The notes beneath the pieces were generated by a model. That model saw nothing but the letters and a program-made list of their open reading frames with translations, was not told the DNA's origin and did no database searches. A program made the position numbers and the translations under genes. Positions 1 to 55,270 of a stretch of DNA of 55,270 nt are shown one piece after another. How positions within the stretch are numbered: the stretch's first letter is position 1; the number at the start of each line of letters is the position of its first letter. This stretch comes from a virus. The stretch is taken from positions 1 through 55,270 of IMG/VR virus record IMGVR_UViG_3300017956_000015. One strand, 5' to 3'.

Positions 1-14
1 TGACCTGTGTGCGT

Positions 15-242
15 ATGAACAACCAACAGGGCGAGGGAGCACCGGCCATACTACAGAAGGCGGCCGACAGGGATTTCTCCATTGATAACAAAAAGACAGA
101 TGGCTTCAACACAGCCAAAGGTTTAAAGGAACGTTTCAAGAATTTCGAGAACAGCAGATTTAAAAAAAGTGAACTGATCAACGAGGTAATTAAAAAGACA
201 GGCCCGGGATCATCCAATCCTAGGGGAAGTAGAGGACAGTAG
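15..242 (+). CDS. Small charged protein upstream of the spike gene, possibly 5'-truncated
   Basis: A 75-residue reading frame if it starts at the ATG at 15; a GTG at 9 is also in frame, and the frame stays open to the left edge, so this may be the C-terminal part of a longer gene. I do not recognise the family. The product is hydrophilic and basic, with a charged helix-like middle (many K, E, F and N) and a Gly/Ser/Pro-rich tail. No membrane segment or cysteine motif is visible. It ends four bases before the spike gene and so is probably co-transcribed with the baseplate genes. No Shine-Dalgarno sequence is evident before either start, which slightly favours the truncated reading. Confidence 0.55.
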   Translation: MNNQQGEGAPAILQKAADRDFSIDNKKTDGFNTAKGLKERFKNFENSRFKKSELINEVIKKTGPGSSNPRGSRGQ

Positions 243-245
243 GTA

Positions 246-2588
246 ATGGCATACATAGATCAACGTGGATTCACAGATTCTTTTGACAACCAGAAGAACA
301 TCAACGAGAAGTACATAGACAGCGATCCGGGTCCATACGTGGGGGTGGTCAAGGCCACGACAGATCCGCTGAGAATGGGTAGGTTGGGAGTGAACATTCC
401 CGCCCTCACGAACACGGCCAATCCAACGGTTGACAACATAGTGTGGTGCCAGTATCTGTCACCCTTTTATGGTGCCAAGAGCATCAACGCCACCAGCAAG
501 TCCGATCCCAATGACTACAAGGCCACCCAACACAGTTATGGATTCTGGGCAATACCACCCGACATAGACACAGAGGTTTTGGTGATATTCGCCAAGGGCG
601 AGACCGAGAAGAAGAGTGCGTTCTGGATAGGTTGTGTGCAACAGCCACTGACGAACCAACAGGTGCCGGGCTATGGCGCATCAAAATTCACAGAGCAGGC
701 CGCTGACAGGCTTGACGCCAGGGAGAGGGCAAGGTCAGGACAGACCAACTACGGCACGGACTTTCTGCCAGTGGGCGAGAAGAACCGTAGGATGATTGAC
801 AATGCTTCCACGATAGAATCAGCCAACCAATTCCGTTATCCTGTCAATGACGTATTGGCAGAACAACTTTTAGAGCAGGGTCTCATACAGGACGACATCA
901 GGGGTACAACGTCAAGTTCGGCCAAGAGGGAATCTCCAAGCCAGGTTTTTGGATTGAACACTCCGGGCAGGGTGCGTCCAGATTCTAGGAAATTGAACAT
1001 AGGTATAAACGGAAGCCAGGTGCGTCCAGACAGGAATCCAGGACACAGTTTTGTGATGGACGACGGAGATCTAAATGGCAACAACCAACTGACAAGGATA
1101 AGGACAGCGTCAGGACACCAGTTACTGATGCACGACACACACGGGGTGGTGTACATAGCCAACGGCTCCGGCAACAGTTGGATAGAGATGAACAGTGACG
1201 GGAAAGTTATGATTTACGCACAGGATGGATTCAATCTTAGGTCAGACGGAAACTTCGATCTGCACTCGGGTGGTGACATAAATTTCCACGCCAAGCACAG
1301 CATAAAGTTTACTGCCGAACAAGACCTGGCTCTCAATGCCGAAGGTTACATGCTCACAATGGGACAGAAAGGCGTGTTCAACACTTCTGAAAAAGGCAGT
1401 GTGAGGAGTTTCGCCAGGGACGGTATTACTTCATACACATCAGGCACGCAACTGCATGGCGCCGGGGGAAGAATAGATCTTGCAGGCTCTCAGGTACACT
1501 TTAATTCAGTTGGCGCAAGTCCGTCGTGGGGACCTACTTGGTTGAATCCACAGGCGGCCGGAATAATCACTGACGAGTCACAGAATGATGTCAATCTAAC
1601 TGTGGGAAGAGGAAGTGTGTTAGAGGCCAACACGAAGAAGACAAAGACCACAGTGCCAAATTTGGTCACACACGAACCTTTCACTAGGGCACCGTCGGCA
1701 ATAATAGAGACAGTAAGTCAATGGGAAGATCCTGTGAAGTGGAAAAAACTCAGCAAGACCCCAGGCACACTGGAATACCTTGCCCAACAGAATAGGGAGA
1801 GTGATGTCGAGTACATCAGGAACCTACAGTTCTTTGCGGACCAGAAGAAATATCTCGAGTCACAGGGATTGATTGAAGTCAAAGGCACCGACTTGAACTC
1901 GATTGTGGAAAATGTAAAAATCGATACAATCAACAAAGGCAAGGACATAGGCAAGAACATCCTAAAAACAAATGAATACACTAAAGCAATCAAGGACAAG
2001 GCCTCGTCGTTATTTTCTGGTTCTGAGAATAACATTCCACCATCACTGAGAGGGAAAAATCTAGATGTGAACTTGGTCAAGATGAAGCAACTGTCAGAAA
2101 AATTCACAGCAGGTTACAACGAAATCTACAATGTTAAGAGCGTGGTGCAAAACTTGAAAACCGGTGACATATCACAATTACTAACCAGCAAGGTTGTTGC
2201 AGGAAAAATTGTCAGCGTGGCATCCAAACTAGGAGGCACACTTCTAGGAAGATCTTCAGCAAACAACCTGCCACCGTCTTTGCGTGGCACAGCGGCCGGC
2301 AGGATCACACAGGTTGCAACGGCGTTCAAAGGAGCGGCGGCCAGAGCCGCAACTGCAATAGGCAGTTTCTTCAAAGGTTTTAGTGATGTGCGTCTGAAAG
2401 AGGACATCCAATACGTGGGAAAATCTCCTCGAGGAATTAACATTTATTCGTTTAAATACAAAAAAATACCGGGAAGGTATGTGGGAGTCATGGCACAAGA
2501 AGTTCCATGGGCAAGAGAAATGACAGACACAGGATACTATGTTGTAGATTACAGCAAAGTGGATGTTGAATTTAGGAAGTTAAATTAA
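246..2588 (+). CDS. Baseplate hub / tail spike protein, gp5-like, with C-terminal S74-type chaperone domain
   Basis: A 780-residue homologue of the T4 gp5 hub/spike, the central membrane-piercing needle of the baseplate. Residues about 30-125 form the gp5-type OB-fold region (VGVVKATTDPLRMGRLGV). Residues about 265-400 are a Gly/Asp-rich run of short beta repeats like the VgrG/gp5 triple-stranded helix. I see no lysozyme domain between them, unlike T4 gp5. The last 68 residues match an intramolecular chaperone of the S74 type: SDVRLKEDI, then SFKYK and GVMAQEV, with Ser713 and Lys718 at the spacing of the catalytic Ser-Lys dyad. That would mean trimer-templated self-cleavage. The stop overlaps the next start (TAATG). 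Family call firm; chaperone call from motif only. Confidence 0.88.
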   Translation: MAYIDQRGFTDSFDNQKNINEKYIDSDPGPYVGVVKATTDPLRMGRLGVNIPALTNTANPTVDNIVWCQYLSPFYGAKSINATSKSDPNDYKATQHSYGFWAIPPDIDTEVLVIFAKGETEKKSAFWIGCVQQPLTNQQVPGYGASKFTEQAADRLDARERARSGQTNYGTDFLPVGEKNRRMIDNASTIESANQFRYPVNDVLAEQLLEQGLIQDDIRGTTSSSAKRESPSQVFGLNTPGRVRPDSRKLNIGINGSQVRPDRNPGHSFVMDDGDLNGNNQLTRIRTASGHQLLMHDTHGVVYIANGSGNSWIEMNSDGKVMIYAQDGFNLRSDGNFDLHSGGDINFHAKHSIKFTAEQDLALNAEGYMLTMGQKGVFNTSEKGSVRSFARDGITSYTSGTQLHGAGGRIDLAGSQVHFNSVGASPSWGPTWLNPQAAGIITDESQNDVNLTVGRGSVLEANTKKTKTTVPNLVTHEPFTRAPSAIIETVSQWEDPVKWKKLSKTPGTLEYLAQQNRESDVEYIRNLQFFADQKKYLESQGLIEVKGTDLNSIVENVKIDTINKGKDIGKNILKTNEYTKAIKDKASSLFSGSENNIPPSLRGKNLDVNLVKMKQLSEKFTAGYNEIYNVKSVVQNLKTGDISQLLTSKVVAGKIVSVASKLGGTLLGRSSANNLPPSLRGTAAGRITQVATAFKGAAARAATAIGSFFKGFSDVRLKEDIQYVGKSPRGINIYSFKYKKIPGRYVGVMAQEVPWAREMTDTGYYVVDYSKVDVEFRKLN

Positions 2589-3004
2589 TGGCATACGGAG
2601 ACAACAAAAGCGGTTCGGGTTTGGCAAATAGGTCAGTGACCTTCAAGGGGTTTTCCTCTAGGGCCGACCAACAAAATTTCAAACTTTATGATTTTGAGTG
2701 TGCAAAACAGGATCTAATCAACAGGTTATCAGTGCGTAAGGGAGAACGTGTTGAGAACCCAGAGTTCGGCACAATCATATACGATGCAATATTTGAACCT
2801 TTCACAGAACAGTTAAAAGAAGCAATAGTAGAAGACGTGACTGCAAATCTTAACGCTGATCCACGTATAGCCACGGAAGAAATCCTAGTATCGGAAGCAG
2901 ATAAAGGCATAGCCATACAGGCCACAATCACATTTGTTCCCCTTAACATCACAGAGAAACTAAGATTCAACTTTGACGAGAACTCCTTGTTACGTCTATC
3001 TTAA
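2588..3004 (+). CDS. 25: Baseplate wedge subunit, gp25-like
   Basis: A 138-residue protein of the GPW/gp25 family, the wedge subunit that sits at the sheath-baseplate junction and nucleates sheath assembly. Recognisable features are LINRLSVRKGERVENPEFG near residues 38-58, the following DAIFEPFTE helix, a second helix, then a beta-hairpin ending in a hydrophobic strand (ITEKLRFNFDE). Its length and its place between a gp5-like and a gp6-like gene fit the T4 arrangement. The start codon overlaps the stop of the spike gene, so translation is probably coupled. Confidence 0.9.
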   Translation: MAYGDNKSGSGLANRSVTFKGFSSRADQQNFKLYDFECAKQDLINRLSVRKGERVENPEFGTIIYDAIFEPFTEQLKEAIVEDVTANLNADPRIATEEILVSEADKGIAIQATITFVPLNITEKLRFNFDENSLLRLS

Positions 3005-3024
3005 TATACGCACATTTCCTAACA

Positions 3025-3032
3025 TATAAATA
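3025..3032 (+). promoter_or_regulatory. T4-type late promoter octamer
   Basis: TATAAATA, an exact match to the T4 late-promoter element, lies in the 42-base gap before the gp6 homologue. With the element centred at -10, transcription would start near 3038, giving a leader of about nine bases. No Shine-Dalgarno sequence is present in that leader. This is the only exact copy lying in non-coding sequence in the window. Confidence 0.75.
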
Positions 3033-3046
3033 CCGTTGTATATACA

Positions 3047-6000
3047 ATGGCCACAACAGACAGACAGAACAGATTACTAGTAGCCGAGGATTGGCGTAAG
3101 ATCTACCAGGCTTTCCAGCAGGCAGATTTCAAGAGTTACGACTTCGAGACACTGCGTAGGACCATGGTGGCCTATTTGCAAGAGAACTATCCAGATGATT
3201 TCAATGATTTCGTTGAGAGCTCTGAGTACGTTGCACTGATAGATCTGATAGCCTACATAGCACAGGCCCTATCATTCAGGGTCGACCTCAACGCCAGGGA
3301 GAACTTCCTGGAAACGGCGGAGAGGAGAAACAGTGTTCTAAGGTTGGCCAGGCTGATCAACTACAACGCCAAGCGTAACAAACCTGCAACAGGTCTGTTG
3401 AAGATTGATGCAGTATCAACCACACAAGATGTGAATGACTCATCGGGCACAAACCTAGCGAATTCTACCATCATATGGAATGACTCAGCGAACTCCAATT
3501 ACAGAGAGCAGTTCATTGCCATACTCAATGCGGCCAACCAGTCAGGACAGTTGTTCGGTAGTCCAAGAGAGTCCGGCGAGATAGGCGGCATAGACACAGA
3601 GGTCTACACACTGGCATCGAACCAGAATGGTTTACCGATGTATAACTTTTCAAAATCAGTAGGTGGCATTAGCAGATCGTTCGAGGTGGTACCATCCACT
3701 ATAAACAGCAGTGAATCAATTTATGAGTCAGCACCTGTCGAAGGCACAGGTCTAACCTACGTGTACAGGGCAGACGGATCGGGTGATTCATCTAACAACA
3801 CAGGATTCTTTTTACTGTTCAAACAAGGCACGATGCAATTCACAGATTTCACAGTAGACTCTGCTATTACAAATTATGTTAGAAGCATTGATGTGAGCAA
3901 CATCAATGACACAGACGTATGGCTTTACAAGTTGGACCAGTTCGGACAGATAGCGGAAAGTTGGACCAAGGTCCCTTCGCTGTCAGGAAACAATGCAGTC
4001 TACAACTCCCTTTCAAAAAACGAAAGAAATATTTTTAACGTCATAACAAAGAACAATGATGCAATAGATCTTGTGTTTGGTGATGGCACGTTTGCAAACT
4101 TGCCACTTGGATCTTTCAGGACCTACTACAGGATCAGCGACAATGACAAGTACGCTTTACAGCCTAGGGACATGCAGAATATACAAGTCAACGTAGACTA
4201 TCTTGACGCCAATGGTTCACAGCAGACACTGACAATCACTATGAGCCTCAAGGCCAGCGTGTATAACGCCGCGGCCACAGAATCCAACGACTCGATCAGG
4301 ACGAAAGCGGGACAGGTCTACTACTCACAGAACAGGATGATCACGGCGGAGGACTACCAAGTGGTGCCTCTATCTGCGTCTCAGGAAATAGTCAAAGTTA
4401 GATCAGTAAACAGGGCCGCATCAGGAATAAGCAGGGCCAAAGAAATATTAGATCCAACAGGTGCCTATTCGAACGTGAGCGTTTTTGCAGAGGACGGCAT
4501 ACTCTACAGGGAGGAGACTACGCCTACTTTCACATTTACATTTAAAAATAGATCACAGATACAGAACGTGCTTGACACGTCTGTGGAAACAAAACTTAAG
4601 GAAGCATATGCGAGGCAGTTCTACTATGACAAGTATGAATTCAAGAGCCTGACCTCATTGACAGCAACATGGAACTCAAGCACAACATCAACCAACACAA
4701 ACACCGGGTATTTCACATCAGGTGGAGCGTTGGCCACAGGTGATTCTGCAACTTCAAACTTAAAATATGCCAAACCAGGAGCGTTAGTCAAATTCACATC
4801 TCCTGACACTAGAGAATTCCTTGACGGATCTCTTGTTACGTCAGGCACCGACAACGCAGAAGATAGAGCGTGGGCGAAAATTTCAGATGTCGTGGGCGAT
4901 GGGTCAAACGGTGGCCAGGGAAATCTTTCAACAGGCAAGGGACCTATAACACTGGCGGATATTATACCTAATGGTGCTGTGCTGAATTCTGTAATACCAA
5001 ACTTCACCACGTCATTCTCGACCGCACTGGAGACCAATCTACTTGACAGGATAGAGGCATACGAAGATTTTGGACTAAGGTATGATGTTGATTCTGAGAC
5101 TTGGAAAGTGATCACTACCACCAACCTCAGCACTAGTTCGGTATTCAGTCTTAACAACGCAGGAAACACATCAGGCACTAATATAGACGCAAGTTGGTGG
5201 TTCAAGTTCACGAACGACGGAAACACGTACACAGTAACCTATCGTAAAATGGATTACATTTTTGAATCAGAGTCACAGAACAAGTTTCATTTTGACACAG
5301 AAGAGAAAATATATGATTACGCAACAGGACAGGCTGTCAAAGACACAGTGAAAATACTCAAGACCAATTCGATTGTTTCCTCAGGAAATGCAATAGGTTA
5401 TCCTCTGACATGGACAGTAACTGACACGGTCACAGAGGCCGACGGCTTCCAGGACAACCGTAAGATAAAAGTTGGATTCTATGACAGTGACGACGACGGT
5501 GTAGTGGACAATCCCGAACTGTTTGACATTTACGTGGAACCGGACACCAGCGTAGCAACGAAGTTTGTCTTCTTCCAGAAGTACATCAGTTATGACAGCA
5601 TAGAAAGATACAAGCCATATGCGGCTTCAAACTTTGTTGTCACTGCGAACGAGTCAGACATCAACCTCAATACGACAACGTACACAGACGGACAACTGTT
5701 TTATTTCTACGCAGATACCGAGAATGTAATCAAGAAATACAGTAGTTCCACAAACACGCTTTCAACTAACACGGATTATTATGCTAGGATAGGTAGGAGT
5801 TCGATAGACTTCCAGTACAAACACCACGCTGGACAGGAAACTAGGATAGATCCTAGTGTATCAAACATCATTGACTTGTACTTGCTAGAGAGGACTTACG
5901 ATAATCTTTTCAGAATCTGGTTACAAGAAGGTGGAGTTAAGCCAACACCTTCAACAACTGATGCATTGAGAATTAGTTACTCTGGAGTGCTTAATCCTTT

Positions 6001-6529
6001 GAAATCGCTTTCAGACCAGATCATATACCATCCTGTGAAATACAAGTTGTTATTTGGCACCAGTGCCGACGAACAATTACAGGCAACTTTCAAGGTTGTA
6101 AAAAACAAAAACACAAATGTCACAGACGCAGTGATCAAGACCAGAGTGATAGCCGCAATCAATGAGTTCTTCGCATTGGACAACTGGGATTTCGGTGACA
6201 CTTTCTATTTCACAGAACTGGCCGCTTACATACACAATGAACTGGCGCCAGACCTGTTGACAGTTGTGATAGTACCAAACGAGTCAGGACAGAGTTTTGG
6301 GTCTCTGTTCCAGATAAACTCAGCGGCAGACGAAATTTTCATCAGTGGGGCCACCGTTGATGATGTTTCTATCATAAGTGCTTTGGGAGCCAACCAATTG
6401 GAGGCTTCAGGCACAGTAGTAACATCCACATCAACCGCCACAACCAACACAACTACAGGTTCAGCAGTGTCAGGTTCCACTACATCAGGCTCGGGTTCAA
6501 GCACCGGCAGTAGTGGGGCAGGATACTAA
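3047..6529 (+). CDS. 6: Baseplate wedge subunit, gp6-like (baseplate J family)
   Basis: A 1160-residue gp6-type baseplate wedge protein; gp6 dimers form the inner ring of the baseplate. The N-terminal 120 residues carry the typical signature of marine T4-like gp6 ([24 protein letters not shown], then [22 protein letters not shown]). The middle contains the baseplate-J-like core, with [21 protein letters not shown] near residue 430. The protein is longer than T4 gp6 (about 660 residues), with extra beta-rich insertions. The last 40 residues are a Ser/Thr/Gly low-complexity tail ending in GAGY. It follows a perfect late promoter and its stop overlaps the next start (TAATG). Confidence 0.88.
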
Positions 6530-9500
6530 TGGCTGACAAGATAACCAATTCATTAACAAATCAAGAAGTCGTAAAACAAGGCACGAGAGAACTTCGTAGG
6601 ACTGTTCAGCACTTGCCTGCGTTCTACAGGACAGACACGAACCAGAGATTCCTGTCAAGCACCCTGGATCCGTTGGTGCAGAAAGGTTCGCTAGAAAGAT
6701 TGGATGGCTTCGTAGGCAAACAAGACGCATACACAAGGCAGATCGACGACAGGTACGTGTCAGCAACAAGCAGAGACAGGTTCGCGTATCAGTTGGAACC
6801 AACAATCACCTACACTGACAAGGACACCACATCGATCAACCCTGAGGACCAAGTCAAGTTCACAGGGACCTATGACGACTACATAAATCAAATCAAATAC
6901 TTTGGAGGCAAGGTAGGCAATCATGATAGACTAAACAAGGAAGTTGTGTATTCTTGGAATCCTGCGATTGACTACGACAAGTTGGTCAATTATAGGGAGT
7001 ACTACTGGCTGAGTGGCGGCCCTTCGGCTATCGAGATAGATTCCGTGGGCACAGGAGCAGTGGTAGAGTACAAGGTAGAGGCATTGCCAGACGACGGTTC
7101 TACGGGCAGAGCGTTCTCTTTTCCACACCTGGAGAATGAGAGAAATCCAGACATGACTCTGTGGCGTGGCAACACATATAAATTTGTGGTCGACGCACAG
7201 GGACATCCTTTTTACATAATGACGGAACCAAGCAAGGATGGTATAGGTGCAGACGGTTCTACGTCGGTGCTGTATTCAACGGGAGTCACAAACAACGGTG
7301 CTGACAAAGGCACAGTGACTTTTGTCGTACCAGACGGAGCACCAGACACTTTATATTACCAATGCGGTAGCCATGACGGCATGTATGGAATACTACACAT
7401 CCGTACAGTGGCGACCACTTCGTCAATAAATGTGCAAGATGACATTATAGGCACCAAGAATTACAAGTTGAGGACCTTGTCACTTTCAAACGGAATGAAG
7501 ATAAAGTTCCCTTCGAGCAAGGTCACATCGGATTACAAGAACAAAGAGTTCTATGTCGAAGGTGTTGGTGACGCTATTACCCTGACAGATGTCAGCAAAC
7601 TTGCAACGCCCGAGAGTTACGCCACAAATGGTGTGCCGGTAGACAAGGACTACATCACAATCAAGAGAGACAGCCTCGACCAGAACGCTTGGTCGAGATA
7701 TAACAGATGGTTCCATAGGTCAGTGATCGAGACAGCATCAACAGTTAACGGCACAACCACTGTGCTGGACGAGACCGACAGAGCAAAAAGACCAATCATA
7801 GAATTTGACTCAGGACTTTCACTTTACAATAGTGGTACAGTGGCCAAGAATCCTGTTGACCTTTTTGACACAGCGACCACGGACGCATTTTCAAATGTGT
7901 CGGGTAAATTTGGGTACATCATTGACGGTGTTGCAATAACCGACGGAATGCGTATTATTTTTTCAAAAGACACTGATGCGTTGGTACGAAGCAAAATTTA
8001 TGTGGCCAACTTTGTTGACGCAGGCGACTCTTCTGTGTTGTCACTTACTTTGAATGAAGATACAAATGGTACTGCTCTAGACAAGGACACTGTTTACGTC
8101 AAGGGCGGGAATTCCAACAAAGGTAAATCATTTTATTATGACGAGACAACAACCAATTGGAAGTCCACACAACCGAAAACAAAGTTAAACCAACAGCCGT
8201 TGTTCAACATGTATGACAATAATCATACAAGTTATGACGACGCGACAGCGTACCCTAATTCAACTTTTGCAGGAGCGAAAGTTTTCGCCTATGCCACTTC
8301 GGACACGGCAGTCACAGACACTGTGCTGGGCATAAAGGTCAAGTACAACACGATCAACAATGTGGGAGACATGGTTTTCGAGTCTGACCACACCTCAGGA
8401 ACATTCACTTACCAGGACGCTGGCAAGACGGTGACCAAGAATCTTGCGGAAGGACACCTGCACTACACCACGGGCAGGACCACACACAACAGCAAATCCG
8501 CTTGGATCAAGAGGATCAACGAAATAAAACAGCGTGTGATCAGGACACACATAGTGGACGAGACCGAAAAGCGTCTTTTCCCTATTGACTTCTATGCCAA
8601 CTCCGCATCATTGACAGATTTAGAAATTTCGGTCAAAGTCAATGGTGTGAGAAAGACACTGACTACTGACTACACTTTGGTTAACGGTTCAACCAACAAG
8701 TATGTGCGTTTTGTCAAGGAATTGAAAGTAAACGACCAGATCAGGATAGCGGGTTACAGTGCCGCTGACAAGATAGCAGACAAAGGAATATATGAGGTAC
8801 CTGAAAACTTGTCCACAAACAGTTTGAACCAGACCACAGGATCTTTCACATACGGCCAGGTACTTAAACACCTGGTAGATATCTTTGACAAGAACCAAGA
8901 TCTCACAGGAGCGATCCCAGGAAATACCAATCTGAGAGACAAGCCAGACACAAGATTAAAAGGTGGTACTATCATACAGCACCAGGGTTCATTGGTGCCT
9001 GCCATATTCAACCTCATAGATCAACAGGCCAACATAGTATCGGCGATAGATTACGTGAATCTTGAATACGAAAAATGGTACAATGCTTTCCTAACAAAGG
9101 CAACTGGCACCCCATACGAGGGCATAGCCAGAGATAGGGTTGACGAAATTATTGAATCGATCAATCAAGGCAAGAATAGTAGTTTCCCATTCTATTATGA
9201 AGACATGGTGGGTTGGGGACAGAACGTGTCCACGAGGACTTACACTGTGCAAGGCACATCACAGAAAGATTACGCAATAGATTCTCAGCACAGTATGACC
9301 GCTCTCAGCAATCGGGCAGTGTACGTCTATCACAACGATGTCCAATTGACACTGGATACCGATTACACATTCAGCACAACAGACGACAGCATCAACATAT
9401 CAAAAGCACTGGCAGTGGGTGACAAGATAGTGATAAAGGATTACGCCGACACAACTGGAAGTTATATGCCTGTCACTCCAACAAAACTTGGCATATATCC

Positions 9501-12500
9501 AAAGTTCAAACCAGAGTCATTCACTGACGACACATACGTAACAAGTCAGACTGTGATCAGGAGACACGACGGTTCTATTGTAAAAGCATATGGAGATGAA
9601 AGGGATGACCTGATTCTTGAATTAGAAAAAAGGATATACAACAACATTAAGGTCACTTACGACAGAACTTTGTTGGACATATCTGATGTTACTCCAAGTG
9701 CCTTCACTGAAACCGAGTACACACTTAACGAAGTAGACGATATAATGGGACATGACTTCTATGTTTGGGCAGGGAGGAACAATGTGCAGTACATTAACAA
9801 TACTGCTTTTGTTGAAGGATCTCCGTTCACCTATAACTACGCCAACTCTACAAGCCACCTTACAGGCAATAAGTTACCAGGACACTGGAGGGGCATATAC
9901 AAGTTTTTCTATGATACAGATTCTCCGCACACTAGACCTTGGGAGATGTTAGGCTATTCAGAGAAGCCAAGCACCTGGGAAGACACGTATGGTCCAGCAC
10001 CATACACAGCGGGCAATGACGTCCTTTGGAACAAGATAGCAACCGAACCTGGCAGATATGGAAAACCAGGTATAACAAATCATTTACCAGTCGATGCTTC
10101 TGGAAATCTACTTGATCCACTACAGGCAGGATTGATAGACGATTACAACGTACCAGGCAGACGACAGCCATGGAAATTTGGTGATCAAGCACCAGCAGAA
10201 ACTTCTTGGAGAAGATCCAGTGCATATCCTTTCACGGTCTTAAAAACTCTTGCACTGACAAAACCTGCAAAATTCTTTTCTAATTATTTTGATGTTTCGA
10301 GGTTGTCCACAAACATATCTGGTAATCAGATCTATTCTGATACAGGAGTAAGGCAAACCCTTAAAACTTCCAAATACCATCTTGAAACACTGACCGACAA
10401 CAACACAGGATTAACGACGAGATACCAGACCGCAGGATACCAGGTGTTAACTGTGAACTACCTAGTGTCACGTAATCTAGATCCTGTGACGTTCTACTAT
10501 GACAAGATGAAAGATCTTGGTGTGCAGTTAGCATACAAGTTGGGAGGATTCACAGACAAAGACAATATAAAAGTTCTCACAGATTCTGTTTCGCCAGGAT
10601 CAACGGCAGGATCAAAATTTATACCAGATGAGAACTACAAGATATTGTTCAGGACTTCTAACCCCGTACAGAGTTTCAATTATTCTGGTGTGCTTATTGA
10701 AAAGAACACAGACACAACCACAGACACTGACGGGTCTACGAGTACCTACGTTGGTGGATACAAGGTGCTTGGTTACAGCACTACCGATCCTTATTTCAAA
10801 TTTTACTACCCTTTCAAATCAGTCACCTCTGCCAAGATATCCGTGCCAGGTGCATCTGTAAACAGGTACATTTCTTATGACAACACTGTGCAGACCATAC
10901 CTTATGGTTACGTGTTCGAGACTATACAGGATGTGGCAGATTTCTTACAAGGGTATGGACAGTATCTAGAGAAACAGGGTTTCCGATTCAACAAGTATTC
11001 AAACGAGATAAAGGAAACTCTAAACTGGGATAACGCGGTCAGAGAATTCCTGTTCTGGACAACACAGGAATGGGCACCCGGATCAGCGATCACAGTATCA
11101 CCGGCCACTGATGGATTCGAGTTGGACACTGACAACAGCACTGTGGGACAACTGCGTAACCTAGCAGGAGACTATTCACTACTTGATGCCGGTGGTAGGA
11201 AAATAGACATAAGGGAGATAAGCACAAAACGTGTGGGCAAGACTTTTGACCTTAATTTAAAATCCACAGACGTTGGACTATACAATATCTCACTAAACAC
11301 TGTGCAGAAGGAACACATCCTGATTTTTGACAACAGCACTGTGTTCTCCGACATACTATACGAACCATTCACAGGCTTCAGACAGCAGAGGTTAAAGGTT
11401 GTTGGTTGGAAGACAGCGAACTGGAATGGAGACTACTACGCACCAGGCTTCGTGTTTGACGCCGCGCAGGTGACCTACTGGACCGCGAACACTGACTACA
11501 GGTTAGGTGATTCTGTTGAGTACCAAGGGAAATTTTATGTTGCCAAGGTAAACCATAACTCGAGTGAAAAGTTCAGTAATGACAATTGGACCCTCAAGTC
11601 AGAAAAACCTAAACCACAGTTGATACCTAACTTTGACTACAAGATCTCATCGTTCAATGATTTCTACAACCTAGAAACCAACAACTTTGACGAATCACAA
11701 CAAAAACTTGCCCAAAGGTTGATTGGTTACCAAAGCAGAGATTACTTAGAAAATTTATTCGTAAATGATGTCTCACAATACAAGTTCTATCAAGGGTACA
11801 TCAGGGAGAAAGGCACACAGAACGCAATAGACAAGTTGTTGAAAGCCAAGTACGAGAATTCAAACATAGATTTGAGTCTTTATCCGGAATGGATGATCAA
11901 GACAGGAGTTTTTGGAAACACAGACTCTAGGGAAAGCATACAGATCACACTCGATGACGAGTTGGTTAACACAGATCCTCAGAGCATAGAACTGTTAGAT
12001 AATTCTTCCGACAGCAAGGAATATGGCAGATCTCTGGCTGTTGTCAAAGACGACCTGTACTCCAAACCAGTAGAGTACACAGCAAGTACAACTTTCCAAC
12101 TGCTGGATTACAGCAAGGAGGCAGTGGACAGGGACAAGGCACAGGTATACAAAACCGCAGGTTATCCTCAGTTGGAGCAGGTGCAACACACAGCATTCAA
12201 CGTTTCAGAATTACTAGACCTTGACGTGAACAGCATCACCAAAAACGATCTCATCTGGGTAGCAAATAAGGACAATGGTGACTGGGACGTGTTCAGAATG
12301 ACAAACGCTGGAATAAAGATAGATTCTCTGACTACGACCAACAACGCAACTCAACTGACTTTCGTTTTCACAGGATCGCATGGATTGAGTGCAGGCAGTG
12401 CCACGACAGAGGCAGACTACTTCGCGATTAGCAACAGCGAATCTGCTACACTTAACAGAGTATACCAGGTGGCCAGCGTACCAGATCACAAATCCATTGT

Positions 12501-15500
12501 AGTGGATTTCACAGATAATCTAACTTTCATACCAACACTAGCGGATGGATCAACGGCAGACAGTTACGGTAATGTATACAAGTTCACCTCGGTGAGGTTA
12601 GCGTCAATGGATAATGTAAATGACAGATTGAGTTATTCTGTTTACAACGACAAAGACGATGACATGTTCATTGAGGGTGACAAGGTTTTCGCCGATGCCG
12701 ACACTGGAGGACTATGGCGTGTATACGAAAAACAAGATCCATACACAGAATTGAGGACACTGTCTCCGGACACGACAAATTCCAACCAGGAATTTGGATA
12801 TAGAATTGTCTGTCGTAATGACGGTAGATCCGTTGTTGTATCAGCACCCGGCAAAGGACAGGGAGAAGTACACTTCTTGTTCAGAACTAGCCAAACACCA
12901 GGCACTGCCTATTCGGTACAGGCCACTGCTACGATGAATGAGAACAATGATAACACCAGTAGGTTGGGTGAGTCCTTGTCCATCAGCACAGATGAGAATT
13001 TTGTTGTTGCAGGAGCACCATACACTAATGTGTTGACCAATGACGGAAGCACGAGATATTACAACGAAGGACTTATAAAAACTTACGTTTGGGATCCAGG
13101 CACATTCAAATATGGAGTGCTTTCTACACTGACAGCACCCACTGATGGTTCAAGTTCAAATGAGAACCTTAACTTTGGTTGGGCACACAAGATATCAGAA
13201 CCAACAGTTGGGTCCACAAGAAGCACCAACAACAAGTTTTTGTTTGTGTCAGCACCAGGACACAACAATGACACAGGTAGGGTCTATTTGTACACTTGGG
13301 GAATAGGTGCTGACGGATCAACGTACGACACCTGGACACAGGACTTAATAATAGATGCACCAGCAGGTGGATCTGGGCAAAGGTTCGGTCACAGGCTTGA
13401 AGCCAACGACAACGGAGATATTTTAGCGGTCAGTTCACTGGCACCAGGAAACGCGGGTAAGGTAGAGATATTCGTGCAGACGTCTCAGTCAAACGATGAC
13501 AGCACTATAAATTCATTCACACTGGCACAAACACTCACAGGTGTTTCAGCAGACGGGTCGACACTAAACACGTCCTTTGGTGATTCTATCACAATGAGTA
13601 AAGACGGTAACACATTGGTGATAGGTGCACCTGGCCTGGACAACACAGATCAAGCAGACGCAGGTGCGGTTTACATTTATAAGTGGAACAGGGATGGTAG
13701 CACAAATACCTACACCCTAGACCAGACAATAAATGAACCGGGAGATATTTCAGATGCTAGGTTCGGATCTAGTGTTTCGTTGAACCAGTCCGGCACAAGG
13801 TTAGTGATCGGTGCAGAAAAGTCGGCCAATCCGAGGACAATGAAGTTCGACCTAGGTGAGACCACTTTTGACCTACAGGACACAAACATTGTTGACACCA
13901 ACACGGGATCAGGTGCGGCCTATACTGCAACGGTCTACAACACAAAATTTGTGTTGGATGATAGGATAGTATCAACAAACGTTTCTGAGAACGACGACTT
14001 TGGCAGAGGCGTCTGCGTGTCTGACAACAATTTGTTTATCGGAGCACCTAAGGATGAAGGCAACTCAGGTTTAACAAACGACGGAAGCGTGTATGGTTAC
14101 GATTGTGCTGTGGACGGAGAGTACGCATGGAAAAATATTACTTCAGAGAGTGCGTTGGTCGATGTTGATAAGATAGGGCAGGTATTTGATTTCAATAACA
14201 CAACAAAACAGATCAGAGATTTCTATGATCTTTATGATCCTGTCAAGGGAAGGATACTGGGAGTAGCAGACAGGGAGATCAACTACAAGTCGCCTTGGGA
14301 TCCAGCCACATACAACACAGGTGATAATGCCAACACCAAGACGCCTTGGGCAGAAGACCATTTGGGAGAAGTATGGTGGGACCTTTCAACTGTTAAATGG
14401 TTATGGTACGAGCAAGACACACAGGAATACAGAGTAAACAACTGGGGTAAGACCTTCCCTGGTTCATCAATAGATGTATATGAATGGGTAGAGTCAACAC
14501 TAACACCCGAGGAGTGGAACAGGTCTAGCAACAGCGTGACAGGATTACAATTTGTCAGCGGTCAGGCGCAACCTGATTTCACGGAAGTTGAGAAGTACAA
14601 CTCAAGGCTGGACACGTTGGTTTCAACATATTATTTCTGGGTAAAAAATACTTCGAGTCTCCCGGGACAATCGGTAGTGAACAGGAAAAATACCACAACC
14701 TTTGTGGCAGGATTGATAGCAAATCCACAGAATTCAGGAATGCAATACTTTTCGATTACCGGCACAAACAAGTTGACAATAAATGGTGTGCGAACATTGA
14801 CTAACAAAGACATTGTGTTGAACGTTGACGTGAGGACTAACTCATTCGATGGAGATTCACACTCGGTCTGGAAGTTGGTGCGTGAAGGAGATCCTGCATA
14901 CAGGCCAGGACACCAGATAGAGACACGTTGGTGGGATTCTCTTTGTGGCAAGAACGCAACAGGTGATGCTGTCCCTGATAACGAGTTACCATTGAATCAG
15001 AAGTATGGAAACAGCATTAGACCAAGACAGAGTTGGTATGTTGATAGATTCTCAGCATTAAAAGATATAATCGATTACGCAAACACAGTCCTTAAAAAGA
15101 ACCAACTGGTAGGACAGATAAGACTTGACAATCTTGATGCCAAAGAAGAAGAGCCGACCAGTGCAAGTGGACTATGGGACGCCCAGGTGGACACCTACGC
15201 AGAATTGGGATACATCAACACAGCGGACCTATCGGGTACTGTCAATTATTTGGTCAAGGCAGATGAGACTGCAAACAATTTTTGGGCCATATACCAATGG
15301 GACGGTACCGAATGGAACAGGACCAGGATACAAACCTACAATACGTCAAACTATTGGTCGTATACAGATTGGTACAAGACCGACGGTGACATGGTGCATA
15401 ATGAGGACACACAGATAGACAAGCAGGTAACTTATGAGTACGAGTTAGATCGTCTAGAGATTGACAATGGCAAACACGTCAAGGTTACGTCTGCAGACAC

Positions 15501-18500
15501 TGGTGGTTGGAAACTGTTTATGAAGACTGCAACCGGTTGGGAGAATGTTGGTACCGAGAACGGAACAATTAGGCTATCAACCAAGTTGTATGATTACACA
15601 CAAGATGCCACAGGATTTGCGTCAGGTGACAACTTCGACGACAACACTTTTGACCAAGAACCAGTTACAGAAACAAGGAAGGCACTGACAGCGTTGAGAG
15701 ATGACCTGTTCATAGGAGACCTTGCCGTGGAGTATAACACCTTATTCTTTATCGGTTTACGTAAGGTGCTAGAAGAACAAACCTATGTTGATTGGATGTT
15801 CAAGACAAGTTTCATAAATGCGGTCAATAGGGTGAGACAGTTTGATCAAAGGAAAACTTACACAACAGGTACGGACAGTTGGATAGAGGACTACATAAAC
15901 GAAGTCAAACCTTTCCACACCAAATTACGAGAATACAAACTTGGATATAGCGCACCTGAACAGCACGATGGTGTGATAACTGATTTTGACAACCCACCTT
16001 TCTATGACGAAACTGTGGGCAAGATAAGGTCTATCAATCCTTCAACAGAAACGACTAGGTTAACTCAATACCCTTGGCAGTTATGGTATGACTATCACAG
16101 GAAGCACGTGAAGAGCATCACGGTGTACTATGGCGGATCTGGTTACGAGAAAGCACCAACAGTCACGATCACCGGGGATGATTCCACATCTGCCACTGCC
16201 ACTGCGACAGTTAGCGGTGGAGCAGTCACAGGGATAACAGTGACAGGTATTGGTTTTGGATACTCTACCACACCTACCGTGACAATCACCGGCGGTAAAT
16301 TTGACGGTTCTACCCCTTCCGATGTTGCCAAGGCATACGCGAACCTTGACAACGACCTTGTTAGGGACTTCAACACCACGATAAAGTTTGACAGGATAGC
16401 CAGCACATCCACTGTGGTTGATTGGGAGAAAAACACAACTTACGAATACGGAACCAAGATAAGATACAAAAATGAATTGTACAAGGCGGTAAGCCGATTC
16501 ACGTCAACGACAGACTTTGACGACAACTCGGGTGCGGTCAGCAAGTACTACGGTGACGAAACAGGATTGACGGCCGCGGACAGGATCAAAGGATTCTACA
16601 CACCAACAGACGGAATGCCGGGCAATGAACTTTCACAGGTGATGTCTGGTGTTGACTACGGCGGAACCATGGTGACAGGCTTGTTATTCACACAGAGCCA
16701 GGGTTGGGACAACTCGGCTTGGTATGACTACCCGTGGGACAACTATGGTCTGTCTAGGACTGTGCCGTTCCTTGCCGACGGTACAACAAGTAGTTACACT
16801 GCAACTTTAGAATCGGGAACTGTGTACCACGTCTACGTTTCACAAGACGATAGCACAAGAACAAAACTGTCTGTGACAATAATAGGTACTGGAAGTGCTC
16901 AGACAATCACAAGCATTCCGGTGCAAAATCAAAATGCTCTTATAGAACTTATACCTGCCGACGACGATGGCGTTCTTACTCCCACTGACGACAGGACTCT
17001 GGATTCAATAATCAAAGGAGGACTTTTCACTAAGAATGGATTATATGCAAGTGCATTAGGTACTGCACCTTCAGACATCAACGTTGACGGTGACGAGTTC
17101 TTGTCATCTACCACAAGTTACGCACCGGAGGAAGTGGTTCCTGGACAGATATTCGATACCCTGGATCTAAAGGTGTACACAGCACCACCGGCGACGCCGA
17201 TTATTACTGACAAAATTTACATTGGTAATGGAAGCACAGCGACGTTCTCCCTAGGAGAGCATCCTGGTACTTTAGGTTCTGTGACGATATCAGTAGATGG
17301 TGTGATCAAAAAACTCACAACCGATTACACTATAGACACAGGAGCAAAGACAGTGACATTTGTAAGTGCACCTGCTAACAACAGCGTGATCAACACGAAA
17401 ACTTTTGCCATATCTGGTAGAGCATTCGTAGTTTTAGATCACTACTACGGTGATGGATCTACGGTACAGTTCACATCTTCTTCGAGGGAAGATTTTGACC
17501 TTGATTCTACTAATTCTGAATTATATGTGACCATCGATGGTGTGCCAACAACGGCGTTCACAACCACTAGCACTACACCTGAATACGGTGACGGTTCAAC
17601 GACCAAGATAGGCAACACGTTGATTTTAACTTTCACATCAGCGCCTGCCGCCGATGCCTTCATACAGATTGCAGGTTTCAGGAAAACTTCTACATCATTT
17701 GTGAGGAACTACGCCAGCATCAGGAACGAAGAGATCACCTATGATGGATCAACGACACACGTTCTTACATATCCGCCTGGTGCTATTAGGCCATTCACGG
17801 GATTGACTCTTGTGGAAGCCAACGGTAAGATGTTACGAGCACCTGACACAACTTACTACATGTCAGACGGTAGCACATACACTTATGGTGTGGTGTCTGG
17901 TCTAAGTGATGATTCAACAGTGGATCCTGCAAAGACTGTCACAGATGCTTCGCAGGTCGAGGTACACGTCAACGGAGGCTTACAAACTATCACAACTGAC
18001 TACACCCTTGATCTAGTAAATCAAAATGTAGAATTTGTGACACCACCTGGACCAGAAAAAATGATCAGCATAACGACGTATGTAGATCATCATTTCTCAA
18101 TTGACGCCAGCAATAGGCTAGTGCTTAACACTTCTCAGATTTCCAGTGATGGCTACACCCTGAACATCAATGACAAAATGTCAGTGACCACGTTCAACAA
18201 CGCAGTTGGAATGTCGTTGAGAAGGGAAGTGCTTGAGGGAAGGGCAGATGGCATATACAAACTTTATTTCAATCCTACAAGTTCCGCTTACATGTATGTG
18301 TGGCTGAACGGAGAGCAATTGGCACCAGCACACGACTTCTTGTTGTCAGGGAACACGATCACAGTCTCAGGCAAGGTGATGTCTTCTTCAGACAGGTTGG
18401 ATGTTTTATACTTTGCCTCTGACACAGTGAATAAAGGTGCTACAGGATTTAGAATATTCAAAGATATGTTGAACAGAACTTTCTACAAACGTATCTCTAA

Positions 18501-19140
18501 AACGCACACAACACAACTGACACAGCAGTTACTCACAGATGCAACAACAATCACTGTTGCAGACGCATCTGTGCTGGCAGATCCACAAACGGTAATTGGT
18601 TTAGATGGATCTACAGTCAGCACAGTGATCCCAGGTGTTGTGTTCATAGGCAAAGAAAGAATTGAATATTTCACAAAGACCAATAATCAACTGGGACAGT
18701 TGAAACGTGGTACTTTGGGAACAGGAATTAAGGAGCATGGCTCAGGCGCTGACGTGGTAGACGTGTCTGGAACTCAAACCATCCCTTACGTGGACACAGT
18801 GTATACCAATACCTTCACAGGAAATGGTTCTCAAACTGTGTTCAATCTATCACAAGTACCGTCATCCGCTAGTGAGTTAGACATATTCATTGGTGGCCAA
18901 CGATTGTTGCTCACTAGCGAGGACGGATCAACTATCAACTATTCTGTTGACGGAAGCACAAAGGCTGTGACATTTACAACAGCACCTGCTGACCTAGTAC
19001 AGATAAAAATATTACACAAGAGAGGACAGGTATGGTACACTGCGAAGGATGGTAATCCTGCTGATGGTAAAGGACTCCACAGTTCTACGTCACAACAGGC
19101 TCAATTCATAGCGGACGAGCCCACAAACGCACCTGAATAA
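6529..19140 (+). CDS. Giant virion structural protein at the gp7 position (4203 residues)
   Basis: One uninterrupted 12.6-kb gene. Its place directly after gp6 and its N-terminus ([22 protein letters not shown]) fit a baseplate-wedge or peripheral-baseplate protein; the gp7 equivalence is positional only. Visible parts: a cupredoxin-like domain at about 214-294 (H226, C279, H282, M285); repeated beta-sandwich units marked by TDYT at about 713, 945, 3598 and 3823; a seven-bladed FG-GAP-type propeller at about 2088-2527; and a Gly-rich [11 protein letters not shown] domain at about 3200-3260. The tetrapeptide DGST occurs 16 times by my count, in different folds and with varied codons. It starts in a TAATG overlap with gp6. 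Late virion assembly is the likely role; receptor or glycan contact is inference. Confidence 0.85.
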
Positions 19141-19143
19141 ATA
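19136..19143 (+). promoter_or_regulatory. Late-promoter-like octamer
   Basis: AATAAATA, seven of eight bases of the T4 late element, overlaps the stop codon of the giant gene. The expected start of transcription (about 19149) is one base before the next ATG, so the transcript would be essentially leaderless, and no Shine-Dalgarno sequence follows. Judged from motif and position only. Confidence 0.4.
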
Positions 19144-19149
19144 CACTAG

Positions 19150-19875
19150 ATGACACAGGACAACAAACCAACAGAATCAAAAGAAGAAAACAAAAAGCCT
19201 CAAGATCACACAGGAGTGATGATGACGGGGCACATAAAGATTTTTGACCCTGAAACAGGTGAAGTGATAGTGGACAAAAGGAATGCTATCCATTATGAAA
19301 ATATGTCTCAGGCAATGGCCAATAGTTTGGCAAACAAGAGCAACGGTTTCATACACGAGATGGCATTTGGAAATGGCGGAACAAGTGTCGATCCAACGGG
19401 TATCATAACATACCTTACGCCTAACTCGACAGGAACCAACGCTACTCTTTACAATCAAACATACTACAAAGTTATAGATGACAACTCTACAACGAACAAA
19501 GACACCACTCGTAACAAGATGGAAGTGAGACACGTCACAGGTAACAAATTCACTGACATAGTTTGTACCTGTACGTTGGACTATGGTGAACCAACAGGTC
19601 AGGCATCTTTCGATAACACAACTAACTTCAATGGTGACTTTGTGTTCGATGAACTTGGACTTAAATCATGGGAAGGCACTGAGAACGGTGGCACAAACAA
19701 ACTGTTGACACACGTGATATTCCACCCGGTACAGAAATCACTGAACAGATTGATACAGATAGATTACACACTTAGAATTCAAAGTTTAACAACATTCACT
19801 GAAACGAGCTCTACGGCACTGTCAACATCTAACACAGTGAGTGGAACGACAGCAGGTGGTAACACTGGATACTAA
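19150..19875 (+). CDS. Virion structural protein, function unassigned
   Basis: A 241-residue protein in the baseplate/tail-fibre cluster. The first 20 residues are very hydrophilic (Lys/Glu/Asn), followed by GHIKIFDPETGEVIVDKRNAIHYENM, a phrase typical of structural proteins of marine T4-like phages. The rest is beta-rich with an FDELGLKSW motif near residue 165, and the C-terminus is a Ser/Thr/Gly tail ending in NTGY, similar in character to the tail of the gp6 homologue. It lies at the gp8 position, but I see no sequence evidence for gp8. Four bases separate it from the next gene. Confidence 0.7.
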   Translation: MTQDNKPTESKEENKKPQDHTGVMMTGHIKIFDPETGEVIVDKRNAIHYENMSQAMANSLANKSNGFIHEMAFGNGGTSVDPTGIITYLTPNSTGTNATLYNQTYYKVIDDNSTTNKDTTRNKMEVRHVTGNKFTDIVCTCTLDYGEPTGQASFDNTTNFNGDFVFDELGLKSWEGTENGGTNKLLTHVIFHPVQKSLNRLIQIDYTLRIQSLTTFTETSSTALSTSNTVSGTTAGGNTGY

Positions 19876-19878
19876 TAG

Positions 19879-21096
19879 ATGGCTTATACAGTAAACAAGA
19901 GTAACAGTTCGGCTTCACCAAACCAGTACATAGTACAGGATGGTGTGGTCAACACACAAACAGACCTTAGTTTCATAGGTAAGGGGTACGCTGGATATGG
20001 TGAACTGATCGCAGAGAACTTCCTACACCTTTTAGAAAATTTTGCAGGCACATCAGAGCCAACAAAACCGATTCAAGGGCAACTTTACTACGATTCGGCC
20101 AATAACAGATTAAAGGTGTACACAGGAAACTTGTTTGTCCCGGCAGGGGGTAACGTTCCTTACCAGCCAACACAACCGGTAGGGATACAACAGGGTGACC
20201 TTTGGATAGATTCAGATGTGGGACAACTGTTCTTCTATGATGGTTCACAGAGTGTGATGGTGGGACCACCGGCCTCGACTGGATCCTTGAACGGATTTGT
20301 GTTTGAAGCAGTTACAGATTCAACCACTGCCAGTCAGAACATAACAAAATGGTACAGCGATGGAACACTTATCGCGATGGTTTCCGACACGGAGTTCACA
20401 CCACAGACAGCGATAACAGGTTTCCCGACTGTGTACAAGGGAATCACATTAACAACATCACCCACAGGCATAAAACTTCATGGAACGGCCACTGACGCGG
20501 ACAAACTAGGTGGCGTAGCGGCATCAAGTTTCTTGAGATCAGATATTGCTGACACAACAACAGGCACACTGGGCGTAGTGAATGACTCGGGTATGACAGT
20601 CGGTGCTGACAATGACCTATCAATCACTGTTGATGGCACAGGTGTCAACCTAGCGAATACTGTACAGAACACAGATATCACCTTCAAAGTCAACGATGGA
20701 GGTGTCACCTCAACGGTAATGACCATAGATGGTGACGAATCAAGGGTGGGAATCGGAACAACGACACCAACCACCACACTAGACGTGTCAGGAACAGTTA
20801 ATGCAACTGCTTTCACTGGACCAATAACAGGTGCAGTCACATCATCTGGTATTCAACTCACAACAAACGGAACGATCATATTCGAGGGATCATCCAATGA
20901 CGCTTTTGAGACCACACTGACTGTTGCCAATCCAACAGCAGACAGGACGATCACTATACCAAATGTCACTGGTACTGTGGTAACAACCGGCGACACAGGC
21001 ACGGTAACAGCGGCCATGATGGCAACGCCAACATCACTACAGATTCTCAGCAGTACAGGAACAGTTTTAAAGACCATCAACGGCGCAGGAGCGTAG
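19879..21096 (+). CDS. Tail-fibre-like structural protein (paralogue 1)
   Basis: A 405-residue protein with a fibre-like layout. Residues 1-270 are clearly paralogous to the protein encoded at 32596 (shared phrases GKGYAG.GE, LENF, QGQL, GTATD.D.LGGVA and FLRSD). The C-terminal third differs: it contains short repeats common in phage tail fibres, such as GIGTTTPTTTLDVSGTVNATAF and NPTADRTITIPNVTGTVVTT. A shared trunk with different tips suggests an attachment or receptor-binding role for the tip; this is inference. No catalytic motif is seen. Confidence 0.75.
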   Translation: MAYTVNKSNSSASPNQYIVQDGVVNTQTDLSFIGKGYAGYGELIAENFLHLLENFAGTSEPTKPIQGQLYYDSANNRLKVYTGNLFVPAGGNVPYQPTQPVGIQQGDLWIDSDVGQLFFYDGSQSVMVGPPASTGSLNGFVFEAVTDSTTASQNITKWYSDGTLIAMVSDTEFTPQTAITGFPTVYKGITLTTSPTGIKLHGTATDADKLGGVAASSFLRSDIADTTTGTLGVVNDSGMTVGADNDLSITVDGTGVNLANTVQNTDITFKVNDGGVTSTVMTIDGDESRVGIGTTTPTTTLDVSGTVNATAFTGPITGAVTSSGIQLTTNGTIIFEGSSNDAFETTLTVANPTADRTITIPNVTGTVVTTGDTGTVTAAMMATPTSLQILSSTGTVLKTINGAGA

Positions 21097-21103
21097 TTTA
21101 TGG

Positions 21104-21132
21104 TTGAACTATTTCACGGAGTAGTTTATACT
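21104..21132 (+). promoter_or_regulatory. Sigma70-like promoter, TTGAAC-N17-TATACT
   Basis: A -35-like TTGAAC (21104-21109) and a -10-like TATACT (21127-21132) are separated by 17 bases in the 45-base gap before the next gene. The predicted start near 21139 is only about three bases before the ATG at 21142, so the message would be nearly leaderless. A nine-base direct repeat (GTAGTTTAT) at 21093 and 21121 overlaps the site. Confidence 0.45.
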
Positions 21133-21141
21133 AGGTAGCAT

Positions 21142-22077
21142 ATGACCGTAAGAACACCTTTAGTGTACAATGGATCACAATTACAGGAGGCCAAGAGCAG
21201 TGAGCTCACTAATCTTTACACCCTGGGTGCATACTATTATTCATTGGCACCCGCTAGGACACTGGCTGTTGTAGGTTCAGGCGGAGATTTAACGCAAATA
21301 GATGACACAAGGCTTCAGGCAGGTGCGGCCTCGACGGCCTCAGGTGGTTTTCCATCAGAGGCAACCACAGCGGAACCCAGTCAGGTCACTGTTTCTTACC
21401 AGAGAATAACACAGTCGGCCGCGGCGGCACCCATAACAACCACAGACACAGGAAAAACTTTTCCAATATATTGGAATGGCACACAGATTCAAGCCATGAC
21501 AGAGCAAGATTTCATTGACACCTTTATCTTACCAACAATCAATGTGCTGACATCTGGATCAACAACTTCCAGCCAGGCAGGCACATACCATATTTCAACT
21601 AGCTCGTCAGTGGCAGGTTCCACGCTTGTATCATCCACACCAGTCTTCACAGACACACGGGCAGATACCAGCGCCTACACGGCAGATGGCATTGCCGAAA
21701 CGCTGGACCAACCACAGACTATAAACAATTATTACCTGCACAGGATAGATGGTGTTATGCCAACTTACAATCCACCATTGTACATAGACGCATCAAACAA
21801 CCTAAAACAGTATTCCGGTGCGGAAATAGGCGCCCTATTACAGGAATACATCAACAATCAGGTGATCAACTCATCTACCGGTTACCAACTAAAGTACAAC
21901 ATAGATGGTAGTCTAGGCACAGCCAGGGGTTCTGCCATGGTGGACACTATTTTGACGGGCGGAAGTGGTGCATACACCACACTTTTTGCAGGTGCAAATG
22001 ACTATCGGGCACAGGAATTTCCAGATGGCACGCCCACAGCATCGTCTACCTACACTTTCAAGATTGAAAAATCATAA
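21142..22077 (+). CDS. Virion structural protein, function unassigned
   Basis: A 311-residue protein rich in Ser, Thr, Ala and Gly, with a beginning typical of small phage fibre or collar components (MTVRTPLVYNGSQLQEAKSSEL). It has no transmembrane segment and no catalytic motif that I can identify. Residues about 95-130 (FPIYWNGTQIQAMTEQDFIDTFI) look like a compact fold between low-complexity stretches, and the C-terminal region ends in a beta-strand (STYTFKIEKS). It is the last gene of the first structural block; accessory island 1 starts 55 bases later. Confidence 0.7.
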   Translation: MTVRTPLVYNGSQLQEAKSSELTNLYTLGAYYYSLAPARTLAVVGSGGDLTQIDDTRLQAGAASTASGGFPSEATTAEPSQVTVSYQRITQSAAAAPITTTDTGKTFPIYWNGTQIQAMTEQDFIDTFILPTINVLTSGSTTSSQAGTYHISTSSSVAGSTLVSSTPVFTDTRADTSAYTADGIAETLDQPQTINNYYLHRIDGVMPTYNPPLYIDASNNLKQYSGAEIGALLQEYINNQVINSSTGYQLKYNIDGSLGTARGSAMVDTILTGGSGAYTTLFAGANDYRAQEFPDGTPTASSTYTFKIEKS

Positions 22078-22080
22078 CAC

Positions 22081-22109
22081 TTGACGTTCAAGATTAAGTA
22101 CACTATAAT
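22081..22109 (+). promoter_or_regulatory. Strong sigma70-type promoter, TTGACG-N17-TATAAT
   Basis: TTGACG at 22081-22086 and a perfect TATAAT at 22104-22109 with the ideal 17-base spacer. Transcription would start near 22116, leaving a short leader with a good ribosome-binding site (AAGGA at 22122-22126) before the ATG at 22133. This is the best promoter in the window and marks the start of accessory island 1. Confidence 0.8.
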
Positions 22110-22132
22110 ACTGTGTATAGAAAGGAATTTTC

Positions 22133-22606
22133 ATGGCAATATTTTCTGGAAAAATAATTGAGGCATACTATGCCAATTCTGACAACACCGCGATAGAAAT
22201 CATCTATCAAGAAGGAAAAAGGGCGATAAACCATTATCTTGCAGTGGACACAGGTCATCCGGATTTCCAAGACCTTGTAGACGAGTATCCGTTGTCAAAG
22301 ATAGCAGACGCAACCGTGGCCAGGAACAAACAGGTGTACAGGCAACTGGACAGGATAGTTGAGGCAAAGGTCAAACAAAAGGTAGAGGACAAGCCTATGC
22401 AAAACTTTGATAGTGTGATGGAGTTTATCATAGACTATGATCCAAAGAAACAAGCGGAAGACCTATTCTCACTGAAGTTGAAGATATTTGAAAAGGACAT
22501 AGTCAAAGATTCCAAAGACAATGACTCGAAGTCCAAGATTAGGCAGGCAAAGACGCCATTGGATGTTCTATTGGCCTACAAGGACATAATCCAAAAGAAT
22601 AGATAA
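22133..22606 (+). CDS. Unrecognised acidic/lysine-rich protein, first gene of island 1
   Basis: A 157-residue hydrophilic protein that I do not recognise. The N-terminal 50 residues look like a small beta/alpha unit (MAIFSGKIIEAYYANSDNTAIEI begins with alternating hydrophobics, but I cannot name the fold). The rest is mainly helical and Lys/Asp-rich, with a DYDPKKQAEDLFSLKLKIF stretch and a basic C-terminus. It directly follows a strong host-type promoter with a proper Shine-Dalgarno sequence and ends one base before the next gene. Its position at the junction of structural genes and the island leaves open a tail-assembly or an early role. Confidence 0.65.
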   Translation: MAIFSGKIIEAYYANSDNTAIEIIYQEGKRAINHYLAVDTGHPDFQDLVDEYPLSKIADATVARNKQVYRQLDRIVEAKVKQKVEDKPMQNFDSVMEFIIDYDPKKQAEDLFSLKLKIFEKDIVKDSKDNDSKSKIRQAKTPLDVLLAYKDIIQKNR

Positions 22607-22607
22607 A

Positions 22608-23180
22608 ATGCTATCGGTATATTGTGTGAACTGGGGCACGAAATACCCTAGGGAGTTTACCCATAAACTTCGAGAATCATTACAAAAGCATCTAACGGTA
22701 CCCCACAAATTCTACTGCTACACAGATAAGCCTGTCGATGAACACGATGTGGAAGTAAAGTATCCTTACCTCAGGGGCGTCTGGCACAAACTGGCATTGC
22801 TGGAAAACAAGGGCGACAGCCTTTTCTTTGATCTAGACATCGATATCAACAGCAACATAGATTTCCTTTGCCAGGATTTCGATAAATTTTCAGTGCTTGA
22901 CAGTACTCCGTGGAAACCCAAGAACATTCCTCTTCTTGAATTTAGGATGACACAGAACACTCTTGTGAACAGCAGTGTTATGAGATGGAGCAATCACGCA
23001 CACGTATTTGAAAAATTCCAAAAGCATAGAGACATGTATCTGCGTCTATACGCGGGCATAGACAGGTACATTTATAATGAAAAAGTTGAATACCACACTA
23101 TCAGAACAGACAAGATAACGAGCTGGTACCAAAAGATTGATAAAAGTCCGATAGTAATATACAATGGCAAATACAAATGA
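22608..23180 (+). CDS. Glycosyltransferase-like protein (GT-A type)
   Basis: A 190-residue protein with the layout of small GT-A sugar transferases: an N-terminal strand, a FYCYTD segment near residue 35, and a metal-binding acidic motif FFDLDIDI (D75, D77, D79) after LALLENKGDSL. This resembles the family-8/capsular glycosyltransferase-like proteins of marine phages. It is shorter than a typical full enzyme, and the acceptor cannot be predicted. It starts one base after the previous stop and overlaps the following gene by four bases (ATGA), consistent with one operon. Confidence 0.7.
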   Translation: MLSVYCVNWGTKYPREFTHKLRESLQKHLTVPHKFYCYTDKPVDEHDVEVKYPYLRGVWHKLALLENKGDSLFFDLDIDINSNIDFLCQDFDKFSVLDSTPWKPKNIPLLEFRMTQNTLVNSSVMRWSNHAHVFEKFQKHRDMYLRLYAGIDRYIYNEKVEYHTIRTDKITSWYQKIDKSPIVIYNGKYK

Positions 23181-23809
23181 TATATGATCAGAACATAATA
23201 AATGCACACAAGAACATTGAATGGATCGCAAAGGCATATCCTGGAAGACTGCTTGATGCATTTTCCTGTTTCAGCCAGAACCAGTTCGACTGCAAAATGT
23301 GGCTGATAGATTGTCTAAATCAGTATCCTTTTCATTTCAAATACAAGACCAGAGATAGCATCGACATTGCGATATTAGGTGGATGGTATGGTTTGATGGC
23401 AAAACTAATCTCAACAGAGTTCAAACTTAAACCGATCAATAACATCTACTCATATGACTTTGACAATATTGCGACCAAGATAGGCAAACAGATATTTCCT
23501 GAAATAGCATTTATCGAAAAGGATGTTACCGAAATTGATTTAGGTAGGAAGAATTTCAGTATTGTTATAAACACCAGTTGTGAACACATAGAACAAAATT
23601 TATTGTATAAATCCATAGATAGTGCCCCACCAAAAACATTGTTTGTTTTACAAAGCAACAACTATAACCAACTTCAGCAACATATAAACTGCGTAAGGAA
23701 TTTAGATCATTTCAAAAATCAGTACAAAACAAGGATGGAAAACATCCGGGCATATGAATTGCAGAAAGAAAAGTACACTAGATTTATGATAATTGGAGTC
23801 AAAAAATGA
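23177..23809 (+). CDS. Methyltransferase-like Rossmann protein
   Basis: A 210-residue protein with features of a class I SAM-dependent methyltransferase: a motif-I-like strand-loop IAILGGWYGLMAKLI at about residue 65, an acidic residue at the end of the next strand (YSYDFDN), and a motif-IV-like segment IVINTSCEHI near residue 125, comparable to the STDFCEHV of the clearer methyltransferase at 29053. The glycine motif is looser than usual (GGWYG), so SAM binding is likely but not certain. The substrate is unknown. It overlaps both neighbours by four bases. Confidence 0.6.
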   Translation: MIYDQNIINAHKNIEWIAKAYPGRLLDAFSCFSQNQFDCKMWLIDCLNQYPFHFKYKTRDSIDIAILGGWYGLMAKLISTEFKLKPINNIYSYDFDNIATKIGKQIFPEIAFIEKDVTEIDLGRKNFSIVINTSCEHIEQNLLYKSIDSAPPKTLFVLQSNNYNQLQQHINCVRNLDHFKNQYKTRMENIRAYELQKEKYTRFMIIGVKK

Positions 23810-24540
23810 CAGAACTGCAAAAACTAATGAAGTTCCGGGAAAACATTCATCATTTCAAAGATGAAGACCCAGGAAAGGACAAGATAGATCAAATACTGAG
23901 AGATGCTCACTCATTGGTTCCAACAAAAAACAATCTCTGGGCCTACAACATCGATGTCTACGGTCCTGAACACAAAGAAGAGAAAGAGATCGTGGCAATG
24001 CAAACAGTCAGTGGTTGGGATAAAAGGAATTTTGCACCAGGTGGGAAGGATCACGGCAACCATGATAAATTGCGAGATATCTATCACAAGTGGAAACAGG
24101 GCAGGGAGACATTGAGGCAAGACAAGTCTTTAGAAAATAGAAAACTACGAGCCAAATACAATGGTTTCAGTTTCAATGAACAAGTAACTGCTCCTTACTT
24201 GCTGGTGTACTATCAGGTACCAGGATTTCCAACTAAAAAACAAATTGAAAAAAATTACAAGAGATTGTTGATAGACTACAAAGACAACGAGCAATGGATG
24301 ATCTCTGCGTCTATGCATGGGTTTGGAACCACACTACTGGCCGCCGAGCAGGGATTACACGCAAGTTTCTGTAAATGTTATTACCATGACTTAGAAAACT
24401 TCACCAACATACTTGCCCCATTGAGACATGGTTTCAAGAATATTGCTTTCCTGTTAGGTATAGGACACCGAGATGGTGAACTGCCGTACTACAAGAATCC
24501 CAATGTTCCTAATTATAACGAAATAGTAAATTGGAAGTGA
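23806..24540 (+). CDS. Nitroreductase-family-like flavoprotein
   Basis: A 244-residue protein resembling the nitroreductase/FMN oxidoreductase family. The start has the typical KLMKFRENIHHFKDEDPGKDKI phrase (R..IR.F....), followed by a LVPTKNNLWAYNIDVY segment matching the family's 'PS..N.QPW.f.v' site. The C-terminal part contains the MISASMHGFGTTLLAAEQGL helix and a LLGIGHRDG strand, matching the 'A..lGl.s' and 'ivG' regions. Such enzymes use FMN and NAD(P)H to reduce nitro, quinone or other groups; the substrate here is unknown. It overlaps the previous gene by ATGA. Confidence 0.7.
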   Translation: MTELQKLMKFRENIHHFKDEDPGKDKIDQILRDAHSLVPTKNNLWAYNIDVYGPEHKEEKEIVAMQTVSGWDKRNFAPGGKDHGNHDKLRDIYHKWKQGRETLRQDKSLENRKLRAKYNGFSFNEQVTAPYLLVYYQVPGFPTKKQIEKNYKRLLIDYKDNEQWMISASMHGFGTTLLAAEQGLHASFCKCYYHDLENFTNILAPLRHGFKNIAFLLGIGHRDGELPYYKNPNVPNYNEIVNWK

Positions 24541-24546
24541 TGTGTG

Positions 24547-25905
24547 ATGGACAGTTATGAACATTTCAAACAAGTCTGGGAAGAGCAGACAGCACAAATA
24601 AAGCCGGCCAAGAAATTGAACCATCTGGTGTTTATTGTGGTACACCCTGACAAAATGAAATGGGATTATGCCTTGGAAAAACAACTACAGATGACGGTGC
24701 TACAGACCTCTGGTGGCATAACGGGTTCTGGCACAGGACACGTGCAAAAAATTTGCCTACAAAGTGAACTAAACCAAGTGCTTAGGTCTTGCCAACAGCA
24801 CACACACGCCATGATATGTGCCACAGGAATGATATTTGACATGACTGCTCGTGTGTCGCCCATAACAAGTTTTTACGAATGGACAAAGACAGGCGAATAC
24901 TGTAGGGGACACATAATTTCCCGTCCCAGATCTGCACACTTGAACGGACAGCACATAGAACTGAACTTAGAAAAATGGAGAGAACTAGGACAACCATCTA
25001 TCTGGGAAACCTGGAAGAAGTTTAAGAGATCAGTGGATAACTTTCATGACACTTACACGCCGTGGTGGTTGAAGCCTTACAACCGACCAGAAATAAAGAA
25101 TTTCACTACCCAAGAAAGGAGTGCAAAGGCGTGGTCCTATTACACACTGACTAGAAAGAAAGCACACCAAAGTAAAATGTGGTCTAAAATCAAGGGACTG
25201 CCTGACGGATGGATAGACAGCGTGAACGTGAACACCAGGGACAACTACACAAAGATATTGATGAAAAGGATGAGGCCCCGGTTCTATTCCGAGAACACCG
25301 AACTAATAGGAAAACTACCAAATCAGAAATTCGATCTAATATTCACTCCGACCGCCGGATACAGTGGAGAAATATTTGCTGACAGACTTGATTTTTGGGG
25401 AGAAGTTGTGTTCTATGATTACTGTGCGGAAAATATACACATCAAGCAGAACATTGTGGAAATGCAAATGACCATGGATCAGATTAAGGAATACAGCAAG
25501 ATGTCCAGACATCCGATAGTGTTCAATGATCACGGATTCTTGCAGAACCACTATCCAGACTATGACATGAAAAAATTCAAAAAGGAGTATGGTGACAGAA
25601 CGGCACTGCGTATGCTACAATACAAGATGAATAACAAGCACAAAATTGACTACTGGATTATGGACCTGATCAAAACCATTAGAGCGAAATCTAGGTCGAA
25701 AAAATATAACGAACTCGTTGATAAGATCAGAGGCAAGGATGTCTTCTTTGATGTTAGCAACATATTCAGTTATCATGTGTCCCACGCAGGGTACACTTTA
25801 GATGAGTTAATGGACACGCTGGATGACCTTAAAAAAGTTCTATCCACACACACAAACAGTTTTTACATCAAAGGCACTGCGCCTTGCAAACAGGAGATAG
25901 AGTGA
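24547..25905 (+). CDS. Unrecognised two-part protein of accessory island 1
   Basis: A 452-residue protein of unknown function. I chose the ATG at 24547 over a GTG three bases earlier. The N-terminal half starts with a hydrophobic strand (LNHLVFIVVHPDKMKW) and contains MICATGMIFDM near residue 95. The C-terminal half has a Rossmann-like succession: FDLIFTPTAGYSGEIFADRL followed by GEVVFYDYCAENIHIKQNIVE, where the Asp at the end of the strand and the following helix recall a SAM- or nucleotide-binding fold. No catalytic motif can be assigned with confidence. Highly charged linkers connect the parts. The stop overlaps the next GTG start. Confidence 0.7.
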   Translation: MDSYEHFKQVWEEQTAQIKPAKKLNHLVFIVVHPDKMKWDYALEKQLQMTVLQTSGGITGSGTGHVQKICLQSELNQVLRSCQQHTHAMICATGMIFDMTARVSPITSFYEWTKTGEYCRGHIISRPRSAHLNGQHIELNLEKWRELGQPSIWETWKKFKRSVDNFHDTYTPWWLKPYNRPEIKNFTTQERSAKAWSYYTLTRKKAHQSKMWSKIKGLPDGWIDSVNVNTRDNYTKILMKRMRPRFYSENTELIGKLPNQKFDLIFTPTAGYSGEIFADRLDFWGEVVFYDYCAENIHIKQNIVEMQMTMDQIKEYSKMSRHPIVFNDHGFLQNHYPDYDMKKFKKEYGDRTALRMLQYKMNNKHKIDYWIMDLIKTIRAKSRSKKYNELVDKIRGKDVFFDVSNIFSYHVSHAGYTLDELMDTLDDLKKVLSTHTNSFYIKGTAPCKQEIE

Positions 25906-26603
25906 AGATATTCGCAGTAAGGATAGGTGACAGGTATGGACCGGAGTATGAGTCATATCTACAATCAAAGTTGCCCGAGTACGAATTTGTTTGGATCAGG
26001 GAACCTGTACAGCACGACATATTGATGCAGTGGAACAAGATGTCTGTAATGAACATGGACATAGAAGAACCAGTTGTCGTCATGGACATAGACGTGTTGC
26101 TGGTGAATGATTACAAGCAGATGTTTGAATATCCGATCAAACGCGGCGAGTTCCTGTCGATACCTGGTTGGTGGAGGGACACCGAGCGTGAAGGTTACAG
26201 TCTCAATGGTGGTTTCTTCAAATACTACCCAACTGATTGCAAGTACATATATGAGAAATTCATGAAGGATCACTTGAAATGGCAGAGACACTACATCGAC
26301 AACGGCATAACCAAGGGACCAATCAACGGTGAACAATATTTTGTGGAGGATGCAGTGAATGAAAGGTTGGAACTAAAACTCCTACCGAACAGTTGGGTCA
26401 CACGTTGGTGCAGTGACGAAGTGGTGATCGGTGGCAAAGACATGAAAGAATGGCAGATAAAGACAACAATGAAATATCAACGGCTAACAACCAATGATTA
26501 CGTGTACCTTGGAGGAGAATTCCATCCAGACATCAAATTTGTACACTTCACACATCATGCAAACAAACCACACGATTGGGAGGGCTATAAATATTTCAAA
26601 TGA
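25902..26603 (+). CDS. Glycosyltransferase-like protein (GT-A type)
   Basis: A 233-residue GT-A-type protein with the MDID metal-binding motif (D62, D64) following a hydrophobic strand PVVV, a pattern shared with the genes at 22608 and 35544. I place the start at a GTG that overlaps the previous stop (GTGA), because an AGGAG lies five bases upstream; the in-frame TTG 18 bases earlier has no such signal. Later segments such as LSIPGWWRD and LNGGFFKYYP correspond to acceptor-side loops of such enzymes, and the C-terminal FVHFTHHANKPHDW supplies possible metal/diphosphate ligands. The sugar and acceptor are unknown. Confidence 0.72.
   Translation: MKIFAVRIGDRYGPEYESYLQSKLPEYEFVWIREPVQHDILMQWNKMSVMNMDIEEPVVVMDIDVLLVNDYKQMFEYPIKRGEFLSIPGWWRDTEREGYSLNGGFFKYYPTDCKYIYEKFMKDHLKWQRHYIDNGITKGPINGEQYFVEDAVNERLELKLLPNSWVTRWCSDEVVIGGKDMKEWQIKTTMKYQRLTTNDYVYLGGEFHPDIKFVHFTHHANKPHDWEGYKYFK
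26586..26593 (+). promoter_or_regulatory. Exact T4 late-promoter octamer inside a coding end
   Basis: TATAAATA occurs in the last codons of the preceding glycosyltransferase (Gly-Tyr-Lys-Tyr) and seven bases before the desaturase ATG at 26600. Transcription would start at about 26599, giving a leaderless desaturase message. Because the bases also encode protein, chance is a serious alternative. Confidence 0.35.
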
Positions 26604-27163
26604 TACTTTTATACGGATACATGACATATTGGGTGTTGGCCGCAATAGGAATCACCTATGGATACCATAGGTATTTTGCACACAACGATTACAAGACTAA
26701 TGCTGTGAGTGAAGTAGTGCTGTTGTACATAGGTTTGCTGTGCGGAGGACGTAGTGCCTTGACCTGGGCAGGAGTGCATAGGATACATCATGCAAACGCT
26801 GACACCGACAAGGATCCACACAGTCCGAAAAATCATCCTTGGTACGTGGTACTTTTCAGTCTATGGAAAGTTAAGAACATACCAAGGCAATTCATTAAAG
26901 ATCTAATAGCGAATCCAAGGGTGATGTTCTTCCACAGATATGGTAAATTTATTTTTGCCGCACACTGGATAATCACACCATTGATTTTTGGCGTAAATGC
27001 AGTTATAATTAACCTAATGTTGTTGATATTTTCATACTTAGGTTTTGGTATACTGAACTTTTACGGACATGATGCCAAGGGTCCTGCAAACAACTTACTG
27101 ATAAATTTGATTGCACCGTTTGAAGGGAACCACAAGGATCATCATGATTACGCAAGAATTTAA
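26600..27163 (+). CDS. Membrane fatty acid desaturase, short form
   Basis: A 187-residue integral-membrane di-iron desaturase of the acyl-CoA/acyl-lipid delta-9 type. All three histidine boxes are present: H23-R-Y-F-A-H28, H60-R-I-H-H64 and N-H178-K-D-H-H182. Hydrophobic segments surround them (residues 2-20, 38-50 and about 115-150). It is much shorter than the usual family length of around 300 residues, lacking the N-terminal region and having a compact middle, but no iron ligand of the three boxes is missing. It would insert a double bond into host fatty acids or a lipid anchor. The last 20 bases overlap the next gene. Confidence 0.87.
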   Translation: MILLYGYMTYWVLAAIGITYGYHRYFAHNDYKTNAVSEVVLLYIGLLCGGRSALTWAGVHRIHHANADTDKDPHSPKNHPWYVVLFSLWKVKNIPRQFIKDLIANPRVMFFHRYGKFIFAAHWIITPLIFGVNAVIINLMLLIFSYLGFGILNFYGHDAKGPANNLLINLIAPFEGNHKDHHDYARI

Positions 27164-27734
27164 CAGAGACAGTAGCGTAGAATACGTGCAGATGGACTTT
27201 GATGTCCCTGTTAAGCAAATTCTCACAGAGTACGAACTGATCAAGGATAGGTTAGTCACACACAGGCCCGAGGATGGGCACAAAGACTGGTGTGCAGTAA
27301 CCCTGTATGGGTTTGACTCCGATAAAACAAACAGCCACTGGGAGTACGACAGGAGGAAGCAAAGGCCAAAGGTAACAGATGTAGGAGAACGTTGTCCCAG
27401 GACGATCGAGTGGGTAAACAGCCTTCCATACGCAAGGGTGGATGACATAAGGTTTTTAGTGATAAGGCCTGGAGGTTACATAACCAAACACATCGATGTA
27501 CCGGAACGAAACTGGCTGGAACCACTCAACGTATGTTTGAGCTATCCCAAGGGAAACAGATTTGTGCTGAACAACAGAGATGTTGACTATGTACCTGGCA
27601 TGCCTTTAGTGTTGAACATTCACTACGAGCACTTTGTAGAAAACAACTCGGACGAAGAGAGGGTACACCTTCTGGTGCATGGCAAAAAGAAAAAGGAGTT
27701 TTGGAATTATGTTGAAACCTTTAGACAGCCATAA
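27144..27734 (+). CDS. Aspartyl/asparaginyl beta-hydroxylase-like 2OG-Fe(II) oxygenase
   Basis: A 196-residue protein. I chose the ATG at 27144, which has an AAGGA upstream and overlaps the desaturase by 20 bases. The segment FLVIRPGGYITKHIDV carries the HxD iron-binding pair (H116, D118), and HFVENNSDEERVHLLVHG supplies the distal histidine (H163) and the arginine that binds 2-oxoglutarate, a pattern of the Asp/Asn beta-hydroxylase family. Such enzymes hydroxylate side chains or small molecules at the expense of 2-oxoglutarate. The substrate here is unknown. It overlaps the next gene by 26 bases. Confidence 0.7.
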   Translation: MITQEFNRDSSVEYVQMDFDVPVKQILTEYELIKDRLVTHRPEDGHKDWCAVTLYGFDSDKTNSHWEYDRRKQRPKVTDVGERCPRTIEWVNSLPYARVDDIRFLVIRPGGYITKHIDVPERNWLEPLNVCLSYPKGNRFVLNNRDVDYVPGMPLVLNIHYEHFVENNSDEERVHLLVHGKKKKEFWNYVETFRQP

Positions 27735-28242
27735 ACCTGCGACATCAACAACTTTCATTCCACACGAGAGGACTGATGTACTCAGAACACTTAAAAATTA
27801 CAAGTTCAACGAGTCCGACAGGCTGGCGGACAACTACAAGGGAATAGATTGGTTCGGTCTAGAAGCAATTAGCGTGTACGAGAGAGACGGTGAGATAGTG
27901 GGTTTTTCAAGCATAGCACATCGTCCAGAATACTTTGAAAAAGGAGAGTGTAGGATTCTCAACAGGTACTACGAGTCGCCAGAGATGCGCAGGACTTCAA
28001 AGATCATAGCAGATGATCACGTGTGCGAAATGGCTATGCAACAAATAGACATGGCAAAGAAAATAGGTTTCAAGAAAGCATTCATAAGCAGGTGTAGGTC
28101 ACCTAGGCATCTCACAAAGTTTATAGATACTATGAGCACGAAAACTAAAACAAAATGGCACTTGGACGGAAAAAAGGTTGCGGTGTGCAATCCCAAAATT
28201 GATGAGTGCTGGCAGTACAAGGCATGGATGGATTTATGTTAA
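27709..28242 (+). CDS. GNAT-like acyltransferase, tentative
   Basis: A 177-residue protein starting at an ATG preceded by AAGGAG with a ten-base spacer; a start 30 bases upstream would have no such signal. The core VYERDGEIVGFSSIAHRPEYF, then a long helix (MAMQQIDMAKKIGFKKAFISRCRSP), resembles the central strands and the helix that binds acyl-CoA in GNAT N-acetyltransferases, but the usual Q/RxxGxG/A loop is not obvious. The C-terminal strand-rich part is TKWHLDGKKVAVCNPKIDECW. N-acetylation of an amino sugar would fit the neighbours but is inference. Confidence 0.5.
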   Translation: MLKPLDSHKPATSTTFIPHERTDVLRTLKNYKFNESDRLADNYKGIDWFGLEAISVYERDGEIVGFSSIAHRPEYFEKGECRILNRYYESPEMRRTSKIIADDHVCEMAMQQIDMAKKIGFKKAFISRCRSPRHLTKFIDTMSTKTKTKWHLDGKKVAVCNPKIDECWQYKAWMDLC

Positions 28243-29060
28243 AGAGAGATCAATTGCCCGCATTTAAAAAATTGCCTTACACTTTTGACGTGGATAGGAT
28301 TAATGAAATAGTGAGGCAAATGCCTGTACAGGAGGACGACCTAAAGGTCAAGGAAGGCTACGGTGACCTAGTAGGTGGCAAGACTGCCAAACTACAAAAA
28401 GCATTTGGACTTAAATTCACGAGTATAGAGGACGCATATGAATTTTTGGTGAACAACGACGTAGCCGAATCTGAATTGTACAAAAACGAGAGTCGCATAA
28501 CCAAAGCACTGGGCAACAAGCGTATGGCGTGGGACTACAGGAATTACGTGAAGCCTTATGAAAATTACATAGTCAAAGACAAGGATGGCAAGTATGAGGT
28601 AAATGGGTCACCCTACAAGCAGATAGCACTGACAGAGTACAATCCTGAAATGGAGCAACGTGTGTATGACAAGAAAATTCCAAAAGGGAGGTTAGATGAA
28701 CGACATTACAACAAGGTAAAAGATTGGGTCAAGGGAACTTACATAGAAGATGTTTTGAAAAGTTTCAGGGCAGAACACACCAGGGCAAGAATAGCCATCA
28801 TGGATCCTGGAGCCTACATAAATGATCACATAGATTATAACACCGATTACTCGGTGCGGTACCACATACCGCTGACCACAAACGAAGACTGTGGTTTCCA
28901 CGTGATCGACAGGAATGGAGTCAAGCACGAACAGAAGATGTTGCCCGGCGAGTGTTGGTTCCTAAACCAGGGTCTGAGGCACAGCGCCTGGAACAAGGGC
29001 AAGACAACCAGGGCACACATAATCATTTCATTCTTGACACAGGAGGACCTCGATGCATAG
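28236..29060 (+). CDS. 2OG-Fe(II) oxygenase-like protein
   Basis: A 274-residue protein with a C-terminal double-stranded beta-helix oxygenase domain. Iron ligands are visible as H198 and D200 (NDHIDYNTD) and H249 (LRHSAWN), and R259 (TTRAHIII) is placed to bind 2-oxoglutarate. The N-terminal 150 residues are mostly charged and helical and do not match anything I know; they may bind the substrate. The start at 28236 overlaps the previous gene by seven bases. Hydroxylation of a small molecule, sugar or peptide is possible; nothing in the sequence fixes the substrate. Confidence 0.75.
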   Translation: MLKRDQLPAFKKLPYTFDVDRINEIVRQMPVQEDDLKVKEGYGDLVGGKTAKLQKAFGLKFTSIEDAYEFLVNNDVAESELYKNESRITKALGNKRMAWDYRNYVKPYENYIVKDKDGKYEVNGSPYKQIALTEYNPEMEQRVYDKKIPKGRLDERHYNKVKDWVKGTYIEDVLKSFRAEHTRARIAIMDPGAYINDHIDYNTDYSVRYHIPLTTNEDCGFHVIDRNGVKHEQKMLPGECWFLNQGLRHSAWNKGKTTRAHIIISFLTQEDLDA

Positions 29061-29646
29061 TATACAGGCACACCTGGGCAGAACAAAGACAAATAATTTT
29101 TCAGCAATTGACATACCAGTGTTGGAGAAATATTGTGTAGGAAAGAATGTGCTAGACATTGGTTGTGCAAACGGTGATGTGGTGAAATATCTAGCGGAAA
29201 CCGGCACAAACGCATATGGCATAGACGGGGACGAAAACGCAATCAAATTATATTCAGAACAAAGAATAAGACACAGGTTGTTATGCCACGATTACACAAA
29301 AGGCCAATCATCGTTCAATATGAAAGTTGACGTGGTGCTATCGACAGATTTTTGTGAACACGTGGAAGAGGAGTTTATTGACAATTACATGAAGGATTTT
29401 TCTCTAGGCAAAGTGGTGATACTGCATACACCACCGCGAGGCACACCAGGACACCATCACGTGAACACACAGGATAGTCAGTACTGGATATTGTTATTTG
29501 CCCAATACGGTTTCAAACTGGATCAGTTTCTAACTCAAGAGGCAAGGTCTATTTCTGACTATCAAAATCCACAGGACATGGATTATTTTATAAAGCATCC
29601 GAGCATCTTGCCAAAACACAATTATTTGGTTTTTAGGAAAATATGA
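29053..29646 (+). CDS. Class I SAM-dependent methyltransferase
   Basis: A 197-residue methyltransferase with a canonical motif I (NVLDIGCANGDVVKYLAE), the acidic ribose-binding residues after the second strand (AYGIDGDENAI), and a post-motif STDFCEHVEEEF. This is the methyltransferase type-11/23 arrangement typical of enzymes acting on sugars, lipids or small molecules. The C-terminal segment after VVILHTPPRG is long enough to cap the active site. The start overlaps the stop of the oxygenase gene by eight bases, and its own stop overlaps the next ATG (ATGA). Confidence 0.85.
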   Translation: MHSIQAHLGRTKTNNFSAIDIPVLEKYCVGKNVLDIGCANGDVVKYLAETGTNAYGIDGDENAIKLYSEQRIRHRLLCHDYTKGQSSFNMKVDVVLSTDFCEHVEEEFIDNYMKDFSLGKVVILHTPPRGTPGHHHVNTQDSQYWILLFAQYGFKLDQFLTQEARSISDYQNPQDMDYFIKHPSILPKHNYLVFRKI

Positions 29647-30410
29647 AGAAAGTAATAACACACGGACACTGCTCTGCTAGGTATAAATGGCCAACGTGGC
29701 CAAATTTCCTTTCCACTTATGTTGGCGATGCGGAAATCATTAATCTAGCAAAGCCTGGGATAGGCAATGAGACAATAGCACGTGATGTTGTAAATGCAGT
29801 GTCTAAGTTTAATGACATATCACACGTGTACGTGATGTGGGGTGCTCCTCATAGGTATGATGTATTCACGGAAGGCAAACAGCAAATCAGTAATAACAAG
29901 GACAGTTGGTCAATGTATGACAACGACTTTGAATGGACAGTTTCGTACAATGGACACTACAACTCACAACCACACGAGGTATTTGACAGATTTAAGACTC
30001 TAGAAAACATACTGTACACACAGTTGTTTTTAGATAGGAAACAAATAGATTACACAATGATGATCTATGACACAAGGACATTGCCAAAGCAAATTAATTT
30101 AACAAAACCAGAAGATTTCCTGAGACAACAGATCGACTGGAGCAAATTTCTTTTCTACCAGAATCAACTGGGCCTGAGAGACTTTGCACAAGATCTGTAC
30201 CCAGACCAGTTTCCTACTCCCGATCAAACAAAGGGTGATAGGCATCTTCATCCATTGCCATATCCTCACTACAAGTGGGTAAAGGATATAATGTTCAAAA
30301 GTGTACGGGAAGTTGAAGATGCTCAGCGTTATGCCAATTGGCAGGAGGAGGACGCACATTGGATGCCAGAGGCCAAACGTGTGTTACCTTACGAGGAGTA
30401 TGATGCCTAA
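29643..30410 (+). CDS. SGNH/GDSL-like hydrolase (island 1 copy)
   Basis: A 255-residue protein with the outline of an SGNH hydrolase: the N-terminal strand ITHGHCSARYKWP carries a candidate nucleophile Ser11, followed by an INLAKPGIGNETI block II (Gly/Asn oxyanion residues), and a C-terminal HLHPLPYPHYKWV that could hold the catalytic His. A second protein of the same plan, also with Ser11, is encoded at 44804. SGNH enzymes typically add or remove acyl groups on glycans or lipids. The match is by motif order, not by overall identity. Confidence 0.62.
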   Translation: MKKVITHGHCSARYKWPTWPNFLSTYVGDAEIINLAKPGIGNETIARDVVNAVSKFNDISHVYVMWGAPHRYDVFTEGKQQISNNKDSWSMYDNDFEWTVSYNGHYNSQPHEVFDRFKTLENILYTQLFLDRKQIDYTMMIYDTRTLPKQINLTKPEDFLRQQIDWSKFLFYQNQLGLRDFAQDLYPDQFPTPDQTKGDRHLHPLPYPHYKWVKDIMFKSVREVEDAQRYANWQEEDAHWMPEAKRVLPYEEYDA

Positions 30411-30885
30411 CTACATTGAAACACAGTACACTCCTGACGTGAACCTGCTGAAATCTTATATGTCGGACCACTGGGAGGACAGCAATGAACTCTACAAGGA
30501 ATACATGAGTTGGGAAAACAACAAGTTCTTCGTGCAGGAGATAAAAAATTTTGACAGGCGTCTGTTACGTGAGATAAAGAAAATATGGAACTACATGGGT
30601 ATCAGGCCTCGAGAATGGAGATGCAATTTCTTCAGAGTTTTACCAGGCGGGGAACTGCCCTTGCACATTGATGTTTTAAGTCAGTGCAGTGTGGTTGTTC
30701 CAATGACCGAGATGACCGGTGAATTGTATTTTGATGACGGTTCTGAAGTGCTGTATAATAACATGACAATAATTAATACTAAAGTGGCGCACGGCGTAAA
30801 GGCACCAACAAAGGAACGCATAGTTTTCCACATGGGCATACACGACACGCCATTCGAGGAGATTAAAATTGGACACAATTCATAA
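30403..30885 (+). CDS. Small 2OG-Fe(II) oxygenase-like protein
   Basis: A 160-residue protein. The ATG at 30403 is preferred to that at 30400 because a GAGGAG lies at the right distance. The segment FFRVLPGGELPLHIDVLSQ contains H88 and D90; AHGV has H130; ERIVFHM has R139. That is the complete iron- and 2-oxoglutarate-binding set of a prolyl-4-hydroxylase-like fold at minimal length. It overlaps the SGNH gene by eight bases and the next oxygenase gene by 17 bases. Confidence 0.72.
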   Translation: MPNYIETQYTPDVNLLKSYMSDHWEDSNELYKEYMSWENNKFFVQEIKNFDRRLLREIKKIWNYMGIRPREWRCNFFRVLPGGELPLHIDVLSQCSVVVPMTEMTGELYFDDGSEVLYNNMTIINTKVAHGVKAPTKERIVFHMGIHDTPFEEIKIGHNS

Positions 30886-31714
30886 CAGCAATGAGACTCT
30901 ATGGCAGGGTGTGTTTCCCGAAGAGGGAACGTACCAGATAGAGAACTTCTTGAGCAATGAAGAAGTCAAATTTATTATAGATTGGTACTACAAGGAAAAA
31001 CCCAAACAAGGTTTTTATTTGCAGGAGAAAGCGTTGCAGTTCATTGGCGACCATCACGAGGATCCATCCATCAAGGAGATACTTTACCCTAGGATAAAAC
31101 AGCATTTCGGTGACTTCAGGTTATACAGTGAACTCCACAATGACACCAATCCGCACAGTGCAGATTTCATATGTGAGCAGACCAGGATATTTGGGCCACA
31201 CACTGATGCCATAACACATATACCAGGCTGGCTGACACAGAAGGACATCATAATTCCCTTGTGGATTGAGAATGACGCAGAGACACACACATACGCGATG
31301 AATCAAAGATGTTACAGACGTGGCACTCACTTCAGGAAAGGATCAACGGACACAGGAACCAATGTATACTCCAACGTGTTGCGTGACAGTTACGAGGTGC
31401 CGGGTGTGACAAATTTGAATGGCACAGAAATAGATAATGAATTCATAGAGACACACATAGGTGACAGGTTCCTCAAATCATACTTCGAGGGATTGACCGT
31501 GGAGACTGTGGAGCAGAACGTGCCTGGAAACGCTATAATAAAAGATTCAAGTGTGATACATGGCCCTTGCAATTACAACCTTGTAGGCTCTGCACGGAAA
31601 CTAAACATAAGCATCAGGATGTTCAAGCAAGTGGACACATGGGCACCCAACACTGTGTTCAGCGACGTCAACTTTGAAGCCTGTAACAAAAGGACTTACT
31701 ATGCCAAAGTATAA
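30869..31714 (+). CDS. 2OG-Fe(II) oxygenase-like protein, tandem copy A, TTG start
   Basis: A 281-residue protein. No ATG occurs near the beginning of this frame; the TTG at 30869 has a GAGGAG seven bases upstream and is the likely start. Metal ligands H111 and D113 (PHTDAITHIPGW), distal H231 (VIHGPCN) and R243 are visible. It is closely related to the next gene: shared blocks include HTDA.TH, DIIIP, NQR, THF.(R/K)G, YEGLT/FEGLT and DSSV.H. The two are therefore a tandem duplication that has since diverged. The substrate is unknown. Confidence 0.75.
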   Translation: MDTIHNSNETLWQGVFPEEGTYQIENFLSNEEVKFIIDWYYKEKPKQGFYLQEKALQFIGDHHEDPSIKEILYPRIKQHFGDFRLYSELHNDTNPHSADFICEQTRIFGPHTDAITHIPGWLTQKDIIIPLWIENDAETHTYAMNQRCYRRGTHFRKGSTDTGTNVYSNVLRDSYEVPGVTNLNGTEIDNEFIETHIGDRFLKSYFEGLTVETVEQNVPGNAIIKDSSVIHGPCNYNLVGSARKLNISIRMFKQVDTWAPNTVFSDVNFEACNKRTYYAKV

Positions 31715-32585
31715 AACGGACAGGCCCTTCACGGAAGAACAACTAGAGGGCATGGATGTCATTCATGATCCAAACACCAAAATGTTTGAATGCCAGTACG
31801 AAGAATCGTACGTCGTAGAGGATTTCATCAACGGCGTTGAGTGTGGGACCTTAGAATTATGGTTCAAGGACAACTATCCAAAGATAGGTTACGACATCAA
31901 CGATCACGTGTACCATATCACTTTTCCCATGGTGCACAAGGTAGTGTCTGACATAGTGCGTCCCAAGATCTATGAGCACTTTGGTGATGACGTAATATTC
32001 TACAGTGATGTCAGCAAGGATCCCATGAGCGTGGGAGACCAGTTCTTCAAATCCAAGAGACCGTATGGGCTTCACACGGATGCGGTCACACACCTAGAAG
32101 GCTACAGGCCATTCAAGGACATAATCATTCCAATCGCGCTAGATGGCATTGACGAGAGCCAATATGTCACTTTCAACCAGAGGTACAGAGGCCGTGCTAC
32201 TCACTTCATGCGGGGCAGGATAAAAGGCAGTTTTGCCAACTATGCCAACGTAATCAGGTATCAAGACTATGAGGAATACGGAGTAGAGGGCATAGACAGA
32301 AGCGGTCGCGATCATGACATTTTGAAAAAGATGATGCCCGATCACATACCCATGAGCGTGTATGAAGGTCTAACCATAGAAAAGATTTTACCATGGCGTC
32401 CTAGGTGTGCAATAGTGCATGACAGCAGTGTTCTTCACGCACCCGCTGATTACAGGGCACAGGGTTGTAAGGTAAAAGTTGGCCTGACACTGCACCTTAT
32501 GAAGGCCGATCCAACATACAGCAACAAATTAGAAGGATATTACACTCCGTTTAGCCGATACACAAAGCCTTTAATTAAAGCATAA
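31701..32585 (+). CDS. 2OG-Fe(II) oxygenase-like protein, tandem copy B
   Basis: A 294-residue paralogue of the preceding gene, starting at an ATG with AAAGGA upstream and overlapping copy A by 14 bases. Iron ligands are H125 and D127 (LHTDAVTHLEGY) and H246 (VLHAPAD). The long middle between the HxD and the distal His is shared with copy A, which suggests that both bind similarly shaped substrates. It is the last gene of island 1 and is followed after ten bases by a return to structural genes. Confidence 0.75.
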   Translation: MPKYKTDRPFTEEQLEGMDVIHDPNTKMFECQYEESYVVEDFINGVECGTLELWFKDNYPKIGYDINDHVYHITFPMVHKVVSDIVRPKIYEHFGDDVIFYSDVSKDPMSVGDQFFKSKRPYGLHTDAVTHLEGYRPFKDIIIPIALDGIDESQYVTFNQRYRGRATHFMRGRIKGSFANYANVIRYQDYEEYGVEGIDRSGRDHDILKKMMPDHIPMSVYEGLTIEKILPWRPRCAIVHDSSVLHAPADYRAQGCKVKVGLTLHLMKADPTYSNKLEGYYTPFSRYTKPLIKA

Positions 32586-32588
32586 ATA
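32581..32588 (+). promoter_or_regulatory. Late-promoter-like octamer
   Basis: CATAAATA (seven of eight late-promoter bases) overlaps the stop codon of the last island-1 gene. The predicted transcription start, about 32594, lies two bases before the ATG at 32596, and no Shine-Dalgarno sequence is present in between. It would restore late transcription to the structural genes after the island. Confidence 0.45.
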
Positions 32589-32595
32589 TCCGTAC

Positions 32596-34215
32596 ATGGC
32601 ATACAAAATTAACAACACCTTCGGTACTTTACTGATCACGTTAGCGGATGGCACTATAGACACCGCAACAACGGACCTTACGCTTTTTGGTAAAGGGTAT
32701 GCAGGCTTTGGTGAGAAACTCAATGAAAACTTCGTCAAAGTATTAGAGAATTTTAACAACACATCGGCACCCGGAAACAAGCAACAGGGACAGTTGTGGT
32801 TTGACAAGACCAACAAACAGATAAACGTCTACACAGGTGACAAATGGAAACCTGTTGGATCAACAACAAATTCTACAACATCTCCAACCAACGCGGTACA
32901 GGGAGATCTTTGGTTTGACACCACCAATCTCCAACTGTACGTTTACAATGGTTCGGTGTGGGTTTTGATAGGTCCAACGTCAGTTGCGGGATCAGGGGTA
33001 ACACAGGTCATCACTGAGACTGTTTTGGACAACACGGGTGTGTACAGGTCTATACTAAAATTAGTCACACAAGACACAGTGGTGGGCGTGATATCAAATC
33101 TTGCCTTCACTCCTAGTTCCAGCGACACAGTGGGAGCGGCACTGATCACGGCAGGTTTCGCCAGCGTGGCACAGGGTATACAACTTTCTAGTTCTGTGTC
33201 GAATGCCAAGTTCAGGGGAACGGCCACTGACTCAGATGCACTGGGCGGAGTGGCAGTGGCAAACTTCCTAAGATCAGACCAGAATGATTCAACGACAGGA
33301 CACCTAGAGATCCTGAACGACAACGGTCTACGTATCGGAGCGAGCAGTGACATAGAGATGACCATGTCCGGAGACAATTTCACAATAGCGAACGTCACAC
33401 AAGACGGCGACATCAAGTTCACGGTAAATGACGGCGGATCCACTAAGAGTGTGATCACAATGCACGGTGATAGCGGTGACGTGAGGATACACGGAAATCT
33501 AACAATAGATGGTGACACAGTCACCAGCAACACTTCCACACTAACTGTGGAGGACAACATAATAGAACTTAACAGGAACATATCATCCGCGTCAGGTATG
33601 CCCAACTACTCGGGTCTGAAGGTCAACAGGGGTGAGACATCTGTGGCCACAGAACAGGATCTTTACTGGGTGTGGGATGAAACCTTTGCTGATGACGGAA
33701 CAACCATATATGGAAACGCGGGCGGTGCCTGGACTGCATTCAAGTCGGGTGGTGGAGACGAGCTGTCAGCACCCACTTTGGTGGACATAAGGGCCAACGT
33801 GGTACACGCAACGTCAACATCGGCGCAGTACGCTGACTTGGCAGAACGTTATGCCACAGACACAGAGGTAGAAGTGGGAGACGTGGTCATGTTGGGTGGA
33901 ACAGCGGAAATTACCAAATGCAATGACGAGTTGTCAGATGCAGTGTTTGGTGTGGTGTCTGAATCACCGGCATTTTTAATGAACGCACAGGCCGGCAACG
34001 ACGAGACACACCCCATGATAGCACTAAAAGGACGTGTTTTTGTCAAAGTAACGGGCACAGGGCAGGCAGGTGATCGTTTGGTGTCTGCGGGCAATGGCGA
34101 GGCACGTGTGGCGGACATGGAAGAATGTACCGCTTTTAACACGTTGGGACGCCTGATCAAGGCTAAATACAACGTAGAAACAGCATTAACAGAATGTGTG
34201 ATAGGAGTTAAATAA
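32596..34215 (+). CDS. Tail-fibre-like structural protein (paralogue 2)
   Basis: A 539-residue protein sharing its first 300 residues with the product of the gene at 19879 (GKGYAGFGE, VLENF, QQGQLWFD, GTATDSDALGGVA). The C-terminal part is different: YADLAERYATDTEVEVGDVV near residue 415, then VFGVVSESPAFLMN and ALKGRVFVKV.GTGQAGDRLVSAG. This ending resembles the autoproteolytic/G2-peptidase-like end domains found on some phage fibres, but I cannot see a definite catalytic residue. Probably a virion fibre or appendage component. Confidence 0.75.
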   Translation: MAYKINNTFGTLLITLADGTIDTATTDLTLFGKGYAGFGEKLNENFVKVLENFNNTSAPGNKQQGQLWFDKTNKQINVYTGDKWKPVGSTTNSTTSPTNAVQGDLWFDTTNLQLYVYNGSVWVLIGPTSVAGSGVTQVITETVLDNTGVYRSILKLVTQDTVVGVISNLAFTPSSSDTVGAALITAGFASVAQGIQLSSSVSNAKFRGTATDSDALGGVAVANFLRSDQNDSTTGHLEILNDNGLRIGASSDIEMTMSGDNFTIANVTQDGDIKFTVNDGGSTKSVITMHGDSGDVRIHGNLTIDGDTVTSNTSTLTVEDNIIELNRNISSASGMPNYSGLKVNRGETSVATEQDLYWVWDETFADDGTTIYGNAGGAWTAFKSGGGDELSAPTLVDIRANVVHATSTSAQYADLAERYATDTEVEVGDVVMLGGTAEITKCNDELSDAVFGVVSESPAFLMNAQAGNDETHPMIALKGRVFVKVTGTGQAGDRLVSAGNGEARVADMEECTAFNTLGRLIKAKYNVETALTECVIGVK

Positions 34216-34218
34216 TTT

Positions 34219-35178
34219 ATGGCATACGTAGCAGGTGATAAAATCAAAGCAACTGAGTACAACACGTTTGTAAACAGTTCATCAGATCCTTATGGATACA
34301 ACCATTTCGCAGGAACAGGTTCAGGCGCATACGGTCTTGGACAAACCCACATAGGTGTGGTCTCAGGTGGAGACACAGTAATAACTGCCTCTCAATGGAA
34401 CACTCTTTTGACTGCAATGGACAACATAGCCAATCACACAAACGACACACTGACAGCGAGGACGCAGGTCAGTACAGGTGACACCATAGCCATCAAGGCG
34501 GCGGTCGCGGCAGACCTTGCCACACTGGCGGCTTCAGTAGCGGCAGGATCACCAAACGCGACAGCACTGGGAACCAACGCGGTAGGTTCATCGACCAACT
34601 CGGCCACATGGAACTCTTCTTCTACTATTGAAAGATCAGTAACATTCGCAAGTGCGGACAAGATGAGACACTTCTTCAACGCAGGCGGTAAGATCAGGAT
34701 TGATCCATCATGTATTACAGGTATCGACGGTTCAAAAGATGATGTGTTCAATGAGCTGACAGCAGTAGGGACAGGAAACCTAGACATCGGACAGACTGCT
34801 ACAACAAGATCAGGTTCAGGCGAGACACTGACCACAAACGGTCTGGCACTTGGTTTCAGAGATCTGACAACTTCTTACCAGACATTATTGAAATTGACTT
34901 CTAACAACGCAGGTTACACATCAAACACAGTTGAGTACCAGGCCAAACTGGACGCGGCTGTTGACTCTAGCACTGTGATCACGATCAAGATGATTTCAAC
35001 TGACGCGGCGGATGACGGAACATTTACCTCAGGAAACACATCGGGTGTACCGGCTAATCCAAACGAAGCACCAAGGATGACTTTGGCATTGATCGAAGTG
35101 TATCCAACCAATGCAGAAGGACTATCAGCGAACATACAGTCACTTTCTAACGCGGAAGTTTCAAACTCAGCATCGTAA
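34219..35178 (+). CDS. Virion structural protein, function unassigned
   Basis: A 319-residue Ala/Ser/Thr-rich protein beginning MAYVAGDKIKATEYNTF, a start common to small structural proteins in marine T4-like phages. Residues about 80-130 are Ala/Ser/Thr low complexity; the rest alternates beta-strands and Gly-containing turns (FFNAGGKIRIDPS near residue 150). No enzymatic motif or membrane segment was found. AGGAG lies twelve bases before the start. It is the last gene of the second structural block. Confidence 0.7.
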   Translation: MAYVAGDKIKATEYNTFVNSSSDPYGYNHFAGTGSGAYGLGQTHIGVVSGGDTVITASQWNTLLTAMDNIANHTNDTLTARTQVSTGDTIAIKAAVAADLATLAASVAAGSPNATALGTNAVGSSTNSATWNSSSTIERSVTFASADKMRHFFNAGGKIRIDPSCITGIDGSKDDVFNELTAVGTGNLDIGQTATTRSGSGETLTTNGLALGFRDLTTSYQTLLKLTSNNAGYTSNTVEYQAKLDAAVDSSTVITIKMISTDAADDGTFTSGNTSGVPANPNEAPRMTLALIEVYPTNAEGLSANIQSLSNAEVSNSAS

Positions 35179-35191
35179 TAATTTTACCAGG

Positions 35192-35220
35192 TTGAATTAC
35201 CACCATAATTATTGTATAAT
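35192..35220 (+). promoter_or_regulatory. Strong sigma70-type promoter, TTGAAT-N17-TATAAT
   Basis: TTGAAT at 35192-35197 and a perfect TATAAT at 35215-35220 with a 17-base spacer sit in the gap before the first gene of island 2. The normal start point, seven bases after the -10, is 35227, exactly the A of the ATG. The first gene would thus be translated from a leaderless message; it has no Shine-Dalgarno sequence. Confidence 0.75.
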
Positions 35221-35226
35221 TGTGGC

Positions 35227-35544
35227 ATGGATATTGGCGAACTAAAAAAACAATCTGACCTTTCCTATGACATCTCAGTTGCCAAGCGCAACGCCTTGGA
35301 GAAGGCACACTCACGACTGATAGTCGTCTACGAGGAACACATATTCCGTGCGGATGCTGAGACCATCTGCCTGGCCAGGACTCTGATGGAGACCAATGAC
35401 AAGTTCTTCGTGTTGGACACGAATCAGAATCCTGTGGAGATTGTGAATCCAAAAGAATTTTTAAAGAAACTCATAGAGAGAAACCAGGAGGCCATTAGTT
35501 CGTATCATCAAATGTCTGAGACGTTTGCAAAGAGAGGCGATTGA
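35227..35544 (+). CDS. Unrecognised small helical protein, first gene of island 2
   Basis: A 105-residue hydrophilic, mostly helical protein that I do not recognise (MDIGELKKQSDLSYDISVAK at the start). A TTG 15 bases earlier is in frame but lies inside the -10 region, so the ATG at 35227 is used here. There is one cysteine and no membrane segment. The gene opens the second accessory operon, and its stop overlaps the start of the glycosyltransferase that follows (TGATG). Confidence 0.65.
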   Translation: MDIGELKKQSDLSYDISVAKRNALEKAHSRLIVVYEEHIFRADAETICLARTLMETNDKFFVLDTNQNPVEIVNPKEFLKKLIERNQEAISSYHQMSETFAKRGD

Positions 35545-36293
35545 TGACCAAGGGTGTATTGCTATTTTGCTTTGACACAGCAGAAGTAAAGTATCACAAG
35601 ATACTGGAACGTTGTGTCGCGCTCGTGAAGAAAAATTTAAAATTAGAGATAACAGTGGTGACAAACTTTGACACCTACAAAAATCTCAAACCGCTGGGTT
35701 TCATAAACTACAAATTCATAGAACCTGAACTGGGTAACACAAAGTTGGGCAAGGAATGGCGCAACGTGGACAGGCACCTGGCCTATGAACTTTCTCCCTA
35801 TGACACCACCATGGTGATGGACATCGATTACTTGCCGTTCTCGGACAACCTACGCAAGTTTCTGGACACAGGATATGATTTCCTGATCAGCAAAACTGCA
35901 CACGATCTAACAGGCAGGAACACCTTTGATCAGAGGCGCTGGAGCATGATAGACATGGTGTGGGCCACTGTGTTTGTGTTCCGCAAGGGCAAGAAGGCCA
36001 AGCGTGTGTTTGACACCCTGAAGTATGTGAAAGATTATTACGCTTACTTCTTGGAACTTTACAGGATATATGACAAGCAGTTCAGGAATGACTATGCATT
36101 TGCAATCGCCCTACAACAGGCCAACGGTTTCCTGGATTACGACACATTACCCATCAGTCTGCCAACTTTGCCGCCCGACTGTGAGGTACTGCAAATCGAT
36201 GATACAGGCATAGCCTGGAAGTATCAGGACCAGTTTAACTTTACCACAGATCAGGACGTACACGTTTTGAACAAGGAGTTGGCCAATGTCTAA
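35544..36293 (+). CDS. Glycosyltransferase-like protein (GT-A type)
   Basis: A 249-residue GT-A-type protein. The strand TTMVMDID presents the DxD metal-binding pair (D93, D95), preceded by a LEITVVTNFD strand and followed by a SKTAHD segment and a donor-side helix. The C-terminal half contains NDYAFAIALQQANGF, matching the base/acceptor region of such transferases. It is similar in plan to the proteins at 22608, 25902 and 36286. The start (TGATG) overlaps the previous stop. The donor sugar is unknown. Confidence 0.72.
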   Translation: MTKGVLLFCFDTAEVKYHKILERCVALVKKNLKLEITVVTNFDTYKNLKPLGFINYKFIEPELGNTKLGKEWRNVDRHLAYELSPYDTTMVMDIDYLPFSDNLRKFLDTGYDFLISKTAHDLTGRNTFDQRRWSMIDMVWATVFVFRKGKKAKRVFDTLKYVKDYYAYFLELYRIYDKQFRNDYAFAIALQQANGFLDYDTLPISLPTLPPDCEVLQIDDTGIAWKYQDQFNFTTDQDVHVLNKELANV

Positions 36294-37080
36294 GGGATTC
36301 CTATGGTTCGCACAGAACAACGAAACCACTGACTATGTTGAGTTAAGCATTAAACTGGCGGAAAGCATAAAGTTGTGGAACAGTGAAAACAAGATATGTG
36401 TTGTGACCGATGAGAAGAGTAAATTTGAAAACAAAGCAGTGGACTATGTAAAAGTACTCAGACAAGACGACAGTGCTCAACACACAAACAAATGGGCAAA
36501 CGAACACAAAGCATTTTACATTTCTCCATTCACCCACACAATAAAATTAGAAAGTGATATGTTATGGACCACAAACACAGATTGGTGGTGGAATCATCTA
36601 TGGCAACACGATCTTGTTTTCAGTGTAGACTGTAGGAACTACAAAGACGAAATAGTCAAGAATACACCATATAGAACTTTGTTTGTGCGTAACAGTCTGC
36701 CAAATATCTACAACGGACTGATGTATTTCAGGAAAAGCAAAAAAGCACAGAAATTTTTTGACACGGCAAGTCATATCACACAGCATTGGCAAGATGTGAA
36801 AAAAACAATGTTAATAAACTGCCATGATGAATATCCAAGCACAGATGTCGTGTTCGCACTCGCTTATAGAATGATCGATCCCACAAACAGGAACCTGATA
36901 GACTATGACTGGTTCAAATTTTTACACCACAAACCTTCTGTAAACGGACTTGATCACACCAGGGATCATAACAATTATCTGTTCCCAAACAAAAATAAAA
37001 ACGCCTACTACCTAGGTCACAAGAGGGTGTCACGGGTATGGCACTACTTCGACAAGGAGATCGATGTCAGAATTTCTTAA
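36286..37080 (+). CDS. Glycosyltransferase-like protein with ESD motif
   Basis: A 264-residue protein of the same broad plan as its neighbour. The metal-binding site appears as THTIKLESDMLW (E89, S90, D91), an ExD variant of the usual DxD. NKWANEHKAFYISPFTHT precedes it and YNGLMYFRKSKKAQKFF follows, the latter being the helix that packs under the nucleotide in GT-A folds. AAGGAG lies eight bases before the ATG. It overlaps the previous gene by eight bases and the next by 17. Confidence 0.65.
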   Translation: MSKGFLWFAQNNETTDYVELSIKLAESIKLWNSENKICVVTDEKSKFENKAVDYVKVLRQDDSAQHTNKWANEHKAFYISPFTHTIKLESDMLWTTNTDWWWNHLWQHDLVFSVDCRNYKDEIVKNTPYRTLFVRNSLPNIYNGLMYFRKSKKAQKFFDTASHITQHWQDVKKTMLINCHDEYPSTDVVFALAYRMIDPTNRNLIDYDWFKFLHHKPSVNGLDHTRDHNNYLFPNKNKNAYYLGHKRVSRVWHYFDKEIDVRIS

Positions 37081-37366
37081 AGCATTCGAGCAACAGCCAA
37101 CACCACCGGTGAAGAAGCATTTCGTCACGGTGCAAGGCAAACAGTGCGAGGTCAGCCTCGAGAAGAAACTGGAGGTCATCAAAAATGGTGAGGAAAATTA
37201 TGTGATCACAAAGTTTGGTATAGCATTGAGAAAGCCGAGCAGACTAAAAACACGTTACACTGTACTCAAGCGAGCGGACAATGGTTACAAGTTCGAGCAT
37301 GGCGACATACACTGGCCAAACTCAGTAGAACAAAATGGAGAAACATGGCAGATAGAGTACGAGTAA
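37064..37366 (+). CDS. Unrecognised small protein
   Basis: A 100-residue basic protein that I do not recognise, made of beta-strand-like segments (HFVTVQGKQCEVSLEKKLEVI, then YVITKFGIALRKPSRLKTRY). It has one cysteine and no membrane segment. AAGGAGATCG directly precedes the ATG. It overlaps both the glycosyltransferase before it (17 bases) and the one after it (22 bases), so it is very probably a real, co-translated member of the operon. Confidence 0.65.
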   Translation: MSEFLKAFEQQPTPPVKKHFVTVQGKQCEVSLEKKLEVIKNGEENYVITKFGIALRKPSRLKTRYTVLKRADNGYKFEHGDIHWPNSVEQNGETWQIEYE

Positions 37367-38244
37367 GCGACCTAGACTTCGTGTACATCAGTTTCAAGGA
37401 ACCCAACAAGGAACACAACTGGGCAGACCTCAAGAACAAGGTGCCATGGGCCAAGCGTGTTGACGGCGTAGTGGGTTTTGACTCGGCACACAAGGCCGCG
37501 GCGGAATTGGCGGAGACTGAATTCTTCATAAGTGTTGACGGCGATAACATAATAGATGAATCGTTCCTGTTGGAGACGCTGGACTGGACGAAGACCAATC
37601 CCAAGGCAGTGCATCGCTGGAGGGCAAAGAACAACATCAACGGACTGGTGTACGGCAACGGAGGACTGGTGGGTTGGGACAAGCACACGTGCCTCTCCAT
37701 GAGGACACACGAGAACGCAGACTCGGAAGAGAACAAGATGGATTTCTGTTGGGGAGTGCCACATGAGAACCTGCACAACTGCTACTCGCAGACAGTGATA
37801 AACGCAACCGCACAACAGGCGTTTGTGGCCGGATTCAGGGAAGGCGTAAAGATGTGCACCAACAAGGGAATTCCTATAGAGCCTAGCAACTTCGCAAAGA
37901 TATGGCCAGTGAACCTACGCACACTGTCTACCTGGTGCACGGTGGGTGCTGACGTAGAGAATGGCAAGTTCGCCATGCTGGGTGCCAGGATGGGCAGTTT
38001 CTACACCGTAGTGGACCACAAGAACTACGACTTCGACGTGAGTGACCTCAACTCGATGGCGGACTATTTCCACTCAACGGTGCAACCGGCAAACATAGAT
38101 AGGGAATTAGAGATGTGGGGCAACAGCCTGAGGCAACAACTGGACTTACCCATAGCGGATTTTGATGACGACGACAGTAGGTTCTATAGGTTCGTCATGC
38201 CAGAACACATAAACAGAGGAGTGCAAGACCGTGAGTACAAGTGA
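37345..38244 (+). CDS. Glycosyltransferase-like protein with DGD motif
   Basis: A 299-residue protein with WAKRVDGVVGFDSAHKAAAELAETEFFISVDGDNII, cited here only for its order: VDG at 39-41, an Ala-rich helix, then the strand FFISVDGD with D65 and D67. This is the pattern of GT-A transferases of the GT2 kind. The region RWRAKNNINGLVYGNGG follows. The protein encoded at 49216 has the same blocks in the same order but lacks the DGD. It overlaps the first radical SAM gene by 14 bases. The substrate is unknown. Confidence 0.68.
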   Translation: MADRVRVSDLDFVYISFKEPNKEHNWADLKNKVPWAKRVDGVVGFDSAHKAAAELAETEFFISVDGDNIIDESFLLETLDWTKTNPKAVHRWRAKNNINGLVYGNGGLVGWDKHTCLSMRTHENADSEENKMDFCWGVPHENLHNCYSQTVINATAQQAFVAGFREGVKMCTNKGIPIEPSNFAKIWPVNLRTLSTWCTVGADVENGKFAMLGARMGSFYTVVDHKNYDFDVSDLNSMADYFHSTVQPANIDRELEMWGNSLRQQLDLPIADFDDDDSRFYRFVMPEHINRGVQDREYK

Positions 38245-39601
38245 TTACAAGGCACAGGCCGAACACGCCAAGAAGAAACTGGCAGAGATATCGCCCACGA
38301 TGTGCCTGGCCAAGTGGAACCAGGTCTCACTGCACCTGCCCACTGGACTGACCAACAGTTGCTACCACCCACCCCTGCACGAGATAGACGCCGAACAACT
38401 GAAACACAATCCGGCCGCACTGCACAACACCGCGGAGAAACTGCGACAGCGTGAGCAGATGCTGAACGGTGAGCGTCCGAAAGGATGTAGTTACTGCTGG
38501 AAACTGGAGGACACGGGCGAGATGTCGGACAGGCACTACAGGTCCGGTGAGCCATGGGCCATGCAGGACTTCAACGAGATAAGACAGAATCCAATGACCA
38601 CAAGTTGGACACCCAGGTACGTGGAGGTAAACTTCAACCACGCTTGTAACTTCAAGTGTAGTTACTGTTCGCCACAGTTCTCCACAACCTGGGGCAAGGA
38701 AACCGAGAGGTACGGCGAGTTCCCCACAACACCACCACACAACGCACCCGAGCACTTCCAGGGCAGGAGGCGTCCGATACCAAACCGCGAGGACAATCCC
38801 TACGTGAAGGCTTTCTGGGAATGGTGGCCCACGCTGTACAAGAACCTGAAGCACTTCCGCATGACGGGAGGAGAGCCCATGATGGACCCAAACACGTATA
38901 AGGTCTTCCAATACGTCATAGACCATCCCAAGGATGACCTACATTTGAACATCACGTCAAACTTCTGCCCACCGGATCCCAAGTTGAAGACAAAATACTT
39001 CAACATGCTACAACAGATATGCCTGCAGGAAAAGGTGGAACACGTGATGCAGTTCGTCAGCGTGGATGCCTACGGCAAGCGGGCCGAGTACATACGTAAC
39101 GGACTAGACTTCGAATACATGATGGCGAATGTGGAGGAGTTCCTGGATCGTATTCCACACAGGAATTCGGTCACGTTCATAGTGACCTACAACAACCTCA
39201 GTGTCACCAGCATGGACAAGTTACTAGTGAAGATACTGGACCTGCGTAAGCGTTACAGCAAGGACTACCAGCGTGTGTGGTTCGACGTGCCACTGCTGAG
39301 ACAACCGGCGTGGCAACAGATAACCATGTTGCCCGAGTCGTACCAGAGCATACACGAGGACAACATAAAGTACATGGAGCAGAACTCCGGCGAGGACAAC
39401 GGGCTACACATATTCAAGGACTTCGAGATCCAAAAGATGCGACGCAATCTCGCATACTGGCGAGAAAACGCTGACGCGAGCGCATCTCTGAAAAAGAACT
39501 TTTACGCATTTTTTAATGAACACGACCGCAGGCGGTTGACCAACTTCCAGAACACGTTTCCTGAGATGTTGGAATTCTGGGAGGATTGCAAGAACTCATG
39601 A
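38231..39601 (+). CDS. Radical SAM protein 1 of 5, N-terminal twitch-like region
   Basis: A 456-residue radical SAM protein starting at GTG with AGAGGAG upstream; no other start lies before the conserved region. The SAM-cleaving [4Fe-4S] cluster motif is C139-N-F-K-C143-S-Y-C146, and the TGGEP motif that positions SAM is near residue 220. Before this core, C25, C44 and C86-x2-C89 (KGCSYCWK) form a second cysteine set resembling half of a SPASM ('twitch') auxiliary-cluster region, here placed at the N-terminus. The C-terminus has the NFQNTFPEM phrase shared by the group. It is the first of five tandem paralogues; the substrate (peptide, sugar or lipid) is unknown. Confidence 0.85.
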   Translation: MSTSDYKAQAEHAKKKLAEISPTMCLAKWNQVSLHLPTGLTNSCYHPPLHEIDAEQLKHNPAALHNTAEKLRQREQMLNGERPKGCSYCWKLEDTGEMSDRHYRSGEPWAMQDFNEIRQNPMTTSWTPRYVEVNFNHACNFKCSYCSPQFSTTWGKETERYGEFPTTPPHNAPEHFQGRRRPIPNREDNPYVKAFWEWWPTLYKNLKHFRMTGGEPMMDPNTYKVFQYVIDHPKDDLHLNITSNFCPPDPKLKTKYFNMLQQICLQEKVEHVMQFVSVDAYGKRAEYIRNGLDFEYMMANVEEFLDRIPHRNSVTFIVTYNNLSVTSMDKLLVKILDLRKRYSKDYQRVWFDVPLLRQPAWQQITMLPESYQSIHEDNIKYMEQNSGEDNGLHIFKDFEIQKMRRNLAYWRENADASASLKKNFYAFFNEHDRRRLTNFQNTFPEMLEFWEDCKNS

Positions 39602-39619
39602 TAATAACACAAGGACATC

Positions 39620-39685
39620 ATGTTCAAGAGTGACATACTCTGCCCACAACGAGAACTAGATAAGTTAAGGAATTACTATGGATGA
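39620..39685 (+). CDS. 21-codon ORF between radical SAM genes 1 and 2
   Basis: A 21-residue frame (MFKSDILCPQ at the start, NYYG at the end) with AAGGA four bases before its ATG. Its stop overlaps the start of radical SAM gene 2 (ATGGATGA). It contains one cysteine and two adjacent tyrosines. It could be a translated coupling peptide, the remnant of a lost gene, or, less likely, a peptide substrate of the flanking enzymes. The only evidence is the ribosome-binding site and the overlap. Confidence 0.35.
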   Translation: MFKSDILCPQRELDKLRNYYG

Positions 39686-41021
39686 TTTAGAATACAAAAA
39701 ACAGGTCTTAGACACAAAGAGTGCCAGTTTCTGTGGTGCCAAATGGTATAACGCCACGATATGGTTAGGGTCTGGAATGACCACTAGTTGCCATCATCCA
39801 TTGCCACATAAAATTGATTTTGAAGAGATCAAAATAAATCCCAGTGCCATACACAACACAAAACAAAAAAAGGAACAACGAAGGCAGATGCAGTCGGGCG
39901 AGAGACCCAAGGGTTGTGAGTACTGTTGGAAGATAGAGGACATGGGCAGAGACGCCATAAGCGACAGGGTATACAAAAGTAAAATCTTTTCAAACGAATC
40001 ACTAGACGAAGCATACAAAACAGACCATAACACAGATTGGAATCTTAAAACACTTGAGATAGCATTTGATAGAACTTGTAATTTTAAATGTACATATTGC
40101 AATCCAGCGTTCAGTTCTACATGGGCAAATGATATCAAGCAGAAAGGTGCCTACACAGGACTTAAATCTGATGGCAGAAACCATTACACACACAGTCACG
40201 AAAGTGCTGAACCGTATAAGAAAGATGAAACCAATCCCTACGTGGAAGCATTTTACAAATGGTGGGAAACCGATTTACACAAAAGTCTAGACGAATTAAG
40301 GATCACAGGCGGTGAACCCATGATGTCACCAAACCTATGGCGTTTGTTAGATTGGATAGAAACACAGGGCGATAAAATGAATCCCCATATGCGTATTGCA
40401 ATCAATTCAAATTTGGGAGCCAAGCAAAGCATAATAGATAGATTTAAAACAAAGTTAAAAAATTTTAAAAATTTCCATCTGTATACAAGTTGTGAGGCCA
40501 CATTCAAACAAGCCGAGTACATTAGGGACGGTTTGAATTATACAGATTGGCACAGTCAGGTACTCCATATGATGGTAGATAAAGTGCCAAGTGAGATACA
40601 CAACATGGCAACAATCAATGCCTTATGTTTGGAATCGTTACCGGAGTTCTTAGAGAAGATTGTGTGGTTGAAAAGTGCAAGTAAAGTTTATGGCCCAAAA
40701 ATCAACTATACACTTAATATTTTGAGGTTTCCGAGTTTCCAATCTCCGTTGGTGTTGCCAGACGATCTTAGGAATAAATTTAAGAGCGACATTGAAAAGT
40801 ACTTAACTACTAATGAGAAATGGTTAGAGGGTATGGAAATAAATCAAACACAAAGACTTATTGATTATCTTGATGTTGTCAAAACACCACACGCAGGTGC
40901 GGCCACACAGGATAAACTACAGAAAGATTTCAAAACATTTTACAGTCAATACGACAAAAGATCAGGAAAGGATTTCGAGAATACTTTCCCAATAATAGGA
41001 GAATGGTATCGTGGCATATGA
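39678..41021 (+). CDS. Radical SAM protein 2 of 5, N-terminal twitch-like region
   Basis: A 447-residue paralogue of the preceding radical SAM protein and its closest relative in the group (both have KWYNATIWL/KWNQVSLHL-type starts and a C-H-H/C-Y-H-P block). Core cluster motif C134-N-F-K-C138-T-Y-C141; TGGEP near residue 215; N-terminal cysteines C19, C38, C80 and C83 (KGCEYCWK). The C-terminus ends FENTFPIIGEWYRGI. The codon use is more AT-rich than that of gene 1, which suggests that the duplication is old or that one copy was acquired separately. AAGGA lies seven bases before the ATG. Confidence 0.85.
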   Translation: MDDLEYKKQVLDTKSASFCGAKWYNATIWLGSGMTTSCHHPLPHKIDFEEIKINPSAIHNTKQKKEQRRQMQSGERPKGCEYCWKIEDMGRDAISDRVYKSKIFSNESLDEAYKTDHNTDWNLKTLEIAFDRTCNFKCTYCNPAFSSTWANDIKQKGAYTGLKSDGRNHYTHSHESAEPYKKDETNPYVEAFYKWWETDLHKSLDELRITGGEPMMSPNLWRLLDWIETQGDKMNPHMRIAINSNLGAKQSIIDRFKTKLKNFKNFHLYTSCEATFKQAEYIRDGLNYTDWHSQVLHMMVDKVPSEIHNMATINALCLESLPEFLEKIVWLKSASKVYGPKINYTLNILRFPSFQSPLVLPDDLRNKFKSDIEKYLTTNEKWLEGMEINQTQRLIDYLDVVKTPHAGAATQDKLQKDFKTFYSQYDKRSGKDFENTFPIIGEWYRGI

Positions 41022-42306
41022 GTACGGGGCCAAGGAGCCTGACAAGTTAAAGATAAAAGACATGACTCCACGTGAGAAGGAGTTGTTGATAGAGTCGGAC
41101 ACTTTCTGTATGCTTCCGTGGATGCACCTCCATGCGTACCCAGATGGTAGGGCATACCCTTGCTGTTTCGCATTTGATCCATATCCTGTTGGTGACCTGA
41201 ACAAGCAGAGCCTCAAGGAAGTTTTCAACGGCGACAAGATGAAGCAGATGCGATTGAACATGCTGGACAACAAGCCATGCAAGGAATGTGGCAAGTGTTA
41301 TGACCAAGAGCAGAGCGGATTCTTCTCGATGAGATTAAGTTCCAACAAGCATTTTGGACATAATATAGGACTTGTGGAATCCACACAGCCAGACGGATCC
41401 GCAGACTTCGTAATGAAGTACTGGGATATTAGGTTCAGCAACATCTGTAACTTCGCCTGCAGGAGTTGTGGCACATGGTTCAGTTCCAACTGGTACGAGG
41501 ACCACATCAAGATAACAGGGGGACCACCTAATCACGCCAAGATAATCAAGGTGGGCAGGTCCGCGGACGACATGTTCCAGCAGGTGCTTGATGAGATAGA
41601 ACATTCGGAACAGTTCTATTTCGCTGGCGGCGAGCCTCTGATAATGGAGGAGCACTACCGTATATTGAAGGAATTGGACAGGCGCAAGATGTATCACGTT
41701 AGATTGATATACAACACCAACTTCTCCAGATTAAAGTTCAAAGATATGGACGTGTTGGAGTTATGGAACAAGTTTGAATCTGTTTCAATAGGTGCCAGCC
41801 TTGACGCAGAGGGTGAGCGTGGTGAATTCTTGAGGAAAGGAACCATATGGGAGAACACGCTGGCCAACAGGAAAAGGATGATGGAGGTTTGTCCACAGGT
41901 AGATTTCTATGTGTCAGCCACCGTCAGCCTACCCAACGCACTGCACGTTGTGGATTTCCATAAGAGTTGGGTGGAGAAAGGTTTGATTAAGCCACAAGAT
42001 TTCAACTACAACCTATTACAGAGTCCCACGTGGCAGAGGATAGACATATTGCCCAAAGAGTACAAGCAACAGATAAAAGAAAAATATGAGGAACACATCA
42101 AATGGTTAAGACCCCTAGACCCGTTGACCAGGGCAATTAAGGGTTTTGAATCTGCCTTGGATTGGCTTTACAAGAGAGACCTACCTCAACATCTCGATAG
42201 GTTCTTTGAGAATACAAGGAAGTACGACAAAGTGAGGAACGAGAACTTCCTCGAAGTGTTCCCTGAATGGAAAGAATTATTCGAGAAGTATGAAAAACAG
42301 GATTAG
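41011..42306 (+). CDS. Radical SAM protein 3 of 5, N-terminal twitch-like region
   Basis: A 431-residue radical SAM protein starting at GTG with AGGAG nine bases upstream. Core motif C146-N-F-A-C150-R-S-C153; AGGEP near residue 208. Its N-terminal cysteine set is richer than in genes 1 and 2: C33 (FCMLPWMHL), C51-C52 after a PDG turn, then C90, C93 and C96 (PCKECGKC). This is very like a SPASM domain, although SPASM domains normally follow the radical SAM core. The end NFLEVFPEWKELF is the group's terminal motif. It overlaps genes 2 and 4 by 11 and 17 bases. Confidence 0.85.
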   Translation: MAYEYGAKEPDKLKIKDMTPREKELLIESDTFCMLPWMHLHAYPDGRAYPCCFAFDPYPVGDLNKQSLKEVFNGDKMKQMRLNMLDNKPCKECGKCYDQEQSGFFSMRLSSNKHFGHNIGLVESTQPDGSADFVMKYWDIRFSNICNFACRSCGTWFSSNWYEDHIKITGGPPNHAKIIKVGRSADDMFQQVLDEIEHSEQFYFAGGEPLIMEEHYRILKELDRRKMYHVRLIYNTNFSRLKFKDMDVLELWNKFESVSIGASLDAEGERGEFLRKGTIWENTLANRKRMMEVCPQVDFYVSATVSLPNALHVVDFHKSWVEKGLIKPQDFNYNLLQSPTWQRIDILPKEYKQQIKEKYEEHIKWLRPLDPLTRAIKGFESALDWLYKRDLPQHLDRFFENTRKYDKVRNENFLEVFPEWKELFEKYEKQD

Positions 42307-43627
42307 ACCTAGCGAAGGCAATAAAACTTTCTGTATGGCGCCTTGGACACACACCTACCTTTCGCCACAGATGGAACGCAGGTTGTGTTGTAGTTCAAGG
42401 GAATCCGCAGAAAACTTCAAGCAATACATAGACACAATAGATCCAAAGGGACACAATGACAAGTTGAACCTCACCACTCTGGACGAGCACTGGAACTCCG
42501 AGTACATGAAGGCAGTGAGGTTAAAACTGATGGCAGGTGAGGAGATACCCCAGTGTGCTGTTTGCAATCACAAGTTACTGAATGAACAGGTTTACAGGCA
42601 ACATTTCAATTGGCTATACAAGGATCAAGTGCAACAGGCATATGACAGCACTGATGAGACAGGTGCAACCACAATGAAGGTGCAGAGTTTCGACTACAGG
42701 TTCTCTAACCTTTGCAACTTCAGTTGTAGGATGTGTGGAGACATGTTGTCCAGCACCTGGGAGACAGAGAACAAGAAACATGGCAAGGGCGACTATGAGA
42801 ATTACCGTATATGGGGTAGGAAGGACATCAAGGCGCAGTTAGAGAAGTTCCATGATCAGCAGGTGGTACGGGAATTCACTGAGGCGGTAGAGGACAAAAG
42901 GATAACCGAACTTTACTGGTGCGGTGGTGAGCCACTGATGTGGAAGATACACTGGGAGGCCATGAAGCGTATCGTTGAACTGGGTTACCAGCATCAGGTA
43001 CTGGCCAGGTACAACTCAAACATGAGTCGTATAAATTTTTTCAATCTAAACCTGTTCGATGACATCCTAAGTCATTTTCCAAATTGGCAAATATGTGCTT
43101 CGATAGATGGCACGGGAGAAATAGGGGAGTACATCAGGACGGGATTGAAATATGAAGAATGGCTCGCTAATATGAAGTACGCCACTAGGTTTGCGGATGG
43201 CGGACGCAGGCGCATACAACTTGATCTCACGATCACACTGCCTGGCCTGTTTGATCTAGAGAACATGGTTGCCTTAAGCAATGACCTAGGCATAGAATTA
43301 CTGACGAAGCAGGTTTTCAATTTCTCACACGACAACGCTATGGCACCTCTGTTTATGCCATACGACATTATGAGCGAGATCATTGACGACGTAAGGGACA
43401 AGACACTGAAATATAAAAACAAGAACCTCAACAACTTCTTTGGACAACTGGACGAGATGCAAAGACAGAAACGCAACAACGAATTAGTCTATGAAACGGA
43501 GAAACATAAACAAGGACAAAAGGACGGTAAAGCAGAAATTGAAAGGCTAGATAGAATACGTGGCACTGACATAACAAAGATACTGTCCAAAAACAAGAAA
43601 GCATTGGAATGGTGGAAAAGTATTTAA
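42290..43627 (+). CDS. Radical SAM protein 4 of 5, N-terminal twitch-like region
   Basis: A 445-residue member of the group. Core motif C142-N-F-S-C146-R-M-C149; CGGEP near residue 206; N-terminal cysteines C15 (FCMAPWTH), C33-C34 and C89-x2-C92 (QCAVCN). The segment ICASIDGTGEIGEYIRTGL is shared in outline with gene 3 (IGASLDAEGERGEFLRKG) and marks a conserved strand and loop of the barrel. The C-terminal 60 residues are strongly charged and helical, and the terminal FP motif of the other copies is not evident. Start and stop overlap neighbouring genes. Confidence 0.84.
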   Translation: MKNRIRPSEGNKTFCMAPWTHTYLSPQMERRLCCSSRESAENFKQYIDTIDPKGHNDKLNLTTLDEHWNSEYMKAVRLKLMAGEEIPQCAVCNHKLLNEQVYRQHFNWLYKDQVQQAYDSTDETGATTMKVQSFDYRFSNLCNFSCRMCGDMLSSTWETENKKHGKGDYENYRIWGRKDIKAQLEKFHDQQVVREFTEAVEDKRITELYWCGGEPLMWKIHWEAMKRIVELGYQHQVLARYNSNMSRINFFNLNLFDDILSHFPNWQICASIDGTGEIGEYIRTGLKYEEWLANMKYATRFADGGRRRIQLDLTITLPGLFDLENMVALSNDLGIELLTKQVFNFSHDNAMAPLFMPYDIMSEIIDDVRDKTLKYKNKNLNNFFGQLDEMQRQKRNNELVYETEKHKQGQKDGKAEIERLDRIRGTDITKILSKNKKALEWWKSI

Positions 43628-44811
43628 AATCTAATATGTGTATGATACCATGGACCAGTCTAGAGACAAGACCGGGTGGCGAATACAAGCCTTGCTGTAT
43701 GTACAGGGAGGACTTGAAGGACAGTGCTGGTGTGCCTTTCAACACGAGAAAACATTCCATCACAGAAGTGATGCAGTCAAAGGCAATGGAGGACCTCAGA
43801 GAGTCTTTCAAGCGAGGAGAAAGACCCGCTGGCTGTGAAAGTTGTTGGAAAGAGGAGGACGGTGGGAAGACGTCTAAGAGGCAACATATGTGGTACAAGG
43901 CTCCACACCTTGGACAGATGCACATAGCACAAGACACCGTCGAGCCGAGATTCGTTGACCTTAAACTAGGAAACATATGCAATCTGAAATGTAGGATCTG
44001 TTCGCCTCATTCCAGTTCGCAGTGGGTCAATGACATGATCAAGATAGATCCAACGGGCAAGGACAAATGGAAGGAGTACAACACAAAGGGACTATGGCCA
44101 CGTGAGGAGAACGTGTTCATGAAGGATTTGGAGAACCACATAGAACAGATACGTTTTTTTGAGATAACTGGTGGTGAACCCCTAATGATTCAACAGCAAT
44201 TTGATGTCCTTCAAAAATGCGTTGACAAGGGAGTGGCTAAAAACATAGAGATACACTACAACACCAACGGAACACAGTTTCCAGAACAAGCAATAAGAGA
44301 TATCTGGCCACACTTCAAAAGGCTAGAGATAGCATTTAGCATAGACGATACGGAATCTCGATTTGAGTACCAGAGGCATCCTGCCAAATGGCATGAAGTG
44401 AATGATAACATCAACAAGTTCAAACAGGCGGGACTATCAAACTTTTCAATGCAGATCTGTACCACTATCAATTTTTTCAATGTTGCTCATGTTGACGAAC
44501 TTGCTCACCAAGTGAAAGAATGGAATCCAGATTTTTGGTACATCAATATACTGCATCATCCAGTTGAGTTTGACAGCCAACAGATACCTATCGCGATAAA
44601 GCAACAAATAGCCAACAAATTATCAAAATCCAAGATATACAAGAAGGAGATACAGACTGCTATAGATTACATGATGCAAGAACCTGCATACAAGATAAAT
44701 GATTGGCATTCAAAAGTCCAGGAAAAAATTATGCAGATAGATTCTGTCAGGAAAGAAAATTTCAAACAAACATTTCCATTTTTAAATAGTATGGTTGGAG
44801 TATATGACTAA
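43609..44811 (+). CDS. Radical SAM protein 5 of 5, N-terminal twitch-like region
   Basis: A 400-residue member of the group. Core motif C124-N-L-K-C128-R-I-C131; TGGEP near residue 186; N-terminal cysteines C11 (MCMIPWTS), C29-C30 and C76-x2-C79 (GCESCW). It ends in KENFKQTFPFLNS, the group's terminal motif. The start is uncertain: the ATG at 43609 overlaps the previous gene by 19 bases, and an ATG at 43636 just before the first cysteine is also possible. The predicted barrel keeps all SAM-binding signatures, so all five copies look catalytically competent. Confidence 0.85.
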   Translation: MVEKYLKSNMCMIPWTSLETRPGGEYKPCCMYREDLKDSAGVPFNTRKHSITEVMQSKAMEDLRESFKRGERPAGCESCWKEEDGGKTSKRQHMWYKAPHLGQMHIAQDTVEPRFVDLKLGNICNLKCRICSPHSSSQWVNDMIKIDPTGKDKWKEYNTKGLWPREENVFMKDLENHIEQIRFFEITGGEPLMIQQQFDVLQKCVDKGVAKNIEIHYNTNGTQFPEQAIRDIWPHFKRLEIAFSIDDTESRFEYQRHPAKWHEVNDNINKFKQAGLSNFSMQICTTINFFNVAHVDELAHQVKEWNPDFWYINILHHPVEFDSQQIPIAIKQQIANKLSKSKIYKKEIQTAIDYMMQEPAYKINDWHSKVQEKIMQIDSVRKENFKQTFPFLNSMVGVYD

Positions 44812-45607
44812 GAAATTTATAGCAGGTGGGTGCAGTTTCACCTTTGGACACGAACTCAGTGACGACGACAAGGGCAAAACGCCAAGCAAGAAGTCATGGG
44901 CTCATCTCCTTAGGGAGCATACTACATGGGAGTACGTTTGTGCCGCCAGGGCAGGATCAGGCAACAGCGGTATTGCTCGTAGGGTATTCAATGCTGTGTC
45001 ATCTTTTGAGACGGACCAGATCGGCGGAGTGGTGGTCATGTGGAGTTTCTTGTCTCGCTATGACTGGGCTATGCCAAGGCACAGGGAACTGGAGGGCACC
45101 AGGTGGGCCAGCATATCACCTTGGGACACAGAGACCGGTAACGAGGAGGCATTCAGGCACCTGGCCGGTTCAGAGGGACAACAGGAACAATGGAAGGCAC
45201 GCAGGGAGACATTCAAAGAGACCGGGGTCAAAGATTTTGCCGAGGCCATATACCGATACGGCGCAAACCAGTACCACGAGACATACCTCAGTTGGAAGAG
45301 CATCATCTGGTTGCAGAACATTTTGGAAAAGAAAAACATTCCTTATATGTTCACACTTGCAGACAACACCTTGTTTTACCAAGAGTTCACCCATCACAAG
45401 GACCAGGATGCTTTCATGCAGGCACTGTATTCAGAGATTGATTTTACCAAGTGGTACAGTTTTGGTGAGAGAGATATGGGGTTCAACCAATGGGCAATTA
45501 TGAATGACTATGAACGTGGCACTACACATCCACTAGACAAAGCACACAAAGATGCTACAATGTTAATGTTACCAACTTTTAGAAAACTTATAGGAGACAA
45601 GAAATGA
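44804..45607 (+). CDS. SGNH/GDSL-like hydrolase (island 2 copy)
   Basis: A 267-residue protein. The N-terminal GGCSFTFGHELSDD places Ser11 as the nucleophile of an SGNH fold; AGSGNSGIARRV is block II with the conserved Gly and Asn; VVVMWSFLSRYDW lies near block III; and THPLDKAHKDATM near the end supplies the His. The island-1 protein at 29643 has the same plan and the same Ser11. I start it at an ATG after GGAG. Acyl-ester transfer or removal on a glycan is the likely chemistry. It overlaps the last radical SAM gene by eight bases. Confidence 0.66.
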   Translation: MTKKFIAGGCSFTFGHELSDDDKGKTPSKKSWAHLLREHTTWEYVCAARAGSGNSGIARRVFNAVSSFETDQIGGVVVMWSFLSRYDWAMPRHRELEGTRWASISPWDTETGNEEAFRHLAGSEGQQEQWKARRETFKETGVKDFAEAIYRYGANQYHETYLSWKSIIWLQNILEKKNIPYMFTLADNTLFYQEFTHHKDQDAFMQALYSEIDFTKWYSFGERDMGFNQWAIMNDYERGTTHPLDKAHKDATMLMLPTFRKLIGDKK

Positions 45608-45708
45608 TCAAATGGTTTAAAAGCATATGGAACAAGATCAAGGAAGAGATCAAGTACAGGAAGAGACTTAAAGAATTAAAGAAGAAAGACCCGTTTATCT
45701 ACAAGTAA
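45604..45708 (+). CDS. 34-residue basic amphipathic peptide
   Basis: A 34-codon gene whose ATG overlaps the SGNH stop (ATGA) and which ends one base before the next start, so it fills the gap exactly. The product begins MIKWFKSIWNKIKEEI and ends KKKDPFIYK. It is strongly basic and amphipathic, with Trp/Phe/Ile on one face and Lys/Arg on the other. It could lie along the inner membrane surface or bind nucleic acid. A role as a modified peptide is possible but unsupported. Confidence 0.6.
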   Translation: MIKWFKSIWNKIKEEIKYRKRLKELKKKDPFIYK

Positions 45709-45709
45709 A

Positions 45710-46354
45710 ATGGAAATACTTAACAAAGACAAACTTGTACAGAAACTAGAAGAATGGAAAGGACATCCTTCTATACAGAATCTGATGGATAAATTCAGCA
45801 AGTTGCAGTCATACACCAAACAACAGATCAAGGAATCCAAATACGAACTTGTGGAGATGCCATACATAGACTGCTCAGAAGATCCAGTCAGGCCAGAACT
45901 GGACCTTGCATTCAGGCAGACATACGGAAGGAAAGTATACGGACTCAAGGACGACGTCGGAGATATAGCGGCAATAATCTGTTTCGCTTTCACAGACGAA
46001 GTGCCAAAGACAATAGAGGAAATGGATCAGATGAGTTATGACGCGGCACTCAAAGCGGTGCACAGGGCAGGAGTACAAGGTTCCATAGCGATAGCGTACA
46101 CAGTATGGGCAAAGAAGAAAGGCGGTGGACGAGCCATAGTGAACGAGGTTTACAAGATGGTCAAGAATTCAAATCATCTTAACAGGTTGGTTACACTTTC
46201 TCCACTCACAGACATGGCTAGGAATTTCCACACAAAGAACGGTGCAAAGGAACTGCAAGTGAACGAGACCACACAAAATTTTGAATACGACATCACGTTG
46301 GAGGAATGGGAAACTGCCTTAGAAAAAGCAAAAGGTTTCTTTAGAATAAAATGA
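45710..46354 (+). CDS. GNAT-like N-acetyltransferase
   Basis: A 214-residue protein with the GNAT plan. GSIAIAYTVWAKKKGGGRAIVNEVY has the central strand followed by a Gly-rich loop and helix suited to bind the acetyl-CoA pyrophosphate. RLVTLSPLTDMARNFHTKNGA matches the C-terminal 'N..a...y...GF' motif. The N-terminal 60 residues are helical and charged. In a sugar-modification operon an amino-sugar N-acetyltransferase is plausible. It overlaps the next small gene by four bases (ATGA). Confidence 0.62.
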   Translation: MEILNKDKLVQKLEEWKGHPSIQNLMDKFSKLQSYTKQQIKESKYELVEMPYIDCSEDPVRPELDLAFRQTYGRKVYGLKDDVGDIAAIICFAFTDEVPKTIEEMDQMSYDAALKAVHRAGVQGSIAIAYTVWAKKKGGGRAIVNEVYKMVKNSNHLNRLVTLSPLTDMARNFHTKNGAKELQVNETTQNFEYDITLEEWETALEKAKGFFRIK

Positions 46355-46518
46355 CCTGGTGGAACTGGTACTGTTATAGGTGCAAGTGGAAGGGTGTGGC
46401 CAATGAACTCGACAAAGACGATTCGGCAAATGAATGGTACGTCTGTCCAACGTGTAGCAGTGACGACATAGAAGACATGGGTTGGCACGAGGAGCAAGAT
46501 GAGAATACTGGGAATTAA
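46351..46518 (+). CDS. 55-residue zinc-ribbon protein
   Basis: A small gene overlapping the GNAT stop (ATGA) and the carbamoyltransferase start (by 20 bases). The product has two CxxC knuckles, Y-C8-Y-R-C11 and V-C32-P-T-C35, 20 residues apart, framed by Trp and acidic residues: a rubredoxin-like or four-cysteine zinc-ribbon fold. With the radical SAM cluster nearby, an iron-binding electron carrier is conceivable, but zinc is the default assumption. The exact overlaps on both sides make this a credible gene. Confidence 0.62.
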   Translation: MTWWNWYCYRCKWKGVANELDKDDSANEWYVCPTCSSDDIEDMGWHEEQDENTGN

Positions 46519-47965
46519 TTGTATGAACCACGATGCCGCAATGGCAGTGGTTGAATACAAGGAGGATAAAGGCAAAATACTCTGGGCCGCACACTCGGAG
46601 AGATATTCCAAAGTCAAAAACGATCACTATTTGAATTGGGCGATTGTCAACGAGGCCAACACTTATGGTCCTTTCGACAAAGTGGTATATTACGAGAAGC
46701 CTTGGCTCAAGAAAACCAGGCAGTTATACGCAGGGCAGTACAGCGATGCCTTGAGTTACACGGAACTGCCTCAGTGGCACCTGGATCACTTCAACATTAA
46801 GATAGACGAGTATGTAAGACACCATGACTCACACGCGGCCGCGGGATACTTCACATCACCTTTCAGTGAAGCAACAATCCTCACAGTGGATGCCATAGGA
46901 GAATGGGATACGGTGTCAATATCAACCGCATTGAACAGGACGATCACAAGGCGTGAAACTATAAAGTATCCACACAGCCTGGGAATACTATATTCTGCAT
47001 TCACACACAGGTGTGGTCTCAAACCCGCCGAAGAGGAATACATCCTAATGGGCATGGCCGCATACGGCACTCCAAAATACAAGGATGACATCTACAACGA
47101 CTTTGTTGAACAATCACCTTTTAGACTCAAACAAAATTTGCACAGAGGACTGGGAGATTGGCATCCAGAGGCGGACGTGATGGACATTGCCGCCAGCATA
47201 CAGGCAGTGACTGAAGAGTGTCTTGCCAATCTGTGGCATAGGGCCAGCAAGTACGCATCAAGAAATCTTGTCTATGCGGGAGGAGTTGCGTTAAACTGTG
47301 CCGCCAATAGGGTGTTGGCCAATTTGGGATTGTTTGATAACGTATGGATCATACCTAACCCCGGTGATGCTGGATCAAGTGTGGGTTGCATTGCCGCACA
47401 CGAAAAGAAATTTATAGAATGGGAGAATCCATTCCTTGGACACAACATAGATGGTGAGTATCCTGTGGACAGTTTGATAAAGGAATTGAAGGAGAACAAG
47501 ATGGTTGGCGTGGCAAGTGGACGGGCAGAGTTTGGTCCTAGGGCACTTGGTAATAGATCACTACTGGCAGACCCGAGGGGTGAGGACATCAAGGATCTGG
47601 TAAACTCAATCAAGAAAAGGCAGAAGTTTAGACCATTCGCTCCTGCCATATTAGAAGAGGATGTAAACGACTATTTTGAACTGCCTAAAGGCGTCAAAAA
47701 CACCCCTTATATGCAATATACAGCGGCGTGTACTGCTGGTAAAGACTTTCCTGCCATAGTACACTACGATAACACTTCTAGGGTTCAAACCGTGCGAAAA
47801 ACGGACAATCCAGGGTTCCACGCACTGCTCACGGAATGGAAGAAACAGACCGGTTGCCCAATACTACTAAACACCAGTCTCAACATAAAGGGACAGCCAA
47901 TAGTCAACGACAGGGCGGATGGTAAAGCATTCACAAACAAATACGGAGTAAAGGTACTAGGATGA
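46499..47965 (+). CDS. Carbamoyltransferase, NodU/CmcH family
   Basis: A 488-residue O-carbamoyltransferase. N-terminal Kae1-like half: MRILGINCMNHDAA, then HHDSHAA (H108, H109, H112), the metal/substrate site. Further on are YAGGVALNCAAN, NPGDAGSSVGC, and the YrdC-like C-terminal signature GRAEFGPRALGNRS and FRPFAPAIL. Members transfer the carbamoyl group of carbamoyl phosphate through carbamoyl-adenylate to a hydroxyl of a sugar or antibiotic. It is somewhat shorter than many bacterial members. GAGGAG lies six bases before the ATG. The acceptor here is probably a sugar, judging from the neighbours. Confidence 0.92.
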   Translation: MRILGINCMNHDAAMAVVEYKEDKGKILWAAHSERYSKVKNDHYLNWAIVNEANTYGPFDKVVYYEKPWLKKTRQLYAGQYSDALSYTELPQWHLDHFNIKIDEYVRHHDSHAAAGYFTSPFSEATILTVDAIGEWDTVSISTALNRTITRRETIKYPHSLGILYSAFTHRCGLKPAEEEYILMGMAAYGTPKYKDDIYNDFVEQSPFRLKQNLHRGLGDWHPEADVMDIAASIQAVTEECLANLWHRASKYASRNLVYAGGVALNCAANRVLANLGLFDNVWIIPNPGDAGSSVGCIAAHEKKFIEWENPFLGHNIDGEYPVDSLIKELKENKMVGVASGRAEFGPRALGNRSLLADPRGEDIKDLVNSIKKRQKFRPFAPAILEEDVNDYFELPKGVKNTPYMQYTAACTAGKDFPAIVHYDNTSRVQTVRKTDNPGFHALLTEWKKQTGCPILLNTSLNIKGQPIVNDRADGKAFTNKYGVKVLG

Positions 47966-48144
47966 GATACGTATTAATTTTTTTGTTCTTGGTGGGTTGT
48001 GGATTTAAGCCACACTATAATTGCATTCCTTCATCTGAAAAGATAGACGGGATAGAACAAAAAAAGACAGCAAGGCAAGAAGTATTAGACAAAGTAAAAA
48101 ATTGCATCGAGCAACCTATAATGGGTGTCTCCAAGGAGTTCTAA
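47962..48144 (+). CDS. Small predicted lipoprotein
   Basis: A 60-residue protein with a lipoprotein signal: MRYVLIFLFLVGCGFKP has a short basic start, a hydrophobic stretch and a lipobox LVGC with Cys13 as the lipid-bearing residue. The mature part is hydrophilic, with two more cysteines (NCIP, KNCIE). Phage lipoproteins of this size act in lysis (Rz1-like) or in blocking superinfection; neither can be chosen here. The start overlaps the carbamoyltransferase stop (ATGA) and the end overlaps the aminotransferase start (TAATG). Confidence 0.62.
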   Translation: MRYVLIFLFLVGCGFKPHYNCIPSSEKIDGIEQKKTARQEVLDKVKNCIEQPIMGVSKEF

Positions 48145-49226
48145 TGATCAAGTTTAGTGGAGTAGACAGGATATACGATTCATACAGTTGGAGGATAACT
48201 CGCAGGGCCAAAGAAGTTTGGCGTTCAGGAAACGTGATAAGCAGTAGGCACGTAGAGGGTTCGTTCCTTGACAAGTTTGAGACAGCAGTGGCAAAGTTTG
48301 CCAAGAGAAAATACGGCGTGGCAGTAGGCAGTGGTACAGATGCTTTGTACTTTGCCTTGAAGGCAAAAGGCATAGGACCAGAGAGCACTGTGTTGTGTCC
48401 TGCCATAAGTTATCTGGCCACAGCAGAAGCAATCAAACGTACCGGGGCAACAGTGCATTTCGTTGACGTGGACAATAAAGGACTAATATCAAAGTTGCCA
48501 GACTTTGGATTGCCCGATGCTGTGGTGTACGTTAACCTTTTTGGCAACCTGGCAGATTATGCCACGCTCAAGGAGTATTGTGTCAAAAGGAGAATACCCC
48601 TGATAGAGGACGCCGCACAGAGTTTTGGAAGTTACTACAATAATGTGCCAAGTGGAAAACTCGGTGACATAAGCACACTCAGTTTTGCACCAAGCAAACC
48701 ACTTCCATGTTTTGGAAACGGAGGTATGGTGCTGACCGACAGTGAAGATGAAGCCAACACTATCAGAGGTATGAGATATCATTCGGTAGGTACAGCAAAA
48801 TTAGATTACGGATACAATTCCTGTCTCAGCAATGATCATGCAAATGTTTTAAATTTTCTTTTGTCAAAATACAACAGTCTTCTGGGCAAGACAAAGAAAG
48901 TTAGATACTGGTACGAAACCAAGTTATTAGACCTAGGTATAAGTTCAATACAGACTAGAACTGGAACTGTTTCAAACAACCACAAGTTAGTTGTAAAGGT
49001 ACAGGACAGAGACGGATTAAGGAAATTTTTAGAGACCAAAGGTGTACAGACTCAGGTACATTACCTACAGCCTATGTCTAAAATGAAGATGTTCGACACA
49101 GGACAAGAAATGCCAAATGCTGAGAAATTCTGTATGGATGTGTTATCCCTACCAATTCATCCCTTCTTGAAAAAAGCCGAAGTGCTTTATGTTTGTAGAT
49201 GCATTGGAGAATACTATGGCATTTGA
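48144..49226 (+). CDS. DegT/DnrJ/EryC1-type sugar aminotransferase
   Basis: A 360-residue PLP-dependent aminotransferase. GSGTDALYFALKA at 62-74 is the phosphate-binding loop; IEDAAQSFGS (D156, Q159) contacts the cofactor ring; SFAPSKPLPCFGNGGM carries the Schiff-base Lys185. This family transfers an amino group to keto-sugar nucleotides in the synthesis of amino-deoxy sugars for surface polysaccharides. I start it at the ATG overlapping the lipoprotein stop, with AAGGAG upstream; an earlier frame start lies inside that gene. Length and motifs are normal. Confidence 0.9.
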   Translation: MIKFSGVDRIYDSYSWRITRRAKEVWRSGNVISSRHVEGSFLDKFETAVAKFAKRKYGVAVGSGTDALYFALKAKGIGPESTVLCPAISYLATAEAIKRTGATVHFVDVDNKGLISKLPDFGLPDAVVYVNLFGNLADYATLKEYCVKRRIPLIEDAAQSFGSYYNNVPSGKLGDISTLSFAPSKPLPCFGNGGMVLTDSEDEANTIRGMRYHSVGTAKLDYGYNSCLSNDHANVLNFLLSKYNSLLGKTKKVRYWYETKLLDLGISSIQTRTGTVSNNHKLVVKVQDRDGLRKFLETKGVQTQVHYLQPMSKMKMFDTGQEMPNAEKFCMDVLSLPIHPFLKKAEVLYVCRCIGEYYGI

Positions 49227-50541
49227 TTGCTTCATAATAGATTTTAAAAATTCAGAGAGTAAAATAAACATAGACAAACTTTCTGGTGTTTTCCCACACG
49301 CAAGAGTTATACCATTCGTTGGAAGTTACTTGCAAATTGTGAGATCTGTCTTGAAGGAGTCACGCACACAACACACATGGATGTTGAGTTCAAAAATAGA
49401 TTACAGTAATTTTGATTTTGATTATATCCCAGAACAGCACCAGGCCTCACAACTGCACGTGTGGAACATCCAAGGGCAAAAAGAGGGAGACACTTTCCTT
49501 TTCCCACAAAATTTCTTGGACCAGGATGTAAAGTACCTGCGGGACTACAAGGATGTGAACTATCATTCATATGATGTTGAGTACGATTTTGATTTTTTAG
49601 ATATACAATACAATCTGCGTGATGTGATAGACAGCCTACCGAAACACAGTGTTCCTAACTGTGCCTACATAAAATATTTAGAATACCCTGATGCAAAAAC
49701 TATCTATCCTTCTTACTGGGATGATCTCAAGGTGTACATAGATGATACCACTTTTTACATACCCGGCAAGGCACTGGACAGCATCAAGACGCAGGTTTAT
49801 GACTATCCTCTGCTTTACACTTTGTCTGATAAAAAACAAAAGGATTGCTTTGACATCGCTTTCATTTCAAACGGAGAACCTTTTGAACAGCATAATTTTG
49901 ATAGGTTGCAGAAGCACATCAAAGAAAAGAATCTAAAAAATCAACTGCATTGGATACGTAATGTTGACGGCAGGACCAAGGCATACAAGAAAGCGGCTGA
50001 AACAGTGTCCACTGAATATTTCTATGCCGTGTTCGCAAAGAGCATGGTACGTGAAGATTTCTTGTTTGACTACACTGTTGACAGAGGACTGTCCAGGAGG
50101 CACAGGATATTCCACGCAAGATTGAATGAACTAGATCTTGAGTACGGAACTTTCAACATCAATCTTTACAGTAGGTCACTTTGCCTCGAGACACCAGATG
50201 ACAACATATTGGATTTCACTCTTTCTCAGCCTCACCAGGTGGTAGGAATTGTTGCAAGTGAATCTTTGTTGGCTCCTGATCCCTACACAGCGTGGAAGAA
50301 TGCGTTCAGAGAAGTGTCCAAACTAGTGTTGTGGCAGAGCAAACGACCAACTGTTGAGACACGTCATAGGCTGAATAGATGGCTTGCCACAGAGAACGAA
50401 TGGTTGGCCAAGGGTGCCCACGATGGCAAAAGTTTTACAGAAGAATGTGAGTTCGATGAAGAAAAAATTCTAAGGACTTATCTTTGGGATTTCTGTAGAG
50501 AAAGGTTTAAATCGTTGTACCCAACGGAAACTTTTTATTAA
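49216..50541 (+). CDS. Degenerate glycosyltransferase-like protein lacking the acidic motif
   Basis: A 441-residue protein starting at the ATG at 49216, which overlaps the aminotransferase by 11 bases. Its second half repeats the block order of the transferase encoded at 37345: W..(K/R).VDG, an Ala-rich helix, then EYFYAVFAKSM where the other has EFFISVDGDNI. So VDG at 250-252 is kept but the acidic DGD is replaced by A274-K275-S276. It may be inactive, use another mechanism, or serve as a binding subunit. The first 230 residues are rich in Asp and aromatic residues and unknown to me. The 3' end overlaps the convergent epimerase gene by 35 bases. Confidence 0.6.
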   Translation: MAFDCFIIDFKNSESKINIDKLSGVFPHARVIPFVGSYLQIVRSVLKESRTQHTWMLSSKIDYSNFDFDYIPEQHQASQLHVWNIQGQKEGDTFLFPQNFLDQDVKYLRDYKDVNYHSYDVEYDFDFLDIQYNLRDVIDSLPKHSVPNCAYIKYLEYPDAKTIYPSYWDDLKVYIDDTTFYIPGKALDSIKTQVYDYPLLYTLSDKKQKDCFDIAFISNGEPFEQHNFDRLQKHIKEKNLKNQLHWIRNVDGRTKAYKKAAETVSTEYFYAVFAKSMVREDFLFDYTVDRGLSRRHRIFHARLNELDLEYGTFNINLYSRSLCLETPDDNILDFTLSQPHQVVGIVASESLLAPDPYTAWKNAFREVSKLVLWQSKRPTVETRHRLNRWLATENEWLAKGAHDGKSFTEECEFDEEKILRTYLWDFCRERFKSLYPTETFY

Positions 50542-51508
50542 TATCTAGATTATCAAAGTAGAATTGTTGTTTTAGGAACCAATTGATGTAATTGGGTATT
50601 CCTTCCTCGATATCTATAGTTGGGTTGAAGTTCAGCATTGTTTTTGCCTTGTCGCTGTTTAGAGTATCTCTGTTTGGATAGAAGTCATCGTGAGGTTTAG
50701 TTATTATGTTTCCAGTTCCTAACTTGGACTTTATTATCTCGGCCGCCTCTAATATTTTCCTACCATTACCCCTTGTGCAGTTGAAAGTTTCGTTTATCAC
50801 TTCATTAGTTGCCGCCAACGAAAAATACTTTGCAACATCTAAAACATTGGAAAAATCCAACTTGTTGTCTGGTCCTTGCACGGTCATGTCACCGGTTGTC
50901 AAAGCACCTTTAAGCAGTTGACTTATCACACGAGTGATAGTATCCTTCTCTCCGTACAATGCGGATGGCCTCATTATAACATAATTTAGATCTTTTTCCC
51001 TGTGCCATATCTTGCACATTATTTCTCCCTGTCTCTTGTAAGATCCATAGAGTGTGTTGGGTTTTGGTACAACATTCTCGTCTGGTATCTGATTATTGAA
51101 TTCGCCATAAACCATACTGCTTGATGCGTACACTATCTTTTCTACCTTGTGTTTCACACACAGGTCAAGCACGTAGGCTGTTGCAGTTACCATGTTATTT
51201 GTTGCGTCTAACACGTTCCTTTTGACCATTCTTGCGTTAGGATATGTGGCCACGTGTATCACTCTGTCTGGTTTGAAGTCTTCGAATGTTTGTTCCATGA
51301 ACTGTAAATTTTCTATCTGCCCGATATACTCTTTGTCGGTCTGTGTGATTGCTTTACGTTGGACAAGCACAGGGTAGTATTCCCAATCAGGAAAGGTGTA
51401 GTATTGATGGAAACAGTCAACTATGCCAACTGTATGTCCTTCTGATTTCAGTTGTTGGCAGATGTGACTGCCTATAAATCCATATCCGCCTAATACTAAA
51501 ATTCTCAT
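50507..51508 (-). CDS. NAD-dependent epimerase/dehydratase (extended SDR)
   Basis: A 333-residue nucleotide-sugar-modifying SDR. MRILVLGGYGFIGSHI holds the NAD-binding GxxGxxG (G7, G10, G13); VYASSSMVYGE contains the catalytic Ser region, and Y154-x3-K158 the catalytic pair. Family members epimerise, dehydrate or reduce NDP-sugars. The start overlaps the PIG-L stop (ATGA), so the two are translated together. It ends in an overlap with the convergent gene from the other strand. The exact sugar cannot be told. Confidence 0.88.
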   Translation of the reverse strand: MRILVLGGYGFIGSHICQQLKSEGHTVGIVDCFHQYYTFPDWEYYPVLVQRKAITQTDKEYIGQIENLQFMEQTFEDFKPDRVIHVATYPNARMVKRNVLDATNNMVTATAYVLDLCVKHKVEKIVYASSSMVYGEFNNQIPDENVVPKPNTLYGSYKRQGEIMCKIWHREKDLNYVIMRPSALYGEKDTITRVISQLLKGALTTGDMTVQGPDNKLDFSNVLDVAKYFSLAATNEVINETFNCTRGNGRKILEAAEIIKSKLGTGNIITKPHDDFYPNRDTLNSDKAKTMLNFNPTIDIEEGIPNYINWFLKQQFYFDNLDINKKFPLGTTI

Positions 51509-52146
51509 AATGTTTTATTGTATACTAGATGAAAAGTTTCTGCAACCATATCTGGACCAATGAAACTACCCCTATATTTGTTGTAGTCGATGATTGTGTT
51601 TATTTGTGCGTCTGAGAAATAGGAATCATAGCATCGCAGTGCTTGTATTTTTTTATCTACATACTTTGTGATGTCCACATAGAGATTTGCCTGAAAGTTA
51701 TTGTAGTGCAGATTGTATGGTGGTTCATCCATACACCAGAACTGCTTGAAGTTTTTCCTTGCTATGCTTCTCGCCACATCATAACAGACACGGTGATCTT
51801 GATGGTGGTCCTCACGCCAGTGCGAGATCAAGATATCGTGATCTTTTGCAATTTCTTCAGCATACGATATGAGATTGTTGTTCAGCACCAAGTTGGGCCT
51901 GCCGTTATTGTGTAAAGGTGTGTCATAGATCTGCACGTCCATTTCTAATAGTGAAGCACTTGCATCTAGTTCTCTTTCAACTATGTGCTTTGACCTTTTG
52001 ATGTTATTTTCAGCGGACGGTTTAACCAATATCAGGTTAGTGACCATTCCCCCATGTGCTTTGATTTTGGACACTAGTCCTGCGCACCCCATCTCTAAAT
52101 CATCAGGATGTGCTGTGATAATTAGGAACTTCTTATCGTAAATCAT
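51505..52146 (-). CDS. PIG-L family N-deacetylase
   Basis: A 213-residue PIG-L/LmbE-type deacetylase. AHPDDLE (H13, D15, D16) and H115-Q-D117-H118 are the zinc-binding and catalytic motifs. Such enzymes remove acetyl groups from N-acetylglucosamine-type sugars. With the epimerase next to it and N-acetyltransferase-like genes in the islands, it fits amino-sugar remodelling. Its start overlaps the previous stop (ATGA). Family assignment is secure; the substrate is inferred. Confidence 0.9.
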   Translation of the reverse strand: MIYDKKFLIITAHPDDLEMGCAGLVSKIKAHGGMVTNLILVKPSAENNIKRSKHIVERELDASASLLEMDVQIYDTPLHNNGRPNLVLNNNLISYAEEIAKDHDILISHWREDHHQDHRVCYDVARSIARKNFKQFWCMDEPPYNLHYNNFQANLYVDITKYVDKKIQALRCYDSYFSDAQINTIIDYNKYRGSFIGPDMVAETFHLVYNKTL

Positions 52147-52487
52147 CTCTTAAATGTCTTTGCCATGAGCAGTGAAGTCTTTGATTCCATGTCTTTTTTC
52201 AATCTAGGAACGTCAAACTTCAACTCCACTGAGCTTATCTTGATATAATTGGTCTGTATGGTCTTCTTTAGAAATCGTGCTATTTGATCTTGCTTTTTTG
52301 TTTTTAATTCTTTTTGTATGTCGTAGTGTATAGTGACGTTATTTTTGAGGATGAGATTTATATACATCAGGTACTTGACCGGCATGTTCTGGAAGTGTAA
52401 ACCATCCAGTACCTCCGGCCATTCCTTGACGAAGTCCTTCGTCAACTGTACCCAACTGCTATTCTTTGGCGGTTGTTTCTTTGGCAT
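52143..52487 (-). CDS. Unrecognised basic protein
   Basis: A 114-residue protein. I chose the ATG at 52487 (MPKKQPPKNSSW), with AAGG upstream; a longer frame to 52568 would start in Arg-rich sequence that is only the shadow of the overlapping gene. The product is basic and helical in the middle (FVKEWPEVLDGLHFQNMPVKY), with no cysteine motif or membrane segment. The family is unknown to me. It overlaps the gene before it by 29 bases and the PIG-L gene by four. Confidence 0.62.
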   Translation of the reverse strand: MPKKQPPKNSSWVQLTKDFVKEWPEVLDGLHFQNMPVKYLMYINLILKNNVTIHYDIQKELKTKKQDQIARFLKKTIQTNYIKISSVELKFDVPRLKKDMESKTSLLMAKTFKR

Positions 52488-53028
52488 CTGCCTTCTTAGG
52501 TGTTGCCTTCTTCTTGGCCGCTTTAGGTTCCGTTGCTGGTGCGTCTGGGTCCTTCTGTGCCAGGTCATCCACCTTCACACCACGCTCCTTGGCTATCATC
52601 TCGTTCAACTTGTTCAACAGGATCTTTCCATCCTCTTTTGCACCATAAGTGACCATTATATCCTTGGTCTTGAACTTCTTGATGTAGTTGTCGTTGTGAA
52701 GCATCGCTAACATATTCGTCCCGTCTGGGAATGTCTGTCTGCTGGCGAAATCCGCGAACTCGTCCGCTTCCTGTCCGCCATCTGACTCGACAGCCTTCAT
52801 TAAAGAATTGTGGTATAAGTCTGGTAGGAACTTTGTACCAACTACTAGGCAGTTGTCCGCCTCACCTGGTACCGTCCTATACATTATAACAACCTTTGCC
52901 TTGGACTCGTCCGCTAACTCTCCAATGTGTTTGAAGTGTCTCTTTGGACCTGTCTGTGCGTCACCAGTCTGTCCTGTATTGTCACCCATCGGCATAGCCT
53001 GGTTGTTTACATTCATTAGTGTTGCCAT
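52459..53028 (-). CDS. Unrecognised protein with lysine/alanine-rich tail
   Basis: A 189-residue protein that I do not recognise. The middle (residues 30-150) looks folded, with KVVIMYRTVPGEADNCLVVGTKFLPDLYHN and a helical FADFASRQTFPDGTNMLAML. The last 25 residues are a Lys/Ala/Thr tail of the kind seen in nucleic-acid-binding proteins (PKAAKKKATPKK). AAGGA lies eight bases before the ATG. The preceding gene, one base away, has a similar Lys/Ala-rich stretch at its N-terminus, so the two may work together. Confidence 0.68.
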   Translation of the reverse strand: MATLMNVNNQAMPMGDNTGQTGDAQTGPKRHFKHIGELADESKAKVVIMYRTVPGEADNCLVVGTKFLPDLYHNSLMKAVESDGGQEADEFADFASRQTFPDGTNMLAMLHNDNYIKKFKTKDIMVTYGAKEDGKILLNKLNEMIAKERGVKVDDLAQKDPDAPATEPKAAKKKATPKKADAKETTAKE

Positions 53029-53029
53029 T

Positions 53030-53347
53030 TTATTTTCCTTCCGCAGTCGCTGGTGCTTCCGCTTTCTTGTCTCCGGCCTGTTCTTCCTGTGGTGCCACCT
53101 TGGCCAGGAAGGCCTGTAGTTTGTTGTATAAGAATCCTACACCTGCCATCTCGTTGGCCTTGAACGCACCCCTAGTGGATGCCACGTCAAGGATGGTAGA
53201 AAGATTCTTCAAGTCGCCTATCGACAATGCAGTAGGATCCGGTTGTGGAGCCTGTTGCCCTGCTGGTGCCTGTTGCGGTTGCGCCGCCGCGGTAGGTTTG
53301 GCAGTTGTCTTGGCAGTCTTCTTCAAGTTCTTTTTCTTGGTTGCCAT
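53030..53347 (-). CDS. Unrecognised lysine/alanine/glutamine-rich small protein
   Basis: A 105-residue protein: a basic, low-complexity N-terminal third (MATKKKNLKKTAKTTAKP, then Ala/Gln/Pro), a helical core (LKNLSTILDVASTRGAFKANEM near residues 45-70) and an acidic/Ala tail. I do not recognise it. It is the first gene after a promoter-like sequence with palindromes and has the best Shine-Dalgarno of the minus-strand block (AGGAGA at 53356-53361). It is separated by one base from the next gene. Confidence 0.68.
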   Translation of the reverse strand: MATKKKNLKKTAKTTAKPTAAAQPQQAPAGQQAPQPDPTALSIGDLKNLSTILDVASTRGAFKANEMAGVGFLYNKLQAFLAKVAPQEEQAGDKKAEAPATAEGK

Positions 53348-53362
53348 TTGTTATTTTCTCCT

Positions 53363-53376
53363 ATTAATCGATTAAT
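53363..53376. repeat. 14-bp perfect palindrome
   Basis: ATTAATCGATTAAT lies between the predicted transcription start and the ribosome-binding site of the gene at 53030-53347. It abuts the longer palindrome at 53376-53395, sharing one base. Its position suits an operator or dyad protein-binding site. Confidence 0.6.
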
Positions 53377-53395
53377 ATAATATACGTATATTATA
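53376..53395. repeat. 20-bp perfect palindrome overlapping a -10 element
   Basis: TATAATATACGTATATTATA is an exact inverted repeat without a spacer. On the minus strand its outer half supplies the TATAAT of a promoter, so a dimeric protein bound here would cover the -10 region. The gap contains no T-run expected of a terminator. Confidence 0.65.
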
Positions 53396-53419
53396 CTATA
53401 AATTAATTATGGTGTGCAA
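53390..53419 (-). promoter_or_regulatory. Sigma70-like promoter, TTGCAC-N18-TATAAT (minus strand)
   Basis: Reading the minus strand, TTGCAC (53419-53414) and TATAAT (53395-53390) are 18 bases apart. Transcription would begin near 53383, and the leader of about 36 bases contains the 14-bp palindrome and AGGAGA. It would drive the block 53347 down to 50507. The -35 sits just past the stop of the preceding gene. Confidence 0.6.
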
Positions 53420-53422
53420 CGG

Positions 53423-53689
53423 TTATTTTTGATAGTTCTGAGCAACACCACTAAGAGCAAAAAGTGTAAGGTCACCGGGTTGTTCGAAACCTAGTACAGT
53501 GACTGATCTTGATGTGTCATTTTGGAAAATTACATCTTTGGTTATAGAAAACCTGCCATGGCAGTTTTCATAAATCCATTTACGCATTTTTTCCACATCA
53601 GCCTCGTGTGCCTTTACCACAGTGTTCACAAAGTGTGGTGGTAATATATCAAGTTCTCTTTTGAAGAAATTATTTGGATTTATCTTCAT
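53423..53689 (-). CDS. Unrecognised small protein
   Basis: An 88-residue protein starting at the ATG that overlaps the previous stop (TGATG); an in-frame start four codons earlier is possible but lies inside the upstream gene. The sequence has a helical start (FFKRELDILPPHFVNTVVKAHEADVEKM) and a C-terminal beta portion (RSVTVLGFEQPGDLTLFAL). One cysteine, no membrane segment. The family is unknown to me. Confidence 0.62.
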   Translation of the reverse strand: MKINPNNFFKRELDILPPHFVNTVVKAHEADVEKMRKWIYENCHGRFSITKDVIFQNDTSRSVTVLGFEQPGDLTLFALSGVAQNYQK

Positions 53690-54048
53690 CAAGCACCCCA
53701 AACATCGTCATACATTGGTGGTTCTTGTTTGTCTGGTTTCATTGTGTGTCTTTTGCCATGAAACTGTTTAAATGTATAATATGATGCAAATATGATCGCC
53801 ACGTGACCTGTAAACAAACCTAACCATATTCCAGTTTGCATTGTTCCCCATATGTAAATGGTAAAAGCGGTAGACCAAACGAAACTCAAAGTCAATAGTA
53901 TTTGTAGTCGTACAGTTTTTGGCAACGCACGGAAATCATTTTTACTATCGTCAAACAGAATCGTTGCGGTATCGATTATCCAGTTTCTTAGGCATTTGAC
54001 TTTTTCAAGTTTACCCGAGTATGGGTTCGTGTTTGGAAAGAGCATCAT
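53689..54048 (-). CDS. Predicted inner-membrane protein with two membrane segments
   Basis: A 119-residue protein. I prefer the ATG at 54048 because it overlaps the stop of the 41-residue gene (ATGA) and has GGAG nine bases upstream; a start at 54063 is also open. Two hydrophobic segments, about residues 51-70 (LQILLTLSFVWSTAFTIYIW) and 74-95, are joined by a short loop (GTMQTGI). The C-terminus is hydrophilic and exposed (KRHTMKPDKQEPP). No known family; a membrane-remodelling or lysis-linked role is possible. Confidence 0.66.
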   Translation of the reverse strand: MMLFPNTNPYSGKLEKVKCLRNWIIDTATILFDDSKNDFRALPKTVRLQILLTLSFVWSTAFTIYIWGTMQTGIWLGLFTGHVAIIFASYYTFKQFHGKRHTMKPDKQEPPMYDDVWGA

Positions 54049-54170
54049 GTCAGATAACTCCATAGTGCTATGATCAATAAGCCAAAACTTAATATAGATA
54101 TGGAAACTTCATTCAAGAACCAGTCCTTAAATGTTTCCCATAATAAAGATATTAATTGTCTGTTAATCAT
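54045..54170 (-). CDS. 41-residue single-span membrane protein
   Basis: A short gene bridging two others: its ATG overlaps the metallopeptidase stop by eight bases and its TGA overlaps the next ATG. The product starts MINRQLISLLWETFKDW and has a hydrophobic segment VSISILSFGLLIIALWSYL at residues 22-40. It would be a single-pass membrane peptide. The tight overlaps at both ends support translation. Function unknown. Confidence 0.6.
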   Translation of the reverse strand: MINRQLISLLWETFKDWFLNEVSISILSFGLLIIALWSYLT

Positions 54171-55270
54171 TGTATTGCACTGTCATTCCGAAAGGAGCCT
54201 CTATGTCTCTTTCGTATGGATTGTTGATTAAGAATATAGTGTCGCAATAGTCCTCGTCACCCCAACTGTCAAATGGCCAACCATCTGTGAACATCACGAA
54301 CTTCTTGGGCTCTATGCCGTTGTCTTTCATATATTTCCAGTTGCATTCGAACTCTGTACCACCACCTGAACCAAGTTTGTAGTCTAACAACTCATCTGCG
54401 TTGTCGGGTGTAAACACCACCGGGTTGAATACTTCCGTGTCAAAACTCCAAAGATGTATCCTGAAATCCTTGTATTGGTCCATAATGTTTTTGACTTCTG
54501 TCAGGAACTCCTTACACTGTTCGTTGCTGATTGAACCACTGGCATCAAGTGCCAAGCATATGTCGATCATCTCGTCGTTGTTCTGCCCCGGCAGTATGGC
54601 AGAAGTGTGCCAACTCTTCCTGCTGGGTCTCATCCAAGTGTAGTCACTTTTAATAGTGCTCATTATCTGTTGTTGCAAGATCTCTCTCCAGTCCATCTTG
54701 GGCTCTGTAAGGTCCTTGACCAGTCTCTGTAAGGCACCTGGTAGGTTACTGGCACCTGTTGATTGTGCGGCACTCACCATTGCTTCTTTTACTTCATCTC
54801 TAATCTTCTTAAGTTCTTCTTTGGTGTACACAGGCTTGCCACTCTTGCCACCTTTTTTATCATCTCCTTTGCCATCACCTGCGCCTTCGTCCTTGCCCCA
54901 CTCCTGGTGGTCGTCCATCAGTTCACCAAGTTTCTCTAAAAACTTCTTGCCATTCTTCTTGGCCTGTTTGAACAAGTCATCGTAAATTCTCTCTGACGCC
55001 CAGTCCTTGTACTTGTCATCCTGGAAGCCTTTGTTCTCACCTTTTGCGCCTTTGGGCATCTCACCGATATTTGAATCTTTCAATATCTGGTTCACGGCAT
55101 AGTCCGCCGCTATGTTCCAAAGTTGTGGATCCCTGTCACCAATTCTTACAAGCATATGTTCGAACACGTTGTGAAGTACCTCGTGTCCAAACAAGAACTC
55201 TGCTTCTCTAGGGTTTAGGCTGTCTATGAATTTGGTGTTGTAGAAGAAGTGTCTACCATCTGTGCCCGCA
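54163..55270 (-). CDS. Metallopeptidase-like protein with C-terminal VWA domain (5' end cut by window edge)
   Basis: 368 codons are visible and the frame stays open through the right edge, so the start lies outside. The first part holds a zinc-protease signature HEVLH (encoded at 55171-55185) preceded by TKFIDSLNPREAEFLFG, as in the DUF2201-type metallopeptidase-like domain. A charged Gly/Lys linker follows, then a VWA-like domain with the MIDAS motif DASGSIS and a later MFTDGWPF. Bacterial relatives pair with MoxR-type AAA+ ATPases as chaperone-like complexes; such an ATPase gene may lie just beyond the edge. Its stop overlaps a 41-codon membrane-protein gene. Confidence 0.85.
   Translation of the reverse strand, partial: AGTDGRHFFYNTKFIDSLNPREAEFLFGHEVLHNVFEHMLVRIGDRDPQLWNIAADYAVNQILKDSNIGEMPKGAKGENKGFQDDKYKDWASERIYDDLFKQAKKNGKKFLEKLGELMDDHQEWGKDEGAGDGKGDDKKGGKSGKPVYTKEELKKIRDEVKEAMVSAAQSTGASNLPGALQRLVKDLTEPKMDWREILQQQIMSTIKSDYTWMRPSRKSWHTSAILPGQNNDEMIDICLALDASGSISNEQCKEFLTEVKNIMDQYKDFRIHLWSFDTEVFNPVVFTPDNADELLDYKLGSGGGTEFECNWKYMKDNGIEPKKFVMFTDGWPFDSWGDEDYCDTIFLINNPYERDIEAPFGMTVQYND

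Follow-up and report, generated by a model that had tools for sequence, protein, structure and literature searches.

A conserved cassette of five N_Twi_rSAM radical SAM genes in uncultured phages, linked to glycosyltransferases and a NodU-type carbamoyltransferase

Introduction

The SPASM/twitch maturases CteB, SkfB, SuiB and anSME combine a radical SAM core with an auxiliary iron-sulfur cysteine set, and in CteB and anSME the auxiliary domain is C-terminal to the core. Other radical SAM enzymes, among them BtrN, DesII, AprD4 and NeoN, act on carbohydrates. NCBIfam NF033640 ('twitch domain-containing radical SAM protein', N_Twi_rSAM; curated cut-off 170 bits) is a family that has been named without a function, and no known substrate for any of its enzymes was found.

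Expansions of radical SAM genes have been noticed before in marine phages. According to the sections consulted in the two papers, TARA_ERS488813_N000010, a T4-like marine genome, has 12 radical SAM genes (reported in 2017; PMC5332604), and pelagimyophages carry radical SAM cassettes within their host recognition cluster (PMC7029224). The locus described here shares with these phages the many radical SAM genes of T4-like marine phages and the host-recognition region. In those sections, however, the two papers deal with presence and number and do not set out a division into five orthologous clades, any fixed gene order, counterparts in bacteria or a link to a carbamoyltransferase; our literature search likewise found no description of an ordered five-gene cassette or of a carbamoyltransferase partner. 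Here we analyse five such genes in a viral record of 55,270 nucleotides (the window).

Results

Five divergent genes of one family

The array comprises five genes:

rS1, 38231–39601, + strand, 456 aa, N_Twi_rSAM radical SAM protein, clade 1 (NF033640, 329.5 bits)
rS2, 39678–41021, + strand, 447 aa, N_Twi_rSAM radical SAM protein, clade 2, the most conserved (302.3 bits)
rS3, 41011–42306, + strand, 431 aa, N_Twi_rSAM radical SAM protein, clade 3 (410.8 bits)
rS4, 42290–43627, + strand, 445 aa, N_Twi_rSAM radical SAM protein, clade 4 (312.6 bits)
rS5, 43609–44811, + strand, 400 aa, N_Twi_rSAM radical SAM protein, clade 5 (352.3 bits)

A sequence-only reading of the window had proposed five tandem, divergent and closely spaced or overlapping radical SAM genes at 38231–44811, each with CxxxCxxC, GGEP and a second cysteine set. 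The genes were located exactly there, with intergenic gaps of +76, −11, −17 and −19 bases and an overlap of 17 bases between rS5 and the next gene. In profile searches all five matched NF033640 nearly full length, from model position 1–2 to 396–398, with 302–411 bits, while pairwise identity among them was only 19–35%. The array is thus real and not a chance pattern. Every catalytic and auxiliary cysteine is retained: the columns invariant across the alignment of rS1–rS5 are four N-terminal cysteines, corresponding to the auxiliary cluster set of the SPASM/twitch subfamily, together with CxxxCxxC and GGEP. The last two motifs were kept in 526 of 526 relatives fetched from the five clades (rS2 by itself has 490 relatives in IMG/VR), and comparison with the fetched relatives indicated purifying selection on all five genes (pN/pS about 0.06–0.43). 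Judged from these sequences, rS1–rS5 are five divergent and apparently active copies forming a coherent unit.

The auxiliary half is recognisable as SPASM (PF13186) above the gathering threshold in rS3 and rS5 and below it in rS4. In rS3, for which the AlphaFold2 model has a pLDDT of 91.3, this half occupies residues 33–96, ahead of the core at 141–298; its placement is N-terminal, rather than C-terminal as in CteB and anSME. Profile searches against PDB sequences gave nothing convincing for rS1, rS3 or the neighbouring genes GTa and GTc (see below), and weak viperin core matches only for rS4. Two named families were rejected: AhbD, matched by rS5 only (27.7 bits against a TIGR04545 curated cut-off of 500), and prokaryotic viperin (19–23 bits against an NF038283 curated cut-off of 180). 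The T4-type late promoter TATAAATA matched twice in the window, not above chance and never near the cassette, so expression timing could not be inferred.

The cassette is conserved in uncultured phages

We examined whether the five genes stay together and in order in other viruses. Of 114 viral loci, 100 had the complete set of orthologues on a single strand, arranged 1-2-3-4-5 or 1-2-3-5-4; the order was likewise fixed in 18 of 18 representatives after loci were collapsed at 70% rS2 identity. In trees, rS1, rS2, rS3, rS4 and rS5 each formed a separate orthologous clade. All five were retained in those 100 loci across clades diverged to 35–60% identity. At most junctions across rS2–rS5 the neighbouring genes share a few bases, which fits co-translation. 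The copies might have proved to be unrelated families found singly and in random order, which would have spoken against a common pathway; they are instead one family in five clades and two orders. The five genes are a coherent, anciently conserved radical SAM set and share one module with glycosyltransferase genes and the gene for a NodU-type carbamoyltransferase. Whereas the NF033640 model just names a subfamily, five fixed orthologous clades of that subfamily here make up an ordered cassette.

Dozens of distinct uncultured phages carry the cassette alongside glycosyltransferase genes and one for a carbamoyltransferase. In some loci further divergent copies interrupt the block, and others are scattered elsewhere in the genomes. 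In ten related records (139–345 kb), between 6 and 11 N_Twi_rSAM genes per record exceed the cut-off, and several per genome are the norm in environmental phages of this sort. The earlier suggestion that tandem expansion of this kind is unusual in a phage is not borne out as worded: environmental T4-like and jumbo phages commonly show it, and the 12-gene genome was reported in 2017 (PMC5332604).

When 50,697 phage records were searched by tblastn with rS2, rS3 and GTb, none proved to carry the cassette. GTb gave nothing, and rS2 and rS3 gave only distant genes of Vibrio phages K566 and K567 (OZ196521, OZ196593), which at 22–27% identity are not orthologues of rS1–rS5. K566 has four N_Twi_rSAM-type genes, two of them above the cut-off, with two GT8 genes and one gene weakly matching GT4 lying between them; a NodU gene was not identified among the scanned neighbours of the K566/K567 radical SAM cluster.

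Glycosyltransferase and sugar-modifying genes flank the array

The neighbouring genes are as follows:

32596–34215, + strand, tail-fibre-like protein (PHROG fibre and virion matches), conserved upstream in 85/93 loci
34219–35178, + strand, presumed structural protein by position, without a PHROG match, conserved upstream in 92/93 loci
35212–35544, + strand, s35212, small conserved protein, function unassigned, upstream in 91/93 loci
35541–36293, + strand, GTa, glycosyltransferase-like, invariant D94 and D96 of a DxDY motif, 91/93 loci
36286–37080, + strand, GTb, GT8-like glycosyltransferase, glycogenin profile match (E 0.0016), 93/93 loci
37345–38244, + strand, GTc, GT-A glycosyltransferase-like, invariant DGD at 65–67, family in 112 loci
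44795–45607, + strand, SGNH hydrolase-like protein, motif only, without a Pfam match, overlapping rS5
45710–46354, + strand, acyltransferase-like protein, very weak match to the malonyl-CoA decarboxylase C-terminal domain (E 0.05), 32 loci
46499–47965, + strand, NodU-type carbamoyltransferase (PF02543 148.3 bits, PF16861 184.2 bits, phrog_1601)
48102–49226, + strand, DegT/DnrJ/EryC1 sugar aminotransferase (PF01041, E 2e-70)
49189–50541, + strand, long protein with a C-terminal half GTc-like by alignment
50507–51508, − strand, NAD-dependent sugar epimerase/dehydratase (PF01370, E 2e-37)
51505–52146, − strand, PIG-L family deacetylase (PF02585, E 3e-14)

The cassette is thus physically linked to glycosyltransferases and sugar-modifying genes. 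As in the sequence-only reading, it lies between glycosyltransferases, here three glycosyltransferase-like genes, and the SGNH hydrolase-like gene, recognised by motif only. GTb and GTc look like glycosyltransferases, GTb by profile and GTc by its GT-A fold (AlphaFold2 pLDDT 92.2; Foldseek matches to SunS, ThuS, WrtF and TarP). GTa is the weakest of the three, with a weak DUF5672 match only. Both Pfam domains of the carbamoyltransferase are above gathering, which assigns it to the NodU/TobZ O-carbamoyltransferases; the gene lies downstream in 64 of the 69 phage loci with enough sequence and is missing from the other five. Fibre genes directly precede the cassette in most loci.

Bacterial relatives and their association with NodU

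Trees placed sisters of all five clades on Bdellovibrionota chromosomes. Because each clade has such bacterial sisters, the copies were probably not generated inside this phage. One Bacteriovoracaceae MAG has all five clades, and on the five-clade contig, about 11.5 kb upstream, lies a NodU gene beside housekeeping genes; bacterial loci often have just one or two of the five.

The Bdellovibrionales provided a phage-independent measure of the NodU association. PF16861 was present in 28 of 39 genomes with NF033640 above cut-off vs 4 of 80 without (Fisher p 3e-14, kinship being ignored). Ten of 34 NodU genes were no more than 10 kb away from a listed N_Twi_rSAM gene, zones that make up 1.7% of the genome; for the controls within the same distance of a listed gene the counts were 1/150 (AMP-binding) and 2/116 (DegT). 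As a second sugar partner DegT was not enriched near N_Twi_rSAM genes in the Bdellovibrionales, so not every sugar gene tracks NF033640. PqqD, a RiPP marker, showed no association by genome (9/39 with NF033640 vs 13/80 without), and 2 of 11 PqqD places were near N_Twi_rSAM genes.

Discussion

We lean, with some reserve, towards stepwise tailoring of a carbohydrate as the most likely job of the rS1–rS5 module. We infer the glycan substrate, the successive action of the five enzymes, the reaction that each catalyses and the biological role of the product. GTa, GTb and GTc would build or lengthen a glycan whose carrier is a lipid, a protein or a nucleotide. In each radical SAM enzyme, SAM cleavage at the CxxxCxxC [4Fe-4S] cluster would lead to hydrogen abstraction from one specific sugar C–H, with the N-terminal cluster accepting or donating a second electron; the outcome of a step could be oxidation, epimerisation, deoxygenation or ring or branch formation, as with radical SAM enzymes already known to act on carbohydrates. 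The carbamoyltransferase and the SGNH hydrolase-like protein may finish hydroxyl groups, and the DegT, epimerase and PIG-L enzymes may provide amino-sugar precursors. In phages, where the module stands beside tail-fibre genes, the product would decorate host-recognition parts of the virion or change the surface of the infected cell; it probably serves host recognition or surface modification.

The sequence-only reading had also favoured stepwise modification of a glycan or lipid-linked product. The profile and fold of GTb and GTc, the NodU association in Bdellovibrionales and the interleaving with GT8 and GT4-like genes in K566 give a glycan independent support, while the substrate and the order of steps remain proposals. 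NodU relatives act on non-sugar small molecules too, which counts against a glycan, as do the five phage loci that lack NodU, the two PqqD places near N_Twi_rSAM genes and the lack of DegT enrichment in Bdellovibrionales. The likeness to BtrN, DesII, AprD4 and NeoN, namely the proposed sugar dehydrogenation, deoxygenation or epimerisation beside aminotransferase, deacetylase and carbamoyltransferase genes, is one of setting and not of family, no such enzyme having been matched above its NCBIfam cut-off.

Modification of a peptide or protein, most simply the fibre proteins or s35212, by epimerisation, thioether or C–C cross-links, with the glycosyltransferases then glycosylating the same protein, is a somewhat unlikely alternative, though the leading one. 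Peptide maturases typically have the Twitch/SPASM architecture, and the PDB fold neighbours of rS3 beyond the generic core are CteB, SkfB and anSME (TM about 0.35). The proximity of the fibre genes and the resemblance of the GTc fold to the peptide S-glycosyltransferases SunS and ThuS point the same way. A difference from CteB, SkfB, SuiB and anSME is that the auxiliary half precedes the core. Within the phage cassette neither an RRE (PqqD) nor a precursor peptide could be recognised, though an RRE other than PqqD or a precursor that escapes recognition may be present. The same lineages, moreover, occur on bacterial chromosomes without fibre genes. A single PqqD-like ORF abuts and precedes an rS2 homologue in one locus (L132); as a RiPP clue it was not borne out by the genome-level PqqD counts, which do not tie PqqD to NF033640.

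The five could also be independent paralogues with unrelated substrates, staying together just because the module is mobile and inherited in one piece. The extra copies within and outside the block, the exchange of positions by rS4 and rS5 between lineages and the many bacterial loci with one or two clades alone are what such paralogues might show, but the joint retention of all five in 100 of 114 loci across clades diverged to 35–60% identity, and purifying selection on every one, make this improbable. A metabolic role on a cofactor of the host, as in the earlier assignment of viral radical SAM genes to the haem synthase AhbD (PMC9301287), or in viperin-like nucleotide chemistry, is very improbable. 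It has in its favour the weak TIGR04545 match in rS5 and weak viperin matches in four of the five, but these scores lie far below the family cut-offs, and haem or nucleotide pathway genes were not recognised nearby.

Returning to carbohydrate tailoring, its fullest form can be put forward only tentatively: a five-enzyme line with a carbamoyltransferase may make a new C–H-modified glycan that is used by phages and Bdellovibrio-like bacteria and passed between them as a set. The phages concerned would be abundant uncultured T4-like and jumbo phages, using it for host recognition, and the bacteria, akin to the predator Bdellovibrio, would use it for their own surface.

Radical SAM genes of marine viromes have repeatedly been classed as metabolic without an evident role, one set being labelled 'ahbD' haem synthase. 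Placing many of them in a fixed five-gene cassette by tail-fibre genes, with Bdellovibrionota counterparts and a NodU partner, turns them into a testable pathway. The recurrence of the cassette in phages, and more loosely in Bdellovibrio relatives, points to an undescribed multi-step sugar-modifying pathway. If it does modify a glycan, it would represent new chemistry where phage and host meet and would supply unusual enzymes that modify sugars.

Family membership and fold of the five enzymes

The five tandem radical SAM genes noticed in a sequence-only reading (rS1–rS5, numbered 5′ to 3′) lie exactly where that reading placed them, at 38231–44811 on the + strand. All five proteins scored well over the curated 170-bit cut-off of the NCBIfam family NF033640, 'twitch domain-containing radical SAM protein' (N_Twi_rSAM). 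They are 19–35% identical in pairwise comparison and have in common CxxxCxxC, GGEP and four N-terminal cysteines. Among the relatives fetched, CxxxCxxC and GGEP were kept in 526 of 526 members and all five genes were under purifying selection. Calling the copies apparently active was fair as far as sequence goes.

The rS3 structure model (pLDDT 91.3) had CteB, SkfB and anSME as its top PDB matches, at low TM; among viral proteins it matched radical SAM proteins of uncultured phages best, and the KVP40 'MoaA/nifB/pqqE' protein came lower in the list. Unlike in known SPASM maturases, the auxiliary half of the cassette enzymes is N-terminal, indicating that they are not simple copies of those enzymes.

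The label 'ahbD' was tried for rS1–rS5 and rejected on the family criterion. 'ahbD' has been credited to Baltic viruses (PMC9301287), and those published genes may encode N_Twi_rSAM proteins mislabelled as haem synthase.

Gene order and carriers

Relatives of rS2 are encoded on 490 IMG/VR stretches, the best 80 of which were taken for locus comparison, and relatives of rS5 at 37 loci. All five orthologue clades were present on a single strand in 100 of 114 distinct loci, with the order 12345 in 47, 12354 in 49, and 12354 plus one duplicated gene in four. After collapse at 70% rS2 identity, 18 of 18 representatives had one of the two orders. These loci are best matches found via rS2 or rS5, and remoter phages with rS2 alone may lie beyond the sample. 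Each of rS1–rS5 formed its own clade in the tree, except for a few divergent extra copies assigned by best match. Two fixed orders and separate clades thus argue against unrelated families occurring singly in random order, and the coherence proposed earlier stands. Junctions from rS2 to rS5 are mostly few-base overlaps, while rS1 and rS2 are often parted by an insertion.

Family c9 (L026:14698–15786 and relatives, 51 loci), well conserved and about 360 aa long, follows rS4 in 12354-order loci and gave no Pfam or PHROG match over threshold; an SGNH-like gene takes its place in the other lineage.

A viral record of 55 kb, the window has T4-type baseplate genes; its baseplate wedge protein is about 36% identical to its nearest counterparts, which come from jumbo phages including Atu_ph07 and Sinorhizobium phage Phosso. 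A tblastn search with rS2 or rS3 found the cassette in no INPHARED phage record, and only Vibrio phages K566 and K567 had relatives, which were distant. Ten related records carry 6 to 11 N_Twi_rSAM genes apiece over the cut-off. In earlier reports, a T4-like genome has 12 radical SAM genes (Nishimura et al. 2017; PMC5332604) and the host recognition cluster of pelagimyophages holds radical SAM cassettes (PMC7029224); such genes are also enriched in Tasman Sea viromes (PMC7150976). Within the accessible part of the literature outside subscription journals and preprints, we found no description of the ordered cassette or of a carbamoyltransferase link.

Neighbourhood in the phages

The surrounding genes of the window are:

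32596–34215, fibre-like protein
34219–35178, presumed structural protein
35212–35544, small conserved protein
35541–36293, GTa, putative glycosyltransferase
36286–37080, GTb, glycosyltransferase-like
37345–38244, GTc, glycosyltransferase-like, overlapping rS1
46499–47965, NodU-type carbamoyltransferase

The first five were found upstream in 85–93 of 93 loci; the carbamoyltransferase lay downstream in 64 of the 69 loci whose sequence reached far enough. GTa is assigned only by a conserved DxDY, the GTb profile matched glycogenin (GT8) at E 0.0016, and the PDB matches of the GTc model (pLDDT 92.2) were GT-A glycosyltransferases. The window also carries genes for DegT, epimerase and PIG-L enzymes.

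Elsewhere in the window, a long protein (49189–50541) has a GTc-like C-terminal half and an unrecognised N-terminal half of ~200 residues; two members of one SGNH-like family lie at 29643–30410 and 44795–45607; and a single 4203-codon ORF adjoining the baseplate genes (6529–19140) presumably encodes a giant tail or fibre protein. The PHROGs label 'HNH endonuclease' for 54163–55269 (− strand) looks wrong, Pfam giving a DUF2201 metallopeptidase-like and VWA-like protein.

Bacterial counterparts

Scanning GTDB genomes with the rS2 alignment gave four phage-like contigs that had been binned into MAGs, plus five contigs from Bdellovibrionota MAGs. One Bacteriovoracaceae contig (L128) has relatives of all five clades, and is chromosomal, since it also encodes glutamate dehydrogenase, phosphofructokinase, phosphoglycerate mutase, Obg GTPase and a NodU carbamoyltransferase. 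In a tree that included bacterial sequences every phage clade was a single group with bacterial sisters. Together with L128, this makes the five lineages appear older than the divergence of phage and bacterial copies; transfer may have run in either direction.

On another Bacteriovoracaceae MAG contig, a PqqD-like 100-aa ORF (L132:5424–5726; PF05402 E 4e-4, just under gathering) lies directly upstream of an rS2 homologue. Large N_Twi_rSAM expansions occur in Bdellovibrionales genomes G002, G024, G033, G075 and others, often intermingled with members of other radical SAM families and with genes for GT2 glycosyltransferases and 2-oxoglutarate oxygenase-like proteins (assigned by eye).

Glycan or peptide substrate

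NF033640 was over cut-off in 38 of 119 Bdellovibrionales genomes, or 39 with G004, reached via contig L131. The NodU-type family PF16861 was present in 28 of these 39 compared with 4 of 80 others (Fisher 3e-14, shared ancestry ignored). At least 10 of 34 NodU genes are no more than 10 kb from a listed N_Twi_rSAM gene, a zone making up 1.7% of the genome, against 1 of 150 AMP-binding and 2 of 116 DegT control genes (shared ancestry again ignored).

The main rival reading, that the cassette modifies a peptide or virion protein, seems less likely to us than glycan tailoring. The RiPP recognition marker PqqD did not co-occur with the family (9 of 39 versus 13 of 80 Bdellovibrionales genomes, shared ancestry ignored), although 2 of 11 PqqD places were near listed N_Twi_rSAM genes.

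A third setting agrees with an association on the glycan side: in Vibrio phage K566, four related radical SAM genes alternate with GT8 and GT4-like genes. The family, gene order, orthology and NodU association of the five genes are direct results. On balance, the cassette is probably a stepwise glycan-tailoring line, in which a glycan would be the substrate, the steps would be successive and the chemistry would be that of glycan tailoring.
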